Shown: piece by piece, positions 1 through 64,000 of the stretch
How the letters are laid out: each line of letters starts with the position of its first letter
Numbering within the stretch: the stretch's first letter is position 1
From: Anadara kagoshimensis
Taxonomy: Eukaryota > Mollusca > Bivalvia > Arcoida > Arcidae
Direction: 5' to 3'
NCBI GenBank assembly: GCA_021292105.1
Contig: CM037863.1
Location: 4,847,260 to 4,911,259 of the forward strand
Length of the DNA: 64,000 nt
Made by a program: the position numbers and the translations under genes
The notes under the pieces: model-generated
The model's database searches: none
What the model was told of the DNA's origin: nothing
What the model saw: the letters and a program-made list of their open reading frames with translations, nothing else

Positions 1-1292
1 GTAATAGCCTACAATCCATGACAATATTCTGTGGTAAGCTGTTTAATTTGTTTATATCGAAGTGTTATAAAAGTTAAATATTTTAATTACAGAGGTATTT
101 TGTTCTGAGATATTTTTGTTACTTGGACTTTGTACTTTCGGTTTCATTTTAAATGTGACAAAGATTATTTTTAAATTCTTCTGCAGTAGGGGGTGTCTGG
201 GGTTATACAGAATATGGTTAAAACAATTGACCCATTTTGTTGGGTAGAATAAAAACGGTATTATCTGACTTTGAGTATTATCGTAGAAAGTGGATTTTCG
301 AAATCACCTTGGTTATTTATAAACGAATACGTCACTGGGTGTGTGTAGTGCGCAAGCTTACACACAATCTACAATAGCGAACACCGGAAATGCTGATTCA
401 TCACTGCAAACATTAAAATATTGATTTATTGCCTATTAAATTATGCTAACTAATACACAAACCCCATACAGTATCCCATAAATATGTTATCTGACACATA
501 CTACACAATGCAAAGTGTGTATGACACCATACAAAGATCTTAAATCAAAGTTAGCACCAACAAAAGTACTAGCTTTCCAAAAAGTTTGCCTGACTAAACA
601 TTTCCTAATATGAGGCCTTGGTTACTGAGGGGCTTAATGCGGATCATAGGCTTTTCACTGCAGAATAGTCCTATATATCTGTAATGTATTAGTAATAATA
701 CATATTGTGTTAAAGTCGTACCAGTTGTTCCCCTTTAACTGTACTTTTGCGAGTTGTTCCTCATTAACTCTACTCTTGTATAAAAACCCCTTTGATGATC
801 ATGAGCAGTATTAAATATTTCATGTGTTCATGTCGGACGTTCAGTTGTATGCCATGGTTAATCGCTCTAGGTCCGATATATCTTTTTAGATCACCTGAGC
901 CATCGGTTCAGATGAAGTATTTCTATCTATCTTCGTCCGTCTTCTGTCGTGTGTAAACTTTTCACATTTTAATCAACTCCTCCAAAACTATAAAGCCAAA
1001 TTGGATGATATTTGCCAGTAATGATGTCTAGGTAAGGGGCTTTCAGATTTACACAAACAAAAAGATTATCTCCCCTGGGACCCAATGAAGGGGAAAATTG
1101 TTAAAATCTTCAAAAATTATCTCCTCTGAACTTACAAGAGATATAACTTAGATTTTTCATGTAAAACATACTTAGGTTACCTTGTTTCATATTTGCACAA
1201 ATCGAATTTGTAGGGGCCGAAATAATGAAATGGCAAGGTACTTAAGGGGAAATTGCCAAAATTAATGTACTTTTTAATATATCTTAAACACT
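1..1292 (+). repeat. Composite repeat block S1 (left-truncated by window)
   Basis: First of ten copies of a ~1.6-kb non-coding block. It has three parts. The first is an inner block closed by inverted repeats (only its right end is here, CTAGCTTTCCAAAAAG near 569-594). The second is a middle stretch to ~880. The third, from ~882, is the head of repeat M, with the perfect hairpin CTGAGCC-atc-GGCTCAG (here with a GGTTCAG variant). It ends at ~1292, where it fuses to the 3'-truncated retroelement E1. The same S/E fusion point recurs at 14050, 31162, 36087 and 63401, so the S-E join was copied as a unit. I see no coding function. Confidence 0.8.
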
Positions 1293-1960
1293 CCTATACT
1301 GGTCTGTTTTACAAAGACAAATATGTATCATGAAAACAAATGTCCCTACTTAACAAAGAACTTACTTCCTGATATCGCAAAAACCAGCAAAACAAAGCAA
1401 TATCATACACAGATCACGTAATACCAAAATGTCTGTAGTGTCTTTATACTTATTACACAGTTATCTGATTTCTTTTCAAATGAAATTACACATTTTTTAG
1501 TTTTTTGAACGGAATTGTGTCTCTTAGCAGATTCAATTAAATTATGCACATAATGATTGTCTGTTGAATCGGAAACACTACCCAATTTGTGTGCCCACTT
1601 AATACCATATACTACATGTTAAATAACATTAATAGATTTACCTTTGTTCATCAAGTCTGTCAAAAACAAAGTCATGTGAATCGGTTCTGCTGGTATTACT
1701 TTCAAATTTCAAAACTAACAAAAGTCTTCCATTTGTTAAATGCACTAAAATAGTTCTTAATAGTATTTTCCCTTTTGAAGCAACTAAATGATTAACCATG
1801 CTATGAGCCAAATCATGTAATCTATCTGAACCTGTTTCATTACAACTGGCCACTGATACATCCTCTAAGATGAAATTGGTAAGACCTAAACCTAAGAACA
1901 TAAATAAATCAGTAATAAAAAAACATACAAAATATGATATGTAAATGCAACTAAACTGAA
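1293..1960 (-). pseudogene. Tyrosine recombinase, N-terminal part, truncated (E1)
   Basis: Encodes the SAM-like core-binding domain: LHDLAHSMVNHLV, then a region around WAHKLGSV and HYVHNLIESAKRHNS, which is the helical domain that grips the recombination site. A shifted frame below 1400 gives the start of the catalytic domain, including the first catalytic Arg in a GFLRYQEV-like box and a KTDQYR motif. It then stops at the junction with S1. The HxxR and nucleophile Tyr parts are absent. A run of five T, where E3 has six, frameshifts the Arg box. Non-functional. Confidence 0.78.
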
Positions 1961-1989
1961 TTTACTTATTATGTCACCATATATATCAT

Positions 1990-3625
1990 TGTTACGTCTA
2001 CCCTTATGTACTCTTTTACATGTCAATATTATGATTTTTGAATAAATGGCATAAATACACTGTCATCATGAATTTTAGGCCAATATGGAGCAGATCTCCA
2101 AAATGGTATAACTCAAGTATCTATAGATTTCTGCAACTAACGTATCAACAACCCTGCTTTTAAGCCTTGGAGGTAGAACCAACCAATTTTATTCCATTGG
2201 CCTAAAATGCATGAAAGCATCAACACCACTTGTTCCTGGGCACCACCATTTTAAATTAAATTTAATGCAATTAGTATTAAATCACTAGCAAATCTATCAA
2301 AAGTATGAGGAAACCCAGGCTATAATAAGCATGTTAAATGTGTCATTATTAACACACCAGTCTTCACTATCTGTGAACTAAGCATATCAGCTTTCTTATT
2401 GCTTGACCTAAAACCCCACATGGGTTAATACTGACCATTTTTAGCTTCACACACATTGTGAATATTTTTGCTTTTTTCTTGAAGCTGAGGCTTCATGCTA
2501 CCCTTCTCAATACTAACTACACTCTTATTATCAGTATACCACTGAATATACTGTCCTTCCAGACAGTTCTCACATGAAAACAAAATTCTCCTAACCGTCT
2601 CAAATTCTCTCCAAGTAGAACTTTCACTCATTTCTAAGTGTGACCAACTACCAAAAATCTCATATTTCTCATTCTCTTCAATAAAAACCACCATAACCTG
2701 TACTTGATACATCAGAATAAACTCTGTAATCAAATTCTGTAAAACAATCATTATACTAACCATTTCATGTTTTGATATTGTTCAACCAAACCCTCAGCTC
2801 TAATTGTGCTTCTTGGCTAACCATAATAGGTGCATTCCAACTTGCTCTATTAATAAACATTTAAAAAGCTCTCTGCTTTTCAATAACACTAACTTGCCAA
2901 CAGCTGTATGCATAGAAATAATCTGACCAGTCACACAAGCTACATCTCTACAGGAATGCAAGGATTTTAGCAATTCTTTATACAACAAGGAAATACTACT
3001 CAAAAGCTTATTTAACTCTTTGTACAGTAATACACTTTACCTTCTATGAAATTCCAACTAAACCTACCCAAACTATGGCATTACTTGGTGTCCAGCAACA
3101 TTTTGATCTGCTGATAGAAACAACTTTTTCTTCAATCTGAATGAATTTTTAAAACTGAATTTTAGGGCTTCATTGTAATTTGAATCTCCTCCAATTCCAT
3201 CGTCTAAAAACATGACTATTTTGTGTCGTAATGACCTCCAGTAAGTTATGAAACTTCTGGTAACTTTTGTATATAACCTGCCACAGAAAAACCAAAAGTC
3301 AAGACATTGAAAACAAAATACCTATATCCAGTCTGATAATGCCATGCAAAACCCAAATAAGTTCTCTGTTCTTCAAAAATTTCTATATAGTGATCGGCTG
3401 ATTTTAAATCAAAACCAAAAACAGAAATACCTCACAAAATATATCCTGTGCTACCTTTGCATCTTTATATTTAAACACATCCTTTTTCAACAAATTTTGG
3501 ATTTTATCTTCAGCAAATTCAATGTGATTTAAAGCAGATCTATTATTCGGCATAAACATGAGCCAGCCCGAAAAATGGAACGGAATCCAAGATACAATAT
3601 TTGCTCCCATATCAATCCAATAATA
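1990..3625 (-). pseudogene. Reverse transcriptase-RNase H polyprotein remnant (E1)
   Basis: The reverse-transcriptase palm motif C is readable near 3188-3212 as FLDDGIGG, the DIRS form of xxDD. Upstream, ALNHIEFAED and KYKDAKVAQDIF are joined directly, because ~119 bp containing the LVLDCRHIN part of the fingers is missing. RNase H lies at 2425-2763, with the active-site segment WYTDNKSVV and SSTWREFETVRRIL. One residue is missing from the SVVSIIEKGS motif seen in other copies. The region continues in other frames (NPVW..RSSNKKADMLS, then a TFDRFASD-like stretch). These are the standard DIRS RNase H tail, but two frameshifts split it. Confidence 0.8.
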
Positions 3626-4405
3626 AATGTGCTTTCGTAACCTACCTGCAGGGGATATGTTGTATCTTTGAAAGTTGTCTCATCAGTCAAACGAACTCTT
3701 GACCCCATTAATTAAATCAAAATTAGAAATACTTATCTTATCACTGCCCTTAATCTTTACCTAAATTTCTTTACAGTCCATGTCCCAATGGCCAGGCTTG
3801 CCACATGCAAAACACAGTCCAGGCCGTCTGAAACTGCCCTTGTTGGAGTAATTGTAGACATCGTGCTGCTGCTGGTCCTCGTCGTGGAACCCGCCGTCTA
3901 AACTGTAAGGTTGCGTTCGATTCCTCGCAGATGAACTTCCGGGTCTTTGCCTTAATTTTCTCTTTCCTGTGATCTTTTTCTAATCATCTGATCATCAGCT
4001 AGAGCATTTAGTGAATATTCCTCTGCTGTTAACCATCTGCTAATTAATAAGTTCCTGACGTTGCTGTAACAAATTAATACCTTCTGATATCTTCTCCTGG
4101 ACTTCAGTAGTTGCATCACGTAAATTAGAGTCTTCCTTTAAACAAAGCGTCCGCCTTATTATTTTCTTTTTATTTAGAAGAAAGATCTGAACTGCTCTTT
4201 GTTCCCTTCTTATTAACTTATATTTATCACCAGTAATTTGCTCTATTTGGCAACCTGAGCGTCACTAAGTAAACGATTAATGTCATTTATATGTTGCTGA
4301 AAAGAACTCAACTATTAGACATTAAACTGTCAGCCTTCTTCAACAAACTCGACTGAGAGGTTTCGATACGTTTATCGATAAACTAGTAATAGCAGCCTCA
4401 TCCAT
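3626..4405 (-). pseudogene. Gag-like protein with CCHC zinc knuckle (E1)
   Basis: The most plausible start is the ATG at 4405-4403 (MDEAAI), which opens an N-terminal helical region (SFIDKRIETSQSSLLKKLDS) typical of a nucleocapsid-type coiled coil. The C-terminal part near 3778-3819 reads CFACGKPGHWDMDC, a complete CX2CX4HX4C knuckle expected to bind the element RNA. An Arg/Ser-rich linker precedes it. Several single-base indels break the frame, for example around 3900-4160, so only fragments survive. Confidence 0.75.
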
Positions 4406-4460
4406 ACTGAAAAAATGGTCTGACCAGTATAAAGAACAAGGCTAGAATGACACGTAATTA

Positions 4461-6050
4461 ACTTGTAGTTTTTTACATCACACCTCGAACATTTTTGCAG
4501 TATTTAATGTGTAAATGTTTTATATTGGAACAATAATTTCAAAGTGGGTTTAAACAGGTGTATACTAACGCAAGCTTTTTGGAAAGCTAATACTTGTTTA
4601 TTTTAACCTATTTAAAGCGGAAGTTTGTCCATTGTACTCGAGCTGTTAAATCATTTTCGACATGCATGATAGGGTGTGTTTTTTGCATTGCACATACCTT
4701 AAGTGCGCAGTTGAGACAGGACGTTTACAATTCAAGAGACAGTAAGTTATTTGGAGAACTTTAATTAAGTAACGGCAGAAATAGCCTACAATCCATGACA
4801 ATATTTTGTGTAAGCTGTTTAATTTGATTATATCGAAGTGTTATAAAAGTTAAATATTTATTTACAGAGTATTTTGTTCTGAGATATTTTGTTACTTGGA
4901 CTTTGTACTTTCGGTTGATTTAAATGTGACAAAGATTATATTTTAATCTCTTCTGCAGTATGGGGTTATACAGAATATGGTTAAATCAATTGATCCATTT
5001 TGTTGGGTAGAATAAAAACGGTATAATCTGACTTTGAATATTATCGTAGAACCTGGATTTTGGAAATCTACTTGGCTATTTATGAACGAATACGTCACTG
5101 GGTGTGTGTAGTGCGCAAGCTTACACACAATCTACAATAGCGAACACCGGAAATTCTGATTCATAACAATCAATCTTACATCATTGCAAACATTCAAAAC
5201 ATTAATTTATTGCCTATTAAATTGATGCTAATACATAAACCCCATACAGTATTCCCATATATATATATGTTATGTAACACATACTATACAATGCAAGGTG
5301 TGTATGACATCATACAAAGATCTTGAACCAAATATGGCACCAACACAAGAACTAGCTTTCCAAAAAGTTTTCCTGACTTAACATTTCCTAATATGAGGCC
5401 TTGGTTGCTGAGGGTTTTAATGCGGATCATAGGCTTTTCACTGCAAAATGGTCCTATATATCTGTAATGTATAATACATATTGTGTTAAAGTCGTACCAG
5501 TTGTTCCCCTTTAACTGTACTTTTGCGAGTTGTTCCTCATTAACTCTACTCTTGTATAAAAACCCTTTGATGATCATGAGCAGTATCAAATATTTCATGT
5601 TTTCATGTCGGACGTTCAGTTGTATGCCACGGTTAATCGCTTTAGGTCCGATATTTCTTTTTAGATAAACTGAGCCACCGGCTCAGATGAGGTATTGCTA
5701 TCTATCTTTGTCCGTCGTCCGTCGTGTGTAAACTTTTCACATTTTAATCAACTCCTCCAAAACTAAAAAGCCAAATTGAATGATATTTGTCAGTAATGAT
5801 GTCTAGGTAAGGGACTATCAGATTTGCACCAACGAAAAGATTATTTCCCTTTGGGGCGTCATTAAGGGGAAAATTGTGAATATCTTTAAAAATCATCTCC
5901 CCTGAACTTACAAGAGATATAACTTAGATATTTCATGTAAACATACTTAGGGCACCTAGTTTCATATTTGCACAAATCGTATCTGTAGGGGCCAAAATGG
6001 GGAAATGGCAAGGTAGTTGATGGAAAAATTGCCAAAATTAATGTATTTTT
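4461..6050 (+). repeat. Composite repeat block S2
   Basis: Full S copy. Its leader (CTTGTAG...) abuts the 5' cut end of E1. An inner block at ~4566-5376 is bounded by inverted repeats: GCAAGCTTTTTGGAAAGCTA on the left, and its complement TAGCTTTCCAAAAAGTTTTC on the right. The M head starts near 5658 with CTGAGCCACCGGCTCAG. Unlike S1, this copy runs on into the M tandem core with no retroelement, showing the uninterrupted arrangement. Confidence 0.75.
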
Positions 6051-6540
6051 AATATATCTTGAATACTATAAACTTTTTCTATAGGCATGTAAATTCGAAT
6101 ATTGTAGGCATTTCCACAACGGTCATTTTTATATATGAACAAAGGTCATATGTTTAAAGGTCAAGGTCTTAGATGCGAACTAATACTGAAATTGTCCATT
6201 ATCTCAAAAAACTATAAATATTTTTTGTATAGGCATGTATATTGTATGTATTGGCCAAACGATCATTTCGATATATAAATGAAGGTCATAGGTTCAAAGG
6301 GCAAGGTCATAGATTCAAACGAATACTGAAATGATTCATCATCTCCAAAACTATACACTTTTTGTACAGGCATGAATATTAGAATATTGTAGGCATTGGC
6401 ATAACTATCATTTTGATGTACGAAATAAGGTCATAGCTTCAAAGATCAAGGTCATAGATGCAAAGGAATACTGAATGGTTTATTATATCAAAAACTACAT
6501 TTTTTGTAGACCAATTGTAACATAGAAACATTAATAATTT
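6051..6540 (+). repeat. M tandem core, ~3-4 monomers of ~145 bp
   Basis: The motif TATAGGCATGTA recurs at ~6080, 6228 and 6366, each time followed by AACGATCATTTTGATATA and AAAGGTCAAGGTCATAG-type segments. This gives a ~136-148-bp period. It is the internal tandem array of repeat M, directly continuous with the M head in S2. Confidence 0.8.
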
Positions 6541-7247
6541 TTGTTTTAAATTGATTAAATTTTTTGGAACAATTAAAACATAGATAATATTACTTAGTTG
6601 TTAACCATAAACATAGTTCATTTGAAATTGTAATAAAAATATCAAATGTTACAAAAACATTTGCAGGTTTGTTATTTTACATTTCAAAAATAACCTCCCC
6701 ATGCGAATATTAAAACATAGACAGTGTTCTTTATAGCAGCTCCATGCTTTAAAGTGTCTTTTTAGGTCACCTGACAAATGGCTGAAAGTGACCTATAGTG
6801 ATCGTTGTTTGTCAGTTGTTGTGCTGCATGCATCATAAACATTTGCAACTTCTTCTCCAGAGCCAGTTAACCATTGTTAGTGAAAGTGGATATGGCAATT
6901 CCTTGAGCAAAGCCATTCCATTGTTTGTGAAAACATTTAAACATCTTCTCGTGATGAACCAAACGGACTCTTAGCTTGAAACTCCATATATTGCACCAGG
7001 AACAAAAGTTCTACCAGTTTCTAAAGTTGGTTGACCTTGACTTACATTTATGGTCACAGTGACCTAAAGTAAGCAAGCATTTAAAGTCCAGTTTATACGT
7101 TTATTGATGTTTCTCAATGCTTAATACATCTGTAAAAATATCTTTCAAAATACAATTTTGGATATAAACCAATTTTGACCAGTATTTGAACAAAGCGATG
7201 CGCCGTTTGAGTTGTAAGGAAAACATCCAAGTTGCTTGTGTACCATA
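6541..7247 (+). repeat. AT-rich linker and repeat M2
   Basis: The stretch 6541-6764 is AT-rich and repeated at ~11740-11965. From 6765 a second mollusc-type repeat starts with AGGTCACCTGA and an inverted GTGACC 20 bp later. It runs through TTGACCTTGACTTACATTTA to CCATATAACTTGTAG, where S3 begins. The same M2-to-S join recurs at ~12455 and ~23877, so M2-S is the original order that E has replaced in the E-bearing units. Confidence 0.7.
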
Positions 7248-8845
7248 TAACTTGTAGATTTTACATTCACACCAGGAACATTTTTCCAGTATTTAATATG
7301 TAAATGTTCTATATTAGAACAAAAAATTCCAAGTGGGTTTAAACAGGTTTATTACTTACGCAAGCTTTTTTGGAAAGCTAATACTTGTTCAATTTAACCT
7401 ATTTAAAGCGGAAGTCGAGCTGTTAAATCAAATTTGACATGCTTGATAGGGTGTGTTTTTTGCATTTGCACAGACCTTAAGTGCGCAGTTGAAATAGGAC
7501 GTATACAATTTAAGAGGCAGAAGTTATTTTGGAGTACTTTAATTAAGTTAACGGCAGTATTAGCCTACAATCTATGACAATATTCTGTGGTAAGCTGTTT
7601 AATTTGTTTATATCGAAGTGTTATAAAAGCTAAATATTTATTTACAGAGGTATTTTGTTCTGAGATATTTTTGTTACTTGGACTTTGTACTTTCGGTTTC
7701 ATTTTAAATGTGACAAAGATTATTTTAAATTCCTCTGTAGTAGGGGTTGTCTGGAGTAATACAAAATATTGTAAAAAAAACGACCCATTTTGTTAGGTAG
7801 AATAAAAACGGTATTATCTGACTTTGAGTATTATCGTAGAAACTGGATTTTGGAAATCACCTTGGCTATTTATAAACGAATACGTCACTGGGTGTGTGTA
7901 GTGCGCAAGCTTATACACAATCTACAATAACGGACACCGAAATGCTGATTCATAACAATCTTACATCACTGCAAATATTTAAACATTAATGTATTGCCTA
8001 TTAAATTTATGCTAACTAATACATAAACCCCATACAGTATCCCCATACATATCTGTTATCTAACATATACTACACAATGCAAGGTGTGTATGACATCATA
8101 CAAAGATCTTGGACCAAATTTAGCAACAACACAAGTACTAGCTTTCCAAAAAGCTTGCCTGAGTAATCATTTTCTAATATGAGACCTTGGTGGCTGAGGG
8201 GCCTAATGCGGATCACAAGCTTTTCACTGCTTAATGGTCCTATATATCTGTAATGTATTAGTTATAATACATATTTTGTTAAAGTCGTACCAGTTGTTCC
8301 CCTTTAACTGTACTTTTGTATAATACGAGTTGTTCCTCATTGACTGTATTCTTGTATAAGACGCTTTGATGATCATGAGCAGTATTAAATATTACATGTG
8401 TTCATGTCGGACGTTCAGTTGTATGCCAGGGTTAATCGCTCTAGGTCCGATATATCTTTTTAGATAACCTGAGCAATCGGCTCAGAAGAGGTATAGCTAT
8501 TTATCTTTGTCTGTCGTCCGTTGTGTGTAAACTTGTTTACATTTTAATCAACTCCTCCAAAACTATAAAGCCAAATTTGATGATATTTGCCAGTAATGAT
8601 GTCTAGGTAAGGGGCTTTCAAATTTGCACAAACGAAAAGATTATGTTCTCTTTGTGGCCTCATAAAGGGGAAAACTGTGAAAATCTTAAAAAATCATCTC
8701 CTCTGAAATTACAAAAGATATCATTAAGATTTCATGTAAAACATACTTAGGGCGCCTAGTTTCATATTTGCACAAATCTTATCTTTAAGGGCCAAAATAC
8801 GGAAATAGCAAGATATTTGAGTGGGAAATTGCCAAAATTGATTTT
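7248..8845 (+). repeat. Composite repeat block S3
   Basis: Complete S copy with the inner inverted-repeat block at ~7356-8163 and the M head from ~8455 (hairpin degraded to CTGAGCAATCGGCTCAG). It leaves the shared sequence at ~8845, within the part of M that follows GGAAATTGCCAAAATT, and enters unrelated DNA. This differs from the point where E is joined in other copies. Confidence 0.75.
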
Positions 8846-11290
8846 CTAACTGCATGTTCATTGACAACTTATGACAAATTTTCTCCTGGTTGACTATACA
8901 GTAACTTGACGTCTTATATTGTGTTTTCCTATATTATCACTGGATTATGGTAAGACATTTCTCACAATTTTAATTTCTAAATGCTTGAAATTAATCCGAT
9001 CCTGACACTGAAATGAACATATACTGTTCATCTATAATATTAAGAGGCAGTCGTTTTAATTAATTACTTTTATACCTTTTAAATTTTTGAAACCTCACAT
9101 TTATATTTTGTTTTGCAAACAAAACCCACATCTAAAAATATTTTTAGTTTTATTTTTACTTTTTTCCGTTATTCTCCTACATAGAGAAAATTTTACATTT
9201 CTGACTAAAAACCAGCTGTACTATGTTCCCTTGGTAACCGCATATGCATATATTCAAAGGTTTAACTTAGGTCAACAATTACAATGTAAGTCACTTATAT
9301 CACACTAGTTTTTGGGAATTGGTTCAGACAAAATTATGGAGATAAATTATCCATTCCAGATGACGTGAACTATGTTATTTTGAAGTATTTCAAAGTTGAC
9401 ATATTGATTAATTCTGTGACACAGGCGTGAATATTAATGGTTTAGAACATGTGGTCCATACCGGCTGTTTTAGTTCTTAGTCTACTCACAATATTTGGAA
9501 ATTATTGTAACGATTTCAATTTCAATTTCTTAAGTATTTTTCCTTATTTCCTTATTACTATTTTGGTTTTCAAACACATATGTTGTGGTAATTTTGTGAC
9601 AAATGAAATGATACTACAGCAATTATAGTAAAGGACTGTCTCTAAGTATAAAAACGAACAATAGATATACATTAAAAAATAAACGAATATAGGTTATAAC
9701 TATATACATGTATGTAAGTTTCCTTTCTTGTCTTCCATTTCTAAAGTCTATATAACCCACTATGTTCTAAATAAATGACAATAAACTTTACAAATACAAA
9801 CTGAACAATTCAATAGCTTTACCGACTAAAATGAATGTTAACCTGGTCAGCTGGTGTTACCCATACACCAGGACATAAATTATTCTTACTGTTTTTACAA
9901 AGTGATTTTTACCTTGGGAAGTGAAATAAATTCATAAAACATTACAATTGGTATTAAAATAGTTGGAATGAAAATAATAATGTCATTTTTTATCCTTTTA
10001 ATTGTTATTACCAACAAATGAAATGATCCATCTGTTTCTGAATAGTTAATACATTGAAAATGTAGGGTAGTATCCATGAAAAAATCAAAATATAATTAGT
10101 AATACCCTGGTATGAAGGAAATATATTCTGGTAAACCATGTTTTTCAAAATGATGCTAGAAAATATGTATTATATCAAGTTGAAATTCAAAAAGTGACAT
10201 CTTCTGATAATAAACCTAATTCTTGAACTAATAAAAAAATAGGACTTTCATGCAAAGTAATTTTTATTTGTATTTATTAATTTTATTTCATGTGTTTAAA
10301 AAAGTCAATGTATACAATTCACTGCTTGTTGCCAAAAGTCCTAGTAACATGTTTTAATCATTTTCTGGATATAAATTACTTCAATAAGTTCAATTAAAAT
10401 AAATTGAATTTAAAAACTTGTTTATATGTTGCTTCAAAAAGTTTAATTTAACTGTTTTGTTTATTATACCATATAATAAGCAAACTCACAGTGCTTGCTC
10501 TGTATCTAAAAAACCCCTTTATTACTGGTCAATGTATCCATGTACTTAATGTTTACAAACACAATGTGATGCTATTAGTAGCTTCACTTGCTTGTCATCA
10601 GACAGAAAGACATTTATCGTTCAGGTCGGTAGGAACTACAACGGATTCCCATGTAATAGTAAAACATCTTTTTTCATTTTCTACAAACCTTTAAGGCTTG
10701 AAACTTAATATATATAGCATCATGACATGAAGTTCTACTAAGTTAGCAAAGCTTGTTGACTTCTATTCTACTCATTTTGCAAAGCTGGTTGACCTTAATC
10801 TCAGGTGACCGTTGTTAAAATAGCACCCTACTATTTTGAAATCCTGACTGGAACACTGGTCTGACTCAGCGTTGACAGTTTTTGTGATTTTATCAAAATT
10901 AATGACTTTAATGAAAAATTTGTTACTTTGGACTTCCAGAAAAATTAAAACAACATCTTGGACTGATGTTAGAATTAAATTGCCTTTCTTTGACTGAACA
11001 CTTTTAAATTGCAGACAATGCAGTTCACTTATAATAGGATCAAGATCCAATTTCCTTGTTCCGTCAACACCATCGGGCCTTTGATTCATATATGAAATGA
11101 AGAATATGCGACATTCCATGTTTTTTACGTAATTGCAGTGACATTTCACTTAACTGTAAACATAATGCAATATATAATGACAAATCACAAACATATAGTT
11201 TATAAGGTAATTTTAAATAACTAGTTTTAAATTTTAGCATAAAATATTTATTATGAATAGCATATCAAATAAGTTATTCACTGAATGTAC
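8846..11290. other. Region without recognised genes around repeat X1
   Basis: Apart from X1, this AT-rich stretch has only short open frames that I do not recognise. The longest is a 125-residue minus-strand frame at 10772-11149, with no familiar motif. Its C-terminal codons lie in an M2-like fragment (GTTGACCTTAATCTCAGGTGACC at ~10789-10811), which argues against a real gene. Confidence 0.5.
9041..9645 (+). repeat. Repeat X1 (empty-site paralog of the 42149-48643 nest)
   Basis: A ~605-bp segment with ends TAAGAGGCAGTC and GACTGTCTCTAAG, inverted relative to each other. It is similar along its length to the pieces 42149-42358 and 48204-48643. Because X1 has no insert at CATATGCATATATTCAAAGG, it serves as the empty site proving that a TA-flanked MITE inserted in X2. 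Similarity continues ~18 bp beyond the right inverted end, so the exact element border is uncertain. Confidence 0.6.
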
Positions 11291-12455
11291 TTGAGGTACA
11301 TCCATACTACATGTACAACGATCATTTTGATATATGAATGAAGGTCATAAGTTCAAAGGTCAAGATGAAAGAAGCAAACAGATACTAAAATAGTTAATTA
11401 TTAAAAAACAATAAACATTTTGTATAGGCATGTATATTGCAATATTGTATGTATTGCCCAAACGATCATTTTGATATATGGATGAAGGTCATAGGTTCAA
11501 AGGGCAAGGTCATAGATGCAAACGAATACTGAAATGGTTCATCATCTCCAAAACTATACACTTTTTGTATAGACATGTATATTAGAATATTGTAGGCATT
11601 GGCATAACGATCATTTTGATGTACAAATTAAGGTCATAGCTTCAAAGATCAAGGTCATAGATGCGAAGGAATACTGAAATGGTTTATTATATCAAAAACT
11701 ACACTTTTTGTAGACCAATTGTAACATAGAAACATTAATAATTTTTGTTTTAATTTGATTTAAAATTTTTGGAACAATTCAAAACATAGATATTATTGCT
11801 TAGTTGGTAACCATAAACATGGTTCATTTGAAATTGTAATAAAATATAAAATGTTACAAAAACATTTGCAGGTTTGTTATTTTGCATTTTAAAAATAACC
11901 CTCCCCCATGGGAATATTTAAACATAGACAGTGTTCTTTATAGCAGTTCCATGCTTTAAAGTGTCTTTTAAGGTCACCTGAGAAAATGGCTGAAAGTGAC
12001 CTATAGTGATCGTTGTTTGTCAGTTGTTGTGCTGCATGCATCATAAACATTTGCAACTTCTTCTCCAAAGCCAGTTAACGATTGCTAGTGCAAGTAGATA
12101 TGGCAATTTCTTGAGCAAAGCCCTTTTATGTTTGTGAAAACATTTAAACATTTTCTCGTGATGAACCAAAAGGGCTCTAAGCATAAAACTTTATATATTG
12201 CACCAGGACCAAAGTTCTACCAGTTTCCAAAGTTGGTTGACCTTGACTTACATTTACGGTTACAGTGACCTAAAATAACAAAGCATTTAAAGTCCATTTT
12301 ATACGTTTATTGATGTTTCTCAATGCTTAATACATCTGTATAAATATCTTTCAAAATACAATTATGAAACTAAACCAATTTTGACCAGTATTTGAACAAA
12401 GCGATGCGCCGTTTGAGTTCTAAGGGAAAACATCCACGTTGCTTGTGTACCATAT
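11291..12455 (+). repeat. M core, linker and M2 (second copy)
   Basis: M monomers repeat between ~11300 and 11710, with GGCATGTATATT-type starts ~146 bp apart. They are followed by the same AT-rich linker (11740-11965) and by M2 from ~11968 (AGGTCACCTGAGAAAATGGC) to CCATATAATTTGTAG at the border with S4. Base by base it parallels 6051-7247, so this is a duplicated segment. Confidence 0.75.
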
Positions 12456-14050
12456 AATTTGTAGTTTTTACATTCACACCAGAAACATTTTTGCAATATT
12501 TAATGTGTAAATGTTCTATATTGGAACAATAAATTGCAAGTGGGTTTAAACAAGTTTATTACTAACGCAAGCTTTTTGGAAACCTAATACTTGTTTAATT
12601 TAACCTATTTAAAGCGGAATCGAGCTGTTAATCAAATTCGACATGCGTAATAGGGTGTTTTTTTTGCATTTGCACAGACCTTAAGTGCGCAGTTGAAATA
12701 GGACGTATACAATTCAAGAGGCAGAAGTTATTTTGGAGTATTTTAATTAAGTTCACAGCAGTATTAGCCTACAATCTATGACAATATTCTGTGGTAAGCT
12801 GTTTAATTTGTTTATATCGAAGTGTTATAAAAGCTAAATATTTATTTACAGAGGTATTTTGTTCTGAGATATGTTTGTACTTTCGGTTTCATTTTAAATG
12901 TGACAAAGATTATTTTAATCCTCTGTAGTAGGGGGTGTCTGGAGTAATACAGAATATGGTAAAAAATTGACCCATTTTGTTAGGTAGAATAAAAACGGTA
13001 TTATCTGACTTTGAGTATTATCGTAGAAACTAGATTTTGGAAATCACCTTGGCTATTTATAAACGAATACGTCACTGGGTGTGTGTAGTGCGCAAGCTTA
13101 CGCACAATCTACAATAGCGGACACCGAAAATGCTGATTCATAACAATCTTACATCACTGCAAATATTTAAAACATTAATTTATTGCCTATTAAATTTATG
13201 CTAACTAATACATAAACCCTATACAATATCCCCATACATATCTGTTATCTAACATATACTACACAATGCAAGGTGTGTATGACATCATACAAAGATCTTG
13301 GACCAAATTTAGCACCAACAAAAGTACTAGCTTTCTAAAAGCTTGCCTGACTAAACATTTCCTAATATGAGACCTTGGTTGCTGAGGGGCTTAATGCGGA
13401 TCATAGGCTTTTCACTGCAGAATAGTACTATATATCTGTAATGTATTAGTTATAATACATATTGTGTTAAAGTCGTACCAGTTGTTCCCCTTTAACTGTA
13501 CTTTTGCGAGTTGTTCCTCATTATTTCTACTCTTGTATAAAAACCCCTTTGATGATCATGAGCAGTATTAAATATTTCATGTGTTCATGTCGGACGTTCA
13601 GTTGTATGCAATGGTTAATCGCTCTAGGTCCGATATATCTTTTTAGATCACCTGAGCCATCGGTTCAGATGAAGTATTTCTGTCTATCTTCGTCCGTCGT
13701 TTGTCGTGTGTAAACTTTTCACATTTTAATCAACTCCTCCAAAACTATAAAGCTAAATTGGATGATATTTGCCAGTAATGATGTCTAGGTAAGGGGCTTT
13801 CAGATTTACACAAACAAAAAGATTATCTCCCCTTGGGACCATATGAAGGGGAAAATTGTTAAAATCTTCAAAAATTATCTCCTCTGAACTTACAAGAGAT
13901 ATAACTTAGATTTTTCATGTAAAACATACTTAGGTTATCTTGTTTCATATTTGCACAATTCAAATCTGTAGGGCCGAAATAATGAAATGGCAAGGTACTT
14001 AAGGGGGAAATTGCCAAAATTAATGTATTTTTTAATATATCTTAAACACT
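12456..14050 (+). repeat. Composite repeat block S4
   Basis: Full S copy with the inner inverted-repeat block at ~12563-13351 and the M head from ~13640. It ends in CTTAAACACT immediately before CCTATACTGG of E2, the same fusion point as S1/E1. Together with E2, and excluding the inserted 4.1-kb element, S4-E2 spans about 4.9 kb, the period of the composite unit. Confidence 0.8.
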
Positions 14051-14720
14051 CCTATACTGGTCTGTTTTACAAAGACAAATATGTATCATGAAAACAAATG
14101 TCCCTACTTAACAAAGAACTTACTTCCTGATATCGCAAAAACCAGCAAAACAAAGCAATATCATACACAGATCACGTGATACCAAAATTTCTGTAGTGCC
14201 TTTATACTTATTACACAGTTATCTGATTTCTTTTCAAATGAAATTACACATTTTTTAGTTTTTTGAACGGAATTGTGTCTCTTAGCAGATTCAATTAAAT
14301 TATGCACATAATGATTGTCTGTTGAATCGGAAACACTACCCAATTTGTGTGCCCACTTAATACCATATATTACATGTTAAATAACATTAATAGATTGACC
14401 TTTGTTCATCAAGTCTGTCAAAAACAAAGTCATGTAATCGGTTCTGCTGGTATTACTTTCAAATTTTCAAAACTAACAAAAGTCTTCCATTTGTTAAATG
14501 CACTAAAATAGTTCTTAATAGTATTGTCCCTTTTTGAGCCAACTATATGATTAACCATGCTATGAGCCAAATCATGTAATCTATCTGAACCTGTTTCATT
14601 ACAACTGGTCACTGATACATCCTCTAAGATGGAATTGGTAAGACCTAAACCTAAGAACATAAATAAATCAGTAATAAATAAACATACAAAATATGATATG
14701 TAATGCAACTATTCTGAATT
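14051..14720 (-). pseudogene. Tyrosine recombinase N-terminal part (E2)
   Basis: Reads LTNSILEDVSV, then DRLHDLAHSMVNHIVGSK with a continuing KNYFSAFNKWKTFVSFENL helix pair, and then HYVHNLIESAKRHNSV: the SAM-like N-domain. The fragment is cut at the same KTDQYR point as E1. A frameshift separates the N-domain from the Arg-box segment. This copy preserves the longest uninterrupted stretch between the two N-domain helices. Confidence 0.78.
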
Positions 14721-15356
14721 TAGTTTTTATGTCACCATATATATCATTGTTACGTCTACCCTTATGTACTCTTTTACATGTCAATATTATGATTTCTTGA
14801 ATAAATGGCATAAATACACTGTCATCATGAATTTTAGGCCAATATGGACAGATCTCCAAAATGGTATAACTCAAGTATCTATAGATTTTCTGCAACTAAC
14901 GTATCAACAACCCTGCTTTTAAGCCTTGGAGGTAGAACCAACCAATTTTTTTCATTGGCCTAAGAATGCATGAAAGCATTAACACCACTTGTTCCTGGGC
15001 ACCACCATTTTGAATTAAATTTAATGCAAGTAGTATTATAATCACTAGCAAATCTATCAAAAGTATGAGGAACCCAGGGTATAATAAGCATGTTAAATGT
15101 GTCATTATTAACACACCAGTCTTCACTATCTGTGAACTAAGCATATCAGCTTTCTTATTGCTTGACCTAAAACCCCACACTGGGTTAATACTGACCATTT
15201 TTAGCTTCACACACATTGTGAATATCTTTTGCTTTTTCTTGAAGCTGAGGCTTCATGCTACCCTTCTCTATAATACTAACTACACTCTTATTATCAGTAT
15301 ACCACTAAATATACTGTCCTTCCAGACAGTTCTCACATGAAAACAAAATTCTCCTA
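14721..15356 (-). pseudogene. RNase H C-terminal tail (E2, left part)
   Basis: The frame at 14896-15216 includes INPVWGFRSSNKKADMLS, matching the WxPR..N.KAD.LS block that follows RNase H in DIRS polyproteins. A further frame contains the TFDRFASDYNT-like segment. The upstream half of RNase H is across the inserted element at 19480. The antisense strand carries the 91-codon open frame at 15065-15340 that recurs identically in E3, E4 and E5. Confidence 0.7.
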
Positions 15357-15369
15357 CACAAGACCAACT

Positions 15370-15565
15370 CCCTCCTTTAAGGGTCTTTAAGGAATCCTTA
15401 AAGATCCTTAAAGATGTCCTTAAAGATCCTTAAAGCCTCCTAAATACCCCTTTAAGGACCACCATCTTCTTTAAGGATCTTTAAGGCTTCCTTACAGATC
15501 CTTAATGGAACTGAAATTATAGGATCTTCAATGCGGCTTTAAGGATCTTTAAGGATCACCCTGAC
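15370..15565. repeat. Left subterminal array of copy A
   Basis: About a dozen direct and inverted copies of CCTTAAAGATCCTTAAAG-type motifs. The block is largely the reverse complement of 19283-19465, so the two together act as long imperfect terminal inverted repeats. They could be transposase binding sites, as subterminal repeats are in CACTA elements (inference). Confidence 0.75.
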
Positions 15566-15642
15566 ATACACATGTGTTTAAATCATATAATGGTGTTTTT
15601 TCAACCACCCTGAAAACCCTAAAACTTTAATAAGTATATGAA

Positions 15643-15645
<3 letters not shown>

Positions 15646-15678
<33 letters not shown>
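15646..15678. repeat. (GA)n microsatellite in copy A
   Basis: An uninterrupted GA dinucleotide run. Further GA runs in this element lie at 16084-16151 and 17443-17487, with CT at ~18131-18154. Confidence 0.9.
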
Positions 15679-15679
<1 letters not shown>

Positions 15680-15760
15680 CAGAGCGAAGACTTGTACATC
15701 ATCAGTTTTTAAACTACCATTATTTGATATTTCTTATTTCATGACCTTGAAATGTGCATT

Positions 15761-15764
15761 CATA

Positions 15765-15819
<55 letters not shown>

Positions 15820-15938
15820 ATTATCATATAAATTAATAAATAAATTATCATATAAATTAATAAATAAATAATCAAATAAATATATAAATAATCATAAATA
15901 AATAAATAAATAATCAAATAAATAAATAAACACTCATA

Positions 15939-15973
<35 letters not shown>

Positions 15974-15974
15974 A
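15761..15974. repeat. (AAAT)n microsatellite in copy A
   Basis: About 210 bp of AAAT units with AATTATCATAT interruptions. The corresponding tract in copy B is TTTA at 46509-46765. Open frames rich in YLFI here are simple-repeat artefacts. Confidence 0.9.
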
Positions 15975-16093
15975 CCACAATTTCATAGACAAAACTGTAG
16001 ATTCATTTGCACTATCTTCTTTATGTAATACCTTCTCGATCGATCCAGTAAAATAACTTGTATTCTCTGATCAAGTTGTTTATGGAGAGAGAG

Positions 16094-16153
<60 letters not shown>

Positions 16154-17441
16154 TCGGAGCTGAGAGTTGTCTATCGGAACTTTTTCCCACAAGCGAAAAC
16201 TATAAGCATGATTTCTAATCATAGAATAGGTCCGCAATCCAAGTTAACGAATTTCGGGCTAATAAAGTTGTGATTTATAATGAAACAATTAAAAGAAAAA
16301 ACATTTATATCATCGGCATTTATTTTAAGTTAATTAACGTTTTAATTTGTTTTCTTGCCGAAAATGGGGTTCTCTGTGTGTTTCCGTTTCATTAATAATC
16401 CTAGAATTGACAGCCTCAATATAACTAGCAAAATCTTGATCTCACTGTCTTGGTTCACATCTTTAGGGAAAATCTAGTGTGAGAAAACTCGCTTGTCGAA
16501 TATTGGTTCTAATCTCAATGCACTTCGATTTCTTTCACTATCCTTGAACTTAAAGTCTCTACACAAGACTATACAATTTTGTTACAAACTGACAAAATAT
16601 TAAACTGGGACAGGCCATAATCTCAGAAAATTTGTCAGTTCGCTCAGGTTTTACATTCTTGGCCATTCTAGAATTCTTATTCATTGAATCAAATAATGAT
16701 ATAAGTGAAATAATCTTGACACAGGAATGAAACTATACTCTGCTATCCCGTTATCCTGATTATGTTGAGAAAAAGGTGAAAAAGTTTTCTCCAGAAATAA
16801 ATCAAATGGTGTTGTTCAAACACAAAAAGATATTAGCAGTCTGCAGCTGACGTTGGAATATTGTCATATCGAGGAGAGAAAGAGAGAGAGAGAGCAGAGA
16901 GAATTTGGATTTGTAGTGTCGTGTACTTTTTTCGTTCTGTTTAAAAATAATTCAAAAATGGTAAATCATGCAGTGTCAGATCCAGCAGGATGGAGGTAGG
17001 TGGGCGGGGAGGGGGGCACCCCAACATTTGCCCCTGCTTTCCGACTTTTTTCCCTCTTGCTCACCGCAAATTGTCAAGCAACCAGTGGATGGACCAGTTA
17101 ATTAGTGGTACTGATTAATTAATTCGTGTACAGGTAGGTAATTGCAATCAGGTGATGATGTAATGTACCAGTTCGCTGAGGTATGAAAGAATTCAGGTAG
17201 TGCTGACCAGTCTTAGGTGATAATGTTATTTACCTGATCACTTAGGCATGAAAGAACCCAGTTAGTATTAGTAAATGACGTTAATTAGTAATACTAATTA
17301 AGACACTTCTGTCTTGTCAGAAAGCATGAATTTTAAACTGGGCTGTTATCAGTACTTCAAAAATAATTCTTATTCAAGGACAGATTCCATAAAGAGTGAT
17401 TCCATTAATCATAAATGAATATTGGGACCAAGGGTCAGGGC

Positions 17442-17489
<48 letters not shown>

Positions 17490-17865
17490 AATTAGAATGG
17501 TACATTTTAGCACATAAGATTATCTTTTTGTATATTTTTATAGCGCAAAGTCCTATTTTGATATAAAAGTCCCAATTTTTGTACATTTTTTGTACATTTT
17601 TTTTTATTTTTAATTGGTTTTAATAGATAAATTCCATCTCATTTGACTTTTTATTCTATCCGTCCCTTATTGGCTTTATGGAACAAATCTAAAATGATAA
17701 GTGCTATTTTCTGGTAAAAAGGATTCTTGTGTGTTGCACCATTATACTGATTATTTAGTATAATAATGTAATAATTTAATTAATATATAAAAATTAACTA
17801 GTATGTTCAGATGGATGTCATATAGATAATTTTAAACAAGTGTGGAAAAAAGGGGAGGAAGGAGA

Positions 17866-18020
17866 CCTTCCACTGCGGTAGCAGCCAGCTCGGTAGAGTG
17901 TCGACTGTCCGCTCCAGAAGTGGAAGGTCGCGGGTTTGGTCTCTGGCCGGGTCTGATCCAAAACTTGAAAAAGGGTAGTGACTATTCACTCGGATCCGCT
18001 TTTGAGTATGACAATGGTAA
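17866..18020 (+). mobile_element. tRNA-derived SINE fragment inside copy A
   Basis: The tRNA-like head contains a box-A-like segment AGCCAGCTCGGTAGAG (~17883-17898) and a box-B-like GCGGGTTTGGTCTC (~17930-17943), followed by GGCCGGGTCTGATCC. From memory, this is close to the widespread marine-invertebrate SINE heads reading GGGTTCGATCCCCGGCCGGGTC. The body GGGTAGTGACTATTCACTC may correspond to the central domain of MetaSINE-type elements, which is tentative. A second copy is at the mirrored place in copy B. Confidence 0.55.
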
Positions 18021-18682
18021 TATTTTTTTAAACAGTTTTACCAGATGTATAACAGTAGGAAACGTCGCTAGTTCTACTGTTTCAATTTGTAAAGAGTACT
18101 ATTATTATAATGTTTAACATGTGCACCCCCTTTCTCTCTCTCTCTCTCTCTCTCAACGTGAATTGAATTAATTTCTGAAATTATTTTATTTAACATTCTC
18201 ACTGTTTCCCTCATAAAACAGTCATTTAAGTTAAATGCGAGATTTTGAAGGATAGATTAAGATTATAACAAATTATCATTAAAACTCGTCCTTCCATTTT
18301 GTACAGATTATTAAATGTCGCTGGTACAATATTATAGTTGTTTATCAAACAAGGAAATAAGTATTGGTATTACAACAAAAATGTAACTAAATTATAAAAG
18401 ACAATTTTAAATAAAATTTACTTAAAATTATTGTTTTAATTTCAAGAATTATTGAAATATTTTAATATAAAAGAAGTAGTATGATTAAGATTATACAAAT
18501 AGGAATGGATATCTGATCGATAATTGATCTGGTACCCCATTGATCTTTATAAAAGTGATGTTTGCCAGTCAGATAAATAAGTGTATTACAGGTAACGGTT
18601 TGATATGCCCGTCTTCTTTTGATCAGAAATCTTAAGTCAGTTAAATTAACCTAAAAATTATTCCTCTCAAGAATGAAAGAGC

Positions 18683-18687
<5 letters not shown>

Positions 18688-18736
<49 letters not shown>
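18688..18736. repeat. (AAT)n microsatellite in copy A
   Basis: About 16 AAT units. Copy B has a shorter TTA/TCA tract at ~43222-43248 at the matching position. Confidence 0.9.
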
Positions 18737-18739
<3 letters not shown>

Positions 18740-18870
18740 TATTTTTTAAATGGAGTAAAACATTTTATTTAAATATTTTATTATTAAATCTGAAAGATTT
18801 AGAGCTAGTCACGTGATCCTTAGGCTACCGGGTACTAATATAGTTTAAAAATATAAAATGCATATTCATG

Positions 18871-18961
18871 TCTTCCGTGGCCTAATGGATAAGGATGTAG
18901 AGTCAGGAAAGGATGTAATCTGGGGAACTAAGGGTAGTGAGTTCAAGTCCCGCTGCGAGCG
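18871..18961 (+). pseudogene. tRNA-Arg-like sequence in copy A
   Basis: Box A is exact (TGGCCTAATGG, 18878-18888) and begins like tRNA-Arg D-arms (GTGGCCTAATGGATAAGG). Box B is near-consensus (AGTTCAAGTCC, 18940-18950). The A-to-B distance of ~52 bp, with no clean anticodon stem and a mismatched T-stem, argues against a functional tRNA. It is kept in copy B (42996-43090), so it travelled with the element. Internal Pol III promoters could still be active. Confidence 0.55.
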
Positions 18962-19282
18962 AAATTAGATAAGTAAATTTGTAATAAATGATGTTAAATA
19001 ATGTTTTTTTTTTTTGTGATTTCAGGACTACTTGCAAAACAACCAAAATTAGTATAAATTGATAAAGAAAAATGATTAAATAAATAAGTTTATTTTTTAT
19101 AAATTTACAAATTTTATAAATAAATAAAAAAAAATTAAATATTTTTTTTTAAATAAAACAATAAAATGAAATAAAAACAGTGTAAGAGTATAATAAGTTA
19201 AATAATTATATTTAACATCACATTTATATAAATTTAAAATTTAAAAAAATGTAAAGAAATTTGTTTTCTGTGTTTATTAAAC

Positions 19283-19465
19283 GAATCCTTAAAGATCCTT
19301 AAAGCCGCCTTAAAGATTCTTAAAATTTCAGTTCCATTAAGGATCTTTAAGGATGTCCTTAAAGAGACCTTAAAGACACATTTAAGGTCCTTAAAGACCC
19401 CTTAAAGATCCTTAAAACCCCATTTAATGAGTCTTTAAGGGGGCTTTAAGGATCCTTAAAGGTGA
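19283..19465. repeat. Right subterminal array of copy A
   Basis: Direct and inverted CTTAAAGATCCTTAAAG motifs ending in AAGGTGACTTTTCTTCTTGTG at the element tip. It pairs with the left array. Confidence 0.75.
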
Positions 19466-19479
19466 CTTTTCTTCTTGTG

Positions 19480-20625
19480 CTAACCGTCTCAAGTTCTCTC
19501 CAAGTAGAACTTTCACTCATTTCTAAGTGTGACCAACTACCAAAAATCTCATATTTCTCATTCTCTACAATAAAAACCACCATAACCTGTACTTGATACA
19601 TCAGAATAAACCCTGTAATCAAATTCTGTAAAACAATCATAATACTAACCATTTCATGTTTTGATATTTTTTAACCAAACCCTCAGCTCTAATTGGGCTT
19701 CTTGGCTAACCATAATAGGTGCATTCCAACTTGCTCTATTAATAATACATTTTAAAAGCTCTCTGCTTTTCAATAACACTAACTAGCCAACAGCTGTATG
19801 CATAGAAATAATCTGACCAGTCACACAAGCTACATCTCTACAGGAATGCAAGGATTTTCAGCAATTCTTTCTAACAAAAGGAAATACTACTCAAAAGCTT
19901 TAACTCTTTGTACAGTAATACACTTTACCTTCTATGAAATTCCAAACATAACCTAGCCAAACTATGGCATTACTTGGTGTCCAGCAACATTTTTGATCTA
20001 CTGATAGAAAACAACTTTTTTTAAATTTTAACGAATTTTTAAACTGAATTTTAGGGCTTCATTGTAATTTGAATCTCCTCCAATTCCATCGTCTAAAAAC
20101 ATGACTATTTTGCGTCGTAATGACCTCCAAGTTATCAAACTTCTGGTAACTTTGTGAAAATATAACCTGCCACTGAAATACCAAAAGGCAAGACATTGAA
20201 AACAAAATACATATATCCAGTCTGATAATGCCATGCAAAACCCAAATAAGTTCTGTGTTCTTCAAAAATTTCTATATGGTGATCAGCTGATTTTAAATCA
20301 AAACCAAAACAAAAATACCTGCACAAAATATATCCTTTGCTACCTTTGCATCTTTATATTTAAACTTATACTTATATAGTAATGGGTTAATATGCCCACA
20401 ATCCAAAACCAACCCGTACTTAGATTTGTTAACTGTCACAGTAAGGATTTATAGCCTTTGGTGGCTGATAAACTTCTGAAATACATCCCTTTTTCAACAA
20501 ATTTTGGATTTCATCTTCAGCAAATTCAATGTGATTTAAAGCAGATGTATATTCGGCATAAAACATGAGCCAGCGAAAAATGGAATGGAATCCAAGACTA
20601 CAATATTAGCTCCCATATCAATCAA
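19480..20625 (-). pseudogene. Reverse transcriptase and RNase H N-part (E2, right part)
   Basis: The RNase H start has MSESSTWRELETV (19446-19652 frame; its last residues are from the inserted element) and a Tyr/Phe-rich strand before it. The reverse transcriptase has FGFDLKSADHHIEIFEEH (motif A with its Asp) and IVMFLDDGIGGDSNYNE (motif C) in overlapping frames at 20028-20326. Small indels near 20120-20160 force three frames. The fingers segment with NPYLDLL- or DCRHIN-like residues (20370-20470) is present but mutated. Confidence 0.8.
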
Positions 20626-21445
20626 TAATAAATGTGCTTTCGTAACCTACCTACAGGGGATATTGTTGTATCTTTGAAATCATCAGAGTCAAACAAACTA
20701 TTGACCCCATTAATTAAATCAAAATTAGAAATACTTATCTTATCACTGCCCTCAATCTTTCCCTGCATTTCTTTACAGTCCATGCCCCAATGGCCAGGCT
20801 TGCCTAATGCAAAACACAGTCCTGGCCTCCTGAAACTGCCCTTGTTGGAGTAATTTGTAGACATCGTGCTGCTGCTGGTCCTCGTCGTGGAACTTCCGCC
20901 GTCTAAACTGTAAGGTTGCGTTCGATTCCCTCGCCAGGTGAACGTCCGGGTCTTTCCCTTGAATTTTCTCATAGCTGCATTCTCTTTCCTGTGAATCTTC
21001 TTCTCATCGTCTGAATCATCAGCTAGAGCATTTAGTGAATATTCCTCTGCTGTTAACCACCCTAATTGCGAACTATCTGCTAATTAATGAGTTCCTGACG
21101 GTGCTGTAACACATTAATACCTTCTGATATCTTATCCTGGACTTCAGTAGTTGCATCACGTAAATTAGGGTCTTCCTTTAACAAAGCGTCCACCTCCATT
21201 ATTTTTTGTATTTTAGAATTAGCTCTGAACTGCACTTCGTTCCTTTCTTATTAAACGATATTTATCACTAGTAATTTACTTCTTTTGGAAACCTGAGCGT
21301 CACTAAGTAAACGAATATTGTCGTTTATATGTTGCTGGAAAGAACTCAACTTATTAGACATTAAACTGTCCAGCTTCTTCAACAAACTCGACTGAGAGGT
21401 TTCGATACGTTTATCGATGAAACTAGTAATAGCCGCCTCGTCCAT
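20626..21445 (-). pseudogene. Gag-like protein, knuckle damaged (E2)
   Basis: The likely start is the ATG at 21445-21443 (MDEAAITSFIDKRIETS). The C-terminal half (20622-20972) has an RGNRTQPYSLDGGSSTTRT linker and then CFALGKPGHWGMDC. The second zinc-binding Cys is Leu, so the knuckle cannot fold normally. After it, SDKISISNFDLINGVNSLF leads to the reverse transcriptase, showing that gag and pol were probably one continuous frame. Frameshifts lie near 21060-21290. Confidence 0.75.
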
Positions 21446-21500
21446 ACTGAAAAATGGTCTGACCAGTGTGAAGATCAAGGCTAGAATGACATGTAATTTA

Positions 21501-23090
21501 ACTTGTATTTTTTACATTCACCCCAAGAACATTTTTGCAGTATTTATTGTGTAAATGATTTATATTGGAACAATAATTTCCAAGTGGGTTTAAACAGGTG
21601 TATTACTAACGCAAGCTTTTTTGGAAAGCTAACATTTGTTTATTTTAACCTATTTAAAGAAGTTTGTCCATTGTACTCGAGCTGTTAAATCAAATTCGAC
21701 ATGCATGATAGGGTGTGTTTTTTTTGCATTTGCACAGATCTTAAGTGCGCAGTTAAGACAGGACGTTTACAATTCAAGAGGCAGAAGTTATTTTGGAGAA
21801 CTTTAATTAAGTTAACGGCAGTAATAGCCTACAATCCATGACAATATTCTATGGTAAGCTGTTTAATTTGTTTATATCCAAGTGTTATAAAAGCTAAATA
21901 TTTATTTACAGAGGTATTTTGTTCTGAGATATTTTTGTTACTTGGACTTTGTACTTTCGGTTTCATTTTAAATGTGACAAAGATTATTTTAAATTTTTCT
22001 GTAGGAGGTGGTGTTTGGGGTAATACAGAAAATGGTAAAAACAATTGACCCATTTTGTTGGGTAGAATAAAAACGGTATTATCTGACTTTGAGTATTATC
22101 GTAGAAACTAGATTTTGAAAATCACCTGAGCTATTTATAAACGAATACGTCACTGGGTGTGTGTAGTGCGCAAGCTTACACACAATCTACAATAGCGGAC
22201 ACCGGGAATGCTGATTTATAACAATCTTACATCACTGCAAATATTTAAAACATTAATTAATTGCCTATTAAATTTATGCTAACATATACATAAACCCCAT
22301 ACAGTATCCCCATACATATCTGTTATCTAACATATACTACACAATACAAGGTGTGTATGACACCATACAAAGATCTTGAACCAAATTTAGCAACAACACA
22401 AGTACTAGCGTTCCAAAAGCTTGCCTGACTAATCATTTCTAATATGAGGCCTTGGTGGCTGAGGGGCTTAATGAGGATCACAGGCTTTTCACTGCTGAAT
22501 GGTCCAAAATATCTGTAATGTATTAGTTGTAATACATATTGTGTTAAAGTCGTACCAGTTGTTCCCCTTTAACTGTACTTTTGTATAATATGAGTTGTAC
22601 TCTCGTATAAAAACGCATCGATGACCATGAGCAGTATATGTGTTCATGTTGGACGTTCAGTTGTATGCCAGGGTAATCTAGGTCCGATATATCTTTTTAG
22701 ATCACCTGAGCCATCGGCTCAGATGAGGTATTGCTATCTCTTTTTGTCTCTCGTCTGCCGTGTGTAAACTTTTCACATTTTAATCAACTCCTCCAAAACA
22801 TTGAAGCCAAATTGGATAATATTGGCCTGTAATGATGTAAGGGGCTTTCAGATTTGCACAAACGAAAAGATTATGTCCCGTTCGGGCCATATAAAAGGGA
22901 AAATTGTTAAAATCTTTAAAATTATCTCCTTTGAACTTACAAGAAGTATAACTTAGATATTTCATGTAATCATACTTAGGGCATCTAGTTTCATATTCAC
23001 ACAAATCGTATCTGTAGGGCCGAAATGATGACATGACAAGGTACTTGAGGGGAAAATGCCAAAATTAATGTATTTTAAATGTATCTTGAA
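21501..23090 (+). repeat. Composite repeat block S5
   Basis: Full S copy after E2. The inner inverted-repeat block spans ~21608-22430. The M head starts at ~22698 with the perfect hairpin CTGAGCCATCGGCTCAG and continues directly into the M core. Confidence 0.75.
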
Positions 23091-23515
23091 CACTTTTTGT
23101 ATAGGCATGTATATTAGAATAGTGTAGGCATTTCCACAGCGATCATTTTGATACACAAACAAAGGTCATATGTTTAAAGGTCAAGGTCACAGATGCGAAC
23201 TAATACTAAAAATATTCATTATCTCAAAAAACTATAAACATTTTTGTATAGGCATGTATATTAGAATATTGTAGGCATTTGTACAACGATCATTTTGATA
23301 TATGAATAAAGGATATAAGTTCAAAGGTCAAATCACATATGCAAACAAATACTGGAATGGTTAATTATTCAAAAACTATAAACATTTTGTATAGGCATGT
23401 ATATTGGAATATTGTAGGCATTTGTACAACGATCATTTTTATATATGAATGAAGGTCATAGGTTCAAGGGGCAAGGTCATAGATGCAAAAGAATACTGAA
23501 ATGGTTCATCTCATT
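23091..23515 (+). repeat. M tandem core, three monomers
   Basis: TATAGGCATGTATATT starts at ~23100, 23247 and 23391 (period ~145 bp), each followed by CATTTTGATA and GGTCA motifs. Confidence 0.8.
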
Positions 23516-23981
23516 AATTTCTCAGGAATTTCCTTTAGAAAAGCCCTTTCAAGTTTGTGAAAACATTTAAACATTTATCGTAATGAACCAAAAGGGTTCT
23601 AAGCCTGAAACCTCATATATTGCACCAGGACGAAAAGTTCTACCAAGTTTGCAAAGTTGGTTGACCTTGACCTACATTTACGGTCACAGTGTCCTAAAGT
23701 AACAAATCATTTAAAGTCCAGTTTATTCGTTTATTGACGTTTATCAATGCTTAATATATCCGATTAAATCTCTTTCAAAACAAAATTTTGGATATAAACC
23801 AATTTTAACCAGTTTTTGAACAAAGCGATGCGCCGTTTGAGTTGAAAGGGAAAACATCCAAGTTGCTTGTGTTCCATATAACTTGTAGTTTTTACATTCA
23901 CACTAGGAACATTTTTGCAGCATTTAATGTGTAAATGTTCTATATTGGAACAATAATTTCCAAGTGGGTTTAAACAGGTTT
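23516..23981 (+). repeat. Shortened M2 plus 104-bp S leader
   Basis: M2 lacks its hairpin head and joins the M core at CTCATTAATTTCTCAGG. From 23878 comes the start of an S block (CTTGTAGTTTTTACATTC), which is cut at AAACAGGTTTA, where the 3' terminus of E3 begins. The same ~100-bp leader appears again to the right of E3 (29691-29790), so E3 is bracketed by direct copies of it. Confidence 0.7.
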
Positions 23982-24103
23982 AGTCTATTATCTACTAAAC
24001 CATTCAAAGAAAGACACACACGCCAACGCTATAGCATCCGTAATAAATAATTACAACAAAAACAAGAAATATATATGTGAATGTAGTCTATGGTATTGGA
24101 TAG
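23982..24103 (-). repeat. Split direct repeat B2 of E3
   Basis: About 122 bp, ~88% alike by eye to B1. Shared landmarks are ACACGCCAACGCTATA and TCCGTAATAAATAATTACAA, then TATGGTATTGGATA. It sits at the outer left tip of the element. Confidence 0.75.
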
Positions 24104-24435
24104 GCGGATATTTATTCCTTTGTAAGGTAAATATCCACATAAATAATGCACAGGATTAAAAACCAAAGATAAAACTAAATAAGTCAAAAAATCTGGAAGA
24201 CATTTGCGCTTTATTTTCCCAAAATAAATAACAATTATTATAAAAAATGGTCTTACCAGTATGAAGACCAAGGCTAAAATGACACCTAATTTAACAAACT
24301 TAATACATCTTACTTAAACCTTCGTGTATCACGCCTGACATACATACACAAAGAATGCCACGCCCTTAATTTAAATATTAAAGAACCAAACAGACAACAG
24401 ATTTCTTCTATTCTACGTAGCAAAGAAAATTGTGA
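24104..24435 (-). repeat. Split direct repeat A2 of E3
   Basis: Contains a diverged copy of the element 5' end. On the minus strand, gag-start codons reading LVRPFF and the upstream sequence GTTAAATTAGGTGTCATTTT match the corresponding positions at 29636-29690. In PAT elements the A1/A2 and B1/B2 pairs allow template switching and circle formation (family knowledge). Confidence 0.7.
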
Positions 24436-24554
24436 AGTCTATTATTTACTACACCATTTAAGAAAGGGACACACGCCAACACTATACCATCCGTAATAAA
24501 TAATTACAACAAAAACAAAAATATATATATGCATGTAGACTATGGTATTGGATA
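24436..24554 (-). repeat. Split direct repeat B1 of E3
   Basis: Partner of B2, immediately downstream (minus strand) of the recombinase stop region at 24586. Confidence 0.75.
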
Positions 24555-24585
24555 GAATAAAAGAACGGGAAATGAAGCGAAACAA

Positions 24586-25640
24586 TTACAAATATAATTC
24601 TTTAGTAACTTCTAATCGTTTTTTGATACTATCATCTACGTTATCATCTTTACTTATATCACTTCGCCACCTTCCATGTCGTTTCCAACAACTCTCATTA
24701 ACCTGTGACCTAGCAACTATAGATAAACCGCTTGCAATCATAGAATAAAACCCTATATTTACATTGCCACAAACCTCTTTCAATCTACGGTTTCCCTGAC
24801 CCTAGTATAACTAAGTGGTTTATTGTAATATATAAGAGAACAAATTTGATTTGATCTAAATATAGGTTTGAACAAAAAATGATGAGAATCTAAAGAAACG
24901 TTATTGTGCATGCAAAATATATTTTCGTAGCATTTTAACTGGACATGCAACAGTTACTTCCTCACTAATTAAAATCTCATTTCCCTGCCTATACTGGTCT
25001 GCTTTACAAAGACAAATATGTATCATAAAAACAAATGTCCCTACTTAACAAAGAACTTACTTCCTGATATCGCAAAAAACCAGCAAAACAAAGCAATATC
25101 ATACACAGATCACGTGATACCAAAATGGCTGTAGTGTCTTTATACTTATTACACAGTTCTCTGATTTTTTGCAGATGAAATTACACATTTTTTAGTCTTA
25201 GCAGATTCAACTAAATTATGCACATAATGATTGTCTGTTTAATCTGAAACACCACACAATTTGTGTGCCTACTTAATGCCATATACTTTATGTTGAATAA
25301 CATTAAATGATTTACCTTTGTCCATCAAGTCTGTCAAATACAAAACAATGTAAATCGGTTCTGCTGGTATTACTTTCAAATTTTCAGAACTAGCAAAAGT
25401 CTTCTATTTGTTAAATGCACTAAAATAGTTCTTATTAGTATAGTCACTTTTTGAGCCAACTAAATGATTAACCATGCTATGAGCCAAATCATATAATCTA
25501 TCTGAAACTGTTCCATTACAACTGGCCACTGATACATCCTCTAAGATGGAATTGGTAAGACCTAAACCTAAGAACATAAATAAATCAATAATAAATAAAC
25601 ATACAAAATGTGATATGTAATGCAACTAAACTGAATTTAC
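24586..25640 (-). pseudogene. Tyrosine recombinase, both halves present but inactivated (E3)
   Basis: The N-domain (25150-25640) is followed in another frame by TTAILVSRDLCMILLCF and FAGFLRYQEVSSLLSRDI, which holds the first catalytic Arg. KADQYRQGNEILIS comes next (the conserved beta-strand Lys/SKTDQ region). The C-terminal frame 24586-24783 ends KRHGRWRSDISKDDNVDDS. Against the usual DIRS-family pattern (HSxR, later His, KDGY nucleophile), HSxR is YSMI here and the nucleophile Tyr is Asn. In-frame stops lie between 24790 and 24900. Catalytically dead, but it proves the family. Confidence 0.82.
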
Positions 25641-25649
25641 TTTTTCTGT

Positions 25650-27330
25650 CACCATATATACCATTGTTACGTCTACCCTTGTGTACTCTTTTACATGACA
25701 ATATTATGATTTCTTTAATAAATGACATAAATACACTGCCATCATGAATTTTAGGCCAATATCGAGCAGATCTCCAAAATGGTATAACTCAAGTATCTAT
25801 AGATTTTCTGCAACTAACGTATCAACAACCCTGCTTATAAGCCTTGGAGGTAGAACCAACCAATTTATTTCATTGGCCTAAGAATGCATGAAAGCATCAA
25901 CACCACTTGTTCCTGGGCACTTATTTTAAATTAAATTTAATACAATTAGTATTATAATCACTAGCAAATCTATCAAAAGTATGAGGAACCCAGGCTATAA
26001 TAAGCATGTTAAATGTGTCATTATTAACACACCAGTCTTCACTATCTGTGAACTAAGCATATCAGCTTTCTTATTGCTTGACCTAAAACCCCACACTGGG
26101 TTAATACTGACCATTTTTAGCTTCACACACATTGTAAATATCTTTTGCTTTTTCTTGAAGCTGAGGCTTCATGCTACCCTTCTCTATAATACTAACTACA
26201 CTCTTATTATCAGTATACCACTGAATATACTGTCCTTCCAGACAGTTCTCACATGAAAACAAAATTCTCCTAACCGTCTCAAATTCTCTCCAAGTAGAAC
26301 TTTCACTCATTTCTAAGTGTGACCAACTACCAAAAATCTCATATTTCTCATTCTCTACAATAAAAACCACCATAACCTGTACTTGATACATCAGAATAAA
26401 CTCTGTAATCAAATTCTGTAAAACAATCATTATACTGACCATTTCATGTTGTGTTATTTTTCAACCAACCCCTCAGCTCTAATTGGGCTTCTTGGCTAAC
26501 CATAATAGGTGCATTCCAACTTGCTCTATTAATAATACATTTAAAAAGCTCTCTGCTTTTCAATAACACTAACTAGCCAACAGCTGTATGCATAGAAATA
26601 ATCTGACCAGTCACACAAGCTACATCTCTTACAGGAATGCAAGGATTTTCAGCAATTCTTTCTAACAACAAGGAAATACTACTCAAAAGCTTATTAACTC
26701 TTTGTAGAGTAATACACTTTACCTTCTATGAAATTCCAACATAAACCTACCCAAACTATGGCATTACTTGGTGTCCAGCAACATTTTTGATCTGCTGATA
26801 GAAAACAACTTTTTCGTCAATCTGAATGAATTTTTAAACTGAATTTTAGGGCTTCATTGTAATTTGAATCTCCTCCAATTCCATCGTCTAAAAACATGAC
26901 TATTTTGTGTCGTAATGACCTCCAGTAAGTTATCAAACTTCTGGTAACTTTTGTGAAAAAATAACCTGCCACAGAAAAACCAAAAGTCAAGACATTGAAA
27001 ACAAAATACCTATATCCAGTCTGATAATGCCATGCAAAACCCAAATAAGTTCTTTGTTTTTCAAAAATTTCTATATAGTGATCAGCTGATTTTTAATCAA
27101 ATACAAAAACAAAAATACCTGCACAAAATATATCCTGTGCTACCTTTGCATCTTTATATTTAAACACATCCCTTTTTCAACAAATTTTGGATTTTATCTT
27201 CAGCAAATTCAATGTGATTTAAAGCAGATCTTGTATCCGGCATAACACATGAGACAGCGAAAAATGGAACGGAATCCAAGACTACAATATTTGCTCCCAT
27301 ATCAATTCAATAATAAATGTGCTTTCGTAA
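25650..27330 (-). pseudogene. Reverse transcriptase-RNase H polyprotein remnant (E3)
   Basis: RNase H is the best conserved part (26101-26442). It has MVVFIVENEKYEIFGSW, SSTWREFETVRRIL and the catalytic Asp in WYTDNKSVVSIIEKGS, and ends at a stop after KNGQY that every copy shares. The reverse-transcriptase palm 26817-27044 has VMFLDDGIGGDSNYNE. The fingers segment between TTTAAAC and ACATCC at ~27165 is deleted as in E1. At 27060-27110 the FDLKSAD motif A is broken by base changes. Confidence 0.8.
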
Positions 27331-29633
27331 CCTACCTGCAGGGGATATTGTTGTTTCTTTGAAAGTTGTCTCATCCTTCAAACGAACTCTTGACCCCATT
27401 AATTAAATCAAAATTAGAAATACCTATCTTATCACTGCCCTTAATCTTTCCCTAAATTTCTTTACAGTCCATGTCCCAATGGCCAGGCTTGCCACATGCA
27501 AAACACAGTCCAGGCCGTCTGAAACTGCCCTTGTTGGAGTGATTTGTAGACATCGTGCTGCTGCTAGTCCTCGTCGTGGAACTTCCGCCGTCTAAACTGT
27601 AAGGTTGCGTTCGATTCCCTCGCCAGGTGAGCTTCCGGGTCTTTGTCTTGAATTTTCTCATTCTCTTTCCTGTGAATCTTCTAATCATCTGAATCATCAG
27701 CTAGAGCATTTAGTGAATATTCCTCTGCTGTTAACCACCCTAATTGCAAATTACATATTACACCAGTTTTAATTTCACAGCACTAGACGGACGTTTCGGA
27801 CTAACTGCTAATTAATAAGTTTCTGACGTTGCTGTAACAAATTAATACCTTCTGATATCTTCTCCTGGACTTCAGTAGTTGCATCACGTAAATTAGGGTC
27901 TTCCTTTAACAAAGCGTCCGCCTTTATTATTTTCTTTTTTATTTTAGAATAAGATCTGAACTGCTTTTTGTTCCCTTTCTTATTAAACTTATATTTATCA
28001 CCAGTAATTTGCTCTATTTTGGCAACCTGAGGGTCACTAAGTAAACGATTAATGTCATTTATATGTTGCTGGATAAAACTAGTATTAGACATTTCCCACT
28101 TTGATATACTGCAAGCTCTGACTGTATACGATATACTGTTGAGGGGTCGTTTCAAAATTTTCAATGTCATCAGATGTATATATTCACGCCTTCTCACGCC
28201 TTTTCCCATCCATCCTAATATAAAGCCGACTAGAAATTTATTGGAATCCCTTCTCAGAACAGTTTATGCAGCGAAACAATTAATCAATTTTGCAGTAGTA
28301 TAATATCTATTTTACATCGAATCCCACAAACTGACTGCTTCGTGTGAATGTGTAACGTGTAAGGAGTCGTACCCAGGTTATTTCCTAGGATTCGATAAGG
28401 GAATACAATAAAGGGTTTCTTTAGAAATGAAATTAACCACAAGCTATAATAATTGTTAACCAAACTACTGTTTGCGAATAGCTCACGAGTTATTTAAGCT
28501 TGAATTTAAAATAAGGCGCACGAGCAAATATATACAGATAAATATGCGAATTAACAGAGAAAACATTAAATGGACAGAATGAATTTATAGAAATTATAGT
28601 ATAACGAATGTTTATTTAAAAATATGATTATCTATGATTTAAGGGTAGAAAACTTGCTCTTCCTAAGCTTAATTACAAGAGTGAAATCAGCTTTCTGGGC
28701 CAGCCGCGCACTAGCTGCCACAATAAATGAACAGTTTTCACTCCTTTATATACCCAGCCACTGTTGCATCTCGGGTAATAATCAGTGACGTCATCAACTT
28801 GATCATTGAAATGATTGACAGCTATTAAGAATCAATAACACAATTAAAACATTTAAATTCATTTATTACAAATGTATATCTTTGATCGGTGTAAACGATG
28901 GCGTGTTTGATGATATGGGCACAAACTAAACATTGATACATGAAGTATACAGTCGTTTGTTTTATGGTAAGATAAATATAAGTCAATAATATTACGATTT
29001 TTATCATTGTCTGACTTATGTTAGCAAAGCTAATAAATTGACTAATTAAATATTGTTTTATCTTCTTGACGTAAATTGCTTTCACTTGTATCGAGACATT
29101 ACCGGCAATAAATGGAAAGGCAGATTTAAATTTTTGTAGCGTTCTTAGTGTATTGTAAAACAAACGTTATTTTTGCCTACCGTACAACTGGACATTTTAA
29201 TATTAATGTTGTGCCGGGTCTACGTATTCAGTATCTTGAGGACGCTATTTATTTCATTTTCAAAAACTACTTGGCAAAACAACAATTTTTTATTTGATAT
29301 GGCTGGTCGGGACAAACCAGAGCTCAAACACCCAGCGTTCGCCATGCACTGCTTGACATTGGACTTGGGTATTTATACGAGATTAAAGTGTACAGAATAT
29401 TGAACGCTATCTGACGTAACCCGCGTTAAAAGCGTGATGAAATATACCTCTGGTTTAATTTGTAGAAGAACAATAAGTAATAATGAAGCCGTACACCATT
29501 TTCGTATTTAACTTATATGTGTCAACTAAATAACTTATATCTTTGGAAATGACCCCCACTCAACTGTATACCGTATACAGTCAGCGTTAGCAGTGTATTG
29601 AAGTCGGAAATGTCTAATAGCCGCCTCGTCCAT
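27331..29633 (-). pseudogene. Gag-like protein interrupted by a 1.5-kb element (E3)
   Basis: The start ATG (29633-29631) and a few codons are separated from the rest (27331-28082) by the insert 28083-29619. About 100 bp of the coiled-coil region is also missing, because GTTGCTGGA joins directly to TAAAACTAGT. The knuckle near 27460-27500 is intact (CFACGKPGHWDMDC), preceded by RGNRTQPYSLDGGSSTTRT. ITGDKYKFNKKGNKKQFRSY marks the basic middle region. Confidence 0.75.
28083..29619. mobile_element. 1.5-kb DNA element with ~70-bp terminal inverted repeats
   Basis: Left tip TATTAGACATTTCCCACTTT and right tip (complement) TATTAGACATTTCCGACTTC. Similarity runs ~70 bp inward through CTGACTGTATACG and TTGAGGGG-type motifs on both sides. 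It sits in the gag sequence AAACTAGTAATAGC. Because target and tip are both TA-rich, the duplication could be TA or up to 5 bp. Short open frames inside (28825-29163 minus, 29173-29403 plus) are unrecognised, so it appears non-autonomous. A CRE-like GTGACGTCATC occurs at ~28783-28793. Confidence 0.75.
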
Positions 29634-29690
29634 ACTGAAAAATGGTCTGACCAGTATGAAGAACAAGGCTAGAATGACACGTAATTTAAC

Positions 29691-31162
29691 TTTTATTTTT
29701 TACTTTCACACCTGGAACATTTTTAATATGTAAATGTTTTATATTGGAACAATAATTTCAAAGTGGGTTTAAACAGGTGTATTACTAACGCAAGCTTTTT
29801 TGGAAAACTAATACTTGTTCATTCTAGCCTATTTAAAGCGGAAGTTTGTCCATTGTACTCGAGCTGATAAATCAAGTTCGACATGCATGATAGGGTGTGT
29901 TTTTTGCATTTGCACAGACCTTAAGTGCGCAGTTAAGACAGGACGTTTACAATTCAAGAGGCAGAAGTTATTTTGGGAGAACTTTAATTAAGTTAACGGC
30001 AGTAATAGCTACAATCCATGACAATATTTCGTGGTAAGCTGTTTAATTCGATTATATCGAAGTGTTATAAAAGTTAAATATTTATTTACAGAGGCATTCT
30101 GTTCTGAGATATTTTTGTTACTTGGACTTTGTACTTTCGGTTTCATTTGAAATGTGACAAAGATTATTTTTAATCTCTTCTGCAGTATTGGTGTCTGGGG
30201 TAATACAGAATATGGTTAAATCAATTGACCCATTTTGTTGAGTAGAATAAAAACGGTATAATCTGACTTTGAGTATTATCGTAGAAACTGGATTTTGGAA
30301 ATCACCTTGGCTATTTATAAACGAATACGTCACTGGGTGTGTGTAGTGCGCAAGCTCACACACAATCTACAATAGCGAACACCGTAAATGCTGATTCATA
30401 CAAAGATCTTGAACCCAATATGGCACCAACACAAGTAATAGCTTTCCAAAAAGTTTGCCTGACTTAACATTTCCTAATATGAGGCCTTGGTTGCTGAGGG
30501 GCCTAATGCGGATCACAGGCTTTTCACTGCAGAATGGTCCTATATATCTGTAATGTATTAGTTATCATACATATTGTGTTAAAGTCGTACCAGTTGTTCC
30601 CCTTTAACTGTACTTTTGCGAGTTGTTCCTCATTAACTCTACTCTTGTTTAAAAACCATTTGATGATCATGAGCAGTATTAAATATTTCATGTTTTCATG
30701 TCGGACGTTCAGTTGTATGACATGGTTAATCGCTCTAGGTCCGATATATCTTTTTAGATCACCTGAGCCATCGGCTCAGATAAAGTATTTCTATCTATCT
30801 TCGGCCGTCGTCTGTCGTGTGTAAACTTTTCACATTTTAATCAAATCCTCCAAAACTGTAAAGCCAAATTTGATGATATTTGCCAGTAATGATGTCTAGG
30901 TAAGGGGCTTTCAGATTTGCACAAACAAAAAGATTATCTTCCTTTGGGGCCCCATGAAGGGGAAAATTGTTGAAATCATCAAAATCATCTCCTCTAAACT
31001 TACAAGAGATATAACTTAGATTTTTCATGTAAAACATACTGAGGGCACCTAGTTTCATATTTGCACAAATCGAATCTGTAGGGGCCGAAATGATGAAATG
31101 GCAAGGTACTTGAGGTGGAAATTGCCAAAATTAATGTATTTTTTCAATATATCTTGAACACT
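29691..31162 (+). repeat. Composite repeat block S6
   Basis: S copy between E3 and E4. Its inner inverted-repeat block (29787-30463) is ~130 bp shorter than in S7, owing to a deletion between two TCATA motifs (GATTCATA joined to CAAAGATC at ~30400). The M head starts near 30755 with CTGAGCCATCGGCTCAG. Confidence 0.78.
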
Positions 31163-31800
31163 CCTATACTGGTCTGTTTTACAAAGACAAATATGTGTCA
31201 TGAAAACAAATGTCCCTACTTAACAAAGAACTTACTTCCTGATATCGGAAAAAACAGCAAACAAAGCAATATCATACACAGATCACGTAATACCAAAATG
31301 TCTGTAGTGTCTTTATACTTATTACGCAGTCCTCTGATATTTTTTTCAGATCAAATTACTCATTTTTTAGTCTTTTGAACGGAATTGTGTCTCTTAGCAG
31401 ATTCAACTATGCACATAATGATTGTCTGTTGGATCTGAAACACTACACAATTTGTGTGCCCACCTAATACCATGTTGAATAACATTAATAGATTTCCTTT
31501 GTTCATCAAGTCTGTCAAAAACAAAGCCATGTGAATCGGTTCTGCTGGTATTACTCTCAAATTTTCAGAACTAACAAAAGTCTTCTATTTGTTAAATGCA
31601 CTAAAATAGTTCTTAATAGTATTGTCACTTTTTGAGCCAACTAAATGATTAACCATGCTCTGAGCCAAATCATGTAATCTATCTGAAACTGTTCCATTAC
31701 AACTGGCCACTGATACATCCTCTAAGATGGAATTGGTAAGACCTAAACCTAAGAACATAAATAAATCAATAAATAAACATACAAAATGTTATATGTAATG
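31163..31800 (-). pseudogene. Tyrosine recombinase N-terminal part (E4)
   Basis: Fragments include LTNSILEDVSVASCN, MVNHLVGSKSDNTIKNYF, and MRVIPAEPIHMALFLTDLMN leading to HIIES- or ESAKRHNSVQKTKK-type residues. Private deletions remove part of the linker between the two helical pairs (around 31405-31500). It is cut at KTDQYR. Confidence 0.76.
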
Positions 31801-31829
31801 CAACTAAACTGAATTTACTTTTTCTGTCA

Positions 31830-33600
31830 CCATATATACCATTGTTACGTCTACCCTTGTGTACTCTTTTACATGACAATATTATGATTTCTTTAATAAA
31901 TGACATAAATACACTGCCATCATGAATTTTAGGCCAATATAGAGCAGATCTCCAAAATGGTATAACTCAAGTATCTATAGATTTTCTGCAACTAACGTAT
32001 CAACAACCCTGCTTATAAGCCTTGGAGGTAGAACCAACCAATTTATTTCATTGGCCTAAGAATGCATGAAAGCATCAACACCACTTGTTCCTGGGCACCA
32101 CCATTTTGAATTAAATTTAATGCAATTAGTATTATAATCACTAGCAAATCTATCAAAAGTATGAGGAACCCAGGCTATAATAAGCATGTTAAATGTGTCA
32201 TTATTAACACACCAGTCTTCACTATCTGTGAACTAAGCATATCAGCTTTCTTATTGCTTGACCTAAAACCCCACACTGGGTTAATACTGACCATTTTTAG
32301 CTTCACACACATTGTGAATATCTTTTGCTTTTTCTTGAAGCTGAGGCTTCATGCTACCCTTCTCTATAATACTAACTACACTCTTATTATCAGTATACCA
32401 CTGAATATACTGTCCTTCCAGACAGTTCTCACATGAAAACAAAATTCTCCTAACCGTCTCAAATTCTCTCCAAGTAGAACTTTCACTCATTTCTAAGTGT
32501 GATCAACTACCAAAAATCTCATATTTCTCATTCTCTACAATAAAAACCACCATAACCTGTACTTGATACATCAGAATATACTCTGTAATCAAATTCTGTA
32601 AAACAATGAATATACTGACCATTTCATGTTGTGTTATTTTTCAACCAAACCCTCAGCTCTAATTGGGCTTCTTGGCTAACCATAATAGGTGCATTCCAAC
32701 TTGCTCTATTAATAATACATTTAAAAAGCTCTCTGCTTTTCAATAACACTAACTTGCCAACAGCTGTGTATGCATAGAAATAATCTGACCAGTCACACAA
32801 GCTACATCTCTTACAGGAATGCAAGGATTTTTAGCAATTCTTTCTTACAACAAGGAAATACTACTCATAAGCTTATTTACTCTTTGTACAGAAATACACT
32901 TTACCTTCTATGAAATTCCAACATAAACCTACCCAAACTATGGCATTACTTGGTGTCCAGCAACATTTTTGATCTGCTGATAGAAGACAACTTTTTCTTC
33001 AATCTGAATGAATCTTTAAACTGAATTTTAGGTCTTCATTGTAATTTGAATCTCCTCCAATTCCATCGTCTAAAAACATGACTATTTTGTGTCGTAATGA
33101 CCTCCAGTAAGTTATCAAACTTCTGGTATCTTTTGTGAAAATATAACCTGCCACAGAAAAACCAAAATGCAAGACATTGAAAACAAAATACCTATATCCA
33201 GTCTGATAATGCCATGCAAAACCCAAATAAGTTCTGTGTTCTTCAAAAATTTCTATATAGTGATCAGCTGATTTTAAATCAAAACCAAAAACAGAAATAC
33301 CTGCACAAAATATATCCTGTGCTACCTTTGCATCTTTATATTTAAACTTATACTTATATAGTAATGGGTTAATATGCCTACAATCCAAAACCAACCTGCA
33401 CTTAGATTTGTCAACAGACACAGTAAGGGGATTTATAGCCTTTGGTGGCTGATAAAATTCTGAAAAACATCCCTTTTTCAACAAATTTTGGATTTCATCT
33501 TCAGCAAATTCAATATGATTTAAAGCAGATCTATTATTCGGCATAAAACATGTGGATGGAATCCAAGACTACAATATTTGTCCCATATCAATCCAATTAT
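31830..33600 (-). pseudogene. Reverse transcriptase-RNase H remnant, longest frame (E4)
   Basis: The frame 32999-33544 reads through the reverse-transcriptase fingers and palm: ALNHIEFAEDEIQNLLKKG, PLTVSVDKSKCRLVLDCRHI, FGFDLKSADHYIEIFEEH (motif A Asp), then FGFSVAGYIFTK and VMFLDDGIGG (motif C Asp pair). RNase H 32281-32490 keeps WYTDNKSVVSIIEKGS. The connecting region around 32624-32824 (CVTGQIISM..AVGKLVLLKS) shows the thumb/connection expected between them. A stop at 32999 and the KNGQY stop at 32281 break the chain. Confidence 0.85.
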
Positions 33601-34414
33601 AAATGTGCTTTCGTAACCTACCTGCAGGGGATATTGTTGTATCTTTGAAATTTGTCTCATCAGAGTCAAACGAACTCTTGACCCTATTAATTAAATTAAA
33701 ATTAGAAATACTTATCTTATCACTGCCCTCAATCTTTCCCTAAATTTCTTTACAGTCCATGTCCCAATGGTCAGGCTTGCCACATGCAAAACACAGTCCA
33801 GGCCGTCTGAAACTGCCCCTGTTGGAGCAATTTGTAGACATCGTGCTGCTGCTAGTCCTCGTCGTGGAACTTCCGCCGTCTAAACTGTAATGTTGCGTTC
33901 GATTCCCTCGCCAGGTGAACTTCCGGGTCTTTGCCTTGAATTTTCTCTTTCCTGTGAATCTTTTTCTAATCATCTGAATCATCAGCTAGAGCATTTAGTG
34001 AATATTCCTCTGCTGTTCACCACCCTAATTGCGAACTATCTGCTAATTAATAAGTTCCTGACGTTGCTGTAACAAATTAATACCTTCTGATATCTTCTCC
34101 TAGACTTCAGTAGTTGCATCACGTAAATTAGAGTCTTCCTTTTACAAAGCGTCCGCCTTTATTATTTTCTTTTTTATTTTAGAATAAGATCTGAACTGCT
34201 CTTTGTTCCCTTTCTTATTAAACTTATATTTATCACCAGTAATTTGCTCTATTTTGGCAACCTGAGCGTCACTAAGTAAACGATTAATGTCATTTATATG
34301 TTGCTGGAAAGAACTCAACTTATTAGACATTAAACTGTCCAGCTTCTTCAACAAACTCGACTGAGAGGTTTCGATACGTTTATCGATAAAACTATTAATA
34401 GCAGCCTCGTACAT
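33601..34414 (-). pseudogene. Gag-like protein (E4)
   Basis: The ATG at 34414-34412 (MYEAAINSFIDKRIETS) is preferred over the upstream TTG of the longer open frame. The coiled coil SSLLKKLDSLMSNKLSSFQQ is followed by a Lys-rich region, ITGDKYKFNKKGNKEQFRSY. A frameshift near 34140 leads to the knuckle frame 33740-33982: CFACGKPDHWDMDC, CX2CX4HX4C intact. A stop follows KEI, where other copies read on. Confidence 0.78.
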
Positions 34415-34470
34415 ACTGAAAAATGGTCTGACCAGTATAAAGAACAAGGCTAGAATGACACGTAATTTAA

Positions 34471-36087
34471 CTTGTAGTTTTTACATTTACACCAAGAATA
34501 TTTTTGTAGTATTTAATGTGTAAATGTTTTATATTGGAACAATAATTTCAAAGTGGGTTTAAACAGGTGTATTACTAACGCAAGCTTTTTGGAAAGCTAA
34601 TACTTGTTTATTTTAACCTATTTAAAGCGGAAGTTTGTCCATTGTACTCGAGCTGTTAAATCATTTTCGACATGCATGATAGGGTGTGTTTTTTGCATTT
34701 GAACAGACCTTAAGTGCGCAGTTGAGACAGGACGTTTACAATTCAAGAGACAGAAGTTATTTTGGAGAACTTTAATTAAGTTAACGGCAGTAATAGCCTA
34801 CAATCCATGACAATATTTTGTGGTAAGCTGTTTAATTTGATTATATCGAAGTGTTATAAAAGTTAAATATTTATTTACAGAGGTATTTTGTTCTGAGATA
34901 TTTTTGTTACTTGGACTTTGTACTTTCGGTTTGATTTTAAATGTGACAAAGATTATATTTTAATCTCTTCTGCAGTAGGGGGTTATACAAAATATGGTTA
35001 AATCAATTGACCCATTTTGTTGGGTAGAATAAAAACGGTATAATCTGACTTTGAGTATTATCGTAGAACCTGGATTTTGGAAATCACCTTGGCTATTTAT
35101 GAACGAATACGTCACTGGGTGTGTGTAGTGCGCAAGCTTACACACGATCTACAATAGCGAACACCGGAAATTCTGATTCATAACAATCAATCTTACATCA
35201 TTGCAAACATTCAAAACATTAATTTATTGCCTATTAAATTGATGCTAATACATAAACCCCATACAGTATTCCCATATATATATGTTATGTAACACATACT
35301 ACACAATGCAAGGTGTGTATGACATCATACAAAGATCTTGAACCACATATGGCACCAACACAAGTACTAGCTTTCCAAAAAGTTTGCCTGACTTAACATT
35401 TCCTAATATGAGGCCTTGGTTGCTGAGGGTTTAATGCGGATCATAGGCTTTTCACTGCAAATGGTCCTATATATCTGTAATGTATTAGTTATAATACATA
35501 TTGTGTTAAAGTCGTACCAGTTGTTCCCCTTTAACTGTACTTTTGCGAGTTGTCCTCATTAACTCTACTCTTGTAAAAACCCTTTGATGATCATGAGCAG
35601 TATCAAATATTTTATGTTTTCATGTCGGACGTTCAGTTGTATGCCATGGTTAATCGCTCTAGGTCCGATATATCTTTTTAGATCACCTGAGCCATCGGCT
35701 CAGATGAAGTATTTCTATCTATCTTCGTCCGTCGTCTGTCATGTGTAAACTTTTCACATTTTAATCAAATCCTCCAAAACTATAAAGCCAAATTGGATGA
35801 TATTTGCCAAAAATGATGTCTAGGTAAGGGGCTTTCAGATTTGCACAAACAAAAAGATAATCTCCCTTTGGGGCTACATGAAGGGGAAAATTGTTAAAAC
35901 CTTCAAAAATCATCTCCTCTGAACTTACAAGAGATATAACTTAGATTTTTCATGTAAAACATAATGAGAGCACGTAGTTTCATATTTGCACAAATCGAAT
36001 CTGTAGGGGCCGAAATGATGAAATGGCAAGGTACTTGAGGTGGAAATTGCCAAAATTAATGTATTTTTTTAATATATCTTGAACACT
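34471..36087 (+). repeat. Composite repeat block S7 (reference copy)
   Basis: Clean S copy between E4 and E5. Leader 34471-34576. Inner block 34577-35393 with inverted ends GCAAGCTTTTTGGAAAGCTA and TAGCTTTCCAAAAAGTTTGC. Middle 35394-35670 includes GATGATCATGAGCAG. The M head from ~35680 has the hairpin CTGAGCCATCGGCTCAG. A conserved segment ATACGTCACTGGGTGTGTG lies near 35107-35125. A splice-like pair (TGTGGTAAGCTG at ~34819, TTTATTTACAG at ~34870-34880) is 58 bp apart. No protein is recognised. Confidence 0.82.
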
Positions 36088-36735
36088 CCTATACTGGTCT
36101 GTTTTACAAAGACAAATATGTATCATGAAAACAAATGTCCCTACTTAACAAAGAACTTACTTCCTGATATCGCAAAAACCAGCAAAACAAAGCAATATCA
36201 TACACAGATCACGTAATACCAAAATGTCTGTAGTGTCTTTATACTTATTACACAGTTATCTGATTTCTTTTCAGATGAAATTACACATTTTTAGTTTTTT
36301 GAACGGAATTGTGTCTCTTAGCAGATTCAACTAAATTATGCACATAATGATTGTGTGTTGAATCGGAAACACTACCCAATTTGTGTGCCCACTTAATACC
36401 ATATACTACATGTTGAATAACATTAATAAATTTATTTTTGTTCATCAAGTCTGTCAAAAACAAAGCCATGTGAATCGGTTCTGCTGGTATTACTCTCAAA
36501 TTTTCATAACTAACAAAAGTCTTCTATTTGTTAAATGCACTAAAATAGTTCTTAATAGTATTGTCACTTTTTGAGCCAACTAAATGATTAACCATGCTAT
36601 GAGCCAAATCATGTAATCTATCTGAACCTGTTCCATTACAACTGGCCACTGATACATCCTCTAAGATGGAATTGGTAAGACCTAAACCTAAGAACATAAA
36701 TAAAACAATAATAAATAAACATACAAAATGTTATA
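36088..36735 (-). pseudogene. Tyrosine recombinase N-terminal part (E5)
   Basis: The frame 36281-36499 joins MRVIPAEPIHMALFLTDLMN to INVIQHVVYGIKWAHKLGSV and HYVHNLVESAKRHNSVQKT, the longest single-frame stretch of the N-domain's second half in this window. The Arg-box segment is frameshifted, as in E1. Confidence 0.78.
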
Positions 36736-36759
36736 TGTAATGCAACTAAACTGAATTTA

Positions 36760-38540
36760 CTTTTTCTGTCACCATATATACCATTGGTACGTCTACCCTT
36801 GTGTACTCTTTTACATGACAATATTATGATTTCTTTAATAAATGACATAAATACACTGCCATCATGAATTTTAGGCCAATATCGAGCAGATCTCCAAAAT
36901 GGTATAACTCAAGTATCTATAGATTTTCTGCAACTAACGTATCAACAACCCTGCTTATAAGCCTTGGAGGTAGAACCAACCAATTTATTTCATTGGCCTA
37001 AGAATGCATGAAAGCATCAACACCACTTGTTCCTGGGCACCACCATTTTGAATTAAATTTAATACAATTAGTATTATAAGCACTAGCAAATCTATCAAAA
37101 GCATGAGGAACCCAGGCTATAATAAGCATGTTAAATGTGTCATTATTAACACACCAGTCTTCACTATCTGTGAACTAAGCATATCAGCTTTCTTATTGCT
37201 TGACCTAAAACCCCACACTGGGTTAATACTGACCATTTTTAGCTTCACACACATTGTGAATATCTTTTGCTTTTTCTTGAAGCTGAGGCTTCATGCTACC
37301 CTTCTCTATAATACTAACTACACTCTTATTATCAGTATACCACTGAATATACTGTCCTTCCAGACAGTTCTCACATGAAAACAAAATTCTCCTAACCGTC
37401 TCAAATTCTCTCCAAGTAGAACTTTCACTCATTTCTAAGTGTGACCAACTACCAAAAATCTCATATTTCTCATTCTCTACAAAAAAACCATCATAACCTG
37501 TACTTGATACATCAGAATAAACTCTGTAATCAAATTCTGTAAAACAATCATTATACTGACCATTTCATGTTGTGTTATTTTTCAACCAAACCCTCAGCTC
37601 TAATTGGGCTTCTTGGCTAACCATAATAGGTGCATTCCAACTTGCTCTATTAATAATACATTTAAAAAGCTCTCTGCTTTTCAATAACACTAACTTGCCA
37701 ACAGCTGTATGCATAGAAATAATCTGACCAGTCACACAAGCTACATCTCTTACAGGAATGCAAGGATTTTTAGCAATTCTTTCTTACAACAAGGAAATAC
37801 TACTCAAAAGCTTATTACTCTTTGTTCTGTAATATACACTTTACCTTCTATGAAATTCCAAAATAAACCTAGCCAAACTATGACATTACTTGGTGTCCAG
37901 CAACATTTTTCATCTGCTGAGAAAACCACTTTTTCTTAAATCTGAATGACTTTTTAAACAGAATTTTAGGGCTTCATTATAATTTGAATCTCCTCCAATT
38001 CCATCGTCTAAAAACATGACTATTTTGTGTCGTAATGACCTCCAGTAAGTTATCAAACTTCTGATATCTTTTGTGAAAATATAACCTGCCACTGAAATAC
38101 CAAAAGGCAAGACATTGAAAACAAAATACCTATATCCAGTCTGATAATGCCATGCAAAACACAAATAAGTTCTGTGTTCTTCAAAAATTTATATATGGTG
38201 ATAAGCTGATTTTAAATCAAAACCAAAAACAAAATTACCTGCACAAAATATATCCTTTGCTACCTTTGCATCTTTATATTTAAACTTATACTTATATAGT
38301 AATGGGTTAATATGCCTACAATCCAAAACCAACCTGCACTTCGATTTGTCAACAGACACAGTAAGGGGATTTATAGGTTTTGGGGGCTGATTTAAAAAAT
38401 TTCTGAAATACATCCCTTTTTCAACAAATTTTGGATTCATCTGCAACAAATTCAATGCGATTTAACAGCAGATGTATTATGCGGCATAAAATCATAGCCG
38501 CAAAAAGTGGAATAGAATCCAAGACTACAATATTTTGCTC
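36760..38540 (-). pseudogene. Reverse transcriptase-RNase H remnant (E5)
   Basis: Two adjoining frames cover the reverse transcriptase. 38189-38455 has NPLTVSVDKSKCRLVLDCRH and GFDLKSAYHHI (motif A; neighbouring Asp-to-Tyr change after SA). 37910-38164 has VMFLDDGIGGDSNYNE. RNase H 37223-37432 keeps the WYTDNKSVVS motif and the shared KNGQY stop. Confidence 0.82.
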
Positions 38541-39345
38541 CCATTTTCAATGCAATAATAAATGTGCTTTCGTAACCTACCTACAGGGGATATGGTTGTA
38601 TCTTTGAAATTTGTCATCAGAGTCAAACAAACTCTTGACCCCATTAATTAAATCCAAATTACAAATACTTTTCTTATCACTGCCCTCAATGGCAAGGCTT
38701 GCACAAGCAAAACACGGTCCTGCAGAGTCTGAAACTGTACTTGTTGGAGTAATTTGTAGACATCGTGCTGCTGGTGGTCCTCGTCGTGGAACTTCTACCG
38801 TCTAAACTTTAAGGTTGCGTTCGATTCCCTCGCCAGGTGAACTTCCGGGTCTTTCTTGAATTTTCTCATAGCTGCATTCTCTTTCCTGTGAATCTTCTTC
38901 TCATCGTCTGAATCATCAGCTAGAGCATTAATGAATATTCCTCTGCTGTTAACCACCCTAATTGCGAACTATCTACTAATTAATAAGTTCTGACGTTGCT
39001 GTAACAAATTAATACCTTCTGATATCTTATCCTATACTTCAGTAGTTGCATCACGTAAATTAGGGTCTTCCTTTAACAAAGCGTTCATCTCCATTATTTC
39101 TTTTGTATTTTAGAATTAGCTCTGAACTGCACTTCGTTCCCTTTCTTATTAAAATTATATTTATCACTAGTAATTTACTCTCTTTTGGAAACCTGAGCGT
39201 CACTAAGTAAACGAATAATGTCATTTATATGTTGCTGGAAAGAACTCTACTTATTAGACATTAAACTGCCCAGCTTCTTCAACAATCTCGACTGAGAGGT
39301 TTCAATACGTTTATCAATGAAACTAGTCATAGCCGCCTCGTCGAT
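38541..39345 (-). pseudogene. Gag-like protein, start codon and knuckle lost (E5)
   Basis: The initiator region reads TATCGA instead of TATGGA on the minus strand (39340-39345), destroying the ATG used in E1-E4. The knuckle region near 38690-38730 has lost ~25 bp, and with it the HWDMDC half. Coiled-coil and basic segments remain recognisable at DNA level. Confidence 0.7.
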
Positions 39346-39401
39346 ACTAAAATAATAGTCTGACCAGGGTGAAGATCAAGGCGAGAATGACACGTAAGTT
39401 A

Positions 39402-40815
39402 ACTTGTATTTTCTACATTCACTCTAGGAATATTTTTGCAGTATTTATTGTGTAAATGTTCTATATTGGAACAATAATTTCCAAGTGGGTTTAAACAGGT
39501 GTATTACTAAAGCAAGTTTTTTTGGAAAGCTAATACTTGTTCATTTTAACCTATTTAAAGCGGAATTTGTCCGTTGTATTCGAGCTGTTAAATCAAATTC
39601 GACACGCATGATAGGTGTGTTTTTTGCATTTGCACAGACCTTAAAGGCGCAGTTGAAATAGGACGTTTACAATTCAAGAGGCAGAAGTGATTTCGGAAAA
39701 CTTTAATTAATTTAACGGCAGTAAAAGCCTACAATCCATGACAGTAGTCTCTGGTAAGCTGTTTAATTTGTTTATATCGAAGTGTTAAAAAAGTGAAATA
39801 TTTATTTACAGATGTATTTTGTTCTGAGATAGTTTTGTAACATGGACTTTGTACTTTCGGTTTCTTTTTAAATGTGACAAAGATTATTTTTAAATTCTTC
39901 TGTAGTAGGGGTGTCTGGGGTAATACAGAATATGGTTAAAACAATTGACCCATTTTGTTGGGTAGAATAAAAACGGTATTATCTGATTTTGAGTATTATC
40001 GTAGAAACTAGATTTTGGAAATAACCTTGGCTATTTATAAACGAATACGTCACTGCCACTGGATGTGTGTAGTGCGCAAGCTTACACACAATCTACAATA
40101 GCGGACACCGGAAATGCTGATTCATAACAATCTTACATCACTGCAAATATTTAAAACATTAATTTATTGCCTATTAAATTTATGCTAACTAATACATAAA
40201 CCCCATACAGTATTCCCATATATATTTGTTATCTGACACATACTACACAATGCAAGGTGTGTATGACATACAAAGATCAACCAAGTTTAGCACCAACACA
40301 AGTACTAGCTTTCCAAAAAGCTTGCCTGAGTAATCATTTTCTAATATGAGGCCTTGGTGGCTGAGGGGCTTAAAGCGGATCACAGGCTTTTCACTGCTTA
40401 ATGGTCCAATATATCTGTAATGTATTAGTTATTATATATATTGTGTTAAAGTTATGCGAGTTGTTCCCCTTTAACAGTTTAATTGTACTTTTGTAAAATA
40501 CGGGTTCCCCATTAACTGTACTCTTGTATAAAAACACTTTTATGATCATGAACAGTGTGTTCATGTCTTACATTCAGTTGTTTATCTGAACCTGTATGCC
40601 AGGGTTAATCGCTCTAGGCCCGATATATCTTTTTAGATCTCTTTTAAAAATCATCTCCTCTGTACTTACAAGAGATATAACTAGATATACTGACAGGGCA
40701 CCTAGTTTCATATTGCACAAATCGTATCTGTAGGGGCCAAAATATGGAAATGGCAAGGTACTTGATGGGGAATTTAATTGCCAAAATTAATGTATTTTTC
40801 AATATATCATGAACA
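39402..40815 (+). repeat. Composite repeat block S8
   Basis: S copy with the inner inverted-repeat block at ~39508-40331. It has lost most of the M head: ATCTTTTTAGATCT joins directly to TTTAAAAATCATCTCC at ~40640, so the hairpin is gone. A small duplication gives CACTGCCACTGGATGTG near 40050-40070. Confidence 0.72.
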
Positions 40816-41270
40816 CTATAATTTTTTGGTATAGGCATGTATATTAGAATATTGTAGGCATTTCCACAACAATCATTTTGATATATGAACGAGGGTCATA
40901 TGTTTAAAGGTCAAGGTCATAGTTGCGATCTAATACTGAAATTGTTCATTATCTCAAAAAACTATAAACATTTTTGTATAGGCATGTATATTAGAATAGT
41001 GTAGGCATTTGTACAATGATCATTTTGATTTATAGAAAAAGGTTATGGGTTCAAAGGTCCAGGTCACATATGCAAAATAATACCGAAATGGTTAATTATC
41101 TTGAAAACTATTAACTTTTTGTATAGGCATGTATATTAGAATGTTGTAGGTATTGATACAACAGTTATTATGATGTAAAGAAAAAAGTCATTGGTATTTA
41201 TGTTTTCTTTAATTTTATCAGCTAGCCATTAGTTATCAGGTGCGCGTATTAGGCCCATGGGCCTCTTGTT
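40816..41270 (+). repeat. M core with complete right end
   Basis: Three monomers (TATAGGCATGTATATTAGAA at ~40831, 40977 and 41122) followed by the tail CAGCTAGCCATTAGTTATCA, GGTGCGCG and the perfect palindrome AGGCCCATGGGCCT, then CTTGT. The same tail ends the copy at 56539-56845. The tail CAGGTGA(G) is complementary to TCACCTGA of the head, giving subterminal inverted repeats. Confidence 0.75.
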
Positions 41271-42148
41271 TTATATTTTTATATTTATTTTTGAAAAAAT
41301 CAACAAATAAGAATTACAATTGGATTTTTGGTGACCATGTGGTGCAGTAGTTAGCATTTCTGTTCACCACCAACCTAGTGCATAACCACATGTTTACGTG
41401 AGAAGGACACCTGGTTGGATTCACCCTAATCTCCAATTTTCAAAGAAACTCTAAAATCCTGATCAATAAATAGATAGATTGTAAGTGGAAGTTTGTCAAA
41501 TGATGCTAAATTTTATTCAGGTTTTAGTAATTCCTTGGTCAGGATTATGAAATGTTGATCATTTATTATATTTTAATAGGTTTTTCACATGTTTTGATTG
41601 ACAAGACTCAACAGATTTCTGCAAACAAGAATGACATATTTTTTGGGCAGTGTAATGATTTGCTTCTTTGATTATCCCCCACCCTCAGGGGTGAGGGAAT
41701 AAAGTAATACCGCTGTGCGTGTGTGTGTGTGTGTGTGATTGTTCATGAATAATATGGTTTCCATGCATTTGAAAGAAAACAGTATATGGCTGTATACCCA
41801 ATATTTTAGTATATTATCAAGGTTTTAATTATGATGCAATATAGAGACATGCCTGATGCAGTACCTCTGCAGGTGTATTATGAACAGAATTTGTTAGGTA
41901 ATCACGACTGTCCTATCAATTTTGAAGCCCATAATGAAATAATTATGTTTTTGTACATATCAAGATGCTGCTATTTTAAGCGAAACACGAGAGGGGAGAG
42001 AGATTGTTGTTGTAATGTTGTTTAACCTCACATCAAAATTAACAAATTTATAAATGTCTAACGATTACATGTAATCTAAGAACAAGTTTGTGTATGCATG
42101 AGATGTGCAACTTTTGTTGTGTGTTTTGTTCTAGTTCATCTTTAATGT
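41271..42148. other. Gene-free stretch with a SINE-like fragment and (GT)n
   Basis: AT-rich. Besides the tRNA-like fragment at 41330-41430 and a GT run at ~41717-41738, nothing is recognised. The 64-codon open frame at 41831 has no family resemblance. Confidence 0.5.
41330..41430 (+). mobile_element. tRNA-derived SINE-like fragment
   Basis: Exact box A, TGGTGCAGTAG (41340-41350), within TGGTGCAGTAGTTAGCATTT, a common SINE/tRNA start. A weak box B, GGTTGGATTCA, lies at 41413-41423. The two are ~73 bp apart, longer than in an intact tRNA. Confidence 0.5.
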
Positions 42149-42492
42149 TTAGAGACAGTCATTTTCATAAATAACTTTTATACTTTTGAAATTGTTGAAG
42201 CCCAATATTGATATTTTATTTTAAAAACAAAAAGCACATAAAAAAATATTTTTAGCTTTATTTTTACTTTTTCCGTCATTCTCCTACATAGAGAAAATTT
42301 TACATTTTTACTAAAAATTGGCTGTAATATTTTCCCTTGGTGACCCCATATGTATATACTGTAAATCAAGAAATTAATGCGAGCAAGAAATTAATGCGAA
42401 AAATGCGAGACCCGTTTCATCGCATTAATTTGTTGTCGCATTAATTTTCCGATTTCCAAAAGTTCAATGTAAAATTATTTCACAAGAAGAAA

Positions 42493-42675
42493 AGTCACCT
42501 TTAAGGATCCTTAAAGCCCCCTTAAAGACTCATTAAATGGGGCTTTAAGGATCTTTAAGGGGTCTTTAAGGACCTTAAATGTGTCTTTAAGGTCTCTTTA
42601 AGGACATCCTTAAAGATCCTTAATGGAACTGAAATTTTAAGGATCTTTAAGGCGGCTTTAAGGATCTTTAAGGAT
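42493..42675. repeat. Subterminal array of copy B (equivalent to right array of A)
   Basis: CTTTAAGGATCCTTAAAGCC and related motifs, the complement of 19283-19465 with few changes. Confidence 0.75.
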
Positions 42676-42995
42676 TCGTTTAATAAACACAGAAAACAAA
42701 TTTCTTTACATTTTTTTAAATTTTAAATTTATATAAATATGATGTTAAATATAATTATTTAACTTATTATACTCTTACACTGTTTTTATTTTATTTTATT
42801 GTTTTAGTTAAACAAAATTTATTTTATTTTTTTATATTTTTATTTATTTATAAAATTTGTAAAAAAAAAATTTTTTATTTAATCATTTTTCTTTATCAAT
42901 TTATACTAATTTTGGTTGTTTTGCAAGTAGTCCTGAAATCACAAATAAAGAAGAACACGTTATTTAACATTATTTATTACAAATACTTATCTAAT

Positions 42996-43090
42996 TTCGC
43001 TAGCGGCGGGACTTGAACTCACTACCCTTAGTTCCCCAGATTACATCCTTTCCTGACTCTACATCCTTATCCATTAGGCCACGGAAGACA
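42996..43090 (-). pseudogene. tRNA-Arg-like sequence in copy B
   Basis: Minus-strand box A TGGCCTAATGG (43072-43082) and box B AGTTCAAGTCC (43010-43020). Nearly identical to 18871-18961, so both derive from the same element ancestor. Confidence 0.55.
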
Positions 43091-43763
43091 TGCATATACA
43101 TTGTATATTTTTAAACTATATCAGTACCCGGTAGCCTAAGGATCATGTGACTAGCTCTAAATCTTCCAGATTTAATAATAAAATATATAAATAAAATGTT
43201 TTACTCCATTTTAAAAATATTTTATTATTATTATTATCATTATTATTATAGTTTGCTCTTTCATTCTTGAGAGGAATAATTTTTAGGTTAATTTAACTGA
43301 CTTAAGATTTCTGATCAAAGGAAGACGGGCATATCAAATCTTTACCTGTAATACACTTATTTATCTGACTGGCAAACATCACTTTTATAAAGATCAATTA
43401 TCGATCAGATATCCATTCCTATTTGTATAATCTTAATCATACTACTGCTTTTTTATTAAAATATTTCAATAATTCTTGAAATTAAAACAATAATTTTAAG
43501 TAAATTTTATTTAAAATTGTCTTTTATAATTTAGTTACATTTTTGTTGTAATACCAATACTTATTTCCTTGTTTGATAAACAACTATAATATTGTACCAG
43601 CGACATTTAATAATCTATACAAAATGGAAGGACGAGTTTTAATGATAATTTGTTATAATCTTAATCTATCCTTCAAAATCTCGCATTTAACTTAAATGGC
43701 TGTTTTATGAGGGAAACAGTGAGAATGTTAAATAAAATAATTTCAGAAATTAATTCAATTCAC

Positions 43764-43815
<52 letters not shown>

Positions 43816-43929
43816 GGTGCACATGTTAAACATTATAATAATAGTACTCTTTACAAATTTAAACAGTAGAACTAGCGACATTTCCTACTGTTATAAATCT
43901 GGTAAAACTGTTTTAAAAAAATATTACCA

Positions 43930-44080
43930 TTGTCATACTCAAAAGCGGATCCAAGTGAATAGTCACTACCCTTTTTCAAGTTTTGGATCAGACCCGGCCA
44001 GAGACCAAACCCGCGACCTTCCACTTCTGGAGCGGACAGTCGACACTCTACCGAGCTGGCTGCTACCGAAGTGGAAGGTC
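43930..44080 (-). mobile_element. tRNA-derived SINE fragment inside copy B
   Basis: Complement reads AGCTCGGTAGAGTGTCGACT, then TCGCGGGTTTGGTCTCTGGC. Same fragment as 17866-18020 in copy A. A polymorphic GA tract follows at 43767-43810. Confidence 0.55.
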
Positions 44081-44454
44081 TCCTTCCTCCCCACTTTTTC
44101 CACACTTGTTTAAAATTATCTATATGACATCCATCTGAACATTCAAGTTAATTTTATTATATTAATTAAATTATTACATTATTACACTAAATAATCAGTA
44201 TAATGGTGCAACACACAAGAATCCTTTTTACCAGAAAATAGCACTTATCATTTTAGATTTGTTCCATAAAGCCAATAACGGACGGATAGAATAAAAAGTC
44301 AAATGAGATGGAATTTATAAAAACCAATTAAAAATTAAAAAAATGTACAAAAAACGTACAAAAATTGGGACTTTTATATGAAAATAGGACTTTGCGCTAT
44401 AAAAATATACAAAAAGATAATCTTATGTGCTAAAAATGTACCATTCTAATTAGC

Positions 44455-44472
44455 TCTCTCTCTCCCTCTCTC

Positions 44473-44508
<36 letters not shown>

Positions 44509-44633
44509 ATCCTCCCGACTATATTGTAAATAACGTTTTATGGCATTTCTACCAACCTACCATAGATCCAGGAGGGGGAATGAAATGTGTCCCCATATCA
44601 TAATAACTGTCGTCCACAGATCAATGGCTAATG

Positions 44634-44693
<60 letters not shown>

Positions 44694-44815
44694 CTCCCGA
44701 CTATATTGTAAATAACGTTTTATGGCATTTCTACCAACCTACCATAGATCCAGGAGGGGGAATGAAATGTGTCCCCATATCATAATAACTGTCGTCCACA
44801 GATCAATGGCTAATG

Positions 44816-44874
<59 letters not shown>

Positions 44875-45010
44875 TCTCTCTCTCATCCTCCCGACTATCA
44901 TTGTAAATAACGTTTTATGGCATTTCTACCAACCTACCATAGATCCAGGAGGGGGAATGAAATGTGTCCCCATATCATAATAACTGTCGTCCACAGATCA
45001 ATGGCTAATG

Positions 45011-45060
<50 letters not shown>
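44455..45060. repeat. Minisatellite: three ~185-bp units with CT tracts (copy B only)
   Basis: Three near-identical units start at 44509, 44691 and 44885. Each has ~127 bp of unique sequence (CCGACTATATTGTAAATAAC... CAATGGCTAATGTGTAC) followed by a 50-60-bp CT tract. Copy A has only a single GA tract at this point, so the unit arrived or expanded after A and B separated. Confidence 0.85.
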
Positions 45061-45062
<2 letters not shown>

Positions 45063-46356
45063 GCCCTGACCTTGGTCCCAATATTCATTTATGATTAATG
45101 GAATCACTCTTTATGGAATCTGTCCTTGAATAAGAATTATTTTTGAAGTACTGATAACAGCCCAGTTTAAAATTCATGCTTTCTGACAAGACAGAAGTGT
45201 CTTAATTAGTATTACTAATTAACGTCATTTACTAATACTAACTGGGTTCTTTCATGCCTAAGTGATCAGGTAAATAACATTATCACCTAAGACTGGTCAG
45301 CACTACCTGAATTCTTTCATACCTCAGCGAACTGGTACATTACAGAGGTATCATCCTCTGATTGCAATTACCTACCTGTACACGAATTAATTAATCAGTA
45401 CCACTAATTAACTGGTCCATCCACTGGTTGCTTGACAATTTGCGGTAAGCGAGAGGGAAAAAAGTCGGAAAGCAGGGGCAAATGTTGGGGTGCCCCCCTC
45501 CCCGCCCACCTACCTCCATCCCGCTGGATCTGACACTGCATGATTTACCATTTTTGAATTATTTTTAAACAGAACGAAAAAAGTACACGACACTGCAAAT
45601 CCAAATTCTCTCTCCTCTCTCTCTCTTTCTCTCCTAGATATGACAATATTCCAACGTCAGCTGCAGACTGCTAATATCTTTTTGTGTTTGAACAACACCA
45701 TTCGATTTATTTCTGGAGAAAACTTTTTTACTTTTTTCTCAACATAATCAGGATAACGGGATAGCAGAGTATAGAGTTCCATTCCTGTGTCAAGATTATT
45801 TCACTTATATCATTATTTGATTCAATGAATAAGAATTCTAGAATATCCAAGAATGTAAAACCTGAGCGAACTGACAAATTTTCTGAGATTATGGCCTGTC
45901 CCAGTTTAATATTTTGTCAGTTTGTAACAAAATTGTATAGTCTTGTGTAGAGACTTTAAGTTCAAGGATAGTGAAAGAAATCGAAGTGCATTGAGATTAG
46001 AACCAATATTCGACAAGCGAGTTTTCTCACACTAGATTTTCCCTAAAGATGTGAACCAAGACAGTGAGATCAAGATTTTGCTAGTTATATTGAGGCTATC
46101 AGTTCTAGGATTATTAATGAAACGGAAACACACAGAGAACCCCATTTTCGACAAGAAAACAAATTAAAACGATAATTAACTTAAAATAAATGCCGATGAT
46201 ATAAATGTTTTTTCTTTTAATTGTTTCATTATAAATCACAACTTTATTAGCCCGAAATTCGTTAACTTGGATTGCGGACCTATTCTATGATTAGAAAATC
46301 ATGCTTATAGTTTTCGCTTGTGGGAAAAAGTTCCGATAGACAACTCTCAGCTCCGA

Positions 46357-46405
<49 letters not shown>

Positions 46406-46508
46406 AACAACTTGATCAGAGAATACAAGTTATTTTACTGGATCGATCGAGAAATTATTACATGAAGAAGATAGTGCAAATGAATCTACCAGTTTTGTCT
46501 ATGAAATT

Positions 46509-46513
46509 GTGGT

Positions 46514-46584
<71 letters not shown>

Positions 46585-46710
46585 TATGAGTGTTTATTTA
46601 TTTATTTGATTATTTATTTATTATTTATATGATTATTTAAATATTTATTTGATTCTTTATTTATTAATTTATATGATAATTTATTTATTTATTTATTTGA
46701 TTATTTATTT

Positions 46711-46758
<48 letters not shown>

Positions 46759-46914
46759 TATGAATGCACATTTCAAGGTCATGAAATAAGAAATATCAAA
46801 TAATGGTAGTTTAAAAACTGATGATGTACAAGTCTTCGCTCTGCCCTCACTCTCTAACTCTCTCTCTCTCTCTCTCTCTCATATTTCATATACTATTAAA
46901 GTTTTTAAAAATAT

Positions 46915-46968
<54 letters not shown>
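46509..46968. repeat. (TTTA)n arrays in copy B
   Basis: Two TTTA tracts (46509-46765 and 46909-46968) with a CT run between (46860-46880). Open frames here are simple-repeat artefacts. Confidence 0.9.
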
Positions 46969-46969
<1 letters not shown>

Positions 46970-46974
46970 CACAC

Positions 46975-47570
46975 AAATAACAATTGGTAAAAAGTATCTA
47001 AAGTATCCTAACATTACTACTCATGTAGATTAATCATCAGATTCCATTAAAATTCAAATCCATCTAGGTAATTAAAGAGATTAACAACATACGGTAAATT
47101 TTTCAGGTAGAATATACTATCGTCTGGTTAAAATGAGTTTGAATTTGCTTCTGTTATCAATTAGTTAGGTAAGTTGTTGATGAGATACCGGGGAAATGTT
47201 GATGATCATCAATTAGGAACCATGATCTGTTTATTACCTATGGGCATAAATCCATAATGATAAATAGTCAAAACTACACTTTTTTAGTTTAATTAATTAA
47301 TAAATAAATAAATAAATAAATAAATAGGAAGTTGTACATTGAATCAATTTAGAGCTGGTACATAATAATCGGAGCAGTATAGATTATAAATAAAATAAAT
47401 AAATAAATAAATAAATAATTAATTAATAAAAAAAAAAATAATTAATTAATTAATTAATTGATTAATTAATTAATTACTTTGAAAACAATCATGAAATTTT
47501 ATCACCGGACATTTATTTTTAATCGCGTTTTTCTCCAATTATTTTTGTGTAATATATACCAAATAAACAA

Positions 47571-47606
<36 letters not shown>

Positions 47607-47635
47607 AAATAAATAAATAATGGTGCATCCTTAGC
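46975..47635. repeat. Extra AT-rich block in copy B with AAAT and TTAA runs
   Basis: Absent from copy A, where TTTTCAACCACCCTG is close to AAACTTTAATAAG. Contains AAAT runs at ~47299-47325, 47383-47417 and 47566-47620, and TTAA at ~47437-47476. Nothing coding. Confidence 0.7.
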
Positions 47636-47694
47636 CAATTCAGGGTGGTTGAAAATACACCATTATATCGTTTAAATACATGTGTATGTCAGGG

Positions 47695-47885
47695 TGATCC
47701 TTAAAGATCCTTAAAGCCGCATTAAAGATCCTTAAAATTTCAGTTCCATTAAGGATCTGTAAGGAAGCCTTAAAGATCCTTAAAGAAGATGGTGGTCCTT
47801 AAAGGGGTCTATAAGGAGGCTTTAAGGATCTTTAAGGACATCTTTAAGGATCTTTAAGGATTCCTTAAAGACCCTTAAAGGAGGG
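47695..47885. repeat. Subterminal array of copy B (equivalent to left array of A)
   Basis: Complement of 15370-15565, ending AAAGGAGGGAGTTGGTCTTG at the tip. Confidence 0.75.
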
Positions 47886-48643
47886 AGTTGGTCTTGTGTT
47901 TATCTCCCCTGAACCGAAAGTGCCATGTTTAAAACACAATGATTTACAGTGACCCGGGACATTCTTTTTATGCACCAAACGAATTTCTTTGTGGCGCCGA
48001 AGTGTATGATTATTACATGTTTATGGAATAATAAACAAGTCATAAGACACTAATTCAACATTTTTGTTATTTTTTCAAGATAAAAAATGGCAAAAGTAAT
48101 TTTTAGAATTGAAAAAAAATCGCATTAATTTAAATACGCATTTTACAGCAAAATCGACAATTCGCATTAATTTCATGACGCATTAAATTCCTGATTTACA
48201 GTATTAAAAGGTTCAACTAAGGTCAGCAATTACAATGTAAATTACTTATATATTACACTTGTTATTGGAATTGGTTTTCACAAAATATCCATTTAAGATG
48301 ACGTGAAGTATGTAATTTTGAAGTGTTTTGATTTTTAAAAAAGCATTAGGATTACATTATTTGAAAGTGGACAAACTGATAAAGTCTATAACACAGGCCT
48401 GATTCAGGCGTGAATATAAATGTTTTAGAACATGGGGTCCAAAACGGGTGTCTTAGTTCTTAGTCAAATTATGATATTTGTAAATTTGCTGATTTTTTCT
48501 CTATATACAAATATAAATGTAGTTATTTAAATTTTTCATGTATTTTTCCTTGTTAGTATTTTTTGTTTTTAAACAAATATATTGTGGTTATTTTATGAGA
48601 CACCAAATGATAACATAGCAATTTTAGTTAATGACTGTCTCTA

Positions 48644-51363
48644 AGTATAAAAACGAACAATAGTGTGAACTCACGCATGGCCACTTTATGGTCAAACCTC
48701 ATTAAGTGAGTATGCCAATCTAAGTCATGTAATTCTGAGCTCATTTGAATTAATCAATAATCGTGTCATCCAAATACTGAGGGCAAAGTGAGAAAGCAAA
48801 GTCTAAAATGTTAACAATCTTAGGTATGGACCTGGCATGGGTTCGAACCTACAACCTCCCGCTCTCAAGGCGAACACCCTAACAGAGAGAGAAAGAGAGA
48901 TATTTCACCTAAAATTTCTTGTCTCCACATTTACGGTTATTGATGACAAGATAGAATTTTAAAGTGTATTATAATGTAATAGGGTTGGGTTATATAAAGA
49001 TAATTTACATGCCCCTTACCTAAAAATTTGATTTAATTCCATGTCCTCATATACTAGTAACTGAGTGTTATGCCCCCCCCCCGCTTTATAGCGATCGTTA
49101 GATTTTTTTCGTATTTTGCGCTGCTCTCATTTCACCTTGACAGCCAATCAAATTTTTCGTTTCGACTGAAATTACGGAAATTTCCATATACGGTATCCCA
49201 GGTATGTATAAACTCTAATTTGAGTGATTGGGTCTCCCGGAAAGTTACGAAGGCAATGTTTTCATCATGTACAATGCCGATCTGAAATGTATTCATACGC
49301 GTATAGTCCGTAATTTTTTTGCTGGATATATACTTTAATTCTTCATTTTTGTATGATTATTTTAAAATGAAAATCATAAAAATTTATCAAGTATAAGCCC
49401 CTCGGAAAACCCAACAAAAATGACGATCTTGTCAGTTCGCACCAACATTCTTCTTTTTGACCTACATGTGGTTGTTTTACAGTTGCCGCCATATTGGATT
49501 CTTAAATTTACGCTAAGTGACATCGATAAATAAACACGAAATATGCTCTTTAAACAGTGTTTGAAGTTGAATAAAGTTTATAATCATAGATATTATACAG
49601 GCCTGTATGTAAACAAATATTAATATTTTACATATGCGATGTAAATGTATAATTTTTGACCAGCGTTTCAGGATAGTGAACACGTACTTTGCTATCGCTT
49701 TCTTCCAAGATATCAAGCTTCTTTGCTATGAAATTATAAGATATGAGTACACATGGAAATAGTGTGCCTGGTAAATGAGCGTGAAAGAAGTATATCTGTT
49801 TTATCGTGAGATATGTATTCTGAGACGGGTAATGCATTTGGTTACATATGCACATTTGGAATACATTTCGAAATCTAGTAAAATATTGTGACGGGATGCA
49901 TCTAATAATTTCTGCAATTTGGCGAACTGATCTCGTGTTTACAATAAAAAGTAGTCTGAGAAGTTTGTGTCCTACGATGGAAAATCATAACTTTTTATGA
50001 AATGAACAGCAATGGCAGGTTGATTTAATTAACTCTTCGTGAAATCTACGGAAATTTAAATGTATTTTGAAGGTTATGATAACGTATTTTGATGTTGAGG
50101 CAATTGTGTCATATTTTAAAACTGTTTATGGATTAGATTTCACTTTCGTGAAAGGGAGATAATTAGTACAGTGTTGTGTGCAAATGACCACAGGTGGATT
50201 TTAAATACTTCACCATTAACATTGTGAGTAATAATCAGCAGTTAATTAAAACCCAGATTAGCAGCAAATGATCCAGTTACACACAACCGCTAGAATGTAC
50301 CCCCTCATAGCCACGGTATGAACTGCAAAACTCTACTTTCTCTCTATCCGAAATGACAAAACGATCGGGTACAACATTTTTAAATTTTAATTACCTATTG
50401 TCTTTTTCATATATTTTTGAAATTATTATTCTACCATTTAATTCAGCAATACATGGTTTGGTACATTGTTTTTTTTTTCCAAAAAAAAAAAAAAAAAAAC
50501 ATCCGTCATACTATGCATAGATCGACCCCACCCCCCACCCACCCACCGACCGAATTTTTGGTTATAGTCTGTCTTGCCACAACACCATTTTTCCAACTAC
50601 GCTGTACAACAGCAGGGCAGTGCTATGATTTGTTTTCTTTCACACCAATTGAAATTACGACCAAGTTGAGCATTATTATCGGAATTTCAGTTTTAAAACA
50701 TACACGTTACTTTTATTTTAGATTAAAATAGTGCACAGAGAAAATGCAAAATCTGAGATTGTGTCATTCTTACCTTATATTTAATTCATTAAATCCTGGT
50801 GGTCACTTGATACGTATAATTAATCCGTTAATACAAATGGTTATAATGAAATCCTCACAGTCTGAATTAAACCACTGTAAATACAAAATTATCCGCCCAC
50901 CTAATAATATTAAATTCAAAGTAATTTTATTGTAGCAGAGAATTATGTTGGACATTTTAGTTGTCCAAATAATAATCAATTAATTTTCAATTAATCATAT
51001 TTAGAAATATTTCCCCCTTTTGTACACAATTCCTGTCAACAAACTTCGGAAAGAGACAGTTGCCTGGACAACTTCTGTAATTGGGAGGTGCAGATTATTA
51101 GCTTATTGTGTCAGGATGGTTTATACTAGGCTTTTAAAGCTCACTTGGACAATTTTTATATATTCAACAATAATTTTAAAAACATTTAAATTATCTCTAA
51201 AACAAAGGTTTTATTTTTATTTTCATTTTATTTTTATTTTTCAAATTAATTATGATTTCAATGTTTAAAATTAATGACTTCAACAATGGAGAGGAAAACA
51301 AGTTAATGTGTCAATTGCAAATCAAGGGAAATAGCTGGTCATGGTGAAAGGTTTTTTTCATGT
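48644..51363. other. Gene-free region, unrecognised
   Basis: Only short, unfamiliar open frames are present. A minus-strand tRNA-like piece at ~48825-48885 has a consensus box B (GGTTCGAACCC, complement of 48842-48852) but no box A. A T/A homopolymer pair lies at ~50469-50499 and a C-rich run (CCCACCCCCCACCCACCCAC) at ~50527. No splice-consistent coding exon was identified by reading. Confidence 0.45.
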
Positions 51364-52404
51364 AATGATGACACTATGTCAATGATGATATGGCATGATG
51401 ATCTGATGAAGATGATGACAATAGTGACGATGATGGTGACATTCAGTTCTGCTGCTGCCGATGATGATGATGATGTCACCATGATGGAGATATAATGATG
51501 ATGATGATGTGACATGAGGAGATATGATGATGATGTGACATGAGGAGATATGATGATGATGATGATGTCACCATGATGATGATGTGACATGCGACATATG
51601 ATGATGATGATGATAAAGCCAATGTCTTCATGTTGATGATGATGATGTGACATCATGATGATGATGATGATGTGTGACATTAGGAGATATGATGATGATA
51701 ATGATGTGACATGAGGAGATATGATGGTGATGATGATGATGATGTCACCATGATGATGATGTGACATGAGGAGATATGATGATGATGATGATGATTATGG
51801 TGATGACATGAGTTCTGTTGATGCTGATGATGATAATGATTATTGTGATGAAGATACTATTGATGGTGGTGATGAAAATAAGCTCTGCTGCTGCCAATGA
51901 TGATGATGATGATGATGAATGATGGTGGTGGTGATGGTGATGATGACGATGTGACATGAGGGACTATGATGATGATTATGGTAATAGCATGTGTTCTATT
52001 GCTGCTGATGATGATGATGTTGGTAATGATGACATTCAGTACTGCTGCTGCAGATAGTATGATGATGATGATGATAATGATGAAGATGGTGGTGATGATG
52101 ATGATAGTGGTGATGACATTCAGTTCTGCTGCTGTCGATAATGATGATTATTTATTCATGATGATGATGATAATGGTGATGATGATAAAGCCAGTGTCTT
52201 TATGTTGATGATGATGGGACATGATGATGATGATGATGATGATGGTAATGGTAATGGTAATGGTGATGATAAAGCCAATGTCTTTATGTTGATGATGATG
52301 GGATATGATGATGATGATGATGATGATGTTTATGTGACACGAAGAGTTATGATGATGATGATGAAAATGATGTCACCATGATGTTTATGTGACACGAAGA
52401 GCTA
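51364..52404. repeat. ATG/GAT trinucleotide array with higher-order inserts
   Basis: About 1 kb of GATGAT units interleaved with recurring cassettes: GTGACATGAGGAGATATGAT (many), TTCAGTTCTGCTGCTGCCGA (about five) and AAAGCCAATGTCTTCATGTT (three). Open frames rich in His, Ile, Met or Ser come from the repeat. The array resumes at 54930-55020 after the inserted element. Confidence 0.88.
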
Positions 52405-53509
52405 TGTAGCAACCCACTTTGAAAAAATTACGCACTTTGAAAAATGTTTTCAAATCGCGTCAAATTCGGGACAAGCTCAACGCACTTTGAAATTTTTTTT
52501 CAAAGTGCGTTAAAAATGGTTCAGCTTAACGCACTTTGAAAAATACTTCAAAATGCGTTAATGAGGTACATATAAAATTCGACCCACTTTGAAAAAAATA
52601 CGCACTTTAAATTTTTTTCAAACTTCGTTGAATGCGGGACAAATTCAACGCAAATTGAAAAAAAATCAAACTGCGTTAATGAGGTACATTTAAATTTTAT
52701 TTTAACCAACCTAACTAATAGCAGGTTTAGCGTTTGTATGTCGCAGAATGTGAAAACCAGTTTCAAAATGTGGTTAGCAGCCTAGGGTGTCGGGGTGAGG
52801 AGGAGGGGGTTACAAGGGGGCATTTTGCGATATGTAGCACCTATACCATATATATCCTGACCGTAAACCATGTATATTTACAATGAAACCACTGGGCCAA
52901 TTTGAACCAAATTTGGTGTGAAAGGCCCATGGTTTGTAAAGATTAAAAGTTTTGTTGGCGTTCCCGCGTCATATCCAAGATACCCGCCGTTACTATAAAC
53001 GCATAATCGGCCGTTTTAGTCTTATGTGTTGTCCGATTTAGTTCAAATTTGAAGATGGAATATATATAGATAAGTTTGGCCATTGAACACATAAATCCAC
53101 ACAAACAATACCAATGTGTATTCCTTTCTCATGAAACTAAATAGCTTGCAAATATGTGTAAGAAAAGAAGCGCGGATCTCCAGACAGACATGGAAGTGAG
53201 ATCAGGTGCTCCGGGAGTAGTATCTTCTGCTCAAATGCGTAGTATGGTAGTAGTTGTATGTTCAAGATCGGAAACACAAATATTTAATTCGTGTTAAAGA
53301 TGTCTAAAAATTGTGAAACTGGACAAATGCCAGTAACCAAAAGCTTCCCCCCCCGGAAAAAAACGAACCAACAACAATAGACAATACAATAAGAATTTAA
53401 GGCCCGTTGCAATCATGGTACGACTTGGACCTACATTCGATATAAAGGGGTGGTGTGGTTAACCGGTTTATGCGGGCTGTGAGACCCTATATGTCAGACA
53501 TTGGGCGAA

Positions 53510-53640
53510 TTACATTGCAATGTACATGTAATGCATTACATTACAATTACTTTGGCAAAACTAGCATTATATTACAATTACTTTTTTAAAGTAATGCATT
53601 ATATTACACATTACATTTCATAAATTTTATTAGCAAAAGA
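53510..53640. repeat. ATTAC-rich imperfect repeat
   Basis: Repeated TTACATTACAATTACTTT and TAATGCATTA motifs, partly palindromic (TGTAATGCATTACA). It may be the remnant of a small inverted-repeat element. Confidence 0.5.
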
Positions 53641-53699
53641 ATTTAAACATATATAGATGAGAGATGTTGCTTGTTTGGAATTTGAAATTTAGGGTTAAG

Positions 53700-53880
53700 G
53701 AGTGCACTTTATCGTGTAACATCTGCGTCGACATGGGGCATCGGTTGTAAGGTCTTATCCAAATTACCCCAATGGCTTTCATTTCACAATATCATTTTCA
53801 AGAAATCTTGGTCAGATCCTGCCGGGGTTTGAACCAGTGATCTCTCACACACGGAAATTATCTTCCGTGACAGAAAGTAC
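53700..53880 (-). mobile_element. tRNA-derived SINE remnant
   Basis: On the minus strand, box B GGTTCAAACCCC (complement of 53824-53835) is followed by a body with CCGATGCCCCATGTCGACGC and TGTTACACGATAAAG. From memory this matches a common mollusc SINE body (CCGTGTCG..GCAGGTG..CACGATAAAGATCCC). Box A is lost. Confidence 0.55.
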
Positions 53881-54094
53881 ATTATTAAACATGCCATAAC
53901 AAATAAATAAAATTCAACCCATCAAAGATGGGCGGGGGTGACCAATAACAAATCAAAAAATTATATCTTCAAAGCGGCGACTAATAAATATCCTGGGGAT
54001 GTGAAATTCATCTCGGAACTCTCTTGAAGTAGCCTTGTCACAGCCGAAAATGACTGTTCACATAAACATGAACCATGACTAGCCGAGATATTAC

Positions 54095-54300
54095 CAATTG
54101 TGAAAAAAATTACACTTTATCATTTTTTTTAGTTGTTGCATTTGTGGTAAAATTTTACTACATTTGTGAAAAACATTTACTACATTTGTGACCAAACTTA
54201 CTACATTTGTGGTTTGATACTACATATGTGACACTTTTTCATTACATTTCAGATTTGTAAAAGTTACTACATTTGTGGTAGTTACTACATAGAGGGGCCC
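54095..54300. repeat. TACTACATTTGTG motif cluster
   Basis: The motif TTACTACATTTGTG or a close form occurs about six times in 200 bp, then stops at GGGGCCCCACACGCGCC. Similar in style to subterminal arrays of inverted-repeat elements, but no partner array was found. Confidence 0.6.
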
Positions 54301-54540
54301 CACACGCGCCAAACTCCCACTTTTCATGTAGTAAAGCGCATTATTAATTTTGCCTGCTACATCAATTGCAGTTATATCGGCTATAATTGCCATTGTTCCG
54401 ACGTCCTGACTGATTAACTATCAAGGGTTTTCATGTCGTTATATAGTTGTATTCCAGACCTGTTTATATTACTAGAATATGCTAGCACACACACATACAC
54501 ACACACCAAATTGACAAAGGCCGACAAGTTGGCAATTCGT

Positions 54541-54559
54541 TTTCTTTTAAAAAATCTCA

Positions 54560-54607
<48 letters not shown>
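54541..54607. repeat. (CT)n microsatellite
   Basis: Uninterrupted CT run of ~45 bp at 54562-54607 inside the 2.5-kb element. Confidence 0.85.
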
Positions 54608-54610
<3 letters not shown>

Positions 54611-55020
54611 CGTACTGTCTATCAAACTGCCTGGTGCACGTTTATTCCTTTTGGTTATTATCGGATCTCCCGTAAAGAAGAGCTCCAAGAAAATTGTTGA
54701 AATCAAAGATGTTTTATGGTTGAGAAGAAAATTTTTCAAAGTGGGTTGTCACTTGTGTTTTTTAACTCTGTTTGAAATAAAAAAATATTTTTTTCAAAGT
54801 GCCTTGAGCTGAACAATTTTTTAACGCACTTTGAAAATTTTTTTCAAAGTGCGTTGAGCTTGTCCCGAATTTAACGCGATTTGAAAAAAATTTTCAAAGT
54901 GCGTAATTTTTTCAAAGTGGGTTGTTACAGAGCTATGATGATGATGATGTTACCACATTAATGATGTGACATGAGGATTTCTGATAATGATTATGATAAT
55001 GGTGGTGATGATAGTCATAA

Positions 55021-55538
55021 CATGGGTTCTACTAATGCGTTTTAGTGGAGTTATGCCCCTTTCACTTTGTGGATTTTATCAAATTGATGGTTTCTCTGGA
55101 CTTTTTTCTGTTACGCTTGAGATATTTCACTCAGATTTGGGGTTCGGTCGTGAGTAGCCTCTCTTGATTTTTGAAAGATTGAAAAGTTATATTTATGTGA
55201 ATTACTTAGCTTACTCAATTGATAAACATTGTGTGGCTTGTTCATTTTTACCATTGTAACATATTGATATGTGTTAGAACCTAAAAACTTGCATAAAAAG
55301 CAGACTTGTTGTTAGAGGCTTCCCGATCACAGTATCTCTTATTTGCATGATTTCCATTTGTTACTGATTCATTAGACAAATCTCAGTTTCAAGTGCACAT
55401 TTTTTTTATCAAATTGCTCAGTTTAGCTGATGCTTCTGTACCTTCAGTACTTTGATTAAAAAATTCTTCCACAGTTTTTTCAGTGAGGTTGAAATTGAAT
55501 ATGGATTTTTTATAATGTATGAAACTGCGATTATTTCT
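55021..55538 (+). repeat. M-like fragment before the gap
   Basis: Contains GGAGTTATGCCCCTTTCACT and neighbouring text typical of the mollusc M-type repeats. No gene recognised. Confidence 0.45.
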
Positions 55539-56538
55539 NNNNNNNNNNNNNNNNNNNNNNNNNNNNNNNNNNNNNNNNNNNNNNNNNNNNNNNNNNNNNN
55601 NNNNNNNNNNNNNNNNNNNNNNNNNNNNNNNNNNNNNNNNNNNNNNNNNNNNNNNNNNNNNNNNNNNNNNNNNNNNNNNNNNNNNNNNNNNNNNNNNNNN
55701 NNNNNNNNNNNNNNNNNNNNNNNNNNNNNNNNNNNNNNNNNNNNNNNNNNNNNNNNNNNNNNNNNNNNNNNNNNNNNNNNNNNNNNNNNNNNNNNNNNNN
55801 NNNNNNNNNNNNNNNNNNNNNNNNNNNNNNNNNNNNNNNNNNNNNNNNNNNNNNNNNNNNNNNNNNNNNNNNNNNNNNNNNNNNNNNNNNNNNNNNNNNN
55901 NNNNNNNNNNNNNNNNNNNNNNNNNNNNNNNNNNNNNNNNNNNNNNNNNNNNNNNNNNNNNNNNNNNNNNNNNNNNNNNNNNNNNNNNNNNNNNNNNNNN
56001 NNNNNNNNNNNNNNNNNNNNNNNNNNNNNNNNNNNNNNNNNNNNNNNNNNNNNNNNNNNNNNNNNNNNNNNNNNNNNNNNNNNNNNNNNNNNNNNNNNNN
56101 NNNNNNNNNNNNNNNNNNNNNNNNNNNNNNNNNNNNNNNNNNNNNNNNNNNNNNNNNNNNNNNNNNNNNNNNNNNNNNNNNNNNNNNNNNNNNNNNNNNN
56201 NNNNNNNNNNNNNNNNNNNNNNNNNNNNNNNNNNNNNNNNNNNNNNNNNNNNNNNNNNNNNNNNNNNNNNNNNNNNNNNNNNNNNNNNNNNNNNNNNNNN
56301 NNNNNNNNNNNNNNNNNNNNNNNNNNNNNNNNNNNNNNNNNNNNNNNNNNNNNNNNNNNNNNNNNNNNNNNNNNNNNNNNNNNNNNNNNNNNNNNNNNNN
56401 NNNNNNNNNNNNNNNNNNNNNNNNNNNNNNNNNNNNNNNNNNNNNNNNNNNNNNNNNNNNNNNNNNNNNNNNNNNNNNNNNNNNNNNNNNNNNNNNNNNN
56501 NNNNNNNNNNNNNNNNNNNNNNNNNNNNNNNNNNNNNN
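55539..56538. other. Scaffold gap, exactly 1000 N
   Basis: An exact 1000-N run, probably a nominal-size gap. All open frames crossing it are artefacts. M-type repeats on both sides probably caused the assembly break. Confidence 0.98.
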
Positions 56539-56846
56539 AAACTTTTTGTATAGGCATGTATATTAGAATGTTGTAGGTATTGATACAACGATCATTTTGA
56601 TGTATAGAAAAAGGTCATGGGTTCAAAGGTCAAGGTCACAGATGTGAAACAATACTGAAATGGTTAATTATCTTGAAAACTATTAACTTTTGTATAGGCA
56701 TGTATACTAGAATGTTGTAGGTATTGATACAACGGTTATTATGATGTAAAAAAAAGTCATTGGGGTTTAGTATTTATGTTTTCTGTAAATCTATCAGCTA
56801 GCCATTAGTTATCAGGTGAGCGTATCAGGCCCATGGGCCTCTTGTA
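56539..56846 (+). repeat. M core and right end after the gap
   Basis: Two monomers (TATAGGCATGTATA at ~56549 and 56692), then CAGCTAGCCATTAGTTATCA, GGTGAGCG and the palindrome AGGCCCATGGGCCT, ending CTTGT. Confidence 0.78.
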
Positions 56847-57060
56847 TGAATTTTGTATGACTGTAGAGTTTCAGCAATTTTTCATATTAATATATTGTTT
56901 TATCAATTTTCATAACTATAGAGCTTTTCAATTTTTCATGACTATATAGTGTTATGAATTTTTCATGGTTATATAGTTTTAGCAATTTTTCATATTTATA
57001 TATTGTTTTGTTAATGTTTCATGGCTATATGTTTAATCAATGTTGTATTATCAATTTTGT
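56847..57060. repeat. ~34-bp minisatellite, about six units
   Basis: Repeated CAATTTTTCATGACTATATA-like units with drifting sequence (CATATTTATATATTG, CATGGTTATATAG). Confidence 0.7.
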
Positions 57061-59907
57061 AACAATAAATCCAAGATAGTTTTTTTTGTAAAGCCTCATT
57101 TATAATTATTTTATCAAGTATTTTCATGGTAAGATCTCCATTTCCTGACATTTTTAAACATCAATCAAAATCTAACACGTATGATTTGTCACGTGATGCA
57201 TTACATATAATTTAAATCTTGAAGCTTATTTTTATGATTAAGAAAGAATCTATTTATTTGTGGTATATCGTCAATTAGTACACGGATCATAGTTTACATA
57301 TGGAAAAATGCATCATGAGTTGGCTAATTTACTAGAGGTAAATGTTGATTATTTCATTTTTAAGATGGCTTTAATGAAAAGGATTAAAATAAATATTGTG
57401 AACTCTTTCTTCATATCCCTTTGCTTAAAAGTACGTTTCTTGAAACATTACTGTTAAAATTACTTCAACTGAAATAAATTAATAAATCAAAATTACGTCA
57501 TAATCATTGTTCACGACACATAACATGACGTCATAAGACAAATATGTGAATGTGTCATTTAAACGGGACAATTATTTTGTTCGTTATACTACTGTTGGCA
57601 TTATTCATGTTTCCTATCAACAAATTTCCAGTCATGTAAGAATTGTGTACACTAGCAGAGGTTCAAACCTATGTTTTGTAAAGAAAGTTCTAAATCATTT
57701 TGCCTTTTTTAGCAGACTACAAAAAAGTTTCGAATGTCAAATAACATCACTGAAAGGTCCAATCACAATTATCTTATAATATATAGAAAAAAAGAAGTGT
57801 TATCCTGGTAAAACAAATGGCAGGTCAATCAGACTTTTACAATTAAAATATCAAGGGTTTCAATTAGTACCAGGGAATTATAAACCTGGACTATATGCAA
57901 TCATTTCCAAAACCTTTTACGTGAGTGTGTGTGGTTTTAACTACATGTCCTTTAAATATAGATTGTATTATTACAATTAAGATTAAACAAAACTTAAATG
58001 TAGTAATTAAGTTATAAACATATAAATCTGATTTTAATGTGTTATTTTCATGTATAACTCTGATCATATGTTATTTTCATGTATAAAACTTTTTTCATGT
58101 TTAACTCTAACTTGAATGTATTATGCTTTTTATGCAACAAACTAAAGTAATGTATTTCTAATAGATTATGATTAATTAATGTCTTGATGTAATACTATTT
58201 TAATTTAGTTTCTGAATTAAAATAAATTAATTTATAATTACTTTTTGATATATTGAATATGTTTTGTCTGTATTTACATGTTTTGTGGTGGTTGGGATCC
58301 TCAGTAGTTATGTGTTGATAAGTATGTCTTGGTATCCAATATTACCCTGGATATATTTGACGCCCCTTATTTCACGTTCCTGCCATTCCTAAGTTATACA
58401 CGTGGTGAATGTAGCTAGCTTAACAGGAAGTTCTTACCCTTCTGGACCACCAGATTTCTTTCTTTACGGAAGTTTGTATTTTAACCTAATTTGCCAGCTT
58501 CAAAGTTTCTACTTTGCTTTGGTTTTGTGACTTAGACATGGATTGGTATGTTTGTTTTGACTTTCTTTCGTATTGTGATTTGGTCATGGATTTTTTTGTT
58601 TGTTTTTACTTTGCTTTGGAATAGTGTTTTGGACATAGGTAAGTATGTTTGTTTTTGACATAATCTTTGCAAACAATTTTTCAAACAGTAACATTCCTTG
58701 AGTAGTTTTCATCTTATTCTTTAAGAATACAGGTACATAGTACCTATCCCTGCTTAATATCAAACCCCACTCGGGACACATCATCATGTGAGAAAGTTTG
58801 TAAATTCACTTTCTGAAGGTAGTTGGTTTTCTCTTGTTTCCTCCAAATATAATAATCTTGGCTGGCATGTAAAACATTTGTTGTAAAAACAAAACATACA
58901 TACATGTCCAAGCCAAAATCCGAAAACAAAGTAGAAACTAAGTGGCACATAAACAAATAATTCCACCTTGGAAGTGATGCCAGATGCATTTTGTACCTAT
59001 TGCATATATAAAACACAGTTGATTTTAAGTAATTTCCCATTTTCGTAAGATTTCAAAACACATGTTTAATGATACAGAATATGTATTTATCGTTAAATCG
59101 TACAAGTGTTGATTCGTTATTAAATACGTAGCAATATTGTCGATCAAATTAGGAATATTTTTGCAAATTATCACCAATTTATTGCTAGTATATAACCCTG
59201 ATAAGATGCAAAAAAATTGTAGAATTTGAAATGATGTGAAATTGTTAAAAATATTTATATTAAATTCATGATAAAATCAAAATTAAACCAAATGCATGTT
59301 TTACCTATAAAAACCCTTATAAAGCACCTGTTTATAAACGTATATCAAACGTTTTATCTGCATATAGGTGACGCATGCTGCTATAGCAGGCTATGGAATT
59401 TTAAAACCCAGGGTGTGTCCCCACTGTGAGTTCGACTGCGCTCAAGGGCAACTGAGAAAGATTTTTTTTGTTGTATACCTATAGTACTTAGCTCCGTCAC
59501 ATAATAATGGTCTGAGTGTTCTGTGATGTTAATCTACGAAATAGTTGGCGAGTGTTTTTCCACAAGCACACATTAGTACATGCTCGAATTTGTTGATAAA
59601 GCATCTTTAACAACTAAAGATACGACAACATTCTTGCTAATGTATGTCTATATGTCATATTAATACATAGTAGAATAAAATAATATGTTTTATACAACAA
59701 TCGAAATTAATTTCCTAATATCAAGGCGATCGTTTCCCAGTGGCCCAGTGGAAGAAACAGGATAACTAAAGAAAATCTCAGATCTTTTTCAAGCCAACTG
59801 ACAAATTTTCTGAGACTAGAATATATTGGAACCTAAGCAATCGACGCTTGTGATCCTTAAGCACCTGCGATTAAATTCTAAGCCATCCAGGTTTCATATT
59901 ATTATAT
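57061..59907. other. Gene-free AT-rich region
   Basis: No recognised gene. A ~50-bp tandem repeat lies at ~58510-58660 (three units of ACTTTGCTTTGG...TTTGTTTT). The 98-codon minus frame at 58744-59040 and the 77-codon plus frame at 57546-57779 show no family motifs. Confidence 0.5.
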
Positions 59908-60190
59908 TTTAGTCACGCAAGCTTTTTTGGAAAGCTAGTTCTTGTTAGATGCAACTTATTTAAAGCGAAAGTTCATGCTGTTTAATCAAATGCGACATCC
60001 GCGATAGGTTGTGTTTATTGCACATGCGCATGACCTTAAGTTCACAGTTCTAATAGGACGTTCAGAAGAAGCAGAAGTGATTTTGAAGAACTTGAACTAA
60101 TTTAACGGCAGTATAGCCTACAATCCATGACAATATTCTGTGTTAAGCTGTTTAATCGTTATCGAAGTATCATAAGTTTAATTTTTATTT
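59908..60190 (+). repeat. Diverged S fragment S10 (left end of inner block)
   Basis: Starts AGTCACGCAAGCTTTTTTGG with flanking sequence unlike all other S copies, then follows the inner block (GATAGGTTGTGTTTATTGCA, AATCCATGACAATATTCTGT) for ~270 bp. The independent left flank marks the true outer border of the inner inverted-repeat block. Confidence 0.65.
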
Positions 60191-61815
60191 ACTTAATATC
60201 AACATGTGTACATTTAAGGTTAGATACACATTTTAAAATTAACTCCTTACATTTAAATTATGATAGCAAAATTAAAATAAAAATATTTTAAATAAAACTA
60301 CCGACTTAACGAAAGTGAATAATTTACAAGATATCTGTTTGAAACCGTCTTGAGCACCGATTAAAAAGTGTCACCCACCCTGTGTTAAGACAGACGTAGG
60401 CTTAGATGAACTTTTGCCATCTATCGTCATACGTCGTCCATCCTCTGCCGTGTATAAACTTTTACATTTTAATCAACTCCTTAACCAACAATCCAAATTA
60501 GGTGATATTTAGCAGTAATGATGTCTAGGCAGAGGGCGTTCGGATTTACATAAAAGAAGTTGTTCTGTCCCTTTGGGGTCCTATAAAGTGTAATTGTGAA
60601 AATCACCTTTGTTACCATACAAGAGATATAGTTTAGATATTTCATTTAAATTTAAATTATTCTTAGGATCTTTAGTGTCAGATTTGCACAAATCATAGCT
60701 TTAGGGGCTAAATGGGGAAAAACAAGGGTTTTAATATGGATATTGCTAAAATTAGTATATTTGTAAATACATCTAGAAAATAATTTTCTAAAAGCATGTA
60801 TATCCGAATATTGTAAGTATTGGTCTAACGGTTATTTTATATGAATGAAGGTCATGGGATTAAAGGTTAATGTCTTAGAAGCAAATAAATGCTTAAATGA
60901 TTAATTATTTCAATAATTTTAAACTTTTTGTTTAGGCATCTATACAAGAATATTAAGGTATTGGCCTGACACTCATTCTGATATAGAGATCAAGGTGGTG
61001 CATTCAAAAGTCAATGTTACAGACACAAACAAATACCGAAAATGTTTTTGTATAGGCATGCGTATTAGAATATTGTTGACATTGATGTAATGAACACTTT
61101 AATATTTGAATGAAGGTGGTGCATTCAAAGATCAATGTCGTAGATGCAAACAAATTTTGACATGGTTAATTATCTTAAAAACTATCAACTGTTTGTGTAG
61201 GCGTGAACATAAGAATATTCTAGGCATTGGCCTACCACACATTTTGATAAAAAGATCAAGGTTGTGGGTTCAAAGTCAAGGTCACAGATGCAAATGAATA
61301 CTGAATTGGTTATTTATTTCAGAAACTATCTTTTGTATACGCACGCATAATAGGATATTGTAGGTATTAAACTAACGATCATTTTGATATATAAATGAAC
61401 AACATGGATTTTAAGGTCAAGGTCACAGATGCTATCGAATGCTGAAAAACCATAATCTATTTGTATAGATATGTAAATTTGAATATCATAAGTATTGACA
61501 TAAAGATCATTTTGATTCAGAAATGAATCAATATGTTTGTTTATTATTGGATATATGAATGAAGGTCATGGTTTTAAAAAGCAGGATCTCAAATGCAAAT
61601 AAATACTGAAACGACCTAGTTCTTTTAGATTCTATTTTAGCTGTTTATAAATATACTTACGTAAGACCTTAAATTTATTATATGGATTATTCTTAGAACA
61701 AATTGTAATTATTTTGCAAAAATCTTGACATATTGGCCCATATTGCTGAAAAAAATTAAAATTAATTATTGAACTACAGCATAAGATGTATACATATCCT
61801 CAGGTGAGCTAAAAG
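60191..61815 (+). repeat. Old, diverged M element
   Basis: 60191-60399 is AT-rich. The M head is recognisable from ~60405 (GTCCATCCTCTGCCGTGTAT). About six decayed monomers follow (near 60790, 60935, 61057, 61198, 61340, 61468), and an end CAGGTGAGCTAAAAGGGGCT lies at ~61802. More divergent than the other M copies, so probably an older insertion. Confidence 0.65.
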
Positions 61816-61975
61816 GGGCTTGGGTCTATTGTCATTTAATTGCTTTCTTATGTACGAGTTGTCTCGATTCGTGTTCGAGTTGACTTTTGGTACGCGATGT
61901 CTTAACATTTGTAGAAGTTATCCCAGGTAAGAATTGTCTTGGGTATGTGTGTAATTTATTTGCTGACATTATGAA

Positions 61976-63401
61976 TATGAAATCAAATTCGACATGCGTG
62001 ATAGGGTGTGTTTTGCATATGCACAGACCTTAAGTGCGCAGTTGAGACAGGACGTTCACAATTCAAGATGCAGAAGTGATTTTGGAAAACTTTTAAGTTA
62101 ACGGCAGTATTAGCCTACAATCCATGACAATATTCTGTGGTAAGGTGATTTATTTTTTCTATTGAACTGTTATAAACATTAAATATTTATTTACAGAGGT
62201 ATTTTGTAATGAGATAATCTTGTTACTTGGACTTTTACTTTCGGTTTCATTTTAGATGTGACAAAGATTATTTAAAATTCTTCTATAGTAGGGGGTGTCT
62301 GGGGTTATACCGAATATGGTAAAACAATTGACCAATTTTGTTGGGAAGAATAAAACCGGTATTATCTGACTTTGCGTATTATCGTACAAACTAGATTTTG
62401 AAAATCACCTTGGCTATTTATAAACGAATACCTCACTGGGTGTGTGTAGTGCGCAATCTATAATAGCAGACACCGGAAATGCTGATTCATAACAGTCTTA
62501 CATCACTGCAAACATTTAAAACAATAATTTATTGCCTATTAAATTTATGCTAACTAATACACAAACCCCATACAGTATCCCCATATATATCTGTTATCTG
62601 ACACATACTACACAATGCAAGGTGTGCATGACACCATACAAAGATCTTAAATCAAATTTAGCACCAACAAAAGTACTAGCTTCCTAAAAGTTTGCCTGAC
62701 TAAGCATTTCCTAATATGAGGCCTTGGTTACTGAGGGGCTTAATGCGGATCATAGGCTTTTCACTGCAGAATGGTCCTATGTATCTGTAATGTATTAGTT
62801 ATAATACATATTGTGTTAAAGTCGCACCAGTTGTTCCCCTTTAACTGTACTTTTGCGAGTTGTTCCTCATTAACTCTACTCTTGTATAAAAACCCCTTTG
62901 ATGATCATGAGCAGCATTAAATATTTCATGTGTTCATGTCGGACGTTCAGTTGTATGCCATAGTTTACCGCTCTAGGTCCGATATATCTTTTTAGATCAC
63001 CTGAGCCATCGGTTCAGATGAAGTATTTCTATCTATCTTCGTCCGTCGTCTGTCGTGTGTAAACTTTTCACATTTTAATCAACTCCTCCAAAACTTTAAA
63101 GCCAAATTGGATGATATTTGCCAGTAATGATGTCTAGGTAAGGGGCTTTCAGATTTACACAAACAAAAAGATTATCTCCCCTTGGGACCCCATGAAGGGG
63201 AAAATTGTTAAAATCTTCAAAAATTATCTCCTCTGAAATTACAAGAGATATAACTTAGATTTTTTATGTAAAACATACTTAGGTTACCTTGTTTCATATT
63301 TGCACAAATCGAATTTGTAGGGGCCGAAATAATGAAATGGCAAGGTACTTAAGGGGGAAATTGCCAAAATTAATGTATTTTTTTAATATATCTTAAACAC
63401 T
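61976..63401 (+). repeat. Composite repeat block S9 (5'-truncated)
   Basis: Begins inside the inner block (AAATCAAATTCGACATGCGT). Its right inverted end is at ~62668-62701 and its M head at ~62990. It then fuses to E6 at the same ACTCCTATACTGG point. Closest in sequence to S1. Confidence 0.78.
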
Positions 63402-64000
63402 CCTATACTGGTCTGTTTTACAAAGACATATATGTATCATAAAAACAAATGTCCCTACTTAACAAAGAACTTACTTCCTGATATCACAAAAACCAGCAAA
63501 ACAAAGCAATATCATACACAGATCACGTAATACCAAAATGTCTGTAGCGTCTTTATACTTATTACACAGTTATCTGATTTCTTTTCAGATGAAATTACAC
63601 ATTTTTTAGTTTTTTGAACGGAATTGTGTCTCTTAGCAGATTCAATTAAATTATGCACATAATGATTGTCTGTTTGATCTGAAACACCACACAATTTGTG
63701 TGCCTACTTAATGCCATATACTTTATGTTGAATAACATTAAATGATTTACCTTTGTCCATCAAGTCTGTCAAATACAAAGCAATATAAATCGGTTCTGCT
63801 GGTATTACTTTCAAATTTTCAGAACTAACAAAAGTCTTCTATTTGTTAAATGCACTAAAATAGTTCTTAATAGTATTGTCACTTTTTGAGCCAACTGAAT
63901 GATTAACCATGCTATGAGCCAAATCATGTAATCTATCTGAAACTGTTCCATTACAACTGACCACTTATACATCCTCTAAGATGGAATTGGTAAGACCTAA
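63402..64000 (-). mobile_element. DIRS/PAT-like retrotransposon remnant E6 (cut by window end)
   Basis: Only the 3' part is in the window: the tyrosine recombinase N-domain (HYVHNLIESAKRHNSVQKT at 63512-63694, LTNSILEDV at the edge) and the truncated Arg-box region. Left part resembles E1, while from ~63680 it resembles E3 (DQTDNHY, GVSDQ-type changes and CTTTATGTTGAATAACATTA), suggesting a recombinant copy. More of the element should lie beyond 64000. Confidence 0.82.

Follow-up and report, generated by a model that had tools for sequence, protein, structure and literature searches.

Tandem repeats that grew from transposable elements provide the closest described systems. In PMC3648361, the maize repeats CRM1TR and CRM4TR are traced to LTR retrotransposons in which illegitimate recombination had created a new junction; gene conversion was proposed for their growth, and unequal exchange and circles were left possible by the authors. 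Among retrotransposons of the PAT and Ngaro types, a methyltransferase domain is present in PAT and absent in Ngaro according to PMC4157794. The locus considered here, a window of 64,000 nucleotides from Anadara kagoshimensis (contig CM037863.1, positions 4,847,260 to 4,911,259), most likely carries the product of a dead retrotransposon that became fused to a neighbouring mobile-element repeat and was multiplied in head-to-tail order through ordinary local recombination at one chromosome locus. Its components are a repeat block S, a Helentron-like (HINE) repeat M, whose head forms the end of S, and a retrotransposon body E. The following features were delimited in window coordinates, with C7 denoting the chromosome that carries the window.

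1..6067, plus strand: S1-E1-S2, last units of an array that begins left of the window at C7:4840159 (comparison with C7)
7245..8842, plus strand: S3, S with M head and without E, the unfused state (alignments)
12452..23094, plus strand: S4-E2-S5, single fused unit with a 4.1-kb insert at 15357-19479 (alignments)
23527..23981, plus strand: H block (23527-23875) and the first ~107 bp of an S copy, interrupted by the retrotransposon end B2 (alignments; the boundary of S base 107 with B2 is identical in 8 of 8 complete-left C7 copies)
23982..24103, minus strand: B2, outer split direct repeat of the retrotransposon (90.2% identity to B1 over 122 columns)
24243..24435, minus strand: A2, a 53-bp piece matching the right end of E (24243-24295) and an outer 140 bp (24296-24435) (alignments)
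24436..24555, minus strand: B1, inner split direct repeat (alignment)
24556..24987, minus strand: C-terminal part of the recombinase-like gene, retained in the first unit only (open pieces 24589-24801 and 24904-25044)
24988..29683, minus strand: E3, first array unit, with complete left end and a 1.5-kb insert at about 28084-29614 (alignments)
29684..31162, plus strand: S6, including the M head (last ~400 bp) (alignments)
31163..34464, minus strand: E4, truncated body in which gag-like, RT-like, RNase H-like and N-terminal recombinase-like pieces are interrupted by stops and frame changes (open frames, profile matches)
34465..36087, plus strand: S7, with M head at 35683-36087 (alignments)
36088..39399, minus strand: E5, truncated body (alignments)
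39400..40817, plus strand: S8, M head partly deleted (alignments)
40805..41195, plus strand: M tandem repeats of ~147 bp, only behind the last array unit (TRF)
41196..41275, plus strand: M 3' tail with the 14-bp palindrome AGGCCCATGGGCCT (sequence; other copies at C7:3769491, 3859214 and 4904031)
59909..61535, plus strand: S0, a divergent (~70%), incomplete S piece followed by M head and tandem repeats, the exact boundary of S with M head being lost (alignments)
61980..64000, plus strand: S9-E6, beginning of a single fused unit that extends right of the window and ends there in tandem repeats (C7:4909239-4916028; comparison with C7)

Self-comparison of the window recovered the tandem units and revealed a head-to-tail array, E3-S6-E4-S7-E5-S8, in a single orientation and with a step of 4925 bp, which separates the E starts at 31163 and 36088; positions 30396-35684 matched 35325-40639 with 91.4% identity over 5394 columns. 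The first-pass annotation had described the same alternation and step from S6 to S8, and its array at 29.7-41.3 kb is real, but the start was misplaced: it lies near 23.5 kb, and the first unit, E3 at 24988, had been overlooked. E3 is not joined to S on its left side; it continues into further open pieces and the split direct repeats, and thus retains the remainder of the recombinase-like gene, within which E4 and E5 are truncated and fused to the M head. The fusion, ACACT followed by CCTATACTGG, is identically placed in E1, E2, E4, E5 and E6 (1293, 14051, 31163, 36088 and 63402), which bears out the common fusion point previously claimed for S4-E2, S1-E1 and S9-E6, with the correction that S1-E1-S2 closes a different array. 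The opposite join, between the A1 end of E and the start of S, is constant within 1-2 bases before S2, S5, S6, S7 and S8. Pairwise identity amounts to 93.8-96.6% among the E copies of the window and to 89.1-95.6% among S1-S9. Because individual units carry private indels and inserts, neither chance nor a simple duplication by the assembly explains the array, which is confirmed as genuine. All 1000 N of the window fall in one run at 55539-56538.

On sequence grounds, E is classed as a decayed PAT/Ngaro-like retrotransposon with split direct repeats. The order A1-body-B1-A2-B2 is present, with A2 90.6% identical to the right end of E over 53 bp and a spacer of ~139 bp between A2 and B2. E copies on C11 and C14 show the same order with A1 complete, and the outer 140 bp of A2 recur at the A1 end of the C11, C14 and C19 copies. 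Two E pieces matched RVT_1 below its cut-off of 29.6 (E=0.00018, 21.7 bits; E=0.0099, 16 bits), and the profile search gave no RVT_1 match in two further pieces. One piece matched Phage_integrase below cut-off (E=0.14, profile positions 16-53 of 172); Pfam returned no match for the C-terminal recombinase-like pieces or for pieces joined with X, and a PDB search yielded just two chance-level, unrelated hits. The gag zinc knuckle was recognized by zf-CCHC in E1 (21.8 bits, cut-off 20.8), with no match in the E2 piece 20625-21083. A DDGIGG motif, which we take to be DIRS-like, and presumed tyrosine recombinase motifs were also read in E, as was a motif that we assume to resemble a methyltransferase; the methyltransferase domain, which discriminates PAT from Ngaro, found no match in the scanned pieces between RNase H and recombinase. 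For one RT-like piece, six pattern stretches in viral contigs and 44 in genome contigs were retrieved, none confirmed by tblastn. Stops and frame changes disrupt the E copies of the window, and no sign of function was found in them. A gap of ~115 bp common to E1, E3 and the unit at C7:4843747 was rejected as a spliced intron, since the segment sits within an open frame in E4. S was likewise rejected as an LTR of E: S3 and C7:3805770-3810509 show S with M head but no E, and E occurs without S on C11 and C14.

The central tandem repeats of M, with a period of 140-147 bp and 2.7-3.1 copies, form the four arrays listed by TRF at 6065, 11317, 23089 and 40805. The hairpin CTGAGCC..GGCTCAG of the M head reached z -3.14, the fold of the whole tail was no better than shuffles (z -0.13), and the 7-bp pair CACCTGA (head) and TCAGGTG (tail) was read by eye. 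Rfam at gathering threshold and ARAGORN in bacterial setting gave no matches in the window. Like Cg_HINE of Crassostrea gigas (PMC7492417), M has a head with a hairpin, a short run of ~145-bp repeats and a tail containing a short palindrome; in contrast to Cg_HINE, no microsatellite was noticed where the M head ends, and M itself is not the amplified part here.

A genome-wide search for the S-E junction, which the first-pass annotation had recommended, returned at least 15 forward and no reverse matches in 1.115 Gb (pattern search, up to 3 mismatches; counts are lower bounds), and a control pattern returned none. All 15 matches found were exact, lay on the plus strand and were confined to C7:3.776-5.020 Mb; no fused unit was found outside C7 by this search. 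In the C7 stretches examined, 8 of 8 complete-left E copies share one S base as their boundary. Together these observations uphold the earlier proposal that one fused unit was amplified, not inserted repeatedly. The claim that E always occupies one place in M holds in the window for E1, E2, E4, E5 and E6; elsewhere on C7 a second junction (M head position 367 to E position 921) occurs at five places in the stretches examined and gives a unit of ~4.0 kb. Behind the complete-left copies, unit number varies between paralogous C7 arrays: none extra at C7:5024826-5035777, two in the window array and at C7:4840159, three at C7:3837598 and three, of the second junction type, at C7:5076204. Three of the eight copies (3781433, 4916046 and 5035795) are further rearranged or run past the examined stretch. 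The adjacent units C7:4843747 and E1 are 99.0-99.4% identical, and E4 and its partner at C7:3844340 are 99.7-99.8% identical.

We favour, with a probability of roughly 0.85, a history of one insertion, one microhomology deletion and at least two local tandem duplications, followed by unequal exchange. The retrotransposon would have inserted once into S of a local S and Helentron-like array, as the shared S base suggests. A deletion may then have joined the truncated A1 end to the start of the following S via a common TAAC; this join looks like a deletion product in the C7 cluster because the C11 and C14 copies retain the full A1 end. No copy of the predicted pre-deletion right flank (A1, then S from base 108) was seen in the stretches examined. 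A tandem duplication that began within the recombinase-like gene of the precursor and extended through the M head would have produced the 4.9-kb unit, and an independent duplication with other ends the one of ~4.0 kb. S and E copies would subsequently have undergone unequal homologous exchange, which altered unit number and shuffled copies, and larger duplications would have spread the cluster over about 1.3 Mb of one chromosome. Where the M head ends, the right-hand ends of the two duplications fall within 38 bp of each other (4.9-kb unit, position 405; 4.0-kb unit, position 367), and the left-hand ends are about 920 bp apart; that the start of the M tandem repeats is a recurrent break site driving tandem duplication seems doubtful.

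Mosaic copies point to exchange in both E and S. Among 64 informative sites of E, the 18 sites shared by E1 and E2 all fall in columns 189-1498 and the 26 shared by E2 and E5 all in 1789-3243 (0 of 100000 shuffles equally clean). The difference between S2 and S7 rises from 2.7% to 10.5% and that between S4 and S3 from 5.1% to 14.7% (0 of 500 shuffles each), with the opposite trend for S4 and S1 (6.6% then 2.4%; 3 of 500). The right halves of E group according to whether they precede tandem repeats or a further E (6 of 6435 label sets), and the left halves hardly do (575 of 6435), though the copies in this comparison are related through larger duplications and therefore not independent. The precursor right half is close to the terminal units E2, E6, 3776092 and 5019493, but not to the terminal E5 and 3854155; E1, with an internal-type right half despite tandem repeats behind it, counts against the exchange reading. 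A two-block test of seven S copies against S3 and S7 was clean only for S4 (0 of 2000) and not for S1, S2, S5, S6, S8 and S9 (192 to 1500 of 2000). The change points of the nine S pairs range over columns 69 to 1614, and in three pairs the signal is weak (12, 42 and 115 of 500), which calls for at least two exchanges or for uneven rates; two of the main change points lie close to the 5' end of M (column 1286).

Both kinds of parent element, tyrosine-recombinase retrotransposons and Helentrons, are thought to form circles. Extrachromosomal E-S circles that arose by S-S recombination and re-entered other S copies through homology would predict the mosaic S observed, S4 being S3-like on the left and unit-like on the right and S2 the reverse, and single fused units do exist in an H-S-M setting (S4-E2-S5 and C7:5017729). 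However, unequal exchange yields the same mosaics without a circle, and all of the at least 15 junctions lie in one orientation on one chromosome stretch although homologous M heads were matched on several other contigs. We thus consider circle reintegration improbable and unnecessary for the observed arrays.

Of the two mechanisms offered by the first-pass annotation, unequal crossing-over agrees with the crossovers in E and S and the differing unit numbers; for an origin through the Helentron-like M, by rolling-circle replication or capture, the data give no support. A rolling-circle concatemer would fit the observation that, in the window array, tandem repeats and tail are kept by the last copy alone, but the join it predicts, S with the 5' end of M, is already present in E-less units (S3, C7:3806119-3807751 and C7:3808923-3810509) and therefore need not stem from concatenation. 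The order of S and M head also occurs in the ~70% identical S0, the joins specific to the array are those of M head with E and of E with S, and the fused unit was found on C7 only, with M heads on several contigs, which makes this origin very improbable. An assembly artefact, to which long near-identical repeats are easily prone, is still harder to reconcile with units that differ by several percent besides their private indels and inserts, with arrays of several unit numbers, and with the N-free stretch C7:3765001-3865000. Independent insertions of E into a preferred S/M target are rejected as the least credible origin: the copies without S on C11, C14 and (left-truncated) C19 indicate that the E family was mobile, but the fused copies share two truncations, in the recombinase-like gene and in A1, that are missing from C11 and C14, and the junction is exact in 15 of 15 found (a lower-bound count).

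A common new junction, a single locus, one orientation and signs of exchange place the composite among tandem repeats derived from transposable elements by local recombination. It adds no new kind of system and is a well-preserved case of the familiar route from transposon to tandem repeat; among the literature matches listed, no title announced a composite of this kind. Its record of the passage from insertion to tandem repeat is unusually complete, with unfused repeats, a single-unit state, two duplication junctions and several array lengths on one chromosome, and suggests that ordinary recombination can give rise to such composites even when both parents are mobile elements. Compared with PAT and Ngaro elements as presented in PMC4157794, E shares the zinc knuckle in gag, but its copies are decayed and the assignment is left at PAT/Ngaro-like. 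As in CRM1TR and CRM4TR (PMC3648361), a tandem repeat grew from a retrotransposon after a new junction had formed; the maize repeats derive from LTR retrotransposons alone, whereas the present composite joins a tyrosine-recombinase-type retrotransposon to a Helentron-like repeat, its unit measures 4-5 kb, the arrays are short and the single-unit state survives.

BLAST comparison of the window with itself revealed that E, a truncated retrotransposon body (copies E1-E6), and S, a block of about 1.2 kb followed directly by the head of the Helentron-like repeat M (its 5' ~400 bp; both counted as a single block of ~1.6 kb in several comparisons), alternate as S-E-S-E-S in a single orientation. The starts of E at 31163 and 36088 lie 4925 bp apart, in agreement with the first-pass annotation. 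The fusion points that it regarded as shared were likewise recovered: five E copies agree in the base of their left fusion, and five S copies are preceded by a right fusion whose position varies by no more than 1-2 bases. Identity amounts to 93.8-96.6% among E copies and 89.1-95.6% among S1-S9. The array had been taken to begin at E4; its actual first unit is E3, joined to S6 via the usual E|S join (end of the split repeat A1 to start of S). Left of E3 stand the rest of a recombinase-like gene and the split repeats, preceded by an S copy that follows block H and breaks off at base 107. Degenerate GAT-rich tandem repeats of ~0.9 kb (51460-52372) and an assembly gap of 1000 N (55539-56538) are located outside the array.

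Read along the minus strand, E contains decayed remnants of gag, reverse transcriptase (RT), RNase H and the N-terminal part of a recombinase, in that order. The zinc knuckle in E1 scored above its Pfam cut-off, both RT matches were weak and below cut-off (E=0.0099 and 0.00018), and the recombinase match was suggestive only (E=0.14, profile 16-53 of 172). For the recombinase-like pieces joined with X, Pfam gave no match and a PDB search only two unrelated chance-level matches. The names given to the motifs (DIRS-type for RT, RNase H, recombinase) are therefore tentative. The repeat anatomy of E provides firmer evidence of identity than the domain matches. Leftward of E3 the sequence does not stop at the fusion base but continues with more open pieces and then the split direct repeats B1, A2 and B2, where B1 and B2 share 90.2% identity over 122 columns and A2 matches the right end of E at 90.6% over 53 bp. 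E3 with this leftward extension has its split direct repeats in the order that PMC4157794 gives for PAT and Ngaro elements. Copies on contigs C11 (33433024-33437575) and C14 (19861812-19866310) have the same order and a complete A1 end, and S was not found in the 10 kb fetched around them. E1 (3473-3484, with a 12-bp overlap at the gap ends) and E3 (27162-27165) both lack ~115 bp of the RT-like piece that E2, E4 and E5 have, a gap that also occurs in the unit at C7:4843747.

The repeat M contains tandem repeats of ~140-147 bp; its head has a hairpin (z -3.14) and its tail includes the palindrome AGGCCCATGGGCCT, though the fold of the whole tail is no more stable than that of shuffled sequences (z -0.13). 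In these three features M resembles the oyster HINE elements presented in PMC7492417. A 2.47-kb sequence (8843-11314) separates the M head of S3 from the tandem repeats, and a gap of similar size occupies the equivalent place at C7:3810510-3812986. The first M-head|E junction, that of the 4.9-kb unit, brings together the break in the recombinase-like gene (24986-24994), which bears TGCCTATAC, and the start of M's tandem repeats (about 23099-23107), which bears its reverse complement, GTATAGGCA.

A genome search for further S-E junctions, proposed at first pass, covered 1,115,223,567 bases in 36 contigs, among which the window occupies C7:4847260-4911259. With up to 3 mismatches allowed, ATCTTRAACACTCCTATACTGGTCTG occurred at least 15 times in forward orientation, all exact and all within C7 3776080-5019506, and 0 times in reverse (counts being lower bounds; control 0). 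A 401-bp query found the same 15 junctions among 40 scored matches of 1914 candidates, the other 25, on C7 and other contigs, containing just one of the two, E or M head. Both parents are therefore dispersed, with a single cluster found for the fused unit. In a second junction, M head position 367 meets E position 921, and the steps are 4001 and 3997 bp (unit of ~4.0 kb).

Places of the second junction in the fetched DNA
3798771, second junction
4933400, second junction
5082420, second junction
5086421, second junction
5090418, second junction

The E|S join lies at one point, within 1-2 bases, in 27/27 ends examined, a count that leaves out the ends at 4931805 and 4937884 and the deletion-broken copy at 3830909. 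Joins of E to S at many points, which the first-pass annotation named as evidence against a single fused unit, were not seen: the only two points known belong to this cluster, and the second was counted in fetched DNA only.

Units in which E retains the rest of the recombinase-like gene with B1, A2 and B2 (complete-left units) occur at eight places on C7, and the boundary between S base 107 and B2 is at the same base in 8/8.

Complete-left units on C7, by start, and what lies behind them
3781433, rearranged pieces, the second junction among them
3837598, 3 extra units
4840159, 2 extra units
4870786, in the window, 2 extra units
4916046, rearranged pieces, the second junction among them
5024826 (to 5035777), 0 extra units
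5035795, copy with an internal deletion, extending beyond the fetched DNA
5076204, 3 units of the second type

Single fused units with no complete-left unit before them are S4-E2-S5, S9-E6, 3774675 and 5017729, and the array at 3813388 opens with a fused unit. Unit number varies among paralogous arrays. The window array holds E3-E4-E5 against four E in the C7:3837598 array; E4 is 99.7-99.8% identical to 3844340 and E5 98.4-98.6% to 3854155, 3849231 lacks a comparably close window partner, and the similarity between E3 and 3839089 does not exceed that of either to other copies. In the array left of the window, the neighbours 4843747 and E1 are 99.0-99.4% alike. The same array types stand in two blocks ~1 Mb apart (C7:3.77-3.87 Mb and 4.84-4.94 Mb), and the blocks sp390 and H, which precede S, are at 3813388, for example, 99.4-99.7% identical to the window.

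Individual copies are mosaics. Among 64 two-state informative sites in E1-E5, the 18 pairing E1 with E2 all lie at columns 189-1498 and the 26 pairing E2 with E5 all at columns 1789-3243, an equally clean separation being reached in 0/100000 shuffles; the remaining 20 show other pairings. S2 is near S7 to column 1249 and not beyond, S4 is near S3 to column 1286 and not beyond, and S4 versus S1 gives the opposite pattern to S4 versus S3. The sequences fit a scheme in which the left part of S would go with the preceding sequence and the right part with the following one. Change points differ among the nine S pairs tested, of which three had values that 12, 42 and 115 out of 500 shuffles attained; among seven S copies put to a two-block test against S3 and S7, S4 alone gave a clean result. 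In 15 of the ~30 E copies or pieces in fetched DNA, partly related through larger duplications, right halves group by what comes next, M tandem repeats or another E (6/6435 label sets reach the observed value; 1/6435 with E1 reassigned to the other class), and left halves hardly do so (575 and 370 of 6435). In its right half, the single-unit copy at 5024826 comes nearest to the terminal units E2 (97.8%), 3776092, E6 and 5019493; E5 and its partner 3854155, though terminal, rank among the most dissimilar. An insert of 4.1 kb is placed after one and the same E base (1290) in E2, 3815715, 3782855, 4917485 and 5026317, in complete-left and truncated units alike, as expected if blocks were exchanged or duplicated. 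This DNA-transposon-like element (15357-19479 in the window) has ATCCTTAAAG arrays near both ends, and an inverted copy lies at 42481-47899. E3 carries a 1.5-kb insert (28084-29614) with ~75-bp terminal inverted repeats (82%), of which a 99.0% copy sits within an E at C7:3822853-3824382.

For the observed junctions, with their number and place, the second junction, the single-unit copy and the mosaics, the course of events would begin with an insertion at S base 107, made once. The A1|S join may have come from a deletion through shared TAAC. No pre-deletion copy for this join was seen. Duplications probably proceeded via end joining, the shared bases read by eye being 0-1 at the first junction and about 3-5 at the second, and unit numbers would then have been altered by exchange, not by circles. 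Rolling-circle capture by M, one of two mechanisms offered at first pass, is disfavoured, since units that lack E (S3; C7:3806119-3807751) have the S|M-head boundary, and S0, ~70% identical and with S incomplete, also shows S followed by M head.

PMC3648361 describes maize tandem repeats that started from a retrotransposon through illegitimate recombination and grew by homologous exchange. The C7 cluster is of the same kind and differs in its parents and in the survival of intermediate states; it is ordinary in kind and a good documented example.
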